Shown: piece by piece, positions 1 to 64,000 of the stretch
Layout: every line of letters begins with the position of its first letter
Position numbering within the stretch: the stretch's first letter is position 1
Assembly (NCBI GenBank): GCA_017163975.1
Contig: JAFFSR010000307.1
Span: 620,001 to 684,000 of the forward strand
Length of the DNA: 64,000 nt
Source: Anastatus disparis
Lineage: Eukaryota > Arthropoda > Insecta > Hymenoptera > Eupelmidae
Direction of reading: 5' to 3'
Notes under the pieces: model-generated
Told to the model about the DNA's origin: nothing
The model's input: only the letters and a program-made list of their open reading frames with translations
Database searches by the model: none
Program-made: the position numbers and the translations under genes

Positions 1-774
1 ATAAAAAAAGTATTTAAAATTAGAATAAATGCCTTTATTTTAAGCCTTTATAAGCACATTTTGCTTCAGCCATATAATCATTCAATAAATTCTTTTTCTT
101 ATAATTGTTCCTCTATCAAGTTTAAGCTAAACCGATGGATAAAAAATGATTTTTCTAAATATATTGAGCTTCAGTATTCTTGCCATTCTTTCGCAAATAA
201 AGGAATTCTTGAAAAAAAAAAAAAATATTTAATTTTTAACAAAAAATATCAATTTATTCAATAAATTTTAATATTTTCACCTTATTTTTAGATTTTTTAA
301 CAACTTTTAGTCATTCGATTTTAAAACCCTTTATTCACGCAAAAATGATGCTAATACTAGAGGTGAATCTATTTGGAGAAATTAGATCAATCCAGTGGTT
401 CAACTTAAATCTTACAGGGAAGCACCTAAAATTTTAAAAATTCAATATTTAATAAAACAGCTTTGAAGTTTTTAGTTATAATACCTTAAAATTATTAATG
501 ACGAACTGATATCTTATGGAATAATTTTCACCTGCTATCTTTTGCTTATATTAGCTAATAATATAAGAAATAGATACCAGACAAGAGAACCTTATTATCG
601 ACTCGATAAAGCTGAAATGCAAAAATATATAAGTCATTAAAATAAGCAATAATAATAATTTATCTTATTATTAGATATTTTGTTAGTACTCATCTTTTTC
701 ACCAATAAAACTATGTATTTATTGTAAGAGTCAACAAATATATAGTTAATTTTTATATTAATGTTTGTTTTAAT
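1..774. other. AT-rich flank, no gene seen
   Basis: Left flank of the large Gypsy element. It is very A+T rich with homopolymer runs. The only open stretch (61-264) has lysine, asparagine and isoleucine-biased content expected of AT-rich noncoding DNA, so I do not call a gene. Confidence 0.6.
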
Positions 775-778
775 TACT
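775..778. repeat. Target-site duplication TACT, left copy
   Basis: TACT directly precedes the left LTR (TGTTAAG at 779). The same four bases follow the right LTR at 40967-40970. A 4-bp duplication is normal for Gypsy elements and shows that the two LTRs belong to a single insertion. Confidence 0.8.
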
Positions 779-2006
779 TGTTAAGTCCTGGCTTGCACCA
801 GGACTAAATAAAAGTGTATATGTTATTTAATTATATTGTTGTAATATGAGTCGAATGATAGAAGCTGCTAAGAAGAAAAGTTGAAGATCATGTTTATGTA
901 TATATATATATATGATGTTCATGTAAATAAGTTAGTCTGTTTTTATGATGACTTCCGTGACACTTCCAAATAAAAATAATTTCTATCACGTAGATAATTT
1001 TTTTTATTTGATATCCTGGCTGAGCCCCCAAATTGTTACGTCTAAATTATTAATTAAACTTAAAAATACTTTAACACAATAACTTAATACACTTTTACAA
1101 AATAATAGTGTTCTTTATTGGTTAGAACGAACTAAAATCATCTGATCATAAAAACAGACTAACTTATTTACATGAACATCATATATATATACATATATAT
1201 ATATACATAAACATGATCTTCAACTTTTCTTCTTAGCAGCTTCTATCATTCGACTCATATTACAACAATATTATTTAATTGTGTAGATATAAATATATAT
1301 AATAATCTTTTGAAATATTGAATTTATTTATAAAATGTATGTCATAAAGATAGAGATGTATGAATCTAGTGGTAGAAAAACTCCACCAATATTTAATTGA
1401 ACGAAATCGCTCTCACGATTGAATATTATTAAATGATAAACTTGATTCTTGAAATAAAGAGTTTATTAAATAATTATATATTCTTACCTTGTAGAATTTC
1501 TCAGTAGATTGGTGCTGGGTATGGGCAGACAAAGAATAGATATAGGCACGATTTAAAATAAGACTCGAGTCGAATATAAGAAACTTTTAAAATATTTATT
1601 GACACTTGTAAAAATAATTAATATTGAGTACAATAACTGAATTTGAATTTAAATTTGAATTACAGGATTTACGACTTGGTACCAACGATGATCCTGGGGT
1701 AGTGCCGACTGCCATCAATTTCAGTCGGCTTTTATAATTTTTTATCTTTGACATAATTTCATTAGGTAAAAAGTGGATCTTGTTCTTCTTATAAATAATT
1801 TCAAAATATGAGTTTGGTTTTGTAATTTTGAATCAAAGAATTTCGTTTGCTCAATATCAACTTTAAGTTTCTTTACTGCTTAGGTTAACACATTCTTTTA
1901 TTGTTTGATGACTGTTTAATTAGTTCGTCAATATCATGTTAGTAAAAAGATATTTTAACGATTGTAAGTTAAAAAATAATATATAAGGATACGTTGTGAC
2001 GTGACA
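779..2006 (-). repeat. 3' LTR of the outer Gypsy (left)
   Basis: Begins TGTTAAGTCCTGGC and ends GTGACGTGACA on the plus strand. It matches, in two pieces, 23392-23534 and 40315-40966. It is interrupted by a 431-bp palindrome at 837-1267; without this and its 4-bp duplication it is about 793 bp, against about 789 bp for the right LTR without its insertion. The sequence around 1350-1395 is the uninterrupted target of the Polinton-like element. Confidence 0.85.
837..1267. mobile_element. 431-bp palindromic insertion with TG...CA ends
   Basis: Begins TGTTGTAATATGAG and ends with its reverse complement. The arms (about 837-947 and 1146-1267) are near-perfect inverted repeats around a roughly 200-bp centre. 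ATAT flanks it on both sides (833-836 and 1268-1271), and the right LTR at about 23445 shows the unoccupied sequence. TG...CA ends with a 4-bp duplication recall LTR elements, so this may be two solo LTRs in inverted order, but no coding or primer site supports that. Confidence 0.65.
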
Positions 2007-2882
2007 CCTTGGGGCTCAAGAGATTGCATATCAGAAGGATAGGCAATCGTAAAAGTAAAACCGTTATCGAACAATTTAGAAATAATTATTACAAACTTAA
2101 TTGATAAATTTACATATTTTTATATTTGAATAAATAATAATGCACAAGGGTACGTTTTATTTCGTACACCTTGGGGCTCAAAGATTGTACATAAACCATC
2201 ATGATAAGTAGTAAAATGTATTTTACAATGATTTTGGTGTGTTTAACAAAAGGTGAATAGCATATTGCTAATGCAATTCAGCAAAAGAAAATGACAATAT
2301 TCGATATGTCTTACAAAATATAGGTGAATGACATGTAGATGTGCAATTTAGATTTTCTTTTGACTCGTTACATAAATCATTACATATATATAGATATAAA
2401 TTGTTTGTTTGATTTTTTTTCTTTTTCCTTTACATTTCTTAACCCTTCACTGTTTAATAATGATATAAAGAGAAAAATTTATAAGTTTCATAGATTGTAA
2501 TATTAATGTTAACTTCAGATTTTTTTATTATCATTCATTTCAAATTTGATGAATCGTAAAATTTTTATATTGCAGAAAATAAAATAATAAGTGTATTAGA
2601 TATTTTTAAATAATTATTTTTTAATGATAAGTTATCTGATAAATTATAAACTTTTTACTTAGATTATTTGTATGATTTTAATTATAACGATCCTTTTGTT
2701 TTTATTTAATTTTAAAAATATGCTTCTGAAATATGCTATGTTTTTTATAATGCTTGAACATATATGAATGACATATGATCAGTGTCATTCACCCCTTCCC
2801 GCACAAAGTTAAATCGGAAACGATTCAATAAAATAAAACAAAAGGATTGTTTTGCAATGAACGCAAAACAACTGCTTAACAA
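2007..2882. other. Untranslated region of the outer Gypsy, no gene
   Basis: AT-rich stretch between the 3' LTR and the next repeat. The motif CACCTTGGGGCTCAA occurs at the LTR edge (about 2005) and again near 2179. Where a polypurine tract is expected (minus strand, just before the LTR) the sequence is GAGCCCCAAGG, which is not a classical purine run. No open frame of interest. Confidence 0.5.
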
Positions 2883-3154
2883 CCCTACTGAAAAAAATGA
2901 CATGAGATCTCACGTGAGATCTCATGTTAGATCTCACACGAGATCTCACATAAGATCTCACGTGAGATCGGGTATCGAAAAGAATCAATTTTTTAGCACA
3001 TGAGATCTCACATGAGATCTCATGTGAGATCGAGCATCAGGAAAAATAAAATTTTTCGGCACATGAGATCTCACGTGAGATCTCATATCAGTTCTCATAT
3101 GAGATCTCGTTTCATTTTCAATCGTGAGATCTCATGTCATTTTTTTCAGTAGGG
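2883..3154. repeat. Fold-back repeat built of TGAGATCTCA palindromes
   Basis: Ends are inverted repeats (CCCTACTGAAAAAAATGACA and its complement). The interior is a run of about a dozen self-complementary decamers close to TGAGATCTCA, spaced by two to four bases. The open frame across it (Arg-Ser-His repeats) is a by-product of the repeat. Possibly a small MITE; no clean target duplication was found. Confidence 0.65.
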
Positions 3155-4299
3155 AAGCTTAAAGTATCAAATTTTTAAATTCTAGTTTCATAAAAGAGTC
3201 ATCTCGTATAAAATTATAACTTTACTCTACATATTTTTGTTAAATTACTTCTTAAACGATAATATGCTAAATAATGCAGCTTGAAGAATAATTAACAAAG
3301 AAAAATTTTTTATTGTCTCAGTTTCCACCTTACCTTTCTTATATGTATTCATAGAAGGTTAAGATTTCGATGGATAATATTTAAAAATCTAAATAAAATA
3401 TGTGCTTACTAAAGTATATGAATCAATGACATGCAAAAAAAAATAAATAAAATAAAATTTATAATTGCTTTACTATAGATGTGTATCGTACATCCATCAT
3501 GTGTTGTTTTTTTTGTCTTCTTTTTTTTTATTGTTAGATCAAATATGCTTACGATGTAATTTGATATTCACACGTTTAGGTGAATGACATACACGCATAG
3601 TGTCATTCATTCTTTTATGTAACACAAAACAATGAAATATGTATAATTTTTATTATATTTTAATATTATGTATATGTGATTTATTTCAAATCACAATTAA
3701 AAAGTTTTATAGTTGTTTTTATAACTAACAAATAATTTTTTTACCATATCCAACCCGAAAGTTTCTACTTTCATCCCCACTACTTCAACCGAAAGTCTCA
3801 CATTCTTGCCGGGGCAGGAAGCAAAAAGAACGTCCTGCGCAGGCGCTAACGACAGAGTATAGCATACGTTATATCTCTTCGTCTCTTTCTTTTCCTCATA
3901 TAATGTCTAATATACCTAGCCTTTTTGCTCTTCATCAAAAGTCATAGTAAGAACAAAACAAAGACAGATATCAAAATCTTTTTCTGTTTCTTTTTCAAAA
4001 TCTCTTAAATTTTAAACAAAAAAAACAAAATGTATACATTATAATGTATATGTATACATTGAATTGAATTATTATTTAGTTAAAAATGTGTGTGATGAAA
4101 AATGTGTGCATTGAAACAGAGTGTATCGAAGAATAACTCTATCAGATTAAATAATAAATTTTTTTTTTATTAATGAATTATCATTACGAGTGTTACCGTG
4201 TAGTGTGATATCGTGTTGTGTATCTAGTAGAACAATATAGTACGTTATACGTAATTTTAGTTGACAACTTTCGGCTTGGCTATGGTAAAAAATTGTATA
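3155..4299. other. AT-rich stretch, no gene
   Basis: No coding sequence recognised. GAATGACA...TGTCATTC inverted motifs occur at about 2768-2792 and 3582-3608, on either side of the fold-back repeat at 2883. A less AT-rich block near 3750-3960 has a pyrimidine-rich part but no recognisable element. Confidence 0.5.
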
Positions 4300-4409
4300 C
4301 GCGCCACGGGAGTGAAGAGGGACATCTTAACCCGCGTGTTTATCGCCTTCGGCTCAGGCGATAACATACGCGCGGGTTAGAATGTCCCCCTTCCCTTCCT
4401 TGGTGCGTA
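4300..4409. repeat. Small fold-back with CCTTCGGCTCAGG loop
   Basis: Arms around GGACATCTTAACCCGCG pair with CGCGGGTTAGAATGTCC, closed by GCCTTCGGCTCAGGC. A related but diverged copy with the same loop lies at about 58715-58805, so it is a dispersed repeat and not a transcription terminator. Confidence 0.55.
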
Positions 4410-4674
4410 ATATACTATTATCGGCTATATTTATATGTAGGATGATAAATATTTCCATCGGTCTTACAGTCAATTTAAAATCTATATAATGAAATAATTA
4501 AATAAATATGGACAGTCAGACTGCCCTTGTTTATAATTACCCCCGTAGAATAACCTGAAATAGAAACTTAAAAATTAACTGGAAAGAAACCTGAAAATAA
4601 ATAAAATTAGTAAAGCACAATCTGACTGTCCCCCACCACCAAAAAACCTTTCTTCGATTGTGATCCTGTATAAT

Positions 4675-4714
4675 GTCCAACGTTTCGAGCACGCTACTGC
4701 TCATCCTCAAGGAC
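4675..4714 (-). ncRNA. Hammerhead-like fold in Penelope 3' region (copy 1)
   Basis: Minus-strand GTCC...GGAC outer stem, GAGCA/TGCTC inner stem, and unpaired TTGAGGA opposite GAAAC. This resembles the hammerhead core CUGANGA...GAAA reported in Penelope-like elements, but one core base differs and I do not see a clear cleavage triplet. Structural resemblance only. Confidence 0.35.
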
Positions 4715-4829
4715 TGAACTCCTCTCGCCGCATGACTCCCAATTCATACCTAAAAAATTATTTGAATATCCCCTCCACCATCAAAAACACCAATATAAGT
4801 TAATATACCTCCACCACTTTAATTCTATA

Positions 4830-5894
4830 TTATGTTAGAAAAGGATGATAAATACTATTTAATTTACTTGATTCTAACATTAAATTTACATTATTTTTAT
4901 TCTGAAAAATGTGAATATTCTCAAAACTCTCCCTTTTAAATTTATTTTTAATATTATTTTCTAAAATTTCAACATTCACAAAATCAAAAGAATGAACGGA
5001 ATTCAAACAATGTTGCTTCAAACCCGACACAACATTTGGACTTCTCAAACTATATTTATGTTCATAAATTCGTTTCTTTAAATATCTACTTGTCTGTCCA
5101 ATATAATATTTATCACAATCATTACAATTGATCTTGTAAACGACTCCCGATTTTTCATCCTTCTCATCCTTATCTTTACAATTATTAAAAAATCTACCTA
5201 AATTATTATTATTTCTAAAGAAAACCTGAATTTTATGTTTTTTGAATTCATTTCTAATTCCTTCTGACAAACCTCTAACATACGGCAAAACAAAATACAA
5301 GCTTCTAGTTTCTACATCAATTTTCTTTTTTAAATTACTATTATAAATTTCATTCTCCCTCTCCTCAATCATTCTATTAACAAATTCGATTGGATAACTA
5401 TTACTAACAAAAGCCTTTCTAACAATGTTCAAATTTTCTTTTCTGAAATCTATATGTGATAACTTAATCGCGCGATCAATCACACCCTTTAAAGTACCAA
5501 TTTTGTTTCCGAACTGGTGATGTGAATTAAAATTTAAAAATCTACCAGACCAAGTTGGCTTTCTATACCAATTTAGTTTAACTTTATTATTACTGTCCCT
5601 AATTACTTTAATATCCAAAAAACTCAACTGATTATCTGACTCTATTTCTTTAGTAAATTTAATTCTATCATGAACAGAATTAAAAACATCAACCATTTCA
5701 TCCACAAAACAATCTGGCACCACAGCAAAGATGTCATCAACATATCTTTTATAAATTATTGGCTCAAAACTCAATTTCGACCAAGCAACACCCTCCAATT
5801 TTTCCATCACCAAATTAGCTATCACAGGTGACAATGGTGATCCCATCGGACAACCATACCTCTGATCATAAAAAATTTTATCAAAAGAAAAAAC
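4830..5894 (-). pseudogene. Penelope reverse transcriptase/GIY-YIG endonuclease, N-terminally truncated
   Basis: An uninterrupted frame encoding the C-terminal part of the reverse transcriptase, including the catalytic YVDDIF motif, and the GIY-YIG endonuclease (CNDC zinc-like pair, then YYIGQTSR and an EH-containing helix). It lacks the N-terminal reverse transcriptase motifs because the copy is truncated. Upstream codons of the open frame, 5895-5966, are antisense of the adjoining copy. Compared with the longer copy it keeps a Trp codon where that copy has TGA, and lacks an extra T that shifts the frame there. Confidence 0.8.
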
Positions 5895-7665
5895 TTGGTT
5901 AAGATTATAGGGAATTTTAAAAGGGAGAATAGATTGAATAATTTTATTTATGGGAACTTGTGTCATGATTTAAAGGTAACAAAAAAATTTTTGAGGGATA
6001 ATGTAGACATAATTTTTCAAAGGGCTGATAAGGGTAATGTAACAGTAGCTTCATTTAAGGGGGAATACATGAATCATTTAAAGCTTCTTTTGGATGATGA
6101 CACCACTTATAAGAAAATTAGGAATCCACATATAAATAAGTTACAAGATAGTTTAAAGGATTTATTGTTATATTGGAAAAAGAAGGATTTTATAGATGAT
6201 AAAGTTTATAAATTTCTAAAATGTGAAAATGGTACAGTTGCAAAGTGTTATGGGCTTCCTAAGATTCATAAAGAACAGCTGACATATAGAATAATAATAT
6301 CGTCAATTAATTTTCCTACGTATAAACTTGCACGGTTTTTGTCTGATATTTTAATTAATGTAGTTGGAAAAACTAATTCTTTTGTTAAAGATAGTTGGAG
6401 TTTTTATGATATTATAAAAGATATTGTTATTCCGAATGATCATAAAATGATTTCGTTGGACGTTGTATCTCTGTTTACGAATGTACCTCTGGAGATGGTC
6501 AATGAGATCATTTGCGAGAGGTGGTCTGATATCAGTTTATATACTAGTTTAACTCAGAGTGAAATGATTAAAGCACTTCAATTAGTTTTTAATAATACAG
6601 TTTTTTCTTTTGATAAAATTTTTTATGAGCAGAGGTATGGTTGTCCGATGGGATCACCATTGTCACCTGTGATAGCTAATTTGGTGATGGAAAAATTGGA
6701 GGGTGTTGCTTGATCGAAATTGAGTTTTGAGCCAATAATTTATAAAAGATATGTTGATGACATCTTTGCTGTGGTGCCAGATTGTTTTGTGGATGAAATG
6801 GTTGATGTTTTTAATTCTGTTCATGATAGAATTAAATTTACTAAAGAAATAGAGTCAGATAATCAGTTGAGTTTTTTGGACATTAAAGTAATTAGGGACA
6901 GTAATAATAAAGTTAAACTAAATTGGTATAGAAAGCCAACTTGGTCTGGTAGATTTTTTAAATTTTAATTCACATCACCAGTTCGGAAACAAAATTGGTA
7001 CTTTGAAGGGTGTGATTGATCGCGCGATTAAGTTATCACATATAGATTTCAGAAAAGAAAATTTGAACATTGTTAGAAAGGCTTTTGTTAGTAATAGTTA
7101 TCCAATCGAATTTGTTAATAGAATGATTGAGGAGAGGGTGAATGAAATTTATAATAGTAATTTAAAAAAGAAAATTGATGTAGAAACTAGAAGCTTGTAT
7201 TTTGTTTTGCCATATGTTAGAGGTTTGTCAGAAAGAATTAGAAATGAATTCAAAAAACATAAAATTCAGGTTTCCTTTAGAAATAATAATAATTTAGGTA
7301 GATTTTTTAATAATTGTAAAGATAAGGATGAGAAGGATGAAAAATCGGGAGTCGTTTACAAGATCAATTGTAATGATTGTGATAAATATTATATTGGACA
7401 GACAAGTAGATATTTAAAGAAACGAATTTATGAACATAAATATAGTTTGAGAAGTCCAAATGTTGTGTCGGGTTTGAAGCAACATTGTTTGAATTCCGTT
7501 CATTCTTTTGATTTTGTGAATGTTGAAATTTTAGAAAATAATATTAAAAATAAATTTAAAAGGGAGAGTTTTGAGAATATTCACATTTTTCAGAATAAAA
7601 ATAATGTAAATTTAATGTTAGAATCAAGTAAATTAAATAGTATTTATCATCCTTTTCTAACATAA
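5895..7665 (+). pseudogene. Penelope reverse transcriptase with GIY-YIG endonuclease
   Basis: Synthesises cDNA and cuts the target in Penelope-like elements. Visible in order: RADKGN and YGLPKIHK motifs, SLDVVSLFTNVP (first catalytic Asp), GCPMGSPLSP, YVDDIF (catalytic pair), then the CNDC and YYIGQT motifs of the GIY-YIG nuclease. Two lesions: an in-frame TGA at 6711-6713 and an extra T in a T-run near 6955 that shifts the frame. The inverted neighbour has neither, so both arose after the copies formed, or are assembly errors. The true N-terminus is missing. Confidence 0.85.
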
Positions 7666-7780
7666 TATAGAATTAAAGTGGTGGAGGTATATTAACTTAT
7701 ATTGGTGTTTTTGATGGTGGAGGGGATATTCAAATAATTTTTTAGGTATGAATTGGGAGTCATGCGGCGAGAGGAGTTCA

Positions 7781-7820
7781 GTCCTTGAGGATGAGCAGTA
7801 GCGTGCTCGAAACGTTGGAC
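7781..7820 (+). ncRNA. Hammerhead-like fold in Penelope 3' region (copy 2)
   Basis: Same fold as at 4675-4714, with identical core: GTCC/GGAC and GAGCA/TGCTC stems with TTGAGGA and GAAAC strands. Conserved in both copies because they are near identical, so this is not independent evidence of function. Confidence 0.35.
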
Positions 7821-8198
7821 ATTATACAGGATCACAATCGAAGAAAGGTTTTTTGGTGGTGGGGGACAGTCAGATTGTGCTTTACTAATTTTATTTATTT
7901 TCAGGTTTCTTTCCAGTTAATTTTTAAGTTTTTATTTCAGGTTATTCTACGGGGGTGATTATAAACAAGGGCAGTCTGACTGTCCATATTTATTTAATTA
8001 TTTTATTATATAGATTTTAAATTGACTGTAAGACCGATGGAAATATTTATCATCCTATTTATTATTCAGTCGACATAAGTATTGTTTTTATATTTATATG
8101 TATTTAATTATATATATGATAATGCTTATTTAATAGAACAACATTTATGGGCTGATTTCGAATGTATTAAATTACGGAATTTGTATAATTAATTAATT

Positions 8199-10237
8199 TC
8201 AAATAATATTAAATACTAGAATCTCTTCTTTTTCTGGTGACTTTGGGACTGAGGATTTATTTGTGGGAGTAGTATATGGTAACTTCTCTGGTAGAGGTGG
8301 AAAAATTGGTTTAGGTAATGATGTATGGTTTCTTTTAGGTAGAGGATGCTGGAAAACCGGTTGTGATATATTTTGTTTCTCAATTTTTATTCCTTGTAAT
8401 TCAATTTCTTTATACTTGGTTTCTCTTTTTATTTGATTATTCTTTAATGTAATCATTAAATGAGTAATAGAGCTGAAAGTTGCTCCGAATAAATTAATAG
8501 ACCAACCATAAATAGTGTGTAGGGTATAGCCCCTTATAATTGTGTCCATAGTAAATTTAATTATTTGAATAATAATTAATATCATTATTATGGCTGAGCT
8601 TATAGATCCAAATGTTGTTAATTTATTTATGAATTTATTTCAAGTATTCTCTTCGATATGAGATAATGTATTTTCTGTAAGTAGATTATTTAATAGATCT
8701 ACTTGTGTGTTAATTCTCCCTGTATTCCTCTCGCTATGGCATTAATTAGAACTGCTTTTTCAAAGGGAAACATGATATGTTGTTGTAATTCTTGTAAATC
8801 ATCTTGTGAGTATATTCCGTTTGTTGCCAACGTTGTTATTTTATCTGGTGTCCATGATCTCTTTGTATCTGGTTGTAAAGTTTATACTATATTTTTTGTT
8901 GATCTTGGTTTTGGTAGAAGGTTTATCCAATCTTCTCCGATTTTGTAATATTGCGGTATTATTGAATTACAATTTATTTCTGATCCTGTTTTCAGTAATA
9001 TATGTGTCTTTGGTGTTAAAAACCATGTTTCGTTTTTTGTTGATACAGGCAATTGTATGTAACATTTATTTGTATGAAATAGCTGGACTTCTACTGGCGT
9101 ACATCTTATTACATGTACTGCTTCGCCGGCAAGTTTAGCTAAATATCCTAGTTTTTACATGATATTGAAGGCAAGTTCGTCGGGAGCTATGGATGCAAGG
9201 GATAGAGACTCACATATAATTTTTTTTTCGAGTTCGCATTTTTCTTTTAAAATGTTAAAATATAAATCTGTGAGATCAGCCCTAAAATGTTTTTCAATAT
9301 ATACAAATTTTGAGTTTATATATGTAAATGAATCTAAGTTTGTTACATCTTTTCTTAACGTATTATCGTCGAATAATATTTTATTATAAGCTATATCTAA
9401 AATGAATAATTTAGGGTGTTCTGTTTTTGTTAATATTCTATCGAACATTTTTACATTATTTGAAGCGGATGAAGAAAATGTTATTGATTCCGTGTTTACA
9501 GTATATACAGAATTTTGATTAGGTGAATTAATTATAGTTGCACGGCCTCTATATAAAGTTTCATATTGTGTTTTAAACCCTTCTTCTGTAAGGAAATTTC
9601 CCCAAAAAGTATACCCTGCTTGCGAATCAATGCAATGTTGATCCGAAAATTTACATACAGCCCCTGAATTTAATCTTAATTTATCATTTTTTAAACTTAC
9701 TTGAGCGTGTTCTACTAATAAAGTTATTCTTATAAGACCCTGTACTAAAACGTTGTCCCAAGATCCAAAATTGTCCGTGTATGAAGCTCCTGTGCAAGTT
9801 TTATCCTTTACTGAGCCTGCAAGGTCTATTCCAACTGCTTTTGTTGAATTTATTATCAGGTCGGCTATAGTATGTATATTATCATATTTAAATATTCCTG
9901 TATCGTGAATGAATTTACGTTTTTCATGGCTAATTTCGTACAGATATTCTTGCGAAGCATTTGCAGTGGATCCAAGGTGACTGAACATTCCGCAATGAAA
10001 AACCGTTCTTTGAATTTCTATTTTACACTGTATAACTTTAATTTTTTTAAATTCCGCTATTTGTAATAATTCTATTGTAGAGTTGGTTATTGTAATATTA
10101 TCTTGTTGAAAATCACATTCTCCTGTGTCTAGTAGTGAATATGTAGTGATGATCGGATCCGTAGATTCGCAATTAAATCCAATAATTGCACCATTTTCTC
10201 TAACAATAGATAATAAAATGAATAAAATGAACAGCAT
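8199..10237 (-). pseudogene. env: Env: chuvirus-like class III fusion glycoprotein remnant
   Basis: The first 360 codons (10237-9155) start with a hydrophobic signal peptide and encode a Cys-rich ectodomain. The frame then meets stops, but similar ectodomain coding continues to about 8700, and the last open part (8585-8199) has a hydrophobic membrane segment and a basic, Pro-rich tail. The general pattern resembles glycoproteins of chuviruses (Jingchuvirales) and copies captured by insect retrotransposons; this rests on recognition and was not searched. It lies where errantivirus env genes sit, downstream of pol on the same strand. At least two nonsense or frame lesions (near 9155 and 8880) make it inactive. 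Confidence 0.6.
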
Positions 10238-10279
10238 TTCTTTTTTTTTCTTTCTCTTTTCTTTCTGAATAAAATAATA

Positions 10280-13200
10280 TTAATTTTTTTGTTTATGTAA
10301 AATTAATTTATTTGCATGAACCAATTTTGAGCCACCCTTAAAATTTATAGAGATATTGCTATTTTCGTGGACTTTTAATACTTCAAAAGGTTCCAGGTTT
10401 TGATTTTTTTCTAATTTACCTGGTTTTGGCTCTTTTATAAGCCATACTTTATCACCTATTTGAAATTCTACAGGTTTTATGAATCTATCGTGATATAATT
10501 TAGACTTTTCTTTTGATAGTATTAAATTTTCACGAGCTATTTTTGCAATATCTTTCATATTTATTAATGATTTTTCTATATAGTCATTAAATGTCTGTAA
10601 TTTTTCTGATTATTTTAAAGGTTCACTAGATGGTAATCTAGCTGGGTAGGCGAAAACTAGTTCATGTGGTGTAAATTTATGACTTGAATGAACACTAGTA
10701 TTATAGTTAAATTGTGCAAGTTCAAGCCAATCATCCCATTCTAATTTTTTATCAGCAAAATTTTTTAAATATTTACATAGGGGATGATGAGCCCTTTCTA
10801 ATGAACCATTAGATTGTGGATGAAAGGCAGTAGTTTCGATTTTTTTAAATTTAAATCTTTTTAAAATAGCTTTTATTAGTTTGCCTATAAAATTTGCGTT
10901 TTTATCTGTAAGTACTAATTTTGGTGAACTGAAAATGCAAATAAATTTTTTTATAAATGCGTCAGCTATAGTCTCTGCTGTTTGATCTTTCAGCGCGATA
11001 GCTATTAAAAATTTTGATAAATGATCTTGAATAGTTAATATATATTTATTATTATTTTTAGTTATATTAAGAAGTCCTACTATATCTAGTAAAATTTTAT
11101 CGAATGTTTTCTCTGGAGTATCTGTTATTATCATATGTTGTTTTGTTTTATTTCTTTTTAATTTGTTTCTCTGGCATATTTCACAGTTTTTAATACGATT
11201 TTGCATATCAACTTTAAGATTTTCCAAGGAATATTTATTTTTAATTCGATTATATGTTCTATTAACTCCCGAATGACCTCCCAAACTTGAAGAATGATAT
11301 AGTTTAAAAATTTCATTTCTTTTTTCCTTTTCAACATATTCTGTATTATTTAAGCAAACTATAACTTTTATACTTTTATTATTAAAAGTATTGTATAATA
11401 TTTCTTTAATTTCATTCCAATTTATATTTAATATTTTTATATTTTTTGATATACTAAACATAGTACACTTATTTTCAATTAATAAATCTTTTAACGTATT
11501 CAAATTATTTATTAATTTTTCTTTTATTAAAATTGATGATTCTTTTATATTTAAGCACATTATAAAAATTTTTCTCTTTTTATAATTTATTATTTTAATT
11601 TCATTATCATTTAAATCGTTATTTATATTAATATTTTTGTGTGTAAAATATTCATCTTGAATCTCATTCAAAGATATCCTTTCATTAGTAATTAAATGTA
11701 ATATATTATCTTTTCTACTTTGTATAGAATTTTTAGAATATATAATAGTATTAGATTTATTTAAGTAAATATCTTCTTGTTTTCCGACTTCTTTTTCGAC
11801 ACTTTTAATTTCCTCGTTGGTTATTTCTTTGATTACTTTTTTTGGTCTACAACTTTTATTTTTAATACGTATACGTTCTTCATTTAATTTTTGTATTTTT
11901 ATTTCATTTGAGGGTATATTTGTTAATTTAATATTCACTTCATTTTCCTTTGCTTTTCGAGCTCTAGTTATCACATTGATTTCTACCGTATCTATAGGAT
12001 TTCCAGATAATGCATCACTATTCACATTCATTTTTCCCTTCTTATATATTACATCAAAATCGTATTCTGATAGTTTAAGTCGCCATCTTTGAACTCTGTT
12101 ATTTTTATCTGCAGATCTAAAAGATAGTAATGGCTTGTGATCTATTACTATTGTAAATTTATTTCCATATACGTGATTTCTAAATGTTTTTATTCCAAAT
12201 AATATGCCTAATGCTTCTTTTTCATAAGTGTGATATTTTAGTTCAGGACCTTTTAATACTCTAAAAGCGTATGCTATGGGTTTATCTTTCCCGATTTCAC
12301 CTTGTGATAATATAGCGCCTAAAGCATATCCAGTAGCATCTGTAGTGATTATAAATGGTTTATCTAACTGTGGAAATTGCAATAAAGGTGCAGAGTATAG
12401 TGTGTCTTTTAGTATATCAAAAGCCTTTTGTTTCTCTGAATCCCAAGTAAATTTTACGTCTTTTTGTAATAATAACTTTAAAGATTTTGTTATATTAGCA
12501 AAGTCATTAATAAATTTTCTGTAATAACCTGCTAAACCCAAAAATTCTCTAATGTTCTTAACTGTATTTGGTGTTGGAAATAATTTTACTGCATCAATTT
12601 TTTTTGGATCTGCTCTGATACCCTCTTTACTTATAATATGACCTAAAAATGTCACTTCATTTTTTATAAAATCGCATTTTCTTAGTTCTAGTTTTAATCC
12701 GGCTTCCCTTAATTTTGTAGCTACTAGATTAAATTTAATATTATGTTCTTCTTCTGATTTTGCAGCTATAATTATGTCATCTATATAAACATGACTTATT
12801 TTTTTATTTATTAATTCACCAAGAGCTGTATTTGCTACCCTCAGAAATGTTCGTGGTGAATTAGTTAAGCCAAAAGGTAATACTGTCAATTTAAATCTTC
12901 CTAAAGGGTGTACACTAAAAGCTGCTTTATGTATGTCTGATTTTTTCATTGGTATCCAATGAAAAGCTGAAACCATGTCTACAGTAGTAAAATATTTATT
13001 TCCGCCTAAATCATCAAAAATTTCAGTTATAGATGGTATTAAATAAGGATCTGGTATAGTTTTCTCATTTAATTTTATATAATCTATAACTAGTCGCCAT
13101 TTTTCTTTTCCATCAGGACCTGGTTTCTTCTTAACTACGAATGCTGGAGCGTTATATGCGCTTTTAGATGGCCTTACTAGATTATTATCAATTAATTTTT

Positions 13201-13733
13201 GAGTTTCTGTAATAGCGATTTCTCTTGATTTATGTGGCAATGGAAATTGTTTAACATATACTGGTCTGTTATTTGTTAAATTTATCTCATGCTGTTCTAA
13301 ATTGCATTTTCCAATATTTTCTCCTTCTAACCAAAATATGTCATCATTTTCTAAAATTAAATTCTTTATATTTTGTCCTTTCTCTTCACTTAAATGATTT
13401 AAACTTATTTTACTTAATGATTCCTCTCTACGATCATTTTTTTCTTTACTAATATAATTTACATTTTTATGCATTAAATTTTCTTGTAATTTATGAAATT
13501 CTTCTTCATGATTATCTAATATAAAATTTGTTAAAATATCTTTTTCCATAAAATATGTAAGAAATTGTTTGTCTTTATTAATGTTAAAATTTGTGTTTTC
13601 TTCAAGTTTTAATAAAAATCGTTCACATTCTATATTCTTATTATTTTTACATTCATCTTTTTCTAAATCACAGTTGATTTCTTTCATAAAATTTTCAATA
13701 TTTTTATTCTTATTCTGTAGAAATTGTGTAATC
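10280..13733 (-). pseudogene. pol: Pol of the outer Gypsy: reverse transcriptase, RNase H, integrase
   Basis: A 1025-codon open stretch (13687-10610) followed in the same frame, after one TAA at 10610-10612, by the 92-codon C-terminus (10558-10280). Counting from 13687: reverse transcriptase with catalytic TVDM (Asp about 237) and YIDD (301-304); RNase H with TTDATG, a YEKEALG Glu and IDHKPLL; a long spacer of about 200 residues; integrase with HHCC zinc finger (HSG...CEIC), core Asp residues and HPQSNGSLER; then a GDKVWL module typical of Gypsy C-termini. Upstream, the frame stays open to 13733, where a second Gypsy element interrupts it. Protease and gag continue beyond 18577. Confidence 0.85.
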
Positions 13734-13964
13734 TGTTATGTTGTGGTGGAGAGGTATGATAATAACTAATATCTTTATTATTATATAAACGTTGAATAAG
13801 ATGTTAACTGATATACAATGTAGTAGCTCCTATAGCTTACACGCACATGCTTGCTTGCTCAAGGCTAGTCTAACTCTACTTTTCGGGAGCGCTTTACAAT
13901 ACATATATAGTCGATGATAGCGCCCTCATTTATTCTACAAACATATGCACACTCATATATTACA
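13734..13964 (-). repeat. 3' LTR of the nested Gypsy
   Basis: 231 bp, matching 18347-18577. Starts TGTTATGTTGTGG and ends ATATTACA on the plus strand. Confidence 0.9.
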
Positions 13965-13979
13965 ATCCTCCCTTCTTAG
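13965..13979 (-). promoter_or_regulatory. Polypurine tract of the nested Gypsy
   Basis: Minus strand reads TAAGAAGGGAGGAT directly before the LTR: a purine run where second-strand priming is expected. Confidence 0.65.
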
Positions 13980-14096
13980 CTTTAAAACCTTTTACAAATT
14001 AAGTTTATTCGGCTTTTTAATATTTCTGGTAGAACGTCTTAAAACGACATTATTTTTGCTTATAGGTTTAACATTAATCATCTCGTGTTTTTTTTT

Positions 14097-16101
14097 TTAA
14101 ACTTCGCAATTTACACTATCACTTTTAATTTGATCGCAAGTTAAGACGTCCTCCGAATCATATAAATTTTCTGCTTCTTTTACGGTGTTATCGCATACGT
14201 TTGTTGTGACTGGGATTGCAAGATCAATAGTTTGTTGTATATTTTCCTCCGCCGGTAGATCAATTTTACATTCATTAGTTTTTAGCGGTGCTTCTATACA
14301 CGGTTTTAATTGGTCTACATGTCTTTTATGCGTTTTATTATCTTGCGTACGAACCGAATAAGTTACAGGGCCTAGTTTATCTAAAATATGTGCCTTTTGC
14401 CATTTCTTATTACTATTAGTGTAGTCCTTAGACATAACCACTTCGTTCTTACCAAAACTCGCTCTACGGTCACCTTTAAAATAATACCTTTGACGCGCTT
14501 GATTAAGTTCTACTCTATCGCGCAAAGATGGTTTCACAGAGCTTAAACGTGTTTTTAACGTGCGCCCTACTTGTAACTCTGCAGGAGTGCACCCGGTTGT
14601 ACAATGCGGCGTTGTTCGATAGTAAAACAAATACCTATGTAAGGCTTCGTGTCTTGACATTCCCTCTTTCAACAATAATTTGAATTTATTTTTAAAAGTG
14701 CGTACTGCATTCTCGGCCGCCCCATTTGACGCAGGATGATAAGGAGCAGTTTTGTAATGGTGGATATTGTTGTAACTTAAAAACTCTTTAAAACATTCGG
14801 AAGTAAAAGTTGGTCCGTTATCTGTTACTAATACTTCTGGCAATCCCCATATACAAATGTACTTCTTCATCATTTTAATCGTATTTTCCGCATTGATACT
14901 CGTCATTTCTTTTATATCTACCCATTTAGAGTACGCATCGGTAATTATCAGATACATATACCCATTAAGTAGGCCGCAAAAATCGGCATGTACTCTACGA
15001 TTAGGACCTTGAGGCCATCCCCAATCGTGAAGTTCCGACTTTGGAGGGTTATCAGAGTTTTCCAAACACATATTACACGATTTTGAAATTTTTTCTATGT
15101 CCTGATCTAACTTTGGCCACCATACGTATGACCTCGCTAACGATTTCATTTTAATAATGCCCATATGCACTGAATGTAGTTCGTCTTACAACGCTGATCT
15201 AAGTGATTTAGGTATTACGACACAATGGCCCCACATTATACATCCTTCCTCTACTGTCAGCTCATTTTGTTGCTGTTTATATGCCTGTAATTTATCGTTA
15301 ACTTTAGAAGGCCAACCGTTAAAAACATATTTTAAAACTTCCGTTAAATTTTCATCTTCTAGCGTTTCTTCCTTAATTACCTTACAATCGATCGATTCAA
15401 CATTTTCACATACAAAGTTTAAATAATTATAGTCATTCGTAACATCGTTTTTAGTAGATTCTTTATATCCTGACATCTGTATACGCGATAATGAATCTGC
15501 TGGACAATTTTCCGTTCCTTTCATGTGCTGTATAGTAAAATCATAACCTGCTAAAAACACCGCCCAACGTTGTACACGACTCGCGGCCATTTGCGGTAAA
15601 CCTTTTTTATCTCCAAAAATAAATATTAATGGCTTATGATCGGTTTCAAGAATAAAATTCCTCCCATATACATGCTGGTGAAAAGTTTTTACACCAAACG
15701 TTAACCCTAACGCTTCTCTGTCTAATTGCGAGTAATGTTTCTCAGCTGACGTAAGTACTCGCGATGCAAACGCAATTGGACGTTCTACGCCGTTCGGAAA
15801 TACATGTCAAAGCACCGCGCCTAGTCCTTTTGGAGAAGCATCACACGTTATTTTAACCGGTATATCCGTTCGATAGTGAACTAAGACTTCGCACGATGCT
15901 AAGCGCGCTTTAGCTGATTGAAAAGCTTCCTCTCTTTCCTTTAGTCCACTTCCATTTAATATTTCGTCTTAATAACTCATATAACGGGCTAACTATACGA
16001 GCGTAATTCTTAATGAACTTTGCATAATAATTTAATAATCCTAGAAATGATTTCAATTCGGTTTCATTTTGCGGTCTTTGAATGTTTAATATAGCATCTA
16101 C
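14097..16101 (-). pseudogene. pol: Nested Gypsy pol, second half: RNase H and integrase
   Basis: The RNase H part (about 16101-15190) contains CDASPKG, a LDREALG Glu and ETDHKPL motifs but is broken by several stops. The last open piece (15590-15186) covers the RNase H end and the linker. The integrase, 357 codons (15170-14097), is intact as a frame: CNMC half of the zinc finger, HADFCG, VTDNGPTF and PASNGAAEN catalytic region, then a C-terminal domain ending in an acidic tail. A stop separates the RNase H and integrase frames at about 15186. Confidence 0.85.
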
Positions 16102-18278
16102 CTAATTTTTAGAAATATGCAACCCTTCACTGTCAATCTCATAACCTAAAAATTGTATACACGTTTTTCCTAATTTACACTTTTCAAGCTTAACCGTTAA
16201 ACCGCACTCACTAAAACGTGTTAATACTTTATGTAATGAACTATCGTGTTCATTTTGCGTTTCAAAGAAAATAAAAATATCATCGAAATACACCGTCGCA
16301 CCTTCGATGCCCGACAGGATTTTTTCCATTTCATGCTGAAATAGACCTGGCGCTGGAGCTACACCATACGTCAGTTTAGTATATCTAAACAGTCCTTTAT
16401 GCGTCGTTATCGTAATTAAGTTTTTAGATTCGTCGTCCAACTCAACTTGTTGGTACGCGTGCGCGAGATTCAATTTAGAAAAAACTTTAGCTTTCGACAT
16501 TTTCGTTGCCAAGTCCGATACACGCGGAATAGGATGCTTATTGCTTACAAGGTACGGATTCAAGGTAATTTTAAAATCACCGCATAGTCTGACCTGTCCG
16601 TTTGACTTAAGTACGGGCACTATCGGAGTCGCCCAGTCGCTTGTTGTTACCGATTCAATAATACCAGCTTTCTCTAATCTAACTAATTCATTTTCAATCC
16701 GTTCGCGCAATGCATAAGATACCGGCCGTGGCTTGCAAAATATTGGCTTTGCCCCTTCTTTTAACTGTAACGTAAATTTCCCTTTAGAATATGTACCTAA
16801 CCTATCTTCAAAAACTGTTTTAAATTTACTTATGATTTTATTGGTATCAATTTGCGTCGCTGTTAACGATTTAATATATTTGTCACTTTGACTGTCAATA
16901 ACAACAATACCGAGTATCTTTAACCACTGCCGTCCAACTATTAGTACACTATTTCCATCGATCACAAATAAATCTAAGTTAGCTGTGTTACCTTTGTAAC
17001 TCACATCAACATTTAAAATACCCTTTGGTTTGATAATATTGCCCTGATACGATTTAAATGAACGCGATGTTTCTTTTAATTTTAACATTTGTAAGTGTTC
17101 TTGTTTATTATATATCGCTGTTGAGATCGCTGAAATCGGGGAGCCAGTATCTACTTCAAAAGTTAAACAACAATTTTCAACTTTTAATTCGACCGTTATA
17201 GGTTCAGCATCTCCCGTGTTATTAATTTTTCCCCCTTCTAAGTGAAACAAATTATCAAAATCGCCCTGTAAGCTTTCAACTTCTTCTAAGAATTTATGCG
17301 ATCTATGATTCGATACGCTTGGTAATACTTTATCACCGTTTTGTTTCACTGGCTTCTGCGATTTCAACTTACTCTTACAAACACTTTGTAAATGACCTTT
17401 CTTACCACATTGATTACAGTCATAGTTTTTAAACTTACAATTTATAGATAAATGATTCTGCTTCCCGCAACAGTAGCACGTCTTTATACCAGCATTTTTC
17501 TTCTTCGCGTCTGTCGTCTTACCCTTTGTTGCGACGTAATTTACTGTGCTATTGCTACCGTTTGATGAGTGCATTTCCGCGGCATCCTTCCTCGCTGATT
17601 CCAATGCAAATGCTAGTTCTACTGCCTTTTGATAGGATAGATCTCTTTCTCCTAACAGCCTTTTCTTGAAAGCTTCGCTTGATAGACCCCATACAAATTG
17701 GTCTCTTATACTATTTTCTAGGTTCTGTTCAAAGTTACAATATGTAGACAACTTTTTGAGTTTTGCCAGAAACATTTTAACATCTTCGTCATCCCTTTGT
17801 CTGCACTCTTTAAATTTATAACGTTCCGTTATAACACTCGGCGCTGGCTATAAATGATTTTTCATAGTCTCCTTTAGACGTTCGTACGACAACTGCGCTG
17901 GCAATTCCGGCGTTGTCAAATTTCTGCGTAACCGTCTTTTCCTAATAATGTCAATAACAAGGACACTTTTTTGTTTTCGCTCACTTCGTTAGCACTAAAA
18001 TACATTTCCAACCTCTCACACCATCCAGTCCAATCATCATCTAAGGCAAATTCAGATATATTGCCTATGGTACCTTTAACCACTGTTGTCGTTGCCTGTT
18101 GATTTGTGTTTTGTGCTACTGACAATAACCCTTGAGCAGCTTCTATCTTTTTTCTTTGTTCTTCGAGCTTTAACTTTTCTTGATTCAACTCTGCTTCAAA
18201 CGTTACCAACTGTTGGCGATAATTATTCAAATCCGTTTCACGTTGAACCAGTTCTCTTTGTTTTTCTTCGAGCGCCAT
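16102..18278 (-). pseudogene. gag-pol: Nested Gypsy gag, protease and reverse transcriptase
   Basis: The gag N-terminus (18278-17916) has a strong coiled coil of Glu, Gln and Lys, then a capsid-like start. The frame breaks and resumes at 17775-16102 with the capsid end, two CCHC knuckles (CYCCGKQNHLSINC and CNQCGKKGHLQSVC), retropepsin EVDTGSP, and reverse transcriptase with the catalytic YFDDIF motif. A stop after GLHISKN (16102) ends the frame inside the thumb, where the downstream sequence still reads as pol. gag and pol share one frame here. Confidence 0.85.
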
Positions 18279-18346
18279 TTTTTTTTTTCTTTTCCTTTTC
18301 TTTTTGATCCCTATGATCTTTACACTTTTTAATACTCGTCGTCAAT

Positions 18347-18577
18347 TGTTATGTTGTAGTGGAAAGGTATGATAATAACTAATATCTTTATTATTATATA
18401 AACGTTTAATTAGATGTTAAGTGATATACAATGTAGTAGCTCCTATAGCTTACACGCACACGCTTGCTTGCTCAAGGCTAGTCTAACTCTACTTTTCGGG
18501 AGCGCTTTACAATATATATATAGTCGATGATAGCGCCCTTATTTATTCTACAAACATATGCACACTCATATATTACA
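18347..18577 (-). repeat. 5' LTR of the nested Gypsy
   Basis: 231 bp, matching 13734-13964. Just inside it on the minus strand is ATTGACGACGAG, one base from TTGGCGACGAG-type primer sites, so the primer site is probably mutated. Confidence 0.9.
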
Positions 18578-18581
18578 AATC

Positions 18582-19208
18582 GAAAATATGTGATTATTGT
18601 CTTGCATTAGCATGATATAATGAAAAGTGTTATTAACTGCTGTGTCATTAATTTCGATGTTTTCTGTATATAAATTTATTAATGAATTTTTATCGTTTTT
18701 ATAATCTGTTTGAATAAAGAATTTTTTACCATTTATTTCTAAATATCCCTTATCTAATCTCGAATTATTTTTTCTTAATACATCTATGCCTAAAATACCA
18801 TCGTGAGGTATTGAAAATTTTTATATTATTATTAATAGAATTTTGTGGTATAAATTTTTCTTTTATGATGTTAAGTTGGGCACCTGTATCTATTAATAAT
18901 TTACATAAATCATTTGTATACGGATTTCGTATCTCGATAAATTGTAATGTATCACCTAGTTTAAATATATAAATTGGTATATTATTATTATCATTAATGT
19001 TTTCAGTTTTAAATTGCATAATTTTTTTCAATTCATTGTTTGTTGTATTTTTTCCCTTATGTAGTTCTACTGTTGTTGAATCATTCTTTATTTCTGGTTT
19101 AAATTCCATTGCATTATGTAAAGTTTCTTTTTGTTCAATAATTTTAACGTACTCGTTATTGGTTTGATTTTCATTAAACTCATCACATACTTCGAAATCA
19201 AAATTCAT
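18582..19208 (-). pseudogene. Outer Gypsy retropepsin-like protease region
   Basis: The open part 19208-18765 encodes an Asn and Lys-rich linker, then LLIDTGAQLNIIK, the flap-side Asp-Thr-Gly motif of retroviral aspartic proteases. After a frame shift near 18830 the frame reads on with an ILGIDVL-type motif, the usual second half of the fold. It ends at the target duplication of the nested Gypsy and continues into pol at 13733. Confidence 0.7.
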
Positions 19209-19300
19209 TTCGTATGTTCTTGCGAAAAATTGAATATCAACATAATTTTTGAGCGACTTTTGTTGCGAAACTCGTCTTGTGCGCTCTTTCCAAGTCGAGT

Positions 19301-20170
19301 TTATGCGTTTCCCTGTATATGAGCTGATGTGTTTAATTTAGCTTGACATTCTTCCTCTGTGTGATTCATGTTTTTGCGAAATGTGCAAAATTTACTTAGC
19401 TTACTTTCTATGTTCTTTAATGTAAAGCATGAATCAATTGAATGTCCTAATTTTTTACAATATGCGCATTGTACACTTTGATTTGCGTTTTGAAGTTTTT
19501 TGTATTGTTTTTTCCTACATTCCTCTATATTATGCCCTCTATTTTTGCAATATTTACAAAATTTCGTTTGAATTCTTTGTCCATATGAATTATTATGTCT
19601 GTTATTTCCTACGAACATTTTATGTTGATTAAAATTATTTTGACCGATGTTATTATTTCTACATTCTTTACCCGAGTGACCCCATTTGTCACATAACTGA
19701 CATCGTATTTGATTATCTGGTTTAGCTTGATTTAAAAATATCTTAAATTTTTCACAATCAATAGGATTGTGTTCACTGTTACACAGATTGCATATTTGCG
19801 TAGGTGTATTACTTTTTTCTGTAATTTGATTACAAAGGTTGGTATCATGTCCGTTCTTATTGCATTTTAAGCATAATTCATATTTTTGTATGATTGGACA
19901 GTGGCCTATTTGATGATTATTTTCTTGGCAATATTGGCAATAATATTCATTGTTTTCTAAATATTTACACATGCTTCTTGAATGACCTACTTGATTACAA
20001 AACTTGCATATTAATATAATTTTATCCTTTGCATTTGTGCATTTAAATGACGGATGAGTTGGCTGTTTGCAATGAATACAGCCTGCATTACTGCAACACA
20101 ATGCCTCATGGTCTGTCTTTACATAATTGACAGCATTGAATTTTTTTAGGTTTATCTTCAAAAATTTCAC
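19301..20170 (-). pseudogene. gag: Outer Gypsy gag C-terminus with nine CCHC or CCHC-like knuckles
   Basis: 289 codons dominated by tandem CX2CX3-4HX4C motifs: CIHCKQPTHPSFKC, CKFCNQVGHSRSMC, CQYCQENNHQIGHC, CLKCNKNGHDTNLC, a shorter CNLCNSEHNPIDC, CQLCDKWGHSGKEC, CKYCKNRGHNIEEC and CAYCKKLGHSIDSC, then one degenerate CTFRKNMNHTEEEC. Most retroelement gags carry one or two. Such knuckles bind RNA in nucleocapsids. A frame shift near 20110 separates it from the capsid part, and another break follows at about 19301. Confidence 0.8.
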
Positions 20171-21647
20171 TATACATGATCTTCTGTCTAGACGAATTTG
20201 TCTTTATCCTAATATCCTTCTGTTTCTCCTGTTGTTTTTCAATTTCCATTGCTTTAATGGTTGCACTTGAATAATCTGCTACCTCTCCTAATTCAAATCT
20301 GATTTCATTTTTTAATCCTTGTTTAAAATATTTTAATGTATCTTTAGATAAATCATTTGTAAAACGTTGATAAGCATCTTCTACTATACCTGCTTCATTC
20401 TGTTTCTTATCTTTAAATTTTAATGTTAACTTTGTTGTTCTTTCTACATATTCAACCACTGATTCATTTTCTCCTTGTTGTATTTGTTCTAATTGTGCAT
20501 ACAATGAATGTAAATTATCAATTTCAGGATATAATTTTTTTATTTTTTTAATAAAATTTGCAATACTTTCAATGTTACTACCTTTTATAGCAGTACGTAT
20601 CGTTTCTGATACTTTAAATCTTATATAATTCATAAATTTCTTTTGTTCATCAGCAGTCAGCATATCTTTTGCAATTTCTAACGAATCTATGTATTTTTCC
20701 AAAGGTATATTTTTACCTGTAAATTCAGGTACTAACCTTGACACCTCTTTCAAAGAATATCCTGAAGTATTTGCCATGTTTGTATTATTAGGCATATTAT
20801 TATTATTTATTATATTATTATTTCTACTATTATTATCAAAATTTATATTTTCCAGGTTTCCAATACCCTCTATTTCGTAATAACTCTCTTGTTTAATAGA
20901 AAATTCCTCTAAGTCGCTATTTGTTTCGTCAATAGTTGTATTATTTTCTGATGAAATTGTCACATTTTTGTCTGCTGTATAAGTATTATCAGCTAAAGTA
21001 ATATTTTTTTCGTTTTCAATACTTTTTATTTCTTGATATCCTGTCTGTTTAAATGAAAATTCCTGAGTATCGTTAAGTGATGTATTAGTTTCTGATAAAA
21101 TCGTCACGTTTGTCGCTAAAGTATATTTTTGTGTAAAACCGTCTTCTTTATTATGGCTTTGTTTCGTCTTAGTAATTTGTGGAATTGTTTTTGGAATTGT
21201 GCCTGTATATTTATTTAATAGCGTATTTTGTTCACTTGAATTGTCTGTATTAATTTTTGATTGAACGTCAGTGATTATATTTGAGAGATTATTTTTGGAT
21301 ACTTCTTCTAAAGTTGTATTTGAAGTATTATTATCATCTATTTCGTCTAAAGTTTTATTTAAATTATTACTTTCAATTGTTTGATCTAAACTTTTAGTCG
21401 GAGAGCGTGTAATTTTAGTGCTTTTGCGAAACGGATTAATATTTTCGTAGATATGCTCTCCTAAAACTGCTTGTCTAATATGATTTCTAATTCTTTCACG
21501 AATAGCATTAATATTTTCGTCTTTTTTAGTAGGTATATTGAATTTTTGACAAATTTCAGATAATTGTAATTTAGAGTATGATATTACTTACTGTGTTTTT
21601 CCTTCTTTTATATACTTTGCTATCTGATCAAAATTTATTTTACTCAT
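20106..21647 (-). pseudogene. gag: Outer Gypsy gag, matrix and capsid part
   Basis: The frame is open from about 21588 to 20106. A start at 21647 is separated from it by one in-frame TAA (21589-21591). The N-terminus resembles a SAP-like helix pair (KLQLSEICQKFNIPT), followed by a Ser, Thr and Asn-rich region, then a capsid-like helical part around VPEFTGKNIPLEKYI and VVEYVERTTKLTLKF, as in errantivirus gags. Confidence 0.7.
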
Positions 21648-22362
21648 TTGAAATCTTCATTATTTACTTAACAATGAAGAATTTTATTTATTTAAAATAT
21701 TAAATTTTGTACATAAAATTGTAAGTTTTAAAAATTATAAATACTGCTAACTGTGTTTCTTTCTTTCTTTTTTTTTTTAAATGCCGTTTGCAAACATACG
21801 TTATTAACAATTCTTTGACACCGAACTACTATTTTTACTTAAAAGTAAAGAATTTTGCCGATCTATGTTTTGAAACTTAATATTAACTCACTGCCGTTAT
21901 ACCTACAATAGCGTACGGTAAAAAAAAAAATTTTGCTGAGCTTGTATTTTCGAAGTTCAATACACTTGCAATGTTTTGAGGACAACTGTCTATACGGTCT
22001 GTTTACTTTGTTCTGATATCTTTAAATTCACTTTATATTCTTTCTATAAAAATTTGTATGTTTTTAGTATTATTTAATATATACATGATATTAAATAATA
22101 CTATTAACTACTCAATATTTTGAATGATATTGAATTTTTACTGCTTAGTGAACTTTCCTTTTTATTTCTTTTATTAATCGTGAACTTGAAAGTTATTTTA
22201 AAATTAAATTATTATGCAAAAATTATTGATATCTGTTGTAATTTCTCAATGCACTAAATAAATGATATTATTTAAAATCAGTTTATAAAAGAATTTGTAA
22301 TTTTTACTTGATTTCTTATTTATAATTATTCTTGCTAAAATATAGACTTATTCATTGATTTA
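21648..22362. other. 5' leader of the outer Gypsy, no gene
   Basis: AT-rich untranslated leader between the gag start and the TTAA palindrome. No open frame or known motif. Confidence 0.5.
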
Positions 22363-22741
22363 AGAAGGGGCCGAACTATCTGTCTTTGTCTAATAGCGTT
22401 TTTCATCATTTATGTAAACACTATCCGGTATAACAAGAAAAAAATAGCAGCCCCCGCTAGATATTAGTATAATTAGTAAATTTTGTAATAACAACCAAAT
22501 TTATTACCGCATAGTTTTTGATTAATTAGAGACCTACTAGCAATCTAGAATATAACCTTTCTTTTTTTGGTAGGTCTCTAATTATTAAAAAACTACACAG
22601 TGAAAAAATTTGGTTGTTATTACAAAATTTACTTATTATACTAATATCTAGCGGGGGCTGCTATTTTTTTCTTGTTATACCGGATTGTGTTTACATAAAT
22701 GATGAAAAACGCTATTAGACAAAGACAGATGGTTCGGCCCC
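22363..22741. mobile_element. TTAA palindromic MITE, copy 1
   Basis: A 379-bp near-perfect palindrome starting GAAGGGGCCGAA and ending TTCGGCCCC, with TTAA on both sides (22359-22362 and 22742-22745). Closest relative in the window is copy 6 (60651-61030), which shares the CGCTAGATA and GACCTACT-type blocks. No coding capacity. Confidence 0.8.
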
Positions 22742-22869
22742 TTAATGATTTTACAATTATTTTTATTAACAATTTTTTTATGTAAATTGTATTATATGAT
22801 TTTTAATCGCGCAATTTCGCGTATACAAAAATTATTTCAACTACGCACTTTGCGTATAATATATTAATT

Positions 22870-23170
22870 CTATCAGTATAAAATTTTTATTTTTTTAGAA
22901 CACTATTCGTATTTAATGATAAACTTCGTGTTTAATATTTTATTTTTAACAACACTATTCGTATTTGATAATACACTCTGCGTTTAATATTTTATTTTCA
23001 ATGACGCTATTCGTATTTGATAATACACTTCGCGTTTAATATTTTTATTTTCAATGACGCTATTCGTATTTGATAATACACTTTGCGTATAATATTTTTA
23101 TTTTCAATGACGCTATTTGCTTTTAAATGCACTTCGCGTTTAATTTCATGTATATTTATTTGATTTGTGC
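22870..23170. repeat. Tandem repeat of about 53 bp in the Gypsy leader
   Basis: About five units containing ACGCTATTCGTATTTGATA and CACTTCGCGTTTAATAT, diverging outward. In the 5' leader of the outer element, between its LTR and gag. Confidence 0.7.
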
Positions 23171-23377
23171 CTTTAATATATAATATTTTATTTGACGCAC
23201 TTGGCGGTTAATTAACACATTTTTTAACACTGTATTTATTATAAGCCCTTTATATTTTTATGCTCAAAATAGGTAGAGAATTATAAATTTTCTTTGTTTA
23301 TCCTTTAATATATTCGATACGATTTCTCAATTAAAAAATTTGTACCGGAACCAAAATGCTACGGTCAAACTAATTCG

Positions 23378-23391
23378 TACCGGAACCAAAA
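23378..23391 (-). promoter_or_regulatory. Primer binding site of the outer Gypsy
   Basis: Minus strand reads TTTTGGTTCCGGTA directly after the 5' LTR. The plus strand GTACCGGAACCA looks like a tRNA 3' end with CCA. The same GTACCGGAACCAAAATG occurs again about 36 bp further in (near 23342), so the site is duplicated. The tRNA is not identified. Confidence 0.5.
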
Positions 23392-23534
23392 TGTTAAGTC
23401 CTGGCTTGCACCAGAACTGAATAAAAGTGTGTATGTTATTTAATTATATTATTTAATTGTGTAGATATAAATATATATAATGATCTTTTGAAATATTAAA
23501 TTTATTTATAAAATGTCATAAAGATAGAGGTGTA
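23392..23534 (-). repeat. 5' LTR of the outer Gypsy, left piece
   Basis: Matches 779-836 and 1272-1356 of the other LTR. It is cut at 23534 by the Polinton-like element; the LTR resumes at 40315. Confidence 0.85.
23529..23534. repeat. 6-bp target duplication of the Polinton-like element, left
   Basis: GGTGTA here and GATGTA at 40315-40320. The empty site in the left LTR (about 1354) reads GATGTA. One base has changed in the left copy. Six base pairs is the Polinton/Maverick signature. Confidence 0.85.
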
Positions 23535-24054
23535 AGTAGAAAGGGGGCCTGTATGCTAGACACATATGACGTCACAGGGGTACGTGTATTCACGCCCGCG
23601 GGGCGAGTATTCCCGAGCTGGGGGTACGCGTATGACAGATCGGTCGTCTGAGGCGGCGCCTTATCGCTCGGCCTTATCTCGCTTCTAGATAATCGGGAAA
23701 TGGAATTTAGTAAAAAAATAATAAATGTTAATACTAAATAAAATAATAAATGAAAAAATGAAAAAATGTTAAAATCAGTGACAGTAAATTATTGAAAAAA
23801 AATTATTGAAAAAATTAGTAAAATTGAATTTTCAAGAAATAACAAGGAGGATATTGGGATTTTTTGAGAGTTTGTTACTTGGTATAATTTTAGAATATTT
23901 CAAGTTTTTTCTGTTTTTCATATTTTTGATATATTGCCGATTTTCAATATTTTCCTGTATTAATATATTTACGAATTTAAAGAGCGATATTTTACGAGTA
24001 AGTGGAAAAACGTAAAAGAGAAAAACCCTGAAAATCAACACTACACTGTACAAG

Positions 24055-24113
<59 letters not shown>

Positions 24114-24725
24114 CTTTACAACTGTGTGTGTCTGTCTAACCAGCTAGTATTAATGTATAAGCGTGTGTACAACAACGAGTGGAGATGTACGATTGGTGGA
24201 GGTAATAGCAGCGCCAGAAATAGAATGGCCCCTGTTAGAGCGAACGTTACACTTGTGTGTGTGCATCCGTACTCTAAAACTTGGGATGTTTATATTATGA
24301 CCTATATTATGCTGCACGACCAGTGCATTCGCTCTCGACTACATCGCTTACCCGCTCTCTCTCTCTCTCATCGTTCTCCTTGTCGTAAAAGCCGAAGTAC
24401 GTCGTACGGTGCCGAAGACTACCGAGGCTATGCCCTATAGAATACCCAATGACCGTCTTGCCCGGTATCTCCGGCCTTTTATATCGACTTTAACATGCAC
24501 CTTATGCTTAGATGGTGTATGCGTTACACCAATGTATGCAAATACTTCCCTCAATTGATTATTAAAAAAATATATTGTAATATACAATTCATTTTACATG
24601 ATATTCCTTTTTTAGATGGCAGAAAATTTTAATAATAAATGTTAATAATAAATAAATATATATCAATGATAATAAGTTATTAAAAAACTATATTTAAAAA
24701 TAAGTAAAAATTGAAGAAAAATTTT
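23535..24725 (+). repeat. Left terminal inverted repeat of the PolB element
   Basis: About 1191 bp, inverted and closely similar to 39109-40314. It contains a GC-richer outer part (TGACGTCA at about 23566), a (TA)n tract at 24060-24110 and a CTCT run. The open frame 24054-24440 begins in the (TA)n tract and is not conserved as protein in the other copy, so I regard it as noncoding. Confidence 0.9.
24060..24110. repeat. (TA)n microsatellite in the left TIR
   Basis: About 25 TA units. The right TIR has the equivalent tract at 39728-39789, which is slightly longer. Confidence 0.9.
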
Positions 24726-25395
24726 TATTATAAGAATGAAATATTAACTTTAGAGAATAATGATGGAAGGGTATAGAAATAAATAGAGATATATTGGTTT
24801 GATACATTTATTTTTTATAAAATTATTACAACGACGATACAAGTGTATAAGTTTCGGAGTCATACAACTTTGCAAGTCTTACATGTATTTTTTATTTACA
24901 CATATATTTAAAGTAAAAATTTTTTTTGTAGCCATTTCTTTCAGTATGGTGAAATAGCGATTAGTTTTTAACGCATATGTTTTTCTCTGGTCCCATAAGA
25001 AAGTAGTAATATTTACAGTTTCAAGTAAAACAAGCTTTCTATTTTCTACGAATAAGAGAGTAGTAATAAAAGCGATAGATATAATTAAAGAAGTTTTTGG
25101 TCACTGGAAAATAATTTATGATGTGATAAGACATATTCGAAAATTGAAAAGAATTTTCGTTACTATTAATTTATAGGCTTGCGATAAGATAATTATCAAA
25201 GAGAGGGATGACTAAATTTTCGGTTTCTTTTTAAAGATATAATTTTAAAAAGTGAGATAAGAAATGAAAAGATTAAAATTAAAAGAAAGTTGAGAAAAAG
25301 TTTTTTCATATTTTTTTAGGGTATGATAAGGTGATAAAAAAAATAAAAGTGTCTGGTAAGTGATTTTTTTTATTTAAAATAAGACAAAATGTATT
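24726..25395. other. AT-rich gap, no gene
   Basis: Between the left TIR and the first minus-strand gene. No coding or structural signal beyond AT-richness. Confidence 0.5.
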
Positions 25396-26184
25396 TTACA
25401 TTATTTGAGATTCAATTAAAAATTCATTAGAATTGATTTCGGTAAGTTCATCGTAAAATAATTCGTAGTGAAATACAGCTAATTCAAAATAAACAATATC
25501 AAAATAAAATTCTAGAAAAACGTTGTGTATCGAAGCATCGAATTTGCTTTTTACAATATCTTTAATTTGATACATATTCTTGTATAATATATTTTTCACA
25601 ATGAGATCGCCGTTTTTTCTTCGTAAATCTGAATCACTAACTAGAACTATTCATTCTTGAAGTATGTGATCCTTACAGTCATTAACTTGTTGCACAACAC
25701 GTTGAATATGATTAAATCGTTCGTCGATGCACACAGTAGCGTCTCTCAATCCATAAAATGTGCTTTTCTGCATAATTATGGCTGGTGAATAATTTTTTCT
25801 TTTCTTGCACTTATTTTCTGCATCATCCTCGTCGTTACTTTTTTTATCAAAAATAATTGATTTTGTTCCGTAAGATGTGGTAAATTTTAAATCTATTTTG
25901 TCGAGCTGAATTTTGGTTGGAGAGTTAAGACCTTCAGGTTTAAAATACATACAAATGTCTTGAAAATAATTTTGTAATTTGGACCATTTGGCCGAATCCA
26001 AAAGCAATCCATGTAAATGTTGGTTATTTCTTAATTGTACAGATGGCACAAAGGATTTATTTTCTTGATTGTAATGCAACCCAACGGTTGTTCTTTTAGT
26101 GGCTGAGTTATTGAGTGGATAAGTGGTTGTAAGTAAAGTAACGTTTGAAAACGTTTTCGGCTTATCATTATAAGTTTCGGTCAT
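25396..26184 (-). pseudogene. Unknown PolB-element protein A, one nonsense codon
   Basis: A 263-codon frame (26184-25396) with a single TGA at 25651-25653, 177 codons in; the remaining frame continues openly to 25396. The first part is polar with a conserved look (RTTVGLHYNQ, SYGTKSIIFD, a KKRK basic cluster at about 130, then CIDERFNHIQRVV). The C-terminal part is aromatic-rich (FLEFYFDIVYFELAVFHYEL). No family recognised and no membrane segment or signal peptide obvious. It starts at the stop of a 28-codon ORF (TAATG overlap). Either a nonsense-mutated gene or, less likely, two proteins with readthrough. Confidence 0.6.
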
Positions 26185-26267
26185 TATAATTTTAGTACTT
26201 GCTTATTTTTTTCTACTTCCTGGGAAGTCTCGAGATTTATTTTTCTTTTCAGTATAGCTTGATCCAT
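26184..26267 (-). CDS. 28-codon ORF overlapping the start of gene A
   Basis: ATG at 26267, stop TAA at 26186-26184. The A of the stop is the A of gene A's ATG, giving TAATG, an arrangement that permits termination-reinitiation. The peptide is short, charged and Lys/Glu-rich (MDQAILKRKINLETSQEVEK). It could also be the real N-terminus of gene A displaced by a frame shift. Not recognised. Confidence 0.35.
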   Translation of the reverse strand: MDQAILKRKINLETSQEVEKNKQVLKL

Positions 26268-26769
26268 TTTAAACGCAGCAGCCACTATATTTTACTTGAA
26301 AATTTTTCACACACTTGTCTGTTAGACCACAAACCCGAAAAAGTCGTAAAATTCAGTATTTTATTATTCTACAGTCGAGTAAAGTGTCGAGTAACGCTAA
26401 GATGATTCTTAGAGCGGTCAAGTTGCACGACTGTTGAGGAATCAGAAAAACTATGTGACTAGACCTTATAGGGTATAGGCATACATCGATATGTGCTGCG
26501 GAAGCGATAGAATGTTCTCGATAATCTCTTATTTAGTTTATGTATATTTTTATCTCGCATTCGAGTAATGATAAAAAAGAAGCTGGATCGAAAATAAAAT
26601 TTTATGGATCGTAAATATTATGCACTGTCTTATTGCGTAAGTGAAATATTTATCTTATATTTTAAAATTAAAGCTAAATTCAATACTTTGCGACTTTAAC
26701 TTTTAAGCTATGGTTTCATATCTTTTGAAAATATATTTGAAAACTCGGAAAAAAAAGAGGGTCAGAGGT

Positions 26770-26806
26770 TATAAAAATAAGAGTGCCATAGAAAAGAGTA
26801 TCAGTT
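26770..26806 (+). promoter_or_regulatory. TATA-initiator core promoter for gene B
   Basis: TATAAAAATA begins at 26770 and an arthropod initiator TCAGTT lies at 26801-26806, with the initiator A 33 bp downstream of the TATA start, the usual spacing. The gene B start codon follows at 26891. Confidence 0.55.
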
Positions 26807-26890
26807 CAACTCTAAACTTTACTACATTAGGAAGTGTTTTTCAAAGTTTTTTTCAAAAAATTGAAAATTTTTAAAAATTTTAAAATAAAA

Positions 26891-28054
26891 ATGGCATCTA
26901 ACGATCACTCTGTCGACGATATCCTCGTGATGAACGACGATGAAAAAACGGAAAAATTGCGAAGTGTCGTTGCGCGGCGCGTTGCCTTTTTGTGTATAGG
27001 CCAAGAACATTTTCGGCGTGTGTACAATGACGAGTGGTGGGATACGCTAATGTTAATGAGTTTTACAACATTAGCCGGTGAATTAACTGAAATTTTCGAT
27101 CAGCGGACAAATCCGCTTGAGATAGCAATGATGTATGATCTAGCATTGCGTCATAGTGAAACAGCAGTTGTTGTAGTCGGCGATATATTAGCTTACCGAT
27201 CAAGAACGAAAAGGCATCCATTTTACTTAAATCGAGTGCTTAAAAGATACCGTGAAATAAGTGACTAATTTTTATTGTATTTATAAAAATATTGTATTTA
27301 TAAAAATATTGTATTTATAAAAATATTGTATTTATAAAAATATTGTATTTATAAAAATATTGTATTTATAAAAATATTGTATTTATAAAAATATTGTATT
27401 TATAAAAATATTATATTTATACAAATATTGTATTTATAAAAATATTGTATTTATAAAAATATTGTATTTATAAAAATATTTATTATTATTATATACTAAT
27501 CTTTCTTTTATTTTTAGTGAGTAGATTTTTTGAAAATGATCCGAGGGATATACCAGATCACGCTAAAGATTTACACTTAGCGGGTGGTAAAGAAGAAGTG
27601 GTGCACTTGTCACGCATGGTACGTCTGTTGAATGCTGTAGAAGCTGAAAATAGATTCACTTCACCGGATGAGGCAGACGAGGAGACAGAAAAACAAGTAA
27701 TTAAATTAAATAGCAAAAGGAAACTAGCATCTTTCCAAACGTCATGGGACTGTGAGCCGTCTACTTCAGGGTACAAAAGAATGATTAGTAATGACAAAAA
27801 GATTGCCATGGCTGTACAAAAAGGTAATTAAAATAATTAAAAAATGAATATTATAAATACAATATATTGACTTCATGCTTCTAGTTTTTCGGGATAGTTC
27901 TCGATTACCATCGAGGAATAGTTTAATAAGTACAGGCCGTGATGTAGCCGATTGGGTGATTATACAATATTATAGTCAACCTAGATTTTATCCTCCCACA
28001 TCTGACGAAATAGAAAGATTATTTGAATGTTTTCGGGGAGAGCCAGAAGCTTGA
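26891..28054 (+). CDS. Unknown PolB-element protein B, three exons
   Basis: Exons inferred by GT-AG sites and phase: 26891-27260, 27518-27823 and 27885-28054, together 846 nt or 281 residues plus stop, open throughout. The start MASNDHS is chosen over the upstream in-frame Met at 26834 because the preceding codons are Phe/Lys-rich AT leader. Exon 1 encodes a helical domain with FRRVYNDEWWD; exon 2 a charged region (HAKDLHLAGGKEE); exon 3 a short aromatic part (ADWVIIQYYSQPRFYPP). Intron 1 holds a 17-bp tandem repeat. Exon 2 could splice in the same phase to the polymerase exon at 28138. No family recognised. This is one of the few undamaged genes of the element. Confidence 0.6.
27276..27490. 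repeat. 17-bp tandem repeat inside intron 1
   Basis: About a dozen copies of GTATTTATAAAAATATT, nearly identical, within the intron 27261-27517. Confidence 0.9.
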
Positions 28055-28137
28055 AGTTAGATTTTATATTTCAATATTTTTCATTACATGTAAAAATTTA
28101 TATACAAAATAAATTTTAATTATTTTTTTGTTTTCAG

Positions 28138-31100
28138 AAAATATTCAGCAGCAACAGCAGTCGCAACAACAGTCGTCACAACAACAGCAGCAGCAAGTCC
28201 AACAACAACAGCAGCAAGTCCAACAACAGCAGCAAGTCCAACAACAGCAGCAAGTCCAACAGCAGCAGCAACAGCAGCAACAAGAAATAGAAAACTCGTG
28301 CCATGAAGAAGAAAGTGTAATAGTGTGTGAAAATAGTGGTTCTATGAAACAAAATTATAATAACTACGATAATGTGCCGTGTGTTGTGCAAGTAGGTGCA
28401 GGAAGAAAAAACGAAGAGGAAGAAGAGGACGAAGAGGAAGAAGAGAACAGAATTGCTCATGGTAATGTACCAAAAATTAATGAATCTATGCGATACAATC
28501 GTAATTTTAGAATGACCTCTCGCGTTTTAGAATTAAAAATAAATGAACCTTTACACGTCGAAAATATAATTCAGTGGTTAGAGAGTGCTATGCGCGAAAT
28601 TGTAGTTAATGTTAAATCAAAGTGCGGTGAAAACTATAAAGTAGGAATTATAATTAGGTCGAAAGAATTTAATAAGGGCGATGCATATTTAAGTTTTCGA
28701 CACATTACAGATTTACATTTCGATAGCCTATGGAATTTATTTAGTAGCGTAATTCAAAGCAATAGTGATTTTAAATTATACGAAACTTTATTAATGGATA
28801 TCACGTATGTTGAGATACCGATTGGTAGAGGCGATTCGGAAACGTATAATTTTCTAAGTAATGTTAAAAATGGTGTTTTAAAAATTTCTAATACTGATAA
28901 TTTATGTTTACCGCGCGCGTTAGCATGTGGGGAAACTTTGAATAAAACAAAATAGTAGCGAAGAATGGAGAAAATCGTGGAAAAATATAAAAGCGACAGC
29001 ACAGCAAAAACTAAGAGCATTACAGTTACTCGAAATTGGTAATATAAATTTAAGCGAAAATGAAGGATATGGAATACGAGAAATTACGCGTTTCCAACGT
29101 TACTTTTCTCGTCAAAATGTATGCATAAAAGTTTACGAATATGAAACGTTTGGAACAGGTGTTTCGCCGATTTATGACGGTAGCGTAGACATACAACGCG
29201 ATTATAAATATTTTATAAATATTTTGTATTATAAAACCAGTAAACATTATGATTTAATTTTAAATCTTTGGGGCATGAAGGCAAAAATGTATTACTGTAA
29301 TCCCTGTAATGTAGCTTATAAAAAAATTTTAAGTCATAAGTGTAACAACGTCTGTTCTGCGTGTAATGGAATACTAAATTGTGCGAATAATAATAACATG
29401 GAAAACAAAATCCGATGCGATGATTGTGGGCGTGACTTTTATTCCCAAAAGTGCTTTACAAATCATAAAAAGGTAGGATCACTTTCGCGAAATGAAAAAA
29501 AAATAGATGTAAAAAATCAATTTGTGATAGCATAAAGATTTATCAAACGTGTTTAAAATTCTGCGATAAAACAAAGGGTAACATACACGAATGCGGGAAA
29601 AAATATTGTAACACTTGTAAAATTATTCATGATATAAATTCATTTTGTTTTATGCCGGTTATTAATAAAAGTAAAAAAAAAATAGTAAGTCACCGGAAAA
29701 TTGCTATATATTTACGATTTTGAAACGCGACAGGATGAACGATTAGGGGAATCTAACAATACATTTATACACATACCAAATTTATGTGTCGCACAGCTTT
29801 GTTGTGAAGTTTGTGCGGGAGAACCAGATATGCGCAGGTTGTGTAGTTTTTGTGGTGTTGGACAACACATTTTTACAGGGGACGAATGTTTAAAGAATTT
29901 TGTAAATTTTGCCGTCCGTACAACAAAAAGAAATTTTTCATCTTTTATTTGTATAGCGCATAACGCTAAAAGTTTTGACGTCCAATTTATTTCAAAATAT
30001 ATTTTGGATCATGAGAAAGAGTTGGTTCCTCATGTAATATTAAACGGTAGGAATATAATTAAATTACAAGTAGGTTTAACTAAATTCATTGACAGTTTAA
30101 ATTATATGCCAATGAAACTAGCTAATTTACCCAAAACATTCGGTCTTCCCGAAGGGGAAAAAAAAGGTTATTTTCCTCATTTATACAACACCAAAGAAAA
30201 CGAAAATTATATAGGACCATACCCTCCCTCTTCTGCGTATTCGCCCGACAGCATGAGTACCGACGATCGTATACAATTTTTCAAATGGTACAATAGCGTA
30301 GCACACGAAGAATTTGATTTGAGAAAAGAATTGATAGAATATTGTGTGCAGGACGTAAATATTTTACGACAAGCATGTATCATCTTTAGAAAAATATTTT
30401 TAGATATTGCTAATGTTGATCCGTTTAGCGAAAGCGTCACCATTGCAAGCGCTTGTTCCACAGTTTTCCGTAAAAAGTTTTTAAATGCCAACGAGATCGG
30501 AATAATACCTCAGTCTGGTTATTTAAGAGGGGGACAATATTCTCAAAAATGCGTAGAATGGATGCTATGGCAGGAGAATCTTTTCAAAAAAGAAATTATT
30601 CATGCCGGTAGAGCACGAGAATATTCTTTGATAGAAGGCCCGCGTGTTGACGGTTGATTAAATGATGATGAAAACGGAAAAGGGACTGTGTTTCAGTACC
30701 ATGGTTGTTTTTATCATGGATGCCCACGCTGTTTCAAAGAAAACAGAAACAATATATTGAATAGTGGGAAAACGTTTGCTCAACGATACGAGGAAACGCG
30801 TACCATGTCTAATAAAATAAAATCTTACGGGTATAATCTTATAGAGGTGTGGGAATGTGATTTCGATGAAAATATAAAAAATAATCCTAATATCAAAAAT
30901 TATATAAAAAATCACCCCAAGGCCGCTCGCGATGCATTTTTCGGCGGACGCACGGGTAATGTGGTTACCCATTATAGTGTATGTAATAACGAAAAAATAA
31001 ATTACATAGACCTGTGCTCGCTGTATCCGTTTATTTGTAAGACAGCTAGTTTTCCCATAGGACACCCGCAAATTTTTTCAACTACCGAATGCTTCGATCT

Positions 31101-32343
31101 AACAGGTGAAAACTTTGAAAACTTTTCACAAAATGTAGAAGGCCTAGTAAAATGCGATATTTTACCACCGCAGAATTTGTTTCATCCGGTTTTACCTGTA
31201 AAAATGCACAATAAATTACTTTTCCCGCTATGTAGATCCTGCTGTGAAAGTTTAAATCAAGATGATTGCTTTCACAGCGCTAAAGAGCGTATATTATCCG
31301 GAACTTGGGTTTCCGCTGAAATAAAAAAAGCTCTAGAGTTGGGATACGTATTGATAAAAATTTATGTTATTTGGCAATATCAAGTAACAAAATACGATCC
31401 CGACATTAGATCTGGCGGCCTATTCACTGAATATATTAATACATTTTTAAAAATAAAACAAGAATCGAGCGGTTGGCCTTCCGTTGTAAAAACAGAGGAA
31501 GAAAAAATTAATTATTTAAATAAATATAAACAAGAAGAGGGGGTAACTTTGGATTATGATAAAATAAAAAATAATCCTGGTATGCGATCTGTCGCAAAAT
31601 TATGCCTCAATTCATTTTGGGAAAAGTTTGGTCAGCGAGACAACCTACCTCAAACTTCGATAGTTCGGACTTTTCAAGAGTTTTTAAACTATTTGACAGA
31701 TCCGGAAAAAATAATTCAACATTGTTTGCCTATCAATGAGGAAGTAGTGTATATATCGTGGAAATACAAAGAAGAATGTATTTCCTCATCGCCTTGTACC
31801 AACGTAGTCATAGCAGCCTATACTACGGCACAAGCGCGACTAGAATTATACAAATATTTATATTGCTTGGGCGACAGAGTGTTGTATTATGATACAGATT
31901 CTGTCATATACCTCAGTCGTAATGATGGTAGCGAAGAATACGAACCACCGACAGGGCCTTTGTTAGGTCAAATGACGAACGAACTTGAGTGCTACGGTGA
32001 AAACGCGTATATAGAAACTTTTGTTTCAGTGGGGCCAAAATTTTACGGAATGCGTATAAAAACGGCGAGCGGAGAAACTTTTGATACATGCAAAATCAAA
32101 GGAATTCGATTGAATTATGAAAATACACTAAAAATAAATTTCGAGACTATAAAAGATTTAATTAAAAAATATCGCGAGTCTAATGATAATAAGAACGTAA
32201 TACGTATAACAAATAACGTAATTCGAAAAACTGCTATTCACGAAGTTGTATCGCGCACTGAAGAAAAAACTTGCTCGGTCGTTATTAAAAAAAGACGTTT
32301 TATTTCTAATGATAAATCGTACCCTTATGGTTTCAAAATTTAA
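28138..32343 (+). pseudogene. polB: Protein-primed family B DNA polymerase with Cys/His-rich N-terminus
   Basis: Replicates the element from a protein primer, as in Polintons and adenovirus-type systems. Begins after a TTTTCAG acceptor with a polyglutamine tract (about 28143-28290), an acidic stretch, and a helical N-domain ending DNLCLPRALACG. A Cys/His-rich region follows (CNPCNVAY, CSACNGIL, CDDCGRDFYSQKC, then CxxC/CxH pairs to 29650). Exonuclease motifs: YDFETR (29710), AHNAKSFD (29958) and YCVQDV (30340). Polymerase motifs: HGCFYHGCPRC, DLCSLYP (31008), KLCLNSFWEKFG (31598), YYDTDSVIY (31885). Lesions: one extra base in an A-run near 28950, frame shifts near 29522 and 29700, and TGA at 30655-30657. 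The final 551 codons are intact. Confidence 0.9.
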
Positions 32344-32530
32344 TTTTAACGAACGTTTTATTTTTATAGGAACTATCGAATTTCCTCGACGATATGGCGA
32401 TGAAGAATGCTGTAGCGATATAAATTGTCGCGTACCAAGATGTTATAGGCCCCAATATAAACAATCATTAGAAGGTATAGCCTGGCATAGAGTTATACAT
32501 AATTTAATTTTATTATAAAAAAATAATCAA

Positions 32531-32875
32531 ATGACCACGTATAAGCATATGTTGAGAACCATAGATTTATTAAAACATAATAATAATATTACTGTTTCTG
32601 TATTATTAAAAGGTTATTTTCGAAGACAAATTTGTGTCATGTGCGATAATGAAGTGTGTCGAGATCGATTTTGTTACAGAGTGTTAATAACGAAATGGGA
32701 CGAATGCAAAAGACTTTGTAAAGATGTTAATATATCGAAAATTGTTAACATAATCGATGAAAATAAGATCGATAGCGCTGTATTTACGATTAACAATATA
32801 AGACGACGAGATCGTTTACTATGTAGAATGAAGGATACTCGATGTCACATACATTACTGTGTAACGCGTGATTGA
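32531..32875 (+). CDS. Small Cys-rich protein of the PolB element
   Basis: 114 codons, open, 188 bp after the polymerase stop on the same strand. Cysteine pairs (ICVMCDNEVCRDRFC, then RLCRMKDTRCHIHYC) suggest metal binding. Not recognised, no signal peptide. Could be cotranscribed with the polymerase. A TTAA palindrome inserted just downstream. Confidence 0.5.
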   Translation: MTTYKHMLRTIDLLKHNNNITVSVLLKGYFRRQICVMCDNEVCRDRFCYRVLITKWDECKRLCKDVNISKIVNIIDENKIDSAVFTINNIRRRDRLLCRMKDTRCHIHYCVTRD

Positions 32876-32908
32876 ATTGTTAAAGTTGCGTCTGTAAATT
32901 TACATTAA

Positions 32909-33288
32909 GAGGAAGTCACGTATCTCCGTCCTTTTCTAATCAAAGAATTATTTTTTTGCAATAACTAATAACTTTAGCAAAAAATAAAGAGATAGCCCCA
33001 TCTCGTATAACAAAAAGCAATATTTTCTTTGAGGAGAAATAATTGATTTTATCTTTTCTTCTTCAAGAAAACCTTGAAAAACCAAATTGTTTACAATAAC
33101 CTCTATGTTTCAAGTTTTTCAAGGTTTTTTTGGAAACGAAGCAATAAAATCAATTCTTTCTCATCAAAGAAAATATTGCTTTTTGTAATACGAGATGGGG
33201 CTATCTCTTTATTTTTTGCTAAAGTTATTAGTTATTGCAAAAAACTCAATTCGTTGATTAGAAAAGGACAGATATATTCGACCTGCTC
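32909..33288. mobile_element. TTAA palindromic MITE, copy 2
   Basis: A 380-bp palindrome (GAGGAAGTCACG...CGACCTGCTC) flanked by TTAA (32905-32908 and 33289-33292). It is younger than the PolB element that contains it. Confidence 0.85.
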
Positions 33289-33292
33289 TTAA

Positions 33293-33658
33293 GAATATTT
33301 TGTAAAACTAATTGATAAATAATATGTAAGCCTATGTATTTTTTACATCAATGTATTTTTAATGATAAAAAATAAATTTTTAAAATGTACCCAAATATTT
33401 TTTATTTCTTTTATTGTTGAATATTTTATTTACAGGTTACCATCGTAATACAATTTTTTCTTATAAAAATAATGCTAAATTTTCTAATAAAATTATTTAA
33501 TATAAATAACATAATCTTCATTTAAATTATTTAATATGAATAACAATTTTAATTTGAATCACTTTTTTATATTTTATAAATATATTAATTAATGCACAAA
33601 TATTCATTGATAAAAATTCACCATTTTATATAATAAGTAGAAAAATAAACTTTATGTA
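33293..33658. other. AT-rich gap, no gene
   Basis: 3' flank of the Tudor-domain gene. No coding signal. Confidence 0.5.
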
Positions 33659-34492
33659 TCAATCTTTACAACATGGATCGTTTGGCCATATAGGATGGTG
33701 AAATCCTACGACGTCCCTCACAGCTACATCGAAAGCACATAGTGCGATATTTATATGGAGACTAGTGCCTGTATGTTTACTGGTACAAGATAAAAAAATG
33801 TAGTAAGTATTTTTCAATATTCTTTTTTCCATAAAATACGCATGTAAATTCTGGTTTTTTTTTAAATTTTCAAACAATTCGCATGCTCGTTTCGACCATT
33901 GATATCCCGTGGATGAAAGAGGTACAATTTTTCCCAATCCGCATAAAATTGCTCTCGGAGGTAATGTTAAAAATTGATGATCTAGTTCATAAATACCGTT
34001 TTCTTCATTTGTACGATACAAATTGAACGTGATTCCTGTATCGATCATTTTACAACGTCGAGGATTTTCTTCACAAGTCAGGCATCTTATCCATTTATTT
34101 CTACACTTGATTGCTATATTCATTCGATATTAAAAGAAAAATATTGTTAGTAAATTTATTTAAAATTTATTATAAAAAAATTATTTACTTGAATGTACTT
34201 ACTTTCAATTCCGATATTTTAAATTGTTTCAAACACACCGTGTCTGCAATTTCTGAAGTTTGAGTTTCATCTGTATCAAAAAATTTACGATTTGCAGTAA
34301 ATGCAATAAGTGCAAATAATACATTTCTCTTTCCAACGAATTATATTGAATATCTTCGTCACATAACTGCACGTAAAAAGACGACGGAGATGAAAAATGC
34401 GAGATCCGTACATTTTTCACTTTATCTATTAAATTTGTATGATGACGATTTTTAATGTTTAGTAATGAAATCATATTAAAAAAGAAAAACAT
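33659..34492 (-). pseudogene. Tudor-domain protein encoded within the PolB element
   Basis: Two exons on the minus strand: 34492-34203, donor GTAAGT, intron 34202-34114, exon 34113-33659 after AATATAG. Exon 1 holds RISHFSSPSSFYVQL, the usual start of an extended Tudor domain. Exon 2 gives NKWIRC, CKMIDTG in the position of the core DYG strand, then ELDHQFLTLPPRAILCGL and WSKRACELF, the C-terminal elements of extended Tudor domains. Such domains bind methylarginine ligands, often in Piwi/piRNA complexes. A frame shift near 34330 in exon 1 breaks the frame, though the second frame and the splice phase are consistent. Starts at 34492 or 34474. Probably captured from a host gene. Confidence 0.65.
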
Positions 34493-34569
34493 TTGTGTCG
34501 ACAGCGGTTAAGACGTATTCTTATTTCTTCGGCTACTTATTTTGACAACTCGTTAACTATAAATTTTAA

Positions 34570-34930
34570 CTTATCTTCCGCAGCTAGTAGGGTGTGATGT
34601 CTTTCAGAGTTTAGTGTAAACTACAAGCTATAAACTGGAGCTGTTAGTAACGCAATTTGAGCCTTAGAGAGAGATAACGCGGGAGTCCCAAGCGTATCGG
34701 ATAGCTTCAAGCAGCGCTGGTCGTGTGCCGTCGCTCATACAGCTAGTAGGCGCACGCGCACGCTCGTAAGCCTTATCGTATCTAGCTCGCTGTTTCTCCG
34801 CCCGCTTACTCGGCTCATACGCGCGCGGTTATCAGCCTTACGAACCCGCGACTAGCTTTCTTATTTCACCGCTAGCAGTTTGAGCGCGCCGGCCGCGAAC
34901 ACCCTCCACTATAAGGCTTACAGAGACGCT
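34570..34930. other. GC-rich, CpG-rich block in the PolB element
   Basis: Stands out from its AT-rich surroundings, with many CGCGCG and GCGC stretches (about 34740-34900). No frame is open across it on either strand as far as I read. It lies just upstream of the minus-strand Tudor gene and could be a promoter region or an untranslated first exon. Confidence 0.4.
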
Positions 34931-35149
34931 GTTTGATTATTATAATTGTATATATTATTTTATTAAAATATTTATCAGTAGCAAACATGAACACTTTGTG
35001 GCGTCATCCCTTTACTTGTTTGCTGGCGGGTCCTACATGATGATTATGGAGATATCCAGAACTGTCTTTACTTATCTAGTAAATAAATTTACTATTTTAA
35101 AACTGAAATAAGAAATGAAATTATAAAAAAGAGAATTTAAAGTTACAAT

Positions 35150-35360
35150 AATTTTACAATATTTACGAAAGAAAAATTTTAAAACGAAAAAACTGTAAAG
35201 AAATATTTTTTATTCTTTAAATTAACGCAAGAAAAATTTTAAAATAAAAAACTGTGAAGAAATATTTTTATTCTTTAAATTAACGAAAGAAAAATTTTAA
35301 AACGAAAAACTAAAGAAATATTTTTTACTATTTAAATTAATGAAAGAAAAATTTTAAAAA
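35150..35360. repeat. Tandem repeat of about 59 bp
   Basis: Three to four units containing GAAAGAAAAATTTTAAAACG and AAAGAAATATTTTTTATTC, diverging. Confidence 0.75.
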
Positions 35361-35743
35361 GAAAAAAAGTGTCAACAGATAAAAATGTAATAAATACTAT
35401 TATGATGTTAGTGGTTGTAAAAATTCTGACCTGAAAGAAGGTACGTACCGCTTTATTAGCTTCTACACCGCTACCTTCGACTTCTCTAGCTACATATGTT
35501 TTACCAATCGTTCGAGTGTTGAGAGAAAGTTTTCCCTCTACTTAATCGTTAAAAAAGAAAATATATTTATATAGCAAATTTTAATTATATATATACTATT
35601 TAAAAATAACTAAGTTTCAATTTACGCAAGAAAATTCTTTTAAAAAAATTAAAGAAAGAGGTTGCTAAAATAAATAACCACATTCGCTAAGTTTTATTCA
35701 TTTGTTTAAAAAAAATTTTTTACAGATTTTTTACTAAAAATAA

Positions 35744-37460
35744 AAAGTTTTTAAAATACACACACAAAACTTAAAATAAATACACACACACACACACACA
35801 ATCAAACTAAAATTCTTAAAATTAACATATAATTAAATTAAAACTAAAAATAAAAAGTTTTTAAAATACACACACAAAACTTAAAATTAATACGTACACA
35901 CACAATTAAACTAAAATTCTTAAAATTAACATACACGGAAATGACAGATAACAGCTAGGCTATATTTGTCACATTAGTAATCAATGTGTGTCGAAAATTT
36001 TGAGTTTCCACATAGATGGGCGATGTGTGCACACCGAATTTCTATGTTTGCGCATTGTCTAACTACACTCAACTCATAGGAGGTTGTCACACTGATCATC
36101 TTTTATTTTCGCACTGCTTGTCAATGTGTAAACATAGAAATTTTAAATCTGACATGTATGGAAAAAAAATAAATTAAAATAAAACTAAGCTTATGATCCT
36201 TGGTATCAATGAATATCTGAATTGGAAGATAATTCTGACTTTAATATATTAATTAGTGCTATTTTAATGATAAAATTTTTAATTTAATCAAAAACATTAT
36301 TATTAATAATTTAAACATGAGAGATTATTACTGTTAGCAATGCAATCATTGAAAATAATGTACGTAGGGTTCAATGTTTCGAAAGTCCATTATCTTTTTT
36401 TAGAATTTTGAAATTTTAAATGGTTTTTTCATAATATTTATTTAAATTGTACAGAAAGTCAATTTTTATTTCATGTTTGTTATCGACATGCATTTATTCG
36501 GATAAATTATAATCGCTTTAGGATTGTAACAAGTATGCAGAATACCGTAAAATGATGAAATACTTTTCGGGTTTTTTAATGAAATTTTCAACAAGTATTA
36601 AAAAAAAATACATTGAAATACTATATTAGAAATTTCAAAGTACCTCATCATTATATTATTGTCTGAATACTTATTACAGTCCTAAATATAAATTATAATT
36701 TATTTGAATGAATACATTTCGATTACAAACATAAATTAAAAACGAAATTCCTATTCAATTTATATAAATATTAAGAATGTGCTATTGGAAATTTTTAAGC
36801 TCGTAAAAATAACAGATTTTCGAAATATCGAACTCCACCCACATTATTTTTAATGATTTCAACATTGAATTGCTAACAAAAATAATTTCTCATGTTAAAA
36901 TTATTAATAATAATGTTTTTATTAAATTAAAAATTTTATCATTAAAATAGCACTAATTAATATATTAAAGTCAGAATTATCTTCCAATTCAGATATTCAT
37001 TGATACCGAGGATCATAACCTTAGTTTTATTTTAATTTATTTTTTTTTCAAACATGTCAGATTTAAAATTTCTATGTTTACACATTGACAAGCAGTGCGA
37101 AAATAAAAGATGATCAGTGTGACAACCTCCTATGAGTTGAGTGTAGTTAGACAATGCGCAAACATAGAAATTCGGCGTGCACACATCGCCCGTCTATGTG
37201 GAAACTCAAAATTTTCGACACACATTGATCACTAATGTGACAAATATAGCCTAGCTGTTATCTGTCATTTCCGTATATAATTAAATTAAAACTAAAAATA
37301 AAAAGTTTTTAAAATACACACACAAAACTTAAAATTAATACACACACACAATTAAACTAAAACTAAAATTCTTAAAATTAACATATAATTAAATTAAAAC
37401 TAAAAATAAAAAGTTTTTAAAATTTACACACAAAACTTAAAATTAATACACACGCATACA
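35744..37460. repeat. Roughly 100-bp AT/CA-rich tandem repeat split by a palindromic element
   Basis: Units containing AACTAAAAATAAAAAGTTTT, CACACACAAAACTTAAAATT and CTTAAAATTAACATATAATT occur twice left of the 35934-37275 element and twice right of it. Intact units supply the empty target site of that element. Ends in a (CA)n tract near 37450-37480. Confidence 0.75.
35934..37275. mobile_element. 1.34-kb full-length palindrome with TA duplication
   Basis: Begins CACGGAAATGACAGATAACAG; its complement ends at 37275. The two halves match almost base for base over the outer 400 bp and more loosely to the centre at about 36605. TA flanks it (35932-35933 and 37276-37277), and intact neighbouring repeat units give the unoccupied sequence AACATATAATT. 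TA duplication suggests a Tc1/mariner-type mobiliser. No coding. Confidence 0.75.
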
Positions 37461-37481
37461 CACACACACACACACACACTA

Positions 37482-38714
37482 TCACCATTCACTTTCGTTG
37501 CTGGTATCCCACGTTTCCTCCATGCGATTCTCATACTGTATTTGCATGTTATTATTTTTTTCTTTCTCTCGCGCCTCTTCTTCTTCTTCTTCTGCAAACG
37601 CATCATCCTGTGCCTCAAACTTGTTATAGATCGTGTAGTTACGAGCTAAATCATACTTGTAACTTGCAGCTTCTAACGCTTCTCGTGTATAATTACGTAG
37701 AGGATCCTCTACGTATTAAAAAATTGATTTGAATTTATTGAGCATTGTTATTTCAACAAATGCTACAATACCTTGTTCGATACCATAGTCGGTATCCAGC
37801 ATTTGTGTCGCGTTTAAGAACAGTTCTTCCAAATTTTTGTGTTGGCTGCAGATATTACCGTATCCGTAGACAGGTCTGCCGCATATTCTGAGACTGGGGT
37901 GTTGTTCGAATCCGGTGATTTGACACTCGCACCGGTTCACAAAACTGCATGTTATCATTTTTTTCATACCTTTACAGATAGCTGTAATCAGGCTGTTCCA
38001 TTTAATCGCAAGCTTGAATGGTACCATTCTAAGCTCTGTTTTATGGCATCTCACCGATACTGCATAAAACACTTTTTTTATCTGTAGCCACGACTTTTTA
38101 AATACGCTGGATTTTTCTGGCGTATTTTCATAGTAGGTAGAGAGGTTTATAACACTATGAGTGTATCTCCCGTTTACACTTCTTTCGTCGTTTATATTAA
38201 TTATACGGTTATTCACGTCTAACCAGTAATCTTTGCTAACGTATTCCAGTCTCCTATTCCAACGGGCGTGATTATCATCGCGCACTATGCTGAAATAACG
38301 TACATAGCATTCTCGTGGATGTAGCTCGACAAACGCTACTAATCCGACGTCCATACCGTGATTGTGTTCAGGATCAGGATGGTCCAAGTTCGTCATGTGG
38401 TATAATCTGCAGTATTGTCCCATCATTTTCTTATGATGCGAACAATACTTTTCTTCAGCACTTTTTACATCACGACTTATGACGATTCTCCCGCATTTTC
38501 TCTCTGGTTACGATATACATGTAATTACACAACCCGCACATTCTCTCACTCTTTGACACGTGAAAACTTTTATCACCCTGTTAGCTATCGTACTCACTAT
38601 ATCGTTCCATAACAAGACTATTCGGCCTGGGAGAAGGCTTACCTCCCACGCGTTGTATTCTAAGTACAATGCAAAAATTAAAGTTTTAAAAAAACAAAAT
38701 AAATTTAAACTCAT
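37482..38714 (-). pseudogene. Unknown PolB-element protein F with duplicated Cys/His motif
   Basis: A 411-codon frame from MSLNLFCFF (38714) to TGA at 37484-37482, with two in-frame TAA stops (38510-38508 and 37718-37716). Between them lies a 236-codon open stretch. Two related metal-binding-like motifs appear: CAGCVIT...KCGRIVISRD...CSHHK near the N-terminus and CECQITG...ICGRPVYGYG...CSQHK near residue 310. A YFSIVRDDNHARWN and STYYENTPEK block lies between. The tail is very acidic (EEEEEE) and ends in Trp. Not recognised. The end of the element facing gene A is symmetrical: both terminal genes are on the minus strand. Confidence 0.6.
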
Positions 38715-39108
38715 TTTAACGTTTTTTTTTTAAAAAATATTTTAAACTAGATAATATCTAAGATAGTGAACCCAAAAAATCAGTCTGACGTCTAGTATTT
38801 TTGGAAAAATATTTACGAGTGAAAATAGACTAAATCGAAAAAAATCCTTTACCCATCTATTTTTCATTTTTTATAACTTGCCAAAAAAAAGTTTATGTGG
38901 GAGTGGGATAGGGTAGCATATGGATTTTATTACACCCTTAGAATATCCTTTAAAAATTTTCAATTCCGTCTTGTCGCATACTTTTACTTTTGAACGCTCA
39001 ACATGCGAAGTATTGAACGACACATGGTTAAAATTTTTTGACCATCTCAGTCAATATTTCGCATGTTGAGTGTTTAAAAAGAAAAGTATTAAGTTTTCAT
39101 TATCTGCG
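38715..39108. other. Gap with a short inverted repeat, no gene
   Basis: Contains CTCAACATGCGAAGTATTGA (about 38997) facing TCAATATTTCGCATGTTGAG (about 39051), a hairpin adjacent to the inner TIR edge. No coding. Confidence 0.5.
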
Positions 39109-39723
39109 AAAATTTTTCTTCAATTTTTACTAATTTTTAAATATAGTTTTTTAATAATTTATTATCATTGATATATATTTATTTATTATTAACATTTATT
39201 ATTAAAATTTTCTACCATCTAAAAAAGGAATAGCGTGTAAAATCAATTGTATATTACAATATATTATTTTAATAATCAATTGAGGGAAGTATTTGCATAC
39301 ATTGGTGTAACGCATACACCATCTAAGCATAAGGTGCATGTTAAAGTCGATATAAAAAGCCGGAGATACCGGGCAAGACGGTCATTGGGTATTCTATAGG
39401 GCATAGCCTCGGTAGTCTTCGGCACCGTACGACGTACTTCGGCTTTTCCGACAAGGAGAACGATGAGAGAGAGAGAGAGAGCGGGTAAGCGATGTTGTCG
39501 AGAGCGAATGCACTGGTCGTGCAGCATAATATAGGTCATAATATAAACATCCCAAGTTTTAGAGTACGGATGCACCCACACAAGTGTAACGTTCACTCTA
39601 ACAGGGGCCATTCTATTTCTGGTGCTGCTATAACCCCCACCAATCGTACATCTCCACTCGTTGTTGTACACACGCTTATACGTTAATACTAGCTGGTTAC
39701 ACAGACACACACAATTGTAAAGC

Positions 39724-39793
<70 letters not shown>

Positions 39794-40314
39794 GCTTGTA
39801 CAGTGTAGTGTTGATTTTCAGGGTTTTTCTCTTTTACGTTTTTCCACTTACTCGTAAAATATCGCTCTTTAAATTCGTAAATATATTAATACAGGAAATA
39901 TTGAAAATCGGTAATATATCAAAAATATTAAAAACAGAAAAAACTTAAAATATTCTAAAATTATACCAAGTAACAAACTCTCAAAAAATCCCAATATCCT
40001 CCTTGTTATTTCTTAAAAAATTCAATTTTACTAATTTTTTCAATAATTTTTTTTCAATAATTTACTGTCACTGATTTTAACATTTTTTCATTTTTTCATT
40101 TATTATTTTATTTTTTATTAACATTTATTATTTTTTTACTAAATTCCGTTTCCCGATTATCGAGAAGCGAAATAAGGCCGAGCGATAAGGCGCCGCCTCA
40201 GACGACCGATCTGTCATACGCGTACCCCCAGCTCGGGAATACTCGCCCCGCGGGTGTGAATACACGTACCCCTGTGACGTCATATGTGTCTAGCATACAG
40301 GCCCCCTTTCTACT
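39109..40314 (-). repeat. Right terminal inverted repeat of the PolB element
   Basis: About 1206 bp; inverted match to 23535-24725, with a (TA)n tract at 39728-39789. The outermost 80 bp differ by a single base from the left TIR. Confidence 0.9.
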
Positions 40315-40966
40315 GATGTATGAATCTAGTGGTGGAAAAACTCCACCAATATTTAATTGAACGAAATCGCTCTCGCGATTGAATATTATTAAAGGATAAA
40401 CTTGATTCTTGAAATAAAAAGTTTATTAAATAATTATATATTCTTACCTTGTAGAATTTCTCAGTAGATTGGTGCTGAGTATGGGCAGACAAAGAATAGA
40501 TATAGGCACGATTTAAAATAAGACTCGAGTCGAATATAAGAAACTTTTAAAATATTTATTGACACTTGTAAAAATAATTAATATTGAGCACAATAACTGA
40601 ATTTGAATTTAAATTTGAATTACAGGATTTACGACTTGGTACCAACGATGATCCTGGGGTAGTGCCGACTGCCGTCCATTTCAGTCGGCTTTTATAATTT
40701 TTTATCTTTGACATAATTTCATTAGGTAAAAAGTGGATCTTGTTCTTCTTATAAATAATTTCAAAATGTGAGTTTGGTTTTGTAATTTTGAATCGAAGAA
40801 TTTCGTTTGCTCAATATCAACTTTAAGTTTCTTTACTGCTTAGGTTAACACATTCTTTTATTGTTCGATGACTGTTTAATTAGTTCATCAATATCATGTT
40901 AGTAAAAAGATATTTTAACAATTGTAAGTTAAAAAATAATATATAAGGATACGTTGTGACGTAACA
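40315..40966 (-). repeat. 5' LTR of the outer Gypsy, right piece
   Basis: Starts with the 6-bp duplication GATGTA, then matches 1360-2006 of the left LTR almost base for base, ending GTGACGTAACA. Confidence 0.85.
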
Positions 40967-40970
40967 TACT
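40967..40970. repeat. Target-site duplication TACT, right copy
   Basis: Partner of 775-778; marks the right end of the outer Gypsy insertion. Confidence 0.8.
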
Positions 40971-40984
40971 CATACTGACCTTAA

Positions 40985-41365
40985 AAGGAGGTCGCGTATC
41001 TCTGTCTTTTTCTAATCAGAAAATTGAGTTTTTTACAGAAACTAATAACTTTAACAAAAAATGAAGAGAAAGCCGCATCTTGTATCAAAAAAAGCAATAT
41101 TTTCTTTGATAAGAAAGAATTAATTATATTGCTTTGTTTTCAAGAAAACCTTGAAAAACTTAAATCATAGAGGTTAGGGTGGATAATTTGGTTTTTCAAG
41201 GTTTTCTTGAGAACGAAGCAATAAAATTAATTTTTTCTCATTAAAGAAAACATTGTTTTTTTCGATACAAGGTGCGGCTTTCTCTTCATTTTTTGCTAAA
41301 GTTATTAGTTTTTGTGAAAAAGTCATTTCTTTGATTAGAAAAGGACAGAGATACGCGACCTCCTC
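40985..41365. mobile_element. TTAA palindromic MITE, copy 3
   Basis: A 381-bp palindrome (AAGGAGGTCGCG...GCGACCTCCTC) between TTAA (40981-40984 and 41366-41369), 10 bp beyond the Gypsy target duplication. Confidence 0.85.
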
Positions 41366-41689
41366 TTAAATCAGCTGGAAATTGAAAAATAATATTTAAT
41401 ACAGATTAATCATTTTATATTTTATTTTATGATTCAAATTCAAAATTTAGAAATATAATTTAGATTTTTAATTAATTTTTTAATTTGTATTAAAATTTAT
41501 AAATAGAATTTACATCTTAACATGTAATAATAAATACAATTATACACTCACATAAATTTAATATGCACCCGGTGCATAGATTTCCATCACATCTATTCGT
41601 ACTTTTCTCTCCAGAGTATGTGCTTCTTTTGAATAAGACTAACTTGATAACTCTACATTGAATTATCTTCTATGATTCAAGGTACTGAC

Positions 41690-42060
41690 TCACTCGACAG
41701 ATTCATTTCCAAGTTCGATGTTCAATTTTTCCATCATCTTGTGAAAGTTACATCAAGATCAGCACTATTTGAGAAAGTTGAATCAAGTTATTTCTTAACA
41801 ACTTCAGACATGGAACCTCTTGCCACTTGTTTGCATACTTTTGTTGTTTAACCATTTATAGCATTGAATGCTGACTCGATAACTGGCTTTAATAAATCTA
41901 TTAAACTACAAAAAATAGATGAACTTGTAAGTCCATGGCCAAATGCACAAGCAGCCAGAACATTATATCTGGTAACTTATACGTATTGTCCATAGCACTT
42001 TTTCTCTTGTTAGAGTTTACAACTGCTTATTCATCATGAATATCACGAGTCAGATAAATT
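41690..42060 (-). pseudogene. Possible Mutator-like transposase fragment
   Basis: The minus strand reads in pieces with stops. One clean piece (about 41950-41855) encodes AFGHGLTSSSIFCSL and DLLKPVIESAFNAING, resembling the helical segment before the catalytic region in insect Mutator-like transposase proteins. Weak, short, unsearched. Confidence 0.3.
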
Positions 42061-42299
42061 TTGAATCCATATCCTGTTGTAAAGAACTAATAAAATACAA
42101 TTAAAAAAATTTTCAATGTTCACTTAGTAGGTTTTTGCACCCGTTATCTCGAATTAAAAACAATAAATATTATATATTTATTGAAATCTATAAGTTGTTT
42201 CTTATAAAAATTTAATTGTTTTTTAAAGTAATTTATAAGACGAAAATTTCTAATCTTCGACGAACTTTAAATTTTGTGTGCATTTATAGGTCACTTCTT

Positions 42300-42967
42300 T
42301 TACACAACATCGTTTATATGAGTTGATTGGCATTCGTACAGTTTATACAAGTTATTGATATCTTTTCTATAGCTATTTATAAGATGTAGCAAATGAAACC
42401 TGATTCTATTGTTATTGTTATTTACAAGGCAATCCCATTTAATTTTGGAGTTATATAATTGTATTTTATTAAATAATGTTAATTTTTTTCAATGGTTTTA
42501 TTGGGTCTTATGATAATATCAGCTTTATTTTATAGTTTTCTATAAGTGTATTCATAACTATTATAAAAATCTTATTAATATTCATATGTTTTTACTGGAT
42601 TTTAGAATTTGTAAATTTTATAGTTGATTATGAAGATTGGCTCACATCATTTTTATGCATTAATTTTATAGTAAATTATAAGGTTACAACATTTACATTT
42701 ATGAATTTCTTTATATGGCTTCATTGGCATTTGTTTGGTTTACTTTTTTACTTTCTATTCTATAGGTTTGTATGAGGAATAGAAAATAATATTTCCATTT
42801 GAATGTTATTGTTACTTATGATGTGATCCCATTTAATTTTGAAGTTATATAATTATATTTTATTAGATAAAGTCAATTTTTTTAATAGTTTTATTAGATT
42901 TTATGACAATATTAGCTTTCTTTTATAGTTTTCTATAAGTGTATTCATAACTATTATTATTAAAATT
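42300..42967. repeat. Diverged direct duplication, period about 400 bp
   Basis: Segment 42412-42572 (CCCATTTAATTTTGGAGTTATA ... TCTATAAGTGTATTCATAAC blocks) recurs at 42809-42967, and weaker similarity extends about 100 bp upstream of each. Origin unknown. Confidence 0.65.
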
Positions 42968-44903
42968 TTTACCGAAAAATTTTCTCGACTGCTTATCATT
43001 GTACAACGGTGAAATGGATAAGACCTCGCACGTCGTTCGGCGATAATGTTTTGCCAATGCTCTTTCTGTATAACTATACAGGCTCTTGTAGATGGGAGGC
43101 ATGCTACAGCCTCCTGCTCTTCTGCTAGAGCAGCAGTAGCAGTGATGTGTTTTCCTGGTGGACTCATTTTTAAAACTGAATAACTCCTGATTTTAATTTC
43201 TAGAGCTTGGATTGGAAATTAGATATCAAACTCGACAAACCTAACCTTAAAATACGACATATTGAAAGTTTTTATTATTACTTTGTATGTATAATATTTT
43301 GGTGGATTTCTTGAGTTGTCCGCACTAGAGTTTAATCTTACAAATTTTTTCTTTGTAGCAAAGAAACTCGATTAAACGCATCGTTTATTCATAAGTTAAG
43401 ATTGGAAATATTATTAGAAGGTGGACAGCTTCGTCATGCTCTTAATGTCACATACCATAAAAATGAAAAATAATCGCATCGAAAAAAGGAAAAATAATAT
43501 GAGAAATGTTGGGGGTGTGTACTAAGAAAATAAGAAACTAAAAATGAAATGTCAACGAATGATTCCTTTTTAGAATCAGTGTAATATATTAACGGAAAAA
43601 AAATACAGAAAACGAAAATGCATACACACAAACACAAGCTCTTATCGTGGTTACATTTTAAATTTTATTACGGTCAAATCTACAATTTTCAAACAGCCAT
43701 GAATAATTTAGAAAAGTGTTCTTTGAAAAGTAATTGAATATTGAAAAATTTGACAATTTGATAAGGAAAATTATTAGATAGAAGAATAAATGGGTTTATT
43801 TGTTAGTGTAAATTTTTCTAGGGTTGTTTGGTATATAAAAGCAGCAACCTAAATATTTTTCGTTAGTCGTAATCGACATCATGTACAGAAATTTTTTTTA
43901 TTATAATTATTCTAAATTTAAAGTTTATTACCTGATTGAATCCTATGTTTTTTAATATTGTTATTATTTAAAATTTTTCAATTATTTCTTATTCAAAGTA
44001 TATATTTTACAATAAATTTCAATATCATTATGATAATCATAATATTATTAATTAATATATTTCATAAGTAAAACGATAAAATTAAATAATATGAGTCTTC
44101 CTTATTTATAAATTATTTTAATTTTATTTTTAAGTCTTTTGGATGTATAAAATATATATCTATATTGTTTTTTAATATCCTTGACTTTCTTGCTAGTAGT
44201 AAAAACGATATATTAAAATAATTTTTACAAAATTAATAGAATGTATTTTCATGTTTGTTTTTCTTAAAATTCTCGATTATTCATTTAATAATAAATAATT
44301 TTTAATATTATTCATTAATTAAAAAAATCAATATAATATGATACATAATGATATGAATTTTATTAATTTTTTTTTTGTTTCATAAAATAATTTTTTATTG
44401 TTTAAACATTTTATTATATTTAAATTCAATTAAAAATGTATAAGTTATAATAAGATTATAATTTTTTTTTAACTTTTAATGTCATTATCATAATTATAAT
44501 AATATTAATTCAATTAATTAGTAATCCATGTACTTCATAAATAAAATTGTAAAGTGCATATTTTCTATTTTATTAAAATTTATTTATTTTTTTTTAAATA
44601 TATCTTAATGAAATTAAGTTTTTTTGATGTATGAAATTTATGTTAATTTTCTTTTTTAATATATTTAATTAATTTTCTATTATTATAAAAGATGTATTTA
44701 TTATTTTTATTGATTTATTACTTAAACATATTTTATATTATATTTCATAAAATAAAGAAAATCATATTATCAATACGTAATAAATATTTATAATATATTG
44801 TATTATGAGTTGTGATATAATATTCCATTATTGGATCACGTATTTCTAACTTATATCGGATAATTTTATTGGTAATATATTTATAATTATATGTTACGTT
44901 GTT
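42968..44903. other. AT-rich stretch, no confident gene
   Basis: A minus-strand open frame around 43167-42970 (start MSPPGKHITATAALAEE) has ordinary protein-like composition at its beginning but no recognised family and fades into AT-rich codons. A TATATAAAAG at 43831 resembles a TATA box with no gene following. The rest is low complexity. Confidence 0.45.
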
Positions 44904-45119
44904 CTAATTTTCAAAATGACGTTTTTCATTTTCTATACCGATATAGTTATTAATTGCGTTATTTAATCTGGATAAATCTGTATTTTCATTCAAATTTTCC
45001 ATATATTCTTCGTACTGCTCTTGAAATCTTTCAAATTCGTTTATTTGGTTATTTAATTCTTCTTGATGCTGTAAGTTTTCTACAACAATGTATTCATTTG
45101 AAACTGGATCCCATTCCAT
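44904..45119 (-). CDS. Hypothetical acidic 71-residue protein
   Basis: Open frame MEWDPVSNEYIVVENLQHQ... of Glu, Asn and Gln-rich helical composition, better balanced than nearby AT-rich noise. No family recognised, no context. May be an exon remnant or chance. Confidence 0.25.
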   Translation of the reverse strand: MEWDPVSNEYIVVENLQHQEELNNQINEFERFQEQYEEYMENLNENTDLSRLNNAINNYIGIENEKRHFEN

Positions 45120-45319
45120 TTTATAATGATTTAATTATTATTAGTATTATTTAAATTATACTTTAAATAACTTTGTTATTATTTTTTTTTTAAAGAAAAT
45201 TTGAAGTTTGTTTTTATTTTCTTTTTTATTATTTTATATTAAATTTTTTTTATAGAAAATTTAAAGTATGTTTTTATTCTTTGTTTTATTATGTTATACT
45301 TGAAAAAACAAATGTTTTA

Positions 45320-46660
45320 TTAATATGTAAGAAATATAAATATATTTTTGATGATTGACGAGACAGACGTATAATGAATCAGAAGTGTTTTAGATGAGAA
45401 GTACTGAAATGGTGAGGGAAGAATTTTACTAGAGAGCCTAATTTTACGTAGTGTTATCCATCGATTTGAAGAGTTCAACGAGTTAGACAATCTATTTGAT
45501 ATGAACTCGTTTTTAGCCGTGTCAAGGGCATTTGAGACCTCACCACGAAGTCTTCGATAGTGAGCTATATCTATAGATAACATAGAACTAGAGCGAACGG
45601 CTAAACGATATGCTCTATCACGATCCTTCATTTTAGCACGGATATCAGAAGTTACCCAGGGTTTTTTCTTAATCATTAGATTACGAGATTCATGAGGTGC
45701 ACATTTATCGAACGACGAAACAAGGACAGAAGACAAACCATTTACCAGACCATTAATGAGTTCATTTTTTGAACTAGAAGTCGCATGGCTCACTTGCGAT
45801 TTTAGTAAGAGATTACGTGAAGTATTTTCATTTAAGCTAACACGATTTAGATTAGAAAAGTTTCTATAGAAGATTTTTCTCTTTGTATTTGGTGGTTTGT
45901 ATGCCCTAAATGTGATTAAAATGAGATCATGACCTGCAATAAAAGGTGCTGATGTTTTGCTATATGATAACAGAGAGCTGTCATCATTAATGATGAATAA
46001 ATTAATCCATGTATGGGAAGAATAATCAGAAGTTAAAGTGTGATGAGTAGGTTCAGATTGAACCACATTAAGAGCCAATGAATCAATAGCTAAACGGGAA
46101 GTGTCAGCAGAGTAACTATTAGTTAGCAAATTTATATTAAAATCACGAGTTATGACAACATTTTTATAAAAAGGTAAATATGTAGAAAATAAATTAAAAA
46201 ATTCCTCAGGAAAAATCGCCTTTGGATGTAAATATATTACTAAAAATAAAAGTTTTTCCATGCTAAAAAATATCTCAGCTATAATATACTCTGCAGTGTT
46301 ATTAAAGACAGGGTCTGATTTCGCCAAGATATTGACCTTAAGAAAATCACGAGCATAAAATCCTACTCCACCACCTGATTTGCCCATTCTATCTAACCTA
46401 AAGAAGTTGTAGTGATCTATAGAGATCACAGAGCTCTCATCGAGCTCTGTTAAGAATTTCTGTAACTGCAAAAATATCAGTTTTGATCGACGTAATGTGG
46501 TTTTCAATAACTGAGAAATAGGTCTTAATTCTATTTACATCGGCATGAGAAATAACAAGGTTATGTGAAAAATCAGAATTATAATGAATTGAGGAATCGT
46601 GATAATTATCAGAAATTAAAATGGAAGAATTTGAACTTAATTTAGAACAGGCGCTTAGAA
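45320..46660 (-). pseudogene. LINE A ORF2, endonuclease domain
   Basis: The open part (46507-45320) encodes an AP-endonuclease-like domain: FFRLDRMGKSGGGVGFYARD, VVITRDFNIN in the place of the usual GDFN, SHTWINLFI for the SxxDLI-type site and AGHDLI for the SDH-type site, followed by the linker PWVTSDIRAKMKDRDRAYR that precedes the reverse transcriptase. Upstream codons, read in another frame (about 46660-46508), supply the N-terminal strand. The frame stops where the reverse transcriptase should start. Confidence 0.75.
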
Positions 46661-48412
46661 CAGCGGTTTACCGATGCATTTAAAGAGGCGAATGAGCTCA
46701 CCGCAAGAAAGCCAAGGAGTCCTCATTTTTTAGTTTCAACTGGATTAAGAGAGGCCAATTGTGACTCATCATTAATGGGAATTAACTCGCCCTTCTTATA
46801 CGGACGCATGTAGACCGTTAAGTTGCGTACTATCGGGCGTTGATAGTTGAGGTTTTCATAAACTGCTCAAGCCTTTTTAAGCAGTGTATATACTGGTTTA
46901 GGCCATATTGGGCGAGCAAACATATTCCCATTTTGACCCACACCAAAAAATTTCAAAGAAGAAAATCCTCATAGTTAAGGAGACGCCTCTATTATGCAGT
47001 CACGAACTGCATCGGATGTAAAGCGACCAACAAAAGATCTAAATTTATGTGTAGAGCATTCAGGTATTTTGGAATCTACAGTGGTAGCAGGCAGCCACTT
47101 GCGAGTATCAACAAGAAAATTTGTTCCAAAATCAAGCCCTATAGCCCCAAAAATGATCTCAATTATCTCTTTGTTGCCTAACGAGATACTAGTCGGTATA
47201 CCCGAAAAAAGAATCTTGTACGAGTCACGCAACAAAGAGACACCAGATGATGTACACGAGGTGATATGGTTGTCTAGGCGATCAGACAGAGCGTCATAAC
47301 GCTTCTCCAGATCCGAAAAAGAAAGTTTAACCTCCCCCAATTCAGTTCTAACAGCACTGACTTCAGCCACAAGATTATTGTTGGTTTCTAACAGTTTACC
47401 TGTCGCTTGTAACAACTGATTAGTCATCTCTATTTGCTTATCGAATTTACTATTGCAATCAGCTGCAAAAGTCGTGAAATACTCAGGTGGTGACATATCG
47501 ACTGATTGATTAGGAGAAATGAATTTGGTCTTAGAAGTTAGAGGAGTCAATCGAGAGTGACTGGAGGCAGCAATCTGACTTGCGTCAATGCCCAGTACAC
47601 TACTATTCACAGAGGAGGAGGAGGAATCTGACTCCGAAGGACAACGTCTTCTTGGTGACGGCTTAAGGGAGTGAAGTGGAGAAGTTGCGCATCTTTTTTG
47701 AGAGCCCTGATTGGGTAACGGAGAGTCAAAAAGCTGCGATGATGCTGAAACAATGTCCTCAGTGGCTCATGTACGCGAGCACTCTTCCGCTGGTTTTTCC
47801 TTTCGAATCTTTTCTTTTACACAGCAAACAATAATACCCTTGCTAAGAAACCAAGAGCTATCGCAACACTTCGTGTGATATAGAGAAGTGCAGTTTTTAC
47901 AAAGGTTTGCTGCATCTGTACCTAAAATAGGCAGTTTACAGAGAGAGCAAAATACCATGATACTAAATGAGCGCACTAAGAGACATCACACATCAAACAC
48001 TCACCTCAAAGTAAGCACTTACTGTACTGTTAAGAAATAGACAACTGGTGGCACAAGGATGGAACACTGGACCAATAGTTCAGATGGTGATGTAGAGATC
48101 TATTTTATTGATGTAGGATAATCCGTTGCAGTTTGGTCGTGTTTACCAAAGTAGAAACCAGGAGAAAAAAAACAGACAGCAGCCATAACCTCGAAATCAC
48201 GTCTCATCTTAACCTCAAATTTGGCACCAGTACAGAGAAGAATGGATGAATTTAATAATGCAGAGCTGATTAAACTGTTGGTTAATATATTAGTTGAAGC
48301 TCTGTAGATTTTGCTTGCAGAAAACCTGCAACAAGATGCCCGTGGGCAAGAAATGCAGTATACACAGACAAATTTTTGAAGAGCAACAAAAACACGATGC
48401 TTGTCTACTTAC
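45325..48412 (-). mobile_element. Non-LTR retrotransposon A (5' end to endonuclease, 3'-truncated)
   Basis: Starts on the minus strand next to a GA microsatellite at 48412 with GTAAGTAGACAAGCATCGT, also found at the 5' end of copy B (52955). Contains ORF1 and the endonuclease part of ORF2, and then stops at about 45325 before the reverse transcriptase. Loss of the 3' half is unusual for a LINE copy and implies a later deletion or break. Confidence 0.75.
46733..47976 (-). pseudogene. LINE A ORF1: PHD-type finger, coiled coil, RNA-binding region
   Basis: From MRSFSIMVF (47976), one frame with TGA at 47769-47767 and TAA at 46977-46975, continuing to about 46733. A Cys/His finger (FCSLCKLP, CKNC, YHTKCC, CCVKEK) resembles a PHD finger, then a Ser/Pro-rich part, a coiled coil (LLETNNNLVAEVSAVRTELG ...), and an RRM-like region (ILFSGIPTSISLGNKEIIE) with the C-terminal FFGVGQNG motif. 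ORF1 proteins of this kind bind LINE RNA. Confidence 0.7.
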
Positions 48413-48421
48413 TTGAGAGAG

Positions 48422-48481
<60 letters not shown>

Positions 48482-48640
48482 TAAGAGTGAGTGAAAGAGA
48501 GAGAAAGAGAGAGAGAATGTTCAAGTGAGAGATGCAGAGAAAGATGGAGAGAGAGTTAGAGTGAGAGAAAGTGATAGAAAGAGAGAGAGAGAAAAATAGA
48601 CGGATTGGGATAGTGATTGAAAGAGAGACATAGACATAGA
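48413..48640. repeat. GA-rich microsatellite between LINE A and LINE A2
   Basis: Pure (GA)n core at about 48420-48478 with irregular GA-rich flanks, ending in ATAGACATAGACATAGAC, the 3' simple-repeat tail of LINE A2. Confidence 0.9.
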
Positions 48641-49734
48641 CATAGACAAATATTTATTCAGACATGGGGTTGAACCCCGTATGGCTCAATGTAGCATATA
48701 CATATGTATTAATAACAATAAATGAAAATCTAATTAACAAAAGCAAAATTAATTAAAATTAACATAGTATGATTGATGTGTAATAAAAGTGTAATAAAAA
48801 AGAAAAAAACATTATGAAAAAAACTATGATGAAGGTCACTGTGATACCTCTCAGTCCTTGTGATCGGCATTCATTAAGTGGTCGAAGGTGTGCTTCTTAA
48901 ATCGAGGGATTAAGCCCATATAAAAAACCAAGGGTGCTTCACTGCTTACATTAGCCTCATCAAGTAGATTAGTAGCCCGATTAATGAAAGATTATTGAAG
49001 AGCAGTTGTGCGAGCAGTGGGATAGATCAATACTCTGGGGGGCCTACGAGATGATGACCTAACAACCACATCATGGTTGACTCTCGAAAAGCGTCGAGCC
49101 AAGTAGGACAGACACCCTGAGGAGATTATTGAGAAAGCCAAAGATTGAAGAAAATAGCTCCTTCTTCTCTCAAACCACAGCCAACCAAGCTCAAGCCTGT
49201 ATGGCGACACTCTTTCCTGGGCCTTGATGTTACCAAAAACGAACTCGACACATGCATTAAGGGCCCTATGAAGTTTCAGGTTCTGATACTGAAAGAGGTC
49301 ATCATAGACAACATAGGTATATAGTCAAAGATCAGAAAGATGAGTGATTCAACCAGCCTCTGCCTAAGGCTTCGAGAAAGAGAGCGTTTGTGAAATCTCA
49401 GCGAATGAAATGATCCATGGATCCTACGAAAAAAAGACAACACTTGTTTCTCCTAATTTAAGGTCTGGTTTATTCAGACACCAAGGCTCTTGACCTTAGT
49501 GCAAATGGTATGCACTCGCCATTAACTATCAGAGAAGAGGAGGAATCTTGGTGAGAAAGACGAGAGACATATTGCTCACTACCAATGATAATAGCTTAAG
49601 TTTTAGCTGCATTGATGGTAAGGCCATTAGCAGTCACCCAGAGAGTCAAAGCGGAGATGTCAGCATTAATATTTACCATCTCGTCAGAAAAATCATTGGT
49701 AAAGAAGGAGCGATAAGACAGGTAACGAGTCAGA
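48641..49734 (-). mobile_element. Non-LTR retrotransposon A2 (3' end only)
   Basis: 5'-truncated copy holding the end of the reverse transcriptase region (about 49700-48985, with KTKAIIIGSEQ-like and LELGWLWFERRRSYF blocks, frame broken) and the 3' untranslated region with hairpin 48663-48683. No intact frame. Confidence 0.7.
48663..48683 (-). other. 3' UTR hairpin of LINE A2
   Basis: CATGGGGTTGAACCCCGTATG, stem GGGGTT/AACCCC, close to the 3' end. Equivalent hairpins are at 50055-50075 and 55089-55109. Confidence 0.6.
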
Positions 49735-50019
49735 CAAAGGAAGAGAGAGAGAGGGAGAGAAAGAGAGAGAAAAAGATAGTGACAGAATGAGAATGAGGAA
49801 AATAGAGAGAGTAAGAGGAAGAAAGAAAGTCAAAGCTAGTAAGATAAAGAGAGTGAGAGAAAGAGAGAGTGAGAGTGAATAAAAGAGTAAGAGGCAGAGA
49901 GTGTTCGAGTGAGAAAGATAGACAGAAAGCAAAAGTGAGTAAAAGAAAGAGACAAAGAATGTGTTCGAGTAAGGGAGAGAGAGAGAGAGAGTGATAGGGG
50001 GTGAGAAAGAGAAAGAGAT
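49735..50019. repeat. GA-rich microsatellite between A2 and B
   Basis: Irregular GAGAGA/AAGAGA tract. The Ser/Leu-rich and Phe-rich minus-strand frames over it are translation of the repeat. Confidence 0.9.
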
Positions 50020-50054
50020 TGATTGATTCATTCATTCATTCATTTATTTCAGGT

Positions 50055-50075
50055 CATGGGGTTAAACCCCGTATG
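50055..50075 (-). other. 3' UTR hairpin of LINE B
   Basis: CATGGGGTTAAACCCCGTATG; same stem as in A2 with a different loop base. Confidence 0.6.
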
Positions 50076-50502
50076 ACCCTCAAGAAATTACATAAGTATA
50101 TACAAAACAAAATATATTTTGTAAAAACATTGTAAATCTAACGTTTAAAACAGTAGTATAATAATATTTATAATTTTCTCCGCGTATACAAAATATAATA
50201 TAGTAGCTAGAGTATGTATAACAGACATAAAGCATTCAAGAAAAACAATGTTATAACAGAAATAATTATCTTATCATTTACACCAGTACAGACAAAGTAA
50301 CCTTCTGAGGTCCACATTATATATTTTTATGGTGGAGTGACTTAATTTATGATATTAAGTAAACTCAACGAATGCTTAATGTGTTTTGCGATTCAGTGCG
50401 CTCATCAAGAAGGAATTTTTTAAATAATCGTACCTTCAAAACCTGCGTCACTTCAAAACTAGTAAATACATCAACACTATTGTTTATAAGAGAAGATGCT
50501 GA

Positions 50503-52771
50503 TCAAACAAAGGAGTTGAGCATCGCCGCAGTGCTGACAATAGGACAAATGAGCAGTCTTATAGGCAGTCTACTAGATAATCTGACCATTGTATCGATAT
50601 TTGCATAACAAAATTTTGTTGCCAAATATGTCGGATTTTGATAGGAAAATATAGAGTGAGCAAGTACCGTTTTAAAGTAAAGTCGCCTATTTTTGACTAA
50701 TATCCACCCCAGATCAAGGCGAAAAGGAGTGACTCTGTCCTGCCACCCAATATTGCCAAACACAAATCTAACACATGCATTAAGAGTACGATGGAGTTTA
50801 AGATTCAATGTTTGAGGCGAATCATCATAAACTACACAGAAATAATCAAGAATTAGAAAGATTAATGCCTTAACCAGCTCCTTTCTAACTTTTCTGGACA
50901 ACGCATGCCTATGAAACTTGAGTGACTGGAGAGTGCCAAAAACTCGACCAACAACCGAGTTAACCTGCTTATTCCAATTAAATGTGCTATTAATCCAGAC
51001 TTCTAAGTTCTTAACAACATCTTTATAAGAAACAGACACATTATTCATCAGAATAGGAGGACATGATACAAGATTAATTCTCGATATAAATCAGGCCCTA
51101 CTTTGAGGAAACCAGTCGTAGAAATGTCTCGACCTGAGTAAATTCAAAGATAGAAAAATCATTGCGTAATGAAATAACAAGCACCTTATTAATATCACTA
51201 TTAGATATAACAGAAGATGTTGATGAGATAGAAGTATAGTGAGTTAATAAAGCTTTAGATGAAAAATACTGCAGTAGTGAGGGTGAAATCTTATTAGAAA
51301 GCCCAATTTTATGTAAGGTTCTCCAACGATTTGTTGAATTCGACGACGCTGACAAACGATTTAGAATAAATTCATTTTTAGCCGTGTCAAGAGCATTTGA
51401 GACCTCTTCACGAAGTCTTTGATAGCGAGCTATAGATAGGATAGAGCCTGAACTTGAAACTAAGCGATATGCTCTATCACGTTCCTTTATTTGAGCACGA
51501 ATATCTGAAGTGACCCAGGGTTTTTACTTAAGAGGAGGTCACGTATCTCTGTCCTTTTCTAATCAAAGAATTGAGTTTCTTACAGAAACTAATAACTTAA
51601 TCAAAAAATGAAGAGAAAGCCGCATCTCGTAATAAAAAAAGCAATATTTTCTTTGATAAGAAAGAATTAATTTAATTGCTTCGATTTCAAGCAAACCTTG
51701 AAAAACTTAAATCATAGAGGTTAGGGTGGACAATTTGGTTTTTCAAGGTTTTCTTGAAAACGAAGCAATAAAATTAATTTTTTCTTATCAAAGAAAATAT
51801 TGCTTTTTTTGATGCAAGATGCGGCTTTCTCTTCATTTTTTGATAAAGTTATTAGTTTTTGTAAAAAAATCATTTCTTTGATTAGAAAAGGACAGAAATA
51901 CGTGACCTCCTCTTAATCGTTAGATTGCGAGATTTAAGTGGTGAACATTTATCAAATGACAAAACAAGGATAATTAATAAGTTTAATAACCATTAATAAG
52001 TTCATTATTTGAACTAGAAGTCGCATGACTCACTTGCGATTTTATAAGGAGACTACGTGGAATAGTTTTATCCAAACTAACACGATTTAAATTAGAAAAG
52101 TTTCTATAAAAGATTTTTTTCATTGTGTTTGGGCTTGTATGCTCTAAATGTGATTGTAATAAGATCATGACCTGCAATCAAAGTTGCTGTTGATTTATTA
52201 TATGAGAACAGAGAGCTGTCATCATCGATGATGAATAAGTCAATCCATGAATGGGAAAAATATTCAGAAGTGAAAGTGTGATGTGTAGGTTTAGATGGAA
52301 CCACATGGAGAGCTAATGAATCAATAGCTGAACGGAAAGTGTCAGCAATGTAGTTACTTGATAGCAAATTTATATTAAAATCACTAGTTATTACAACGTT
52401 TTTATAATGCGGTAAATATGTAGAAAATAGGGTAAAAAATCTTTAGAAAAAATAGCATTTGGATGCAAGTACACCACTGAAAAAATAAATTTTTCAGTTC
52501 CAAATAAAATCTCAGCTATTATATATTCTGCTGTGTTGTCAAAGACAGGGTCTGATTGAGCCAAGATATTGATCTTAAGAAAATCACGAGCATAAAATCC
52601 TGCACCACGACCTGCTTTGCCCATTCTATCTAATCTAAAAAAGTTATAGTGCTCTAAAGAGATCACAGAGCTATCATCCAGCTCGGTTAAGAATGTTTCA
52701 GAGACTGAGATTAATCTCTTCGTCTTATTTCGCAGAAAGAAAAGAATGATACAATTGGAGATCACCAGCAA
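50503..52771 (-). pseudogene. LINE B ORF2 remnants
   Basis: Endonuclease pieces 52771-52391, 52367-52104 and 52177-51983 are close in sequence to LINE A (FRLDRMGKAGRGAGFYARDF, SHSWIDLFI). Pieces 51355-51098 and 51048-50503 give the linker and the C-terminal reverse transcriptase region (DYFCVVYDDSP, LDLGWILVKNRRLYF). Most of the reverse transcriptase palm is missing between them. Several frame shifts. Confidence 0.7.
51532..51912. mobile_element. TTAA palindromic MITE, copy 4
   Basis: A 381-bp palindrome (GAGGAGGTCACG...CGTGACCTCCTC) between TTAA (51528-51531 and 51913-51916), inserted in LINE B. The paralogous LINE A at about 45670 has a single TTAA with no insertion, giving a clear empty site. 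Confidence 0.9.
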
Positions 52772-52955
52772 AAAAAATATATTGAGCCTTGATTAAAATT
52801 GAAAGAAGATCGTTAATCAAAATTGAGAACAGCAAGGGACCCAGAACACTACCCTAAGGTACACCCGCCGCACGTGGGCAAAAAATGCAGTGAACACAGA
52901 TAGGTTTATGAGGAGCTTGAAGAAAACGATGCTAGTCTACTTACGGAGAGGAAGA

Positions 52956-53012
52956 AAGTGTAAGAGAGAGAAAGGTAGAGAGAGAGTAAGAGAAGGAGAG
53001 ATAGATAGATAG
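52956..53012. repeat. GA-rich and GATA microsatellite between B and D
   Basis: GAGAGA tract with (GATA)4 at its LINE D side. Confidence 0.85.
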
Positions 53013-54596
53013 ATAATCAAATTTATTATATGTACATTATGTTGTACAATTAATTACAGTAATACGTTAGAATTAATAAAAATAATATCAAACACAATAA
53101 TAATAAACAGTAAAGAAAAACAGTAGATAAAAACAAACACCCAGGCTACGAACAGAGGATTCAAATTCAATATTAGCACTGTTCAACGGTACGCCAGTTA
53201 CAGGTGATGAGGACAGCATATTAATGTGAAAATAAGAGCCTATAATTATTACCTTTGTTTTGTCAACATTCAATTTCAGATAGTTACTAGAGGCCCAATG
53301 TGAAATGAGAATAGCATGATCACTCATAAGATTAGTATGAATGCTAAGTTCAGAAATCGGAAAATGCATATAGACTTGCAAGTCGTCGGCCTATATAAGA
53401 TGTTGTACACCCGAGTGAAAGTTGGCAGCGATGTCATTAATATAAATGGAGAATTAAAGTGGTCTAAGCACAGAACCCTGGGATACTCCTGTATTCAGAG
53501 TGACAAAGTCAAACGCATTACCATCAGAGTCAACAACAGATAAGTAGGAGGCAAACCATCTGACAACAGTGTGCAAGACGTCAAGAGAAGTCAGTTTCCG
53601 AAGCAGAGTGACATGGCACACAGTGTCAAATGCCTCCGTTAGTTTGAGCAAAGCTGTTTGGGTACTATGTGCAGTTCTAAACCCAGTCTGATGAGAATCC
53701 AACAGATGTCTGGTGGACGAGTAGTAATAAAGTTGTTGATGGACGAGACGCTCAAGAATGACAACAAGAAGATAGGTCGTATATCACTCATAGTGCGCGG
53801 AGAAGAGACCTTGTTGATAGTGGTAATTAACGAGATCTTCCAGCATAAGGGAAACACACTCACGAAACGAATTATTATAAATATACGACAGAGCAAGGGC
53901 CCAATAACTAGAAATGCCTCATAGTTAATAGACTGTGAGACCGCATCAAACCCCCTAACCTGAGAAATAGAATGACATATTGCCATCCTGACCTGTTCCA
54001 AAGTAACCTCATTAAACCTGAATAAAGGCTTATAAAGCTCATCTACATTTATAGTATTCACATACTCAGAAACAGAAAGGGCAAGTGAATCAAACGCAAT
54101 CTCACCAAAGTGTCGATTAAGCTCATTTATAGGAAATGAATGTCGCGGATTATTATCAGTAGAACATATACCGAGGTTCTTAAACTCTCTATAGATCTGC
54201 CGCGAGTCCGTGATACCCGATAGTCTGTCATAGTAGTATAATAGTTTGGCTAATTCAATGCACTCATGTACCTTGTCACGAGCAGTCCTATAGCATAGTA
54301 AATCAGTATACAGTCGAGTACGTTTGTAGTTTCTATAAAGTCGATCTCTCTCATTAATCAAGCGACGATGTTCAAAGGTGATCCACGGACTATGAGCCCT
54401 ACCCTGTCTAACCTTTCTGACAGGCATGATATATGCAATTGCCTCATTAAAGCAGTTTTAGAGACATTCAAGGTGAGCAGAAACAGAGAAATCACCGTCA
54501 CATGTATCACACCTTAAACAACGGAAATACTGAAGAAGTGCAACATCATCAACGGACTTATAATCCAGAAAGGTAAAGTCTTTAAGCATAGGTTGA
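53013..54596 (-). mobile_element. Non-LTR retrotransposon D (5'-truncated)
   Basis: Starts inside the endonuclease/RT linker next to a GA tract (54597). Reverse transcriptase pieces lie at 54427-53639, 53702-53454 and 53381-53088. Ends in a short 3' region with an inverted TGTACA hairpin (53031-53048), an AATAAA-like sequence and (TATC)n. The C-terminal part after the catalytic region is deleted. A different subfamily from A and B. Confidence 0.7.
53088..54427 (-). pseudogene. LINE D reverse transcriptase remnants
   Basis: Linker HSPWITFEHRRLINERDRLYR, then N-terminal palm with degraded ISLITTINKV, then GFRTAHSTQTALLKLTE, GVSQGSVLRPL and, after the catalytic site, LKLNVDKTKVIIIGS. At least three frame shifts. 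Confidence 0.75.
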
Positions 54597-55066
54597 GAGA
54601 GAGAATGAGAGAGAGAGAGAGAGAGAGAGAGAAAGGGTAAGAGAGAGAAAGAAAGAGAGTGAGTCTTTGAGTAATAGAAGAAGAGAAAGAGTGTTCAATC
54701 AAGAGAAAGTGTGATGAAAAAATAGAGAGAGAAAGAAAGAGATGAAGTGAAAGTGAGTAAAAGACAGATTGTGAGAGGGAGAAAAGATAAATAATTGCAT
54801 ACGTATGTACCGTATGACCGTAAGCTACTTCGCGGTGCTTGAATTGCGTCGATTTCTGACGTCAGTCTCAGCACAGATCTTATGTCACTTGTCTAAGCGT
54901 AGGTTTTTCCTTCGCGAGCTCGGAGAGAAAGAGGGAGAGAGAAAGTGTTTGATTGAGAGAAAGAGTGATAGAAAGATAGAGAGAGAAAGAAAGAGAGTGC
55001 GAGTGAGTAAAAGAGAGAGAGGGGGTGGAGGGAGAGAAAGAGTAAGTACAAGAGAGATTTGATTTG
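54597..55066. repeat. GA-rich microsatellites with a 130-bp spacer, between D and C
   Basis: GA tracts at 54597-54790 and 54925-55066. The spacer between includes ATTGCATACGTATGTA and GTCACTTGTCTAAGCGTAGG, both of which recur in similar form in the next GA block (58095 and 57910), so the block is a compound repeat. Confidence 0.8.
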
Positions 55067-55088
55067 ATTTGACAAGATTTTTATTAAT

Positions 55089-55109
55089 CATGGGGTAGTG
55101 CCCCATATG
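55089..55109 (-). other. 3' UTR hairpin of LINE C
   Basis: CATGGGGTAGTGCCCCATATG, with compensatory change of the stem relative to A2 and B (GGGGTT/AACCCC to TGGGG/CCCCA), supporting a maintained fold. Confidence 0.6.
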
Positions 55110-55317
55110 GTTCAACAAGTACAATACAAAGAATTAACATAAAAAATAAACTAATGTATCTAATGTAAACAATGAACAGCAAAAATTTCTAAATTAAAAA
55201 AAATGAAAAATAATTAAGAAAAGCTTATGTAAAATTTAAGATCAAACAAACGAATTGATTTTAGTAAAATTAAGTTAAATTGCGTACGCCAGCTGGTAAT
55301 TTCACAGCAACTAGGGC

Positions 55318-56720
55318 TCAGTCTAGAGCAGCTGCTTTCCTATGCCAATCTCCGCGCTCTTCATCGATTAACCAGTCAAATGCGTGCTTTTTAACCGCCC
55401 TAATAGAACTCACCTCAAAGGATATTGGAGTCATAGCCGCAGAACCTAGCTCATTAATAAAATTTGGAGCGAGATGTGTGAATGAGTTCTGCAAGGCACT
55501 CGTACGAACGGGTGGACAGAGGAGAACTCTAGGCGGCCTACGTATAGAAGAACGTATGTCAGAGTCAGTGTCAATTCTGACGAACCGATTTGCCAAGAAA
55601 ATCGGACTGCGAGTAAAAATGACGGAATATGCCAACGAAATTGTAAAATACTTTCTCCTCGATAGGACCGAGAGCCAACCGAGGTCAAGCCTTTAGAAAG
55701 TCACACGTTCGTGAAAAGCTATGTTACCATAAACGAACCTCACACAGGCATTGAGGGCCCTATGAAGTTTTAAGTTTTGATAATTGAAAAGAACGTTATA
55801 GACTACACAGGTATAGTCGAAGTGGGAAAAAATCATCGATTTCACAAGCCTCTTTCTGAGCTTCTTCGAAAGCGAGCGCCTATAAAACCTTGGCGAATGA
55901 AGCATACCATGCACTCTACCAACAATAGCATTTACTTGCTTCTTCCAGTTGAGAGTCTGATTTAATTATAAGCCCAGGCTTTTAACTTCTTTGGAAAAAG
56001 GAATAGGCTGTTTCCTCACTACGATTGGTGACACTTGAGATGCATTAAGTCTAGAAATGAACTGCTCACTACCGAGAATGATAACTTGAGTTTTAAGGGC
56101 ATTAAGTTTGAGACCATTGACTGATGCCCACTCGGCAGTGGGCTCAACATCACAATTGATAACGGAAATTTCCTCCTCTATGTCACAAGCAAATAACAAA
56201 CGATAAATTTATAGATCATCCACGTACAACATGTATTTTGAATACTTCAAAACTTCAGGCAGATCATTAATAAATATAGAGAATAACAATGGGCCCAAGA
56301 CACTACTCTGTGGAACACCAGAATTATTACTACTCTGGGGCTAGACAAAACATTATGGAAATCTGCAGGGTAAGTAGCTTTGGGACGGGCATAGATGACA
56401 GCAAAAAGAAGCCTTTTATTGAACACCTCAATATCAAGCATCAAGTACTCAAGCTCATTGTTAAAAGTAGGGTCAGAATGATGCCAGGACTGTAACCTTG
56501 TAGTCCTCACGAATGTACTACACTTACCAACCCTGTCCAATCAAAATAGATTATAACCAGCAATTGATAAGATGGCATCATCATCAACTGCCAACAGAAA
56601 AGTTTCAGATAGAGCTAAAAGATAGTAGCCTTTGTCGAGACATTGTGCCTCAACTAAATTGAAGTGTGACCTTAGTCAATTTACATTAATATGTGCAGCA
56701 AGTAAATTGTCCTTGCTCAT
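55318..56720 (-). pseudogene. LINE C ORF2 remnants
   Basis: Endonuclease start (LSETFLLAVDD-like, then LDRVGKCSTF and VIYARPKATYP), then the fused reverse transcriptase (SVLGPLLFSIFINDLPE-like, in another frame), LYVDDL, LKLNALKTQVIILGS, KLHRALNACVRFVYG and the C-terminus. Frame shifts at each boundary. Confidence 0.7.
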
Positions 56721-56849
56721 AGTTAACACAGGAGCAGTAAATACTGCGTTAAAACCACGATCAGTATTGTGACTATTTCTCAGAAAGCAAGCATTAAAAT
56801 TGGAACTTTAATCAGTCACATGAGACCTTAGACAACGTCAAATTTTTTA

Positions 56850-57629
56850 AGATTATTAAAATAAGCAAGATCAGCCACAGTATGGATGGCATGAGGTTTG
56901 GCCTTTGCAGAACTCTTCATATAAACTGTTAGAGAACTGACGAATGTTTTTCTTTCGAGATATTGTATGAGCAGACTTGAGCAATTCAAAAGTCTTCTAG
57001 GGCCACAATGCTCTCAGAAATACCTTGTCTTTCTCACCACCCACACCAAAAAGCTGAAGACATGATTTAAAGCGCAGCTTTACAGCTGCAGCCATGACTG
57101 AGTCTCTGACAGTAGCAGAAATACATTTAAACATAAACTTACGAGACGGTACATTAAAAGAAGTGGATTTAGAATTATTTACAGTATCTGAAGCCTGCGC
57201 CTGGTCGACATCTATTTCAGAACTGTCGGAATTTTTGGAATTATCAGGCCTAGCAGGTGGTGAGCACTGGCGGGTGCTGACAACAAATGCCTGGCTGAAT
57301 TGGAAGCCAATTGCACTGAAAACAGTGTTCAGAACATCACGATCAGGAATAGTAACCGATAAAGGAATACCTGAAATAAGAATCTCACACTTATCTGTTT
57401 GAGTAGCATTGTGAATAAGAGCCAGATCCGACTTGATGGCATTGATTTCAGCCTCATGCTGTTTAAGCAGAGCACAAAGATCATGCTGCTCCTCACGAAT
57501 CAAAGCTAATTGGTTTTTAATCTCCTCATGATGTTCATTGGCCTGTTTCTTAAGTATAGCTGTTTGTTGGGCATTGAGTTTCAACTGTTGTTCCTTTAAC
57601 GCTACTAGAATTTCACTCAAGTTAGACAT
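56850..57629 (-). pseudogene. LINE C ORF1: coiled coil and RNA-binding region
   Basis: From MSNLSEILVALKE (57629; the longer frame upstream is translated microsatellite). Long coiled coil (LNAQQTAILKKQANEHHEE, LALIREEQHDL), then ILISGIPLSVTIPDRDVL, the RRM-like segment shared with LINE A, and LQLFGVGG near the end. One stop at 56997; coding continues to about 56850. The N-terminal finger seen in LINE A is absent here. Confidence 0.65.
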
Positions 57630-57672
57630 ATCTTTGGGAGTAGGAGCAGCGTTCAAAGGAAGACAAGCGGGT

Positions 57673-58092
57673 GGTGAGAGAGAGAGTGAGAGAGAATGAG
57701 TATTCGAATGAGAGAGACAGTAATAGGACTTTTTCAATCACGGTATCTCTCATTCGAAGAAAGAGGGGGGAAGAAAGAGAGATATGAAGAGTGAGTAAAA
57801 GAGGAAGTAAAAGAGAGATAGAGAAAAAGAGAGCGAATAAAAGAGGGATAGTGAGAGAGAGAGAAATAATGGCATGCGTTTCTGATGCGATGATTCTAAG
57901 CACGGGTTTTATGACACTTGTCCAACCGCAGGCTTCTTCTTTGCGAGCTAAGTGAGATAGAGCGAGAGAGATTAAGACAAAGTAAGAGAATAAGTGAGCA
58001 AGAGCTAGTGAAAGAAAGAGAAAGAGAGAGAGAGTCAGAGAGACCGGGAGGGAGTGGGGGAGGGAGAGAGTGAAAGAGAGACAGTGAGATAA
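57673..58092. repeat. GA-rich microsatellite upstream of LINE C
   Basis: GA tracts 57673-57862 and 57960-58092 around a spacer resembling that at 54800-54920. Confidence 0.85.
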
Positions 58093-58216
58093 TTGCATAC
58101 GTATGTATGATGACAAGCATTTTCGTGGCTTTTAAATTGTGGAGGGTTTTTACTCGCGTACAAATGCGAGATTTTTTACACAAGCTGAGCGAGAAATAAA
58201 GAGTGAGAACTCTTAA

Positions 58217-58598
58217 GAGCAGGTCAAGTATATCTGTTCTTTTCTAATCAAAGAATTGATTTTTTTTACAAAAACTAATAATTTCAGCAAAAAATGAAGA
58301 GAAAGCTCCATCTCGTATCAGAAAAAGCAAAATTTTCATTAATAAGAAAGAATTAATTTTATTGCTTCGTTTTCAAGAAAACTTTGAAAAACTTAAAACA
58401 TAGATGTTAGGGTAAACAATTTGGTTTTTCAAAGTTTTCTTGAAAACGAAGCAATAAAATTAATTCTTTCTTATTAAAGAAAATTTTGCTTTTTCTGATA
58501 CGAGATGGAGCTTTCTCTTCATTTTTTGCTGAAATTATTAGTTTTTGTAAAAAAATTAATTATTTGATTAGAAAAGAACAGATATACGCGACCTGTTC
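58217..58598. mobile_element. TTAA palindromic MITE, copy 5
   Basis: A 382-bp palindrome (GAGCAGGTCAAG...GCGACCTGTTC) between TTAA (58213-58216 and 58599-58602), same subfamily as copies 2-4. Confidence 0.85.
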
Positions 58599-58639
58599 TT
58601 AAGGCTCAAAAAATAATTATTTTTCAACACCTTGCCCGA

Positions 58640-58830
58640 AAGTACCACCTTTTTTACATAGCACCAAAAAGAAATGGTATTTTCGGCCCGGTGAAAAAAA
58701 TCGCATTTTCGCCACGGGAAAAAAAAGAATACTTTAAATTGTATGTTTGCCCCCCTTGCCTTCGGCTCAGGTGACAATTTACATACGATTTAAAACATGG
58801 TTTACTTTTGTCCTGAGGTGAAAAATATAC
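58640..58830. repeat. Small fold-back with CCTTCGGCTCAGG loop, copy 2
   Basis: Related to 4300-4409 through GCCACGGGA and TGCCTTCGGCTCAGG, with arms around TTTAAATTGTATG and ACATACGATTTAAAA. Confidence 0.5.
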
Positions 58831-59183
58831 TAATTTTATTACTTCTAAAATTTGAAGCGAAAAACGTGGGGCGCATGCAATAGATGCAATAGTGAGGTTA
58901 GCAGGAAATAGTTATCGTTGAGAGAACTCTTACAACAATGCATATCATTTTCAGAGCAATCAAATTGTAAATATCATAGGTAAATTATGCATGCATTAAT
59001 TATTCTTTGTGTGCACCCCACGTTTCTCGTTTCAATTTTTAAAAGTATTATCGCCCTAGCAGAAAATTAACGATATTTTATCGGCAACATGTTAATCAAA
59101 TGGGGACAGAATTAACTGATATTTACTCTTTGACAATGTATTGATTATTAAAACATGATTATTATTTTGAGAATAGTGACATA
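58831..59183. other. AT-rich gap, no gene
   Basis: No coding or repeat structure seen, apart from GGGGCGCATGCA at 58870. Confidence 0.5.
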
Positions 59184-59864
59184 TTTTTAACGATATTTAA
59201 AAAAAAAATAGTCGCTTTGGCAATTTTGAAATTTTTTTCATTTTTACATTTTTTTTCAATCAGCTGTAGTTTTTAAATAATTGAGCTAGAAAAAATTTGA
59301 AAAAAGATTTGGAAAGGGCTTGAAAAATGCTATTTGCAGCTATTTTTGCAAAAATGTTTTCATTATTTTTTGTCAAGTTTTAAACATATAAAGTTATCGA
59401 GCTAATACTTTTGCAGTTGTAAAAAACACTTTAATAGCAAGTAGAAAATAATCGCTGGTACAAAACTTTTGATTTCTATGATATACTTTTTGCAAAATAA
59501 ATCTTTTTGTTGTTTCATACTTTATTATGTTTTATTATCAATAATGAATAGTTATAATTTCCTACTAAAATTAAATCACTACTTCACCATCGATTATTTT
59601 CTACTTCCTATTGAAGTGTTTTTTACAACTGCAAAAGTATTAGATCGATAACTTTATATGCTTAAAACTTGACAAAAAATAATTAAAAAACTTTTGTAAA
59701 AATAGCTGCAAATAGCATTTTTTAAGCCCTTTCCAAATCTTTTTTCAAATTTTTTCTAGCTCAATTATTTAAAAAACTACAGCTGATTAAAAAAAAATGT
59801 AAAAATGAAAAAAATTTCAAAATTGCCAAAGCGATTATTTTTTTTTTAAATATCGTTAAAAAAA
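59184..59864. repeat. Fold-back element of about 680 bp
   Basis: Arms 59184-59420 and 59635-59864 are inverted copies (AACGATATTTAAA, CGCTTTGGCAATTTTGAAAT, TTGGAAAGGGCTTG, ATGCTATTTGCAGCTATTTT), with a 200-bp centre also partly inverted. No target duplication seen. Probably a MITE. Confidence 0.7.
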
Positions 59865-60181
59865 TTTAAGTAGGTAAATGTTACTTTTATCTGAGGTAAA
59901 TGTTACTTTTATCAATGCATAACAGGTAAAATTTTAAGTTGCCAAGCTATCATACCACTGTGAATGCTCCGTTACATTCTACATCTTGTCTTTTTAAGGA
60001 ATATATTTTTTAATGTTAATATATGTATGACTTTTCTAGGTTCATTACTATTTTTATATGCAAGGAGCGTAACTCTTGCTTAGGTCATGGATCTTACTAT
60101 AACTTGCGAATTTTTTGAATACATTAATCTATGAACGCATTTTCTAAAATATCATTGTTTATAATTACAAATATTACACTT

Positions 60182-60489
60182 GAATGGGGGCTTCGAAGTT
60201 CATTCTGCAACATTCTAGTAAAAGTGAAGATTAAAATTTTATTATTAAAAAAATGTGTTTTAAAAGCTCAATCTGTTCAAAAGTTATAGGAAAATTAAAA
60301 ACATAAAAAAATCAGCGCAATAATATAATGGAATTTCATGTTTAATTTTATGCTATTTTTTATAACAATTTTTATTTTCCTATAATTTGTAAACAGATTG
60401 AGCCTCTTCAACAAATTTTTTTTAATTTAAAGGATTTTATCTTATCTTTTACTAGAATGTTACAGAATCAACTTAGAAGCTGCCATTGG
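60182..60489. repeat. Fold-back element of about 308 bp
   Basis: Arms share ACATTCTAGTAAAAG and CTTTTACTAGAATGT and GGCTTCGAAGTTCATTCTG/ AATCAACTTAGAAGCTGCC, and AGCTCAATCTGTTCA/ ACAGATTGAGCCTCT internally. Confidence 0.65.
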
Positions 60490-60650
60490 CGAGTAGTATT
60501 CGTTATTATAAGCAATGATTTTTCAGAGTAATCTTTAAAAAATGCAACGAAATAGCACATAATCATGAAATGATCGAGCGTCAGACCGAATGCTCGCGGC
60601 TTTTTACATAATTTCATGTTGTAACGTTTGGCTTTCTCGGGGTGCATTAA

Positions 60651-61030
60651 GAAGAGGCCGAATTATGTGTCTATATCTAATAGTAGTTTTCATCATTTAT
60701 GTAAACACCATAGGCTGTAACACGAAGAAAATGACAGCTCCCGCTAGATACTAGCATAGTGGTTATATTTTATAATAAGAACAAAATAATTTAATCACAT
60801 GGTTTTTAAATAATATGAGATCTACTAAAGAAGATAGGTTATATTTTAGATTTTCAGTAGGTCTCATATTATTCAAAAACTACGTGATAAAATTATTTTG
60901 TTGTTATTATAAAATTTATCTATTATACTAGTATCTAGCGGGGACTGCCATTTTTTAGTGTTACAGCCAATAGTCTTTATATGAATAATAAAAAACATTA
61001 TTAGACAAGGACAAATAGTTCAGCCTGCTC
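60651..61030. mobile_element. TTAA palindromic MITE, copy 6
   Basis: A 380-bp palindrome (GAAGAGGCCGAA...TTCAGCCTGCTC) between TTAA (60647-60650 and 61031-61034). Same subfamily as copy 1. Confidence 0.85.
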
Positions 61031-61154
61031 TTAAAGTGAATCATATTTATAATTTGAAAAACAATCTGAGGTAATAATGAGACCGTTAAGCCAAGCGTTC
61101 CAATGACACCCCATATGGAAAAAATTTCTGGAAATAATTGTAAATAAGTGTTAA

Positions 61155-61537
61155 GAGCAGACCGGATTCGCTGTCCTTGTCTAATTGAGATTTTTGTTAT
61201 ATACTCAAGTATTAATTGGTGTATCTGCAAATCGAAGGTTAAGCGCAATAGATATTATTATTACAAATATGTATGCACAAGAAAAAAAAATCTACTGCTT
61301 TGTTTTTGAGAAAAGTAAGGAACGCGGAAATATTATAAACATAAACTTTTACTTCGGCGTTCGTTACTTTTCTCAAAAACAAAGCGGTAGAATTTTTTTT
61401 CTTGTGCATAGATGTTCATAATAATAATATCTATTGCGCTCAACCTTTAATTTGAAGATACACCGAATAATACTTGAGTAAATAACAAAAAACTCAATTT
61501 TTACTCGGTCGGTATCAGATTCTACTCTGGCCTGCTC
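61155..61537. mobile_element. TTAA palindromic MITE, copy 7
   Basis: A 383-bp palindrome (GAGCAGACCGG...CTGGCCTGCTC) between TTAA (61151-61154 and 61538-61541), in the same region as copy 6. Its interior differs from both other subfamilies. Confidence 0.8.
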
Positions 61538-61541
61538 TTAA

Positions 61542-62439
61542 TAACTGTAAATAAATGTAAATAACTGTAAATAACCTTGGTAGAAATTAGTCCGGGCTAC
61601 TAGACAGTTTTAGCTAGAATAATCAAGGTCCAGACAGATCTGTACAGATGAACTAGACAGATCTGTACTGGTGTGTAACGTCTTTCCCTTCTAGATGCAC
61701 GTATAGTTTTCCCTTATAGAACTATACAGTTTTATCGAGGCGTTAACGTATATTAAGGGTTAGGCGCAACGTAATTTCATATAGACGCTTTAGTCCTTCA
61801 TTGTATTTCATGGCGTCACTTGCACGAATATGTACTATGCTGAAATGTATAGTCGCGTGTATGTAAACATTCTGTCCTTGTCTCTCCCATGATAAGAAAG
61901 AGAGATAGAGATAGAGACGCGACTATAAATCCCAGCCTATGCGTAATACTAACACTTTTACTTTCAATATGACTTTCTAGTAATAGGTTTTTTGTACTTT
62001 CCGTTGTTCAGTTGATAAATTTTTTAAATTTTTATTCATCGATGTTTTTGCACACGATATTTGAAGAAATGGTGCAATAAAAGAACATTATTAGGTTAGG
62101 CTTGGCTTTACTTTGTCACTGCTGCATGATTTGTAGGTTGGTAGCGCGCGCATTTAAGGGTTATATTAGTCTACACGGAGAGACTGGAGTACCACAAAAA
62201 CACCTACTCAGTGTAATACGGTAAATTTCTATACTCAGTCACCAGAAAGACAACAAATTTTGCATCATCGTTACTTATTACTTAATGACATAACTGTAGT
62301 AAACAAACAATATTACTTTCTTTTTTCATTATCTAAATTATAATTTTATGAAATAAAATTTTTATTTCTCAGTTCAATAATCATATAGAATCTATAATTG
62401 TTAATTTAAATTATATTTGTAATAAAACTTTTGTTGTTA
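61542..62439. other. Unassigned, no gene
   Basis: Less AT-rich (61600-62250). Contains direct repeats such as ACTAGACAGATCTGTAC and AACTGTAAATAA, but no open frame or known element. Could be genuine host intergenic DNA. Confidence 0.45.
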
Positions 62440-62440
62440 T

Positions 62441-62494
<54 letters not shown>
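62440..62494. repeat. (TA)n microsatellite
   Basis: About 25 TA units. Confidence 0.9.
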
Positions 62495-62500
<6 letters not shown>

Positions 62501-62642
62501 GCATAAATAAACTATATCAAAAAAAAAAATAATCATGATGCGAAACTCAATGCATGATTTGAAGTTTTCTTACGCCTGTGGTAAAATCCCTGGTAACACA
62601 ATCTGTTGCAAGCACGATTGCACAGAACTTGCGTGGTCTGTT

Positions 62643-63152
62643 TCCTCATTTTAATGTATATCTGTTGAAATTTAATTGCGACTAAAACGTGCGTCAGATT
62701 TGTAACAGATTGCCAATCGAAACATGCAATTCTAAAATAAGAATAAACATGCAAACTTGCAGCAGAATCGAAGCAGTCTTCCGTAAGAATCTTACGGCAG
62801 CACTTTACTCCAGAATTACATAAGAATGACATAAGTTAAGTGCAATTATATGACGAGGATATACACGCAATTCTGCAGCAGAATCGAAGCAGTCTTCTGT
62901 AAGAATCTTGCAGCAGCACTTTACCCCAGAATTACATAAGAATGACATAAGTTGAGCGCAATTATATGACGAGAATAAACACGCAAACTTGCAGCAGAAT
63001 CGAAACAGTCTTCCGTAAAAATCTTGCAGCAGCACTTTACTCCAGAATTACATAAGAATGACATAAGTTGAGCGCAATTATATGACGAGAATGAACACGT
63101 AAACTTGTAGCAGAATCGAAGCAGTCTTCAGTAAGAATCTTGCAGCAGCACA
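62643..63152 (+). repeat. 116-bp tandem repeat, about 3.4 to 4 units
   Basis: GCAGCAGAATCGAAGCAGTC begins at 62759, 62875 and 62991 and a variant at 63107, spacing exactly 116 bp. Units share AGAATCTTGCAGCAGCAC and AATTACATAAGAATGACATA. Minus-strand Cys/Phe-rich frames across it change frame each unit and are not genes. Confidence 0.9.
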
Positions 63153-63640
63153 GTTTATAGAATTTCAAAGTTAATTAATAGTTCAAAAATTGAAGTCACT
63201 TTATAAAATAAAGATAATACATTGTATTTTAATAAAAAATTTTCATTGTGAATATTATTAACATTCAATTAATGAGAACATGTTCATAAGAGATGTTGAC
63301 AGATTTTAAGAAAGTAAATGTTGAATTTAAAAATTATAATTTGTAATTTAATGAAAATATAATAATTTATAATTGCGATACATTTAATGCATTTCTTTAA
63401 ACTTTATGTGTTCTTACCACCAATGCCTACACCTATAGGCACATATTGGCTAAAAGAAAAAAGAAGAAACGCAAAAAACAATCAACATATATACACAAAG
63501 GATTGGGCGCCGATGTTATAGTATAAAATTATATACATGTAGACATTGGGGAGAAGAGAGGAGACCATTGCAGCCAACTGTTAAATATAAAAAACGTAGA
63601 TAAAAAATTTTTATAATATCTAAGAAAAGCTTTAAATAAA
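63153..63640. other. Spacer between inverted satellite arms, no gene
   Basis: AT-rich, no coding signal. Confidence 0.5.
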
Positions 63641-64000
63641 TTTCTATTAGTAAAAGATGATAAATATTTTGATTCTACATTCATACGTAATTCTGTAGTA
63701 AAGTTTTGTCGCAAGATTCTTTTGCGAGATAGCTTCAAGCATGCTGCATGCTCGCGTGATTATTCTTATGATAAGATTGCATTTAACTTTTGCCCTTCTG
63801 ATGTAATTTTAGCGCAAATCTGCTGCATGATTCTCACATAAAACTGCTTCAATTCTGCTGTACATTTGCGTGTTTATTCTCATAGTTAAATTACACTTAA
63901 CTTTTGTCATATTTATGTAATTCTGGGGTAAAGTGCTGCTGCAAGATTCTTACGGAAGACTGCTTCGATTTTGCCGCAAGTTTACGTGTTTATTTTCGTA
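63641..64000 (-). repeat. Inverted copy of the 116-bp satellite
   Basis: Reads on the minus strand as diverged units of the 62643-63152 repeat (GAAGACTGCTTCGATTTTGC and GTAATTCTGGGGTAAAGTG at 63918-63970 match the inverse). It runs off the window end, making a large palindrome. Confidence 0.75.

What the first reader, a model, noticed from the sequence alone, without database searches (positions are those of the whole stretch)
23535..40314. Non-canonical Polinton-like element: PolB, long TIRs and 6-bp duplication, but no visible integrase or virion genes
Seen: 1.2-kb inverted termini starting AG and ending CT, GGTGTA/GATGTA duplication, and a family B polymerase with all three exonuclease and three polymerase motifs plus the GCFYHGCPRC block typical of protein-primed enzymes. 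Established: Polintons make 6-bp duplications and normally encode an rve integrase, ATPase, protease and capsids. Here I see none, yet six other genes occupy the space. This may be a distinct lineage with a cargo-rich, virion-less lifestyle, or a derivative relying on another element's integrase.
Basis: partly seen in the sequence, partly recalled or inferred. Interest (0 to 1): 0.9.

Follow-up and report, generated by a model that had tools for sequence, protein, structure and literature searches.

The report
Replication half of split Polinton virus
This decayed virus-like mobile element carries a DNA-copying enzyme gene but no integrase or shell genes, while other copies with the same ends in the same genome carry integrase, packaging-motor and likely shell genes but no copying enzyme, so the two kinds likely work together as one virus whose genome is split in two.

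Summary
In detail: 1.2-kb inverted ends (96%), a 5-of-6 target duplication, a decayed family-B polymerase, no integrase or virion genes. The ends recur on 32 contigs of the host genome. Of 12 contigs read, 3 copies (type R: this one, C340, C329) carry PolB without virion genes; 8 (type V) carry integrase-chromodomain, A32-like ATPase, likely protease and capsid genes in varying completeness, without PolB; 1 is a lone end. Ten of ten testable copies of both types have their own 6-bp duplication (7 perfect, 3 five-of-six). The gene that both types share is strongly diverged between them (dS 0.52-0.76; clades 100/100), yet the ends are about 92% alike and do not separate by type (AU p=0.0007). 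All R copies share one scar inside the ATPase gene, so R spread as R. Best reading: the replication segment of a bipartite Polinton, likely integrated and packaged by V's proteins. Twenty contigs are unread and a genome-wide search for complete copies did not complete. The GCFYHGCPRC block belongs to the known Vsr-like insert of group I Maverick polymerases.

The parts
23529..23534 (.). left target duplication GGTGTA
23535..24725 (+). left TIR; outer 380 b about 92% alike between R and V elements
24726..24944 (+). stretch inside the TIR also shared with type V (about 90-94%)
25399..26202 (-). gene shared by R and V types (two pieces, stop at 25651); longer piece 55-61% protein identity between types; function unknown
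26831..28051 (+). R-specific pieces 26831-27265, 27457-27828, 27857-28051; perhaps exons upstream of PolB
   Evidence: exon reading by eye
28113..29532 (+). PolB amino-terminal region (polyQ; NTDNLCLPRAL motif that looks OTU-like by eye; cysteine-pair motifs)
   Evidence: no Pfam domain above cut-off
29689..30654 (+). PolB exonuclease domain
   Evidence: Pfam 2.5e-17
30658..32340 (+). remainder of the Vsr-like insert (about 30658-31000) and the PolB polymerase domain
   Evidence: Pfam 9.3e-21
32519..32872 (+). small cysteine-rich ORF, R-specific
33662..34507 (-). Tudor-like gene in pieces (33662-34129, 34188-34340, 34232-34507), possible GT..AG intron by eye
   Evidence: TUDOR best 9e-05, below cut-off
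34518..35036 (+). relic of the type V ATPase upstream region and first 17 codons, cut just before the P-loop; same scar in 3 of 3 R copies
37485..38729 (-). cysteine-rich gene in three pieces (stops at 37716 and 38508), R-specific; no relatives found
39109..40314 (-). right TIR
40315..40320 (.). right target duplication GATGTA
32905..33293 (.). later MITE-like insertion, absent from this site in C329 and C340
35920..37289 (.). later palindromic insertion, absent from this site in C329 and C340

Best explanation
The window element is a decayed copy of a PolB-bearing element (type R) that shares its ends with partner elements (type V) carrying integrase, packaging-ATPase and likely protease and capsid genes, and the two types likely form the two genome segments of one bipartite Polinton-like virus. 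Shown, within the 12 contigs read: complementary gene sets; common termini; a 6-bp duplication at each testable unit; R copies at three loci with one common scar; purifying selection on PolB between R copies. Inferred: R's PolB copies both segments from the common termini; V's integrase inserts both; V's ATPase and capsid package both; exchange of ends between segments keeps the termini alike while the coding interiors drift apart. The common scar in the ATPase gene suggests that R arose once, by deletion or recombination that removed the virion module from a fuller element.
For: R-specific pieces (13 queries) occur in 3 of 3 R and 0 of 8 V elements; V-specific pieces (13 queries) in 0 of 3 R apart from the 38-residue ATPase start. 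Seventeen PolB relatives (17 of the 120 listed) find PolB only in C300, C329 and C340 among the 12 contigs. V domains: one open integrase ORF in C253 with rve 4.1e-11 and Chromo 7.2e-09, both above cut-off, and PFV integrase at 1.7e-05 in the PDB; Pox_A32 2.7e-06, above cut-off. TSDs: 7 of 10 copies 6/6, 3 of 10 5/6, both types. Shared gene, longer piece: R-V dS 0.52-0.76, R-R 0.02-0.06, V-V 0.09-0.12; shorter piece: R-V 0.34-0.51, R-R 0.05-0.12, V-V 0.005-0.12. Outer 380 b of TIR: mean identity R-R 0.950, R-V 0.919, V-V 0.898. The TIR data reject R as one clade, p-AU 0.00074; the shared block gives R and V as clades, 100/100. PolB dN/dS 0.34-0.38, p<1e-6 in 3 of 3 R pairs. Same ATPase scar in 3 of 3 R.
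Against: No copy with every gene intact was seen, and no transcript, particle or episome was tested. Only 12 of 32 contigs with TIR matches were read; a complete copy may exist among the rest, and the genome-wide PolB search did not complete. Selection on V genes is weak: p<0.05 in 8 of 21 pairs for the MCP candidate (one more printed as 0.05), 5 of 21 for INT (all with C236), 2 of 21 for ATPase, 0 of 10 for PRO (5 of 8 elements given). Other R genes: 1 of 3 pairs; the Tudor-like piece shows no constraint (dN/dS 2.87). The capsid reading rests on position, size and recalled motifs, with no Pfam or PDB hit; the protease on one sub-cut-off hit (0.005) that the C253 copy did not repeat. The TIR tree itself is poorly resolved (2 of 8 inner branches starred). 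End exchange could be ordinary recombination between a parent and its deletion derivative.
Confidence: 0.6

Rival explanations
1. R is a satellite or non-autonomous derivative of a complete Polinton that still exists or recently existed in this genome, and V copies are a second, independent deletion class. R moves in trans, but no stable two-segment genome exists.
For: The ATPase scar shows that R descends from or recombined with an ATPase-bearing element. Only 12 of 32 TIR contigs were read. Published Polintons lacking capsid, protease and ATPase were read as concerted loss (PMC4028283, passage).
Against: 0 of 11 gene-bearing copies read is complete; 8 of 8 V copies show no PolB trace with 17 PolB queries at E 0.01. 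In the longer piece of the shared gene the smallest R-V dS is about 4 times the largest within-type dS, in the shorter about 3 times, so both types seem to have persisted apart.
Confidence: 0.3
2. This copy is an ordinary Polinton that lost its integrase and virion genes after insertion.
For: The copy is plainly decayed: stops, frame breaks and two later insertions.
Against: Two other R copies (C340 with its own TSD; C329 at a third locus, outer right end missing) have the same gene set and the same scar, so the gene set predates this insertion.
Confidence: 0.03
3. A virion-less, cargo-rich Polinton lineage that spreads with an integration enzyme of its own or of the host, for example the Vsr-like nuclease in PolB.
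For: The PolB family carries a Vsr-like insert with conserved VDG, HGC and WEC motifs; R-specific cargo is present.
Against: R copies carry the same termini and 6-bp TSD as the rve-bearing V copies; the Vsr-like insert is an ordinary mark of group I Mavericks (PMC10328495, passage).
Confidence: 0.07

Closest known systems
Polinton/Maverick, group I polymerase
   Same: TIRs, family-B polymerase of protein-primed type with Vsr-like insert (PMC10328495, passage), 6-bp duplication; on the V partner rve integrase, A32-like ATPase and likely protease and capsid
   Different: genes are divided over two separately integrated elements; this one lacks integrase and virion genes
Adintoviruses
   Same: defined by PolB with OTU-like N-terminus, hexon, and integrase with C-terminal chromodomain (PMC11071296, passages); the R+V pair shows the chromodomain integrase and a possible OTU-like motif
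   Different: Drosophila-associated adintovirus 1 has PolB, integrase, capsid, protease and FtsK on one 14.5-kb contig (PMC8363768, passage); here no copy read has both PolB and integrase
Bidnaviruses / Drosophila Vesanto virus
   Same: PolB-bearing insect viruses with split genomes, up to twelve segments for Vesanto virus (PMC8363768, passages)
   Different: no parvovirus NS1 or capsid family found here; this pair has integrase and A32-like ATPase
Polintons without capsid genes (nine elements, PMC4028283, passage)
   Same: lack MCP, protease and ATPase together
   Different: there read as loss; here partner elements with the missing module and shared ends are found
Multipartite viruses with conserved untranslated regions (PMC10868557, start of abstract in listing)
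   Same: complementary genes and similar noncoding ends
   Different: here both parts are seen only as chromosomal insertions

Membership tests
Polinton/Maverick | long TIRs and 6-bp target duplication (recalled as marks) | tested here: met
   5 of 6 in this copy
[quoted passage not shown]
Polinton/Maverick group I | Vsr-like insert in the polymerase | tested here: met
   criterion from PMC10328495, passage
Polinton/Maverick | rve integrase in the element | tested here: not met
   absent from R; present in 7 of 8 V
Polinton/Maverick | packaging ATPase, protease and capsid genes in the element | tested here: not met
   only a 17-codon ATPase relic in R; candidates lie on V
Adintovirus | PolB with N-terminal OTU-like domain | tested here: inconclusive
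   NTDNLCLPRAL motif seen by eye; no OTU Pfam hit
Adintovirus | rve integrase with C-terminal chromodomain | tested here: not met
   not on R; on V: rve 4.1e-11, Chromo 7.2e-09
Adintovirus | hexon recognisable by BLASTp to known adintoviruses | not tested
   no adintovirus hexon was at hand; PDB and Pfam searches of the V candidate found nothing
Bidnavirus | parvovirus-type NS1 helicase and capsid | tested here: not met
   no such Pfam family in the 90 pieces scanned
Bipartite virus | two units with complementary essential genes | tested here: met
   within the 12 contigs read
Bipartite virus | shared ends on both units | tested here: met
Bipartite virus | each unit needs the other to spread | not testable with these tools
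   needs expression or infection data

The most novel reading that the evidence does not exclude
A natural bipartite Polinton: a dsDNA virus of the double-jelly-roll kind whose genome is split into a replication segment and an integrase-virion segment, each integrating on its own and kept compatible by exchange of ends. Many 'capsid-less' or 'polymerase-less' Polintons in animal genomes may be halves of such pairs.
Probability: 0.5. Interest if true: 0.93.

Novelty: new variant of a known kind. Interest (0 to 1): 0.85.

Why it matters
Polintons lacking the capsid module have been read as concerted loss (PMC4028283, passage). Complementary units with shared, exchanging ends would make genome splitting directly testable in a dsDNA lineage, with a fossil (the ATPase scar) of how the split arose. 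Modelling proposes that cheating leads to multipartite viruses (PMC10159356, title and start of abstract in the listing); this could be a natural case. It also warns that surveys which group elements by polymerase or by capsid alone could file the two halves as unrelated families.

Tried and rejected
GCFYHGCPRC as a protein-priming mark: rejected. The insert's profile matches Vsr endonuclease (1odg, 1vsr, 1cw0, E about 4e-06; TIGR00632 in 12 of 17 members, best 2.7e-06 but 27.7 bits against a cut-off of 97.85; Pfam Vsr in 5 of 17, best 0.021). I first took it to be unreported; checking the papers listed showed that a Vsr-like insertion already defines group I Mavericks (PMC10328495), while the insect elements added there lack it.

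Viral contigs: PolB and capsid-candidate scans gave nothing usable; L001, a 32% match over 102 residues, was dropped. Protein searches with the cysteine-rich and Tudor-like pieces found no relatives. PDB searches with three R genes were empty or weak. The single-sequence model of the shared gene is worthless (pLDDT 37.7) and was not searched. Viral-library Foldseek hits of the PolB relative include adintovirus, densovirus and adenovirus polymerases at 12-15% identity, too distant for placement. The Vsr-like insert was not folded apart. C214, a lone TIR end with no R or V gene apart from a 29.5% EXO-like match in about 30 kb, was left out of type counts. The C253 right end aligned badly and lowers some identities. 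Papers on a bipartite or segmented Polinton: none among the best 20 of 120 listed or the best 15 of 35. The nematode Polinton polymerase paper is not held. PMC12721341, PMC12567637 and PMC6431247 were seen as passages; a term search in PMC3671162 found nothing; in PMC5718144 one passage was seen.

Full report
1. Observation. The element spans 23535-40314 (16,780 b). Its TIRs (23535-24725, 39109-40314) align over 1,207 columns at 96.1% identity and end AGTAGA...TCTACT; the flanking hexamers are GGTGTA and GATGTA. The largest ORFs far exceed Markov sequence. Pfam finds DNA_pol_B_2 on two pieces and a weak TUDOR on two, and no integrase, ATPase, protease or capsid family, in 90 of 120 pieces of 45 aa or more. 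The PolB gene is broken in several places.

3. The ends recur. The outer 298 b of the TIR give 51 matches (40 of 317 candidates scored, a lower bound) on 32 contigs of the 939-Mb host genome.

4. Two kinds of interior. Type R: this copy, C340 (29.1 kb with insertions) and C329. All three carry the PolB pieces, the upstream pieces, ORF 32519 and the cysteine-rich gene; Tudor-like pieces are in all three, only 11% of the main piece in C329. Type V: C346, C236, C253, C118, C311, C74, C51, C391. They carry an A32-like ATPase (7 of 8; Pox_A32 2.7e-06), an integrase (7 of 8; one open ORF in C253 with rve 4.1e-11 and Chromo 7.2e-09), a likely protease (8 of 8, 25% of it in C51; Peptidase_C5 0.005 in C346, below cut-off, no hit in C253) and candidate MCP (8 of 8, 23% in C51) and mCP genes (7 of 8). 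MCP and mCP are my reading from position, size and recalled motifs; no database hit supports them. No V copy shows PolB with 17 PolB queries, and no R copy shows a V gene beyond the ATPase start. C214 is a lone end.

5. Each unit integrated by itself. Of ten copies with both ends, seven have perfect 6-bp duplications and three (C300, C340, C311) agree at 5 of 6; 14 of 527 shifted controls reach 5 of 6. C329 lacks its outer right end and C214 has one end, so they were not tested. R copies without an integrase gene thus carry the same insertion mark as V copies with one.

6. Ends and interiors tell different histories. R and V share one gene near the left TIR (window 25399-26202, minus strand; in 3 of 3 R and 6 of 8 V). 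In its longer piece synonymous divergence is 0.52-0.76 between types, 0.02-0.06 within R and 0.09-0.12 within V; in the shorter piece 0.34-0.51, 0.05-0.12 and 0.005-0.12. The TIRs, about 0.7 kb away, are 91.9% identical between types on average, against 95.0% within R and 89.8% within V. A test on the 11 left ends rejects R as one clade (p-AU 0.00074; R was defined by gene content), though the tree itself has only 2 of 8 inner branches starred; the shared block puts all R on one side and all V on the other (9 rows, 100/100). The simplest reading is that ends have been exchanged between types while interiors have not. A further 219 b inside the TIR and a 519-b block at 34518-35036 are also shared at about 90-94%, apart from one 81% piece in C51.

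7. A scar. The 519-b block is the region upstream of the V ATPase gene plus its first codons. In all three R copies the reading frame starts MNTLWRHPF and stops just before the P-loop, with a small further deletion in C340. One event founded R, and R then reached at least three loci. PolB is under purifying selection between R copies (dN/dS 0.34-0.38, p<1e-6 in 3 of 3 pairs); the other R genes pooled show it in 1 of 3 pairs, and the Tudor-like piece not at all. For V genes selection is weaker: MCP candidate p<0.05 in 8 of 21 pairs, INT 5 of 21, ATPase 2 of 21, PRO 0 of 10 with 5 of 8 elements given.

8. Reading. Complementary gene sets, common and apparently exchanging ends, separate insertion marks and a single origin of R fit a bipartite Polinton: R likely supplies replication, V likely supplies integration and packaging. 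The main rival is that R is a satellite, and V a second deletion class, of a complete element that I did not see. Twenty TIR contigs are unread and the genome-wide PolB search did not complete, so I put the bipartite reading at 0.6. The checks strengthened the integrase, weakened the protease and removed any novelty of the Vsr-like insert; on balance the odds stay.

9. Known neighbours. Polintons and adintoviruses are described with polymerase, integrase and virion genes together (PMC11071308, PMC11071296, PMC8363768, passages). Capsid-less Polintons were read as concerted loss (PMC4028283, passage). Segmentation is known in PolB-bearing bidna-like viruses (PMC8363768, passages). The 6-bp duplication and AG...CT ends as Polinton marks are recalled, not taken from a paper read here.

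Noticed in passing
window 9158-10279 (-): A retroelement-rich left flank holds a clear Monjiviricetes fusion glycoprotein ORF (Pfam 2.9e-99) near rve (14100-15185, 4.8e-13) and weak gag-like (20109-21587) ORFs; it looks like an LTR retroelement with a captured viral envelope gene.
   Followed up: partly
window 33662-34507 (-): The R element carries a Tudor-like gene (TUDOR best 9e-05), possibly spliced, with no relative found in the protein collection; a captured piRNA-pathway-type domain would be of interest.
   Followed up: partly
window 4833-5969 (-): RVT_1 and GIY-YIG on one ORF, as recalled for Penelope-like elements.
   Followed up: no
L018-L020 (C391): A V copy with virion-module pieces in both orientations between one pair of ends.
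   Followed up: no
L011 4952-5814: A mariner-type transposase ORF (Transposase_1 1.7e-19) inside a V copy.
   Followed up: no
L040 3341 and L023 2186: Weak matches to the V EXO-like (29.5%) and integrase (31%) genes near C214 and C311 may come from a second, distant element family in this genome.
   Followed up: no
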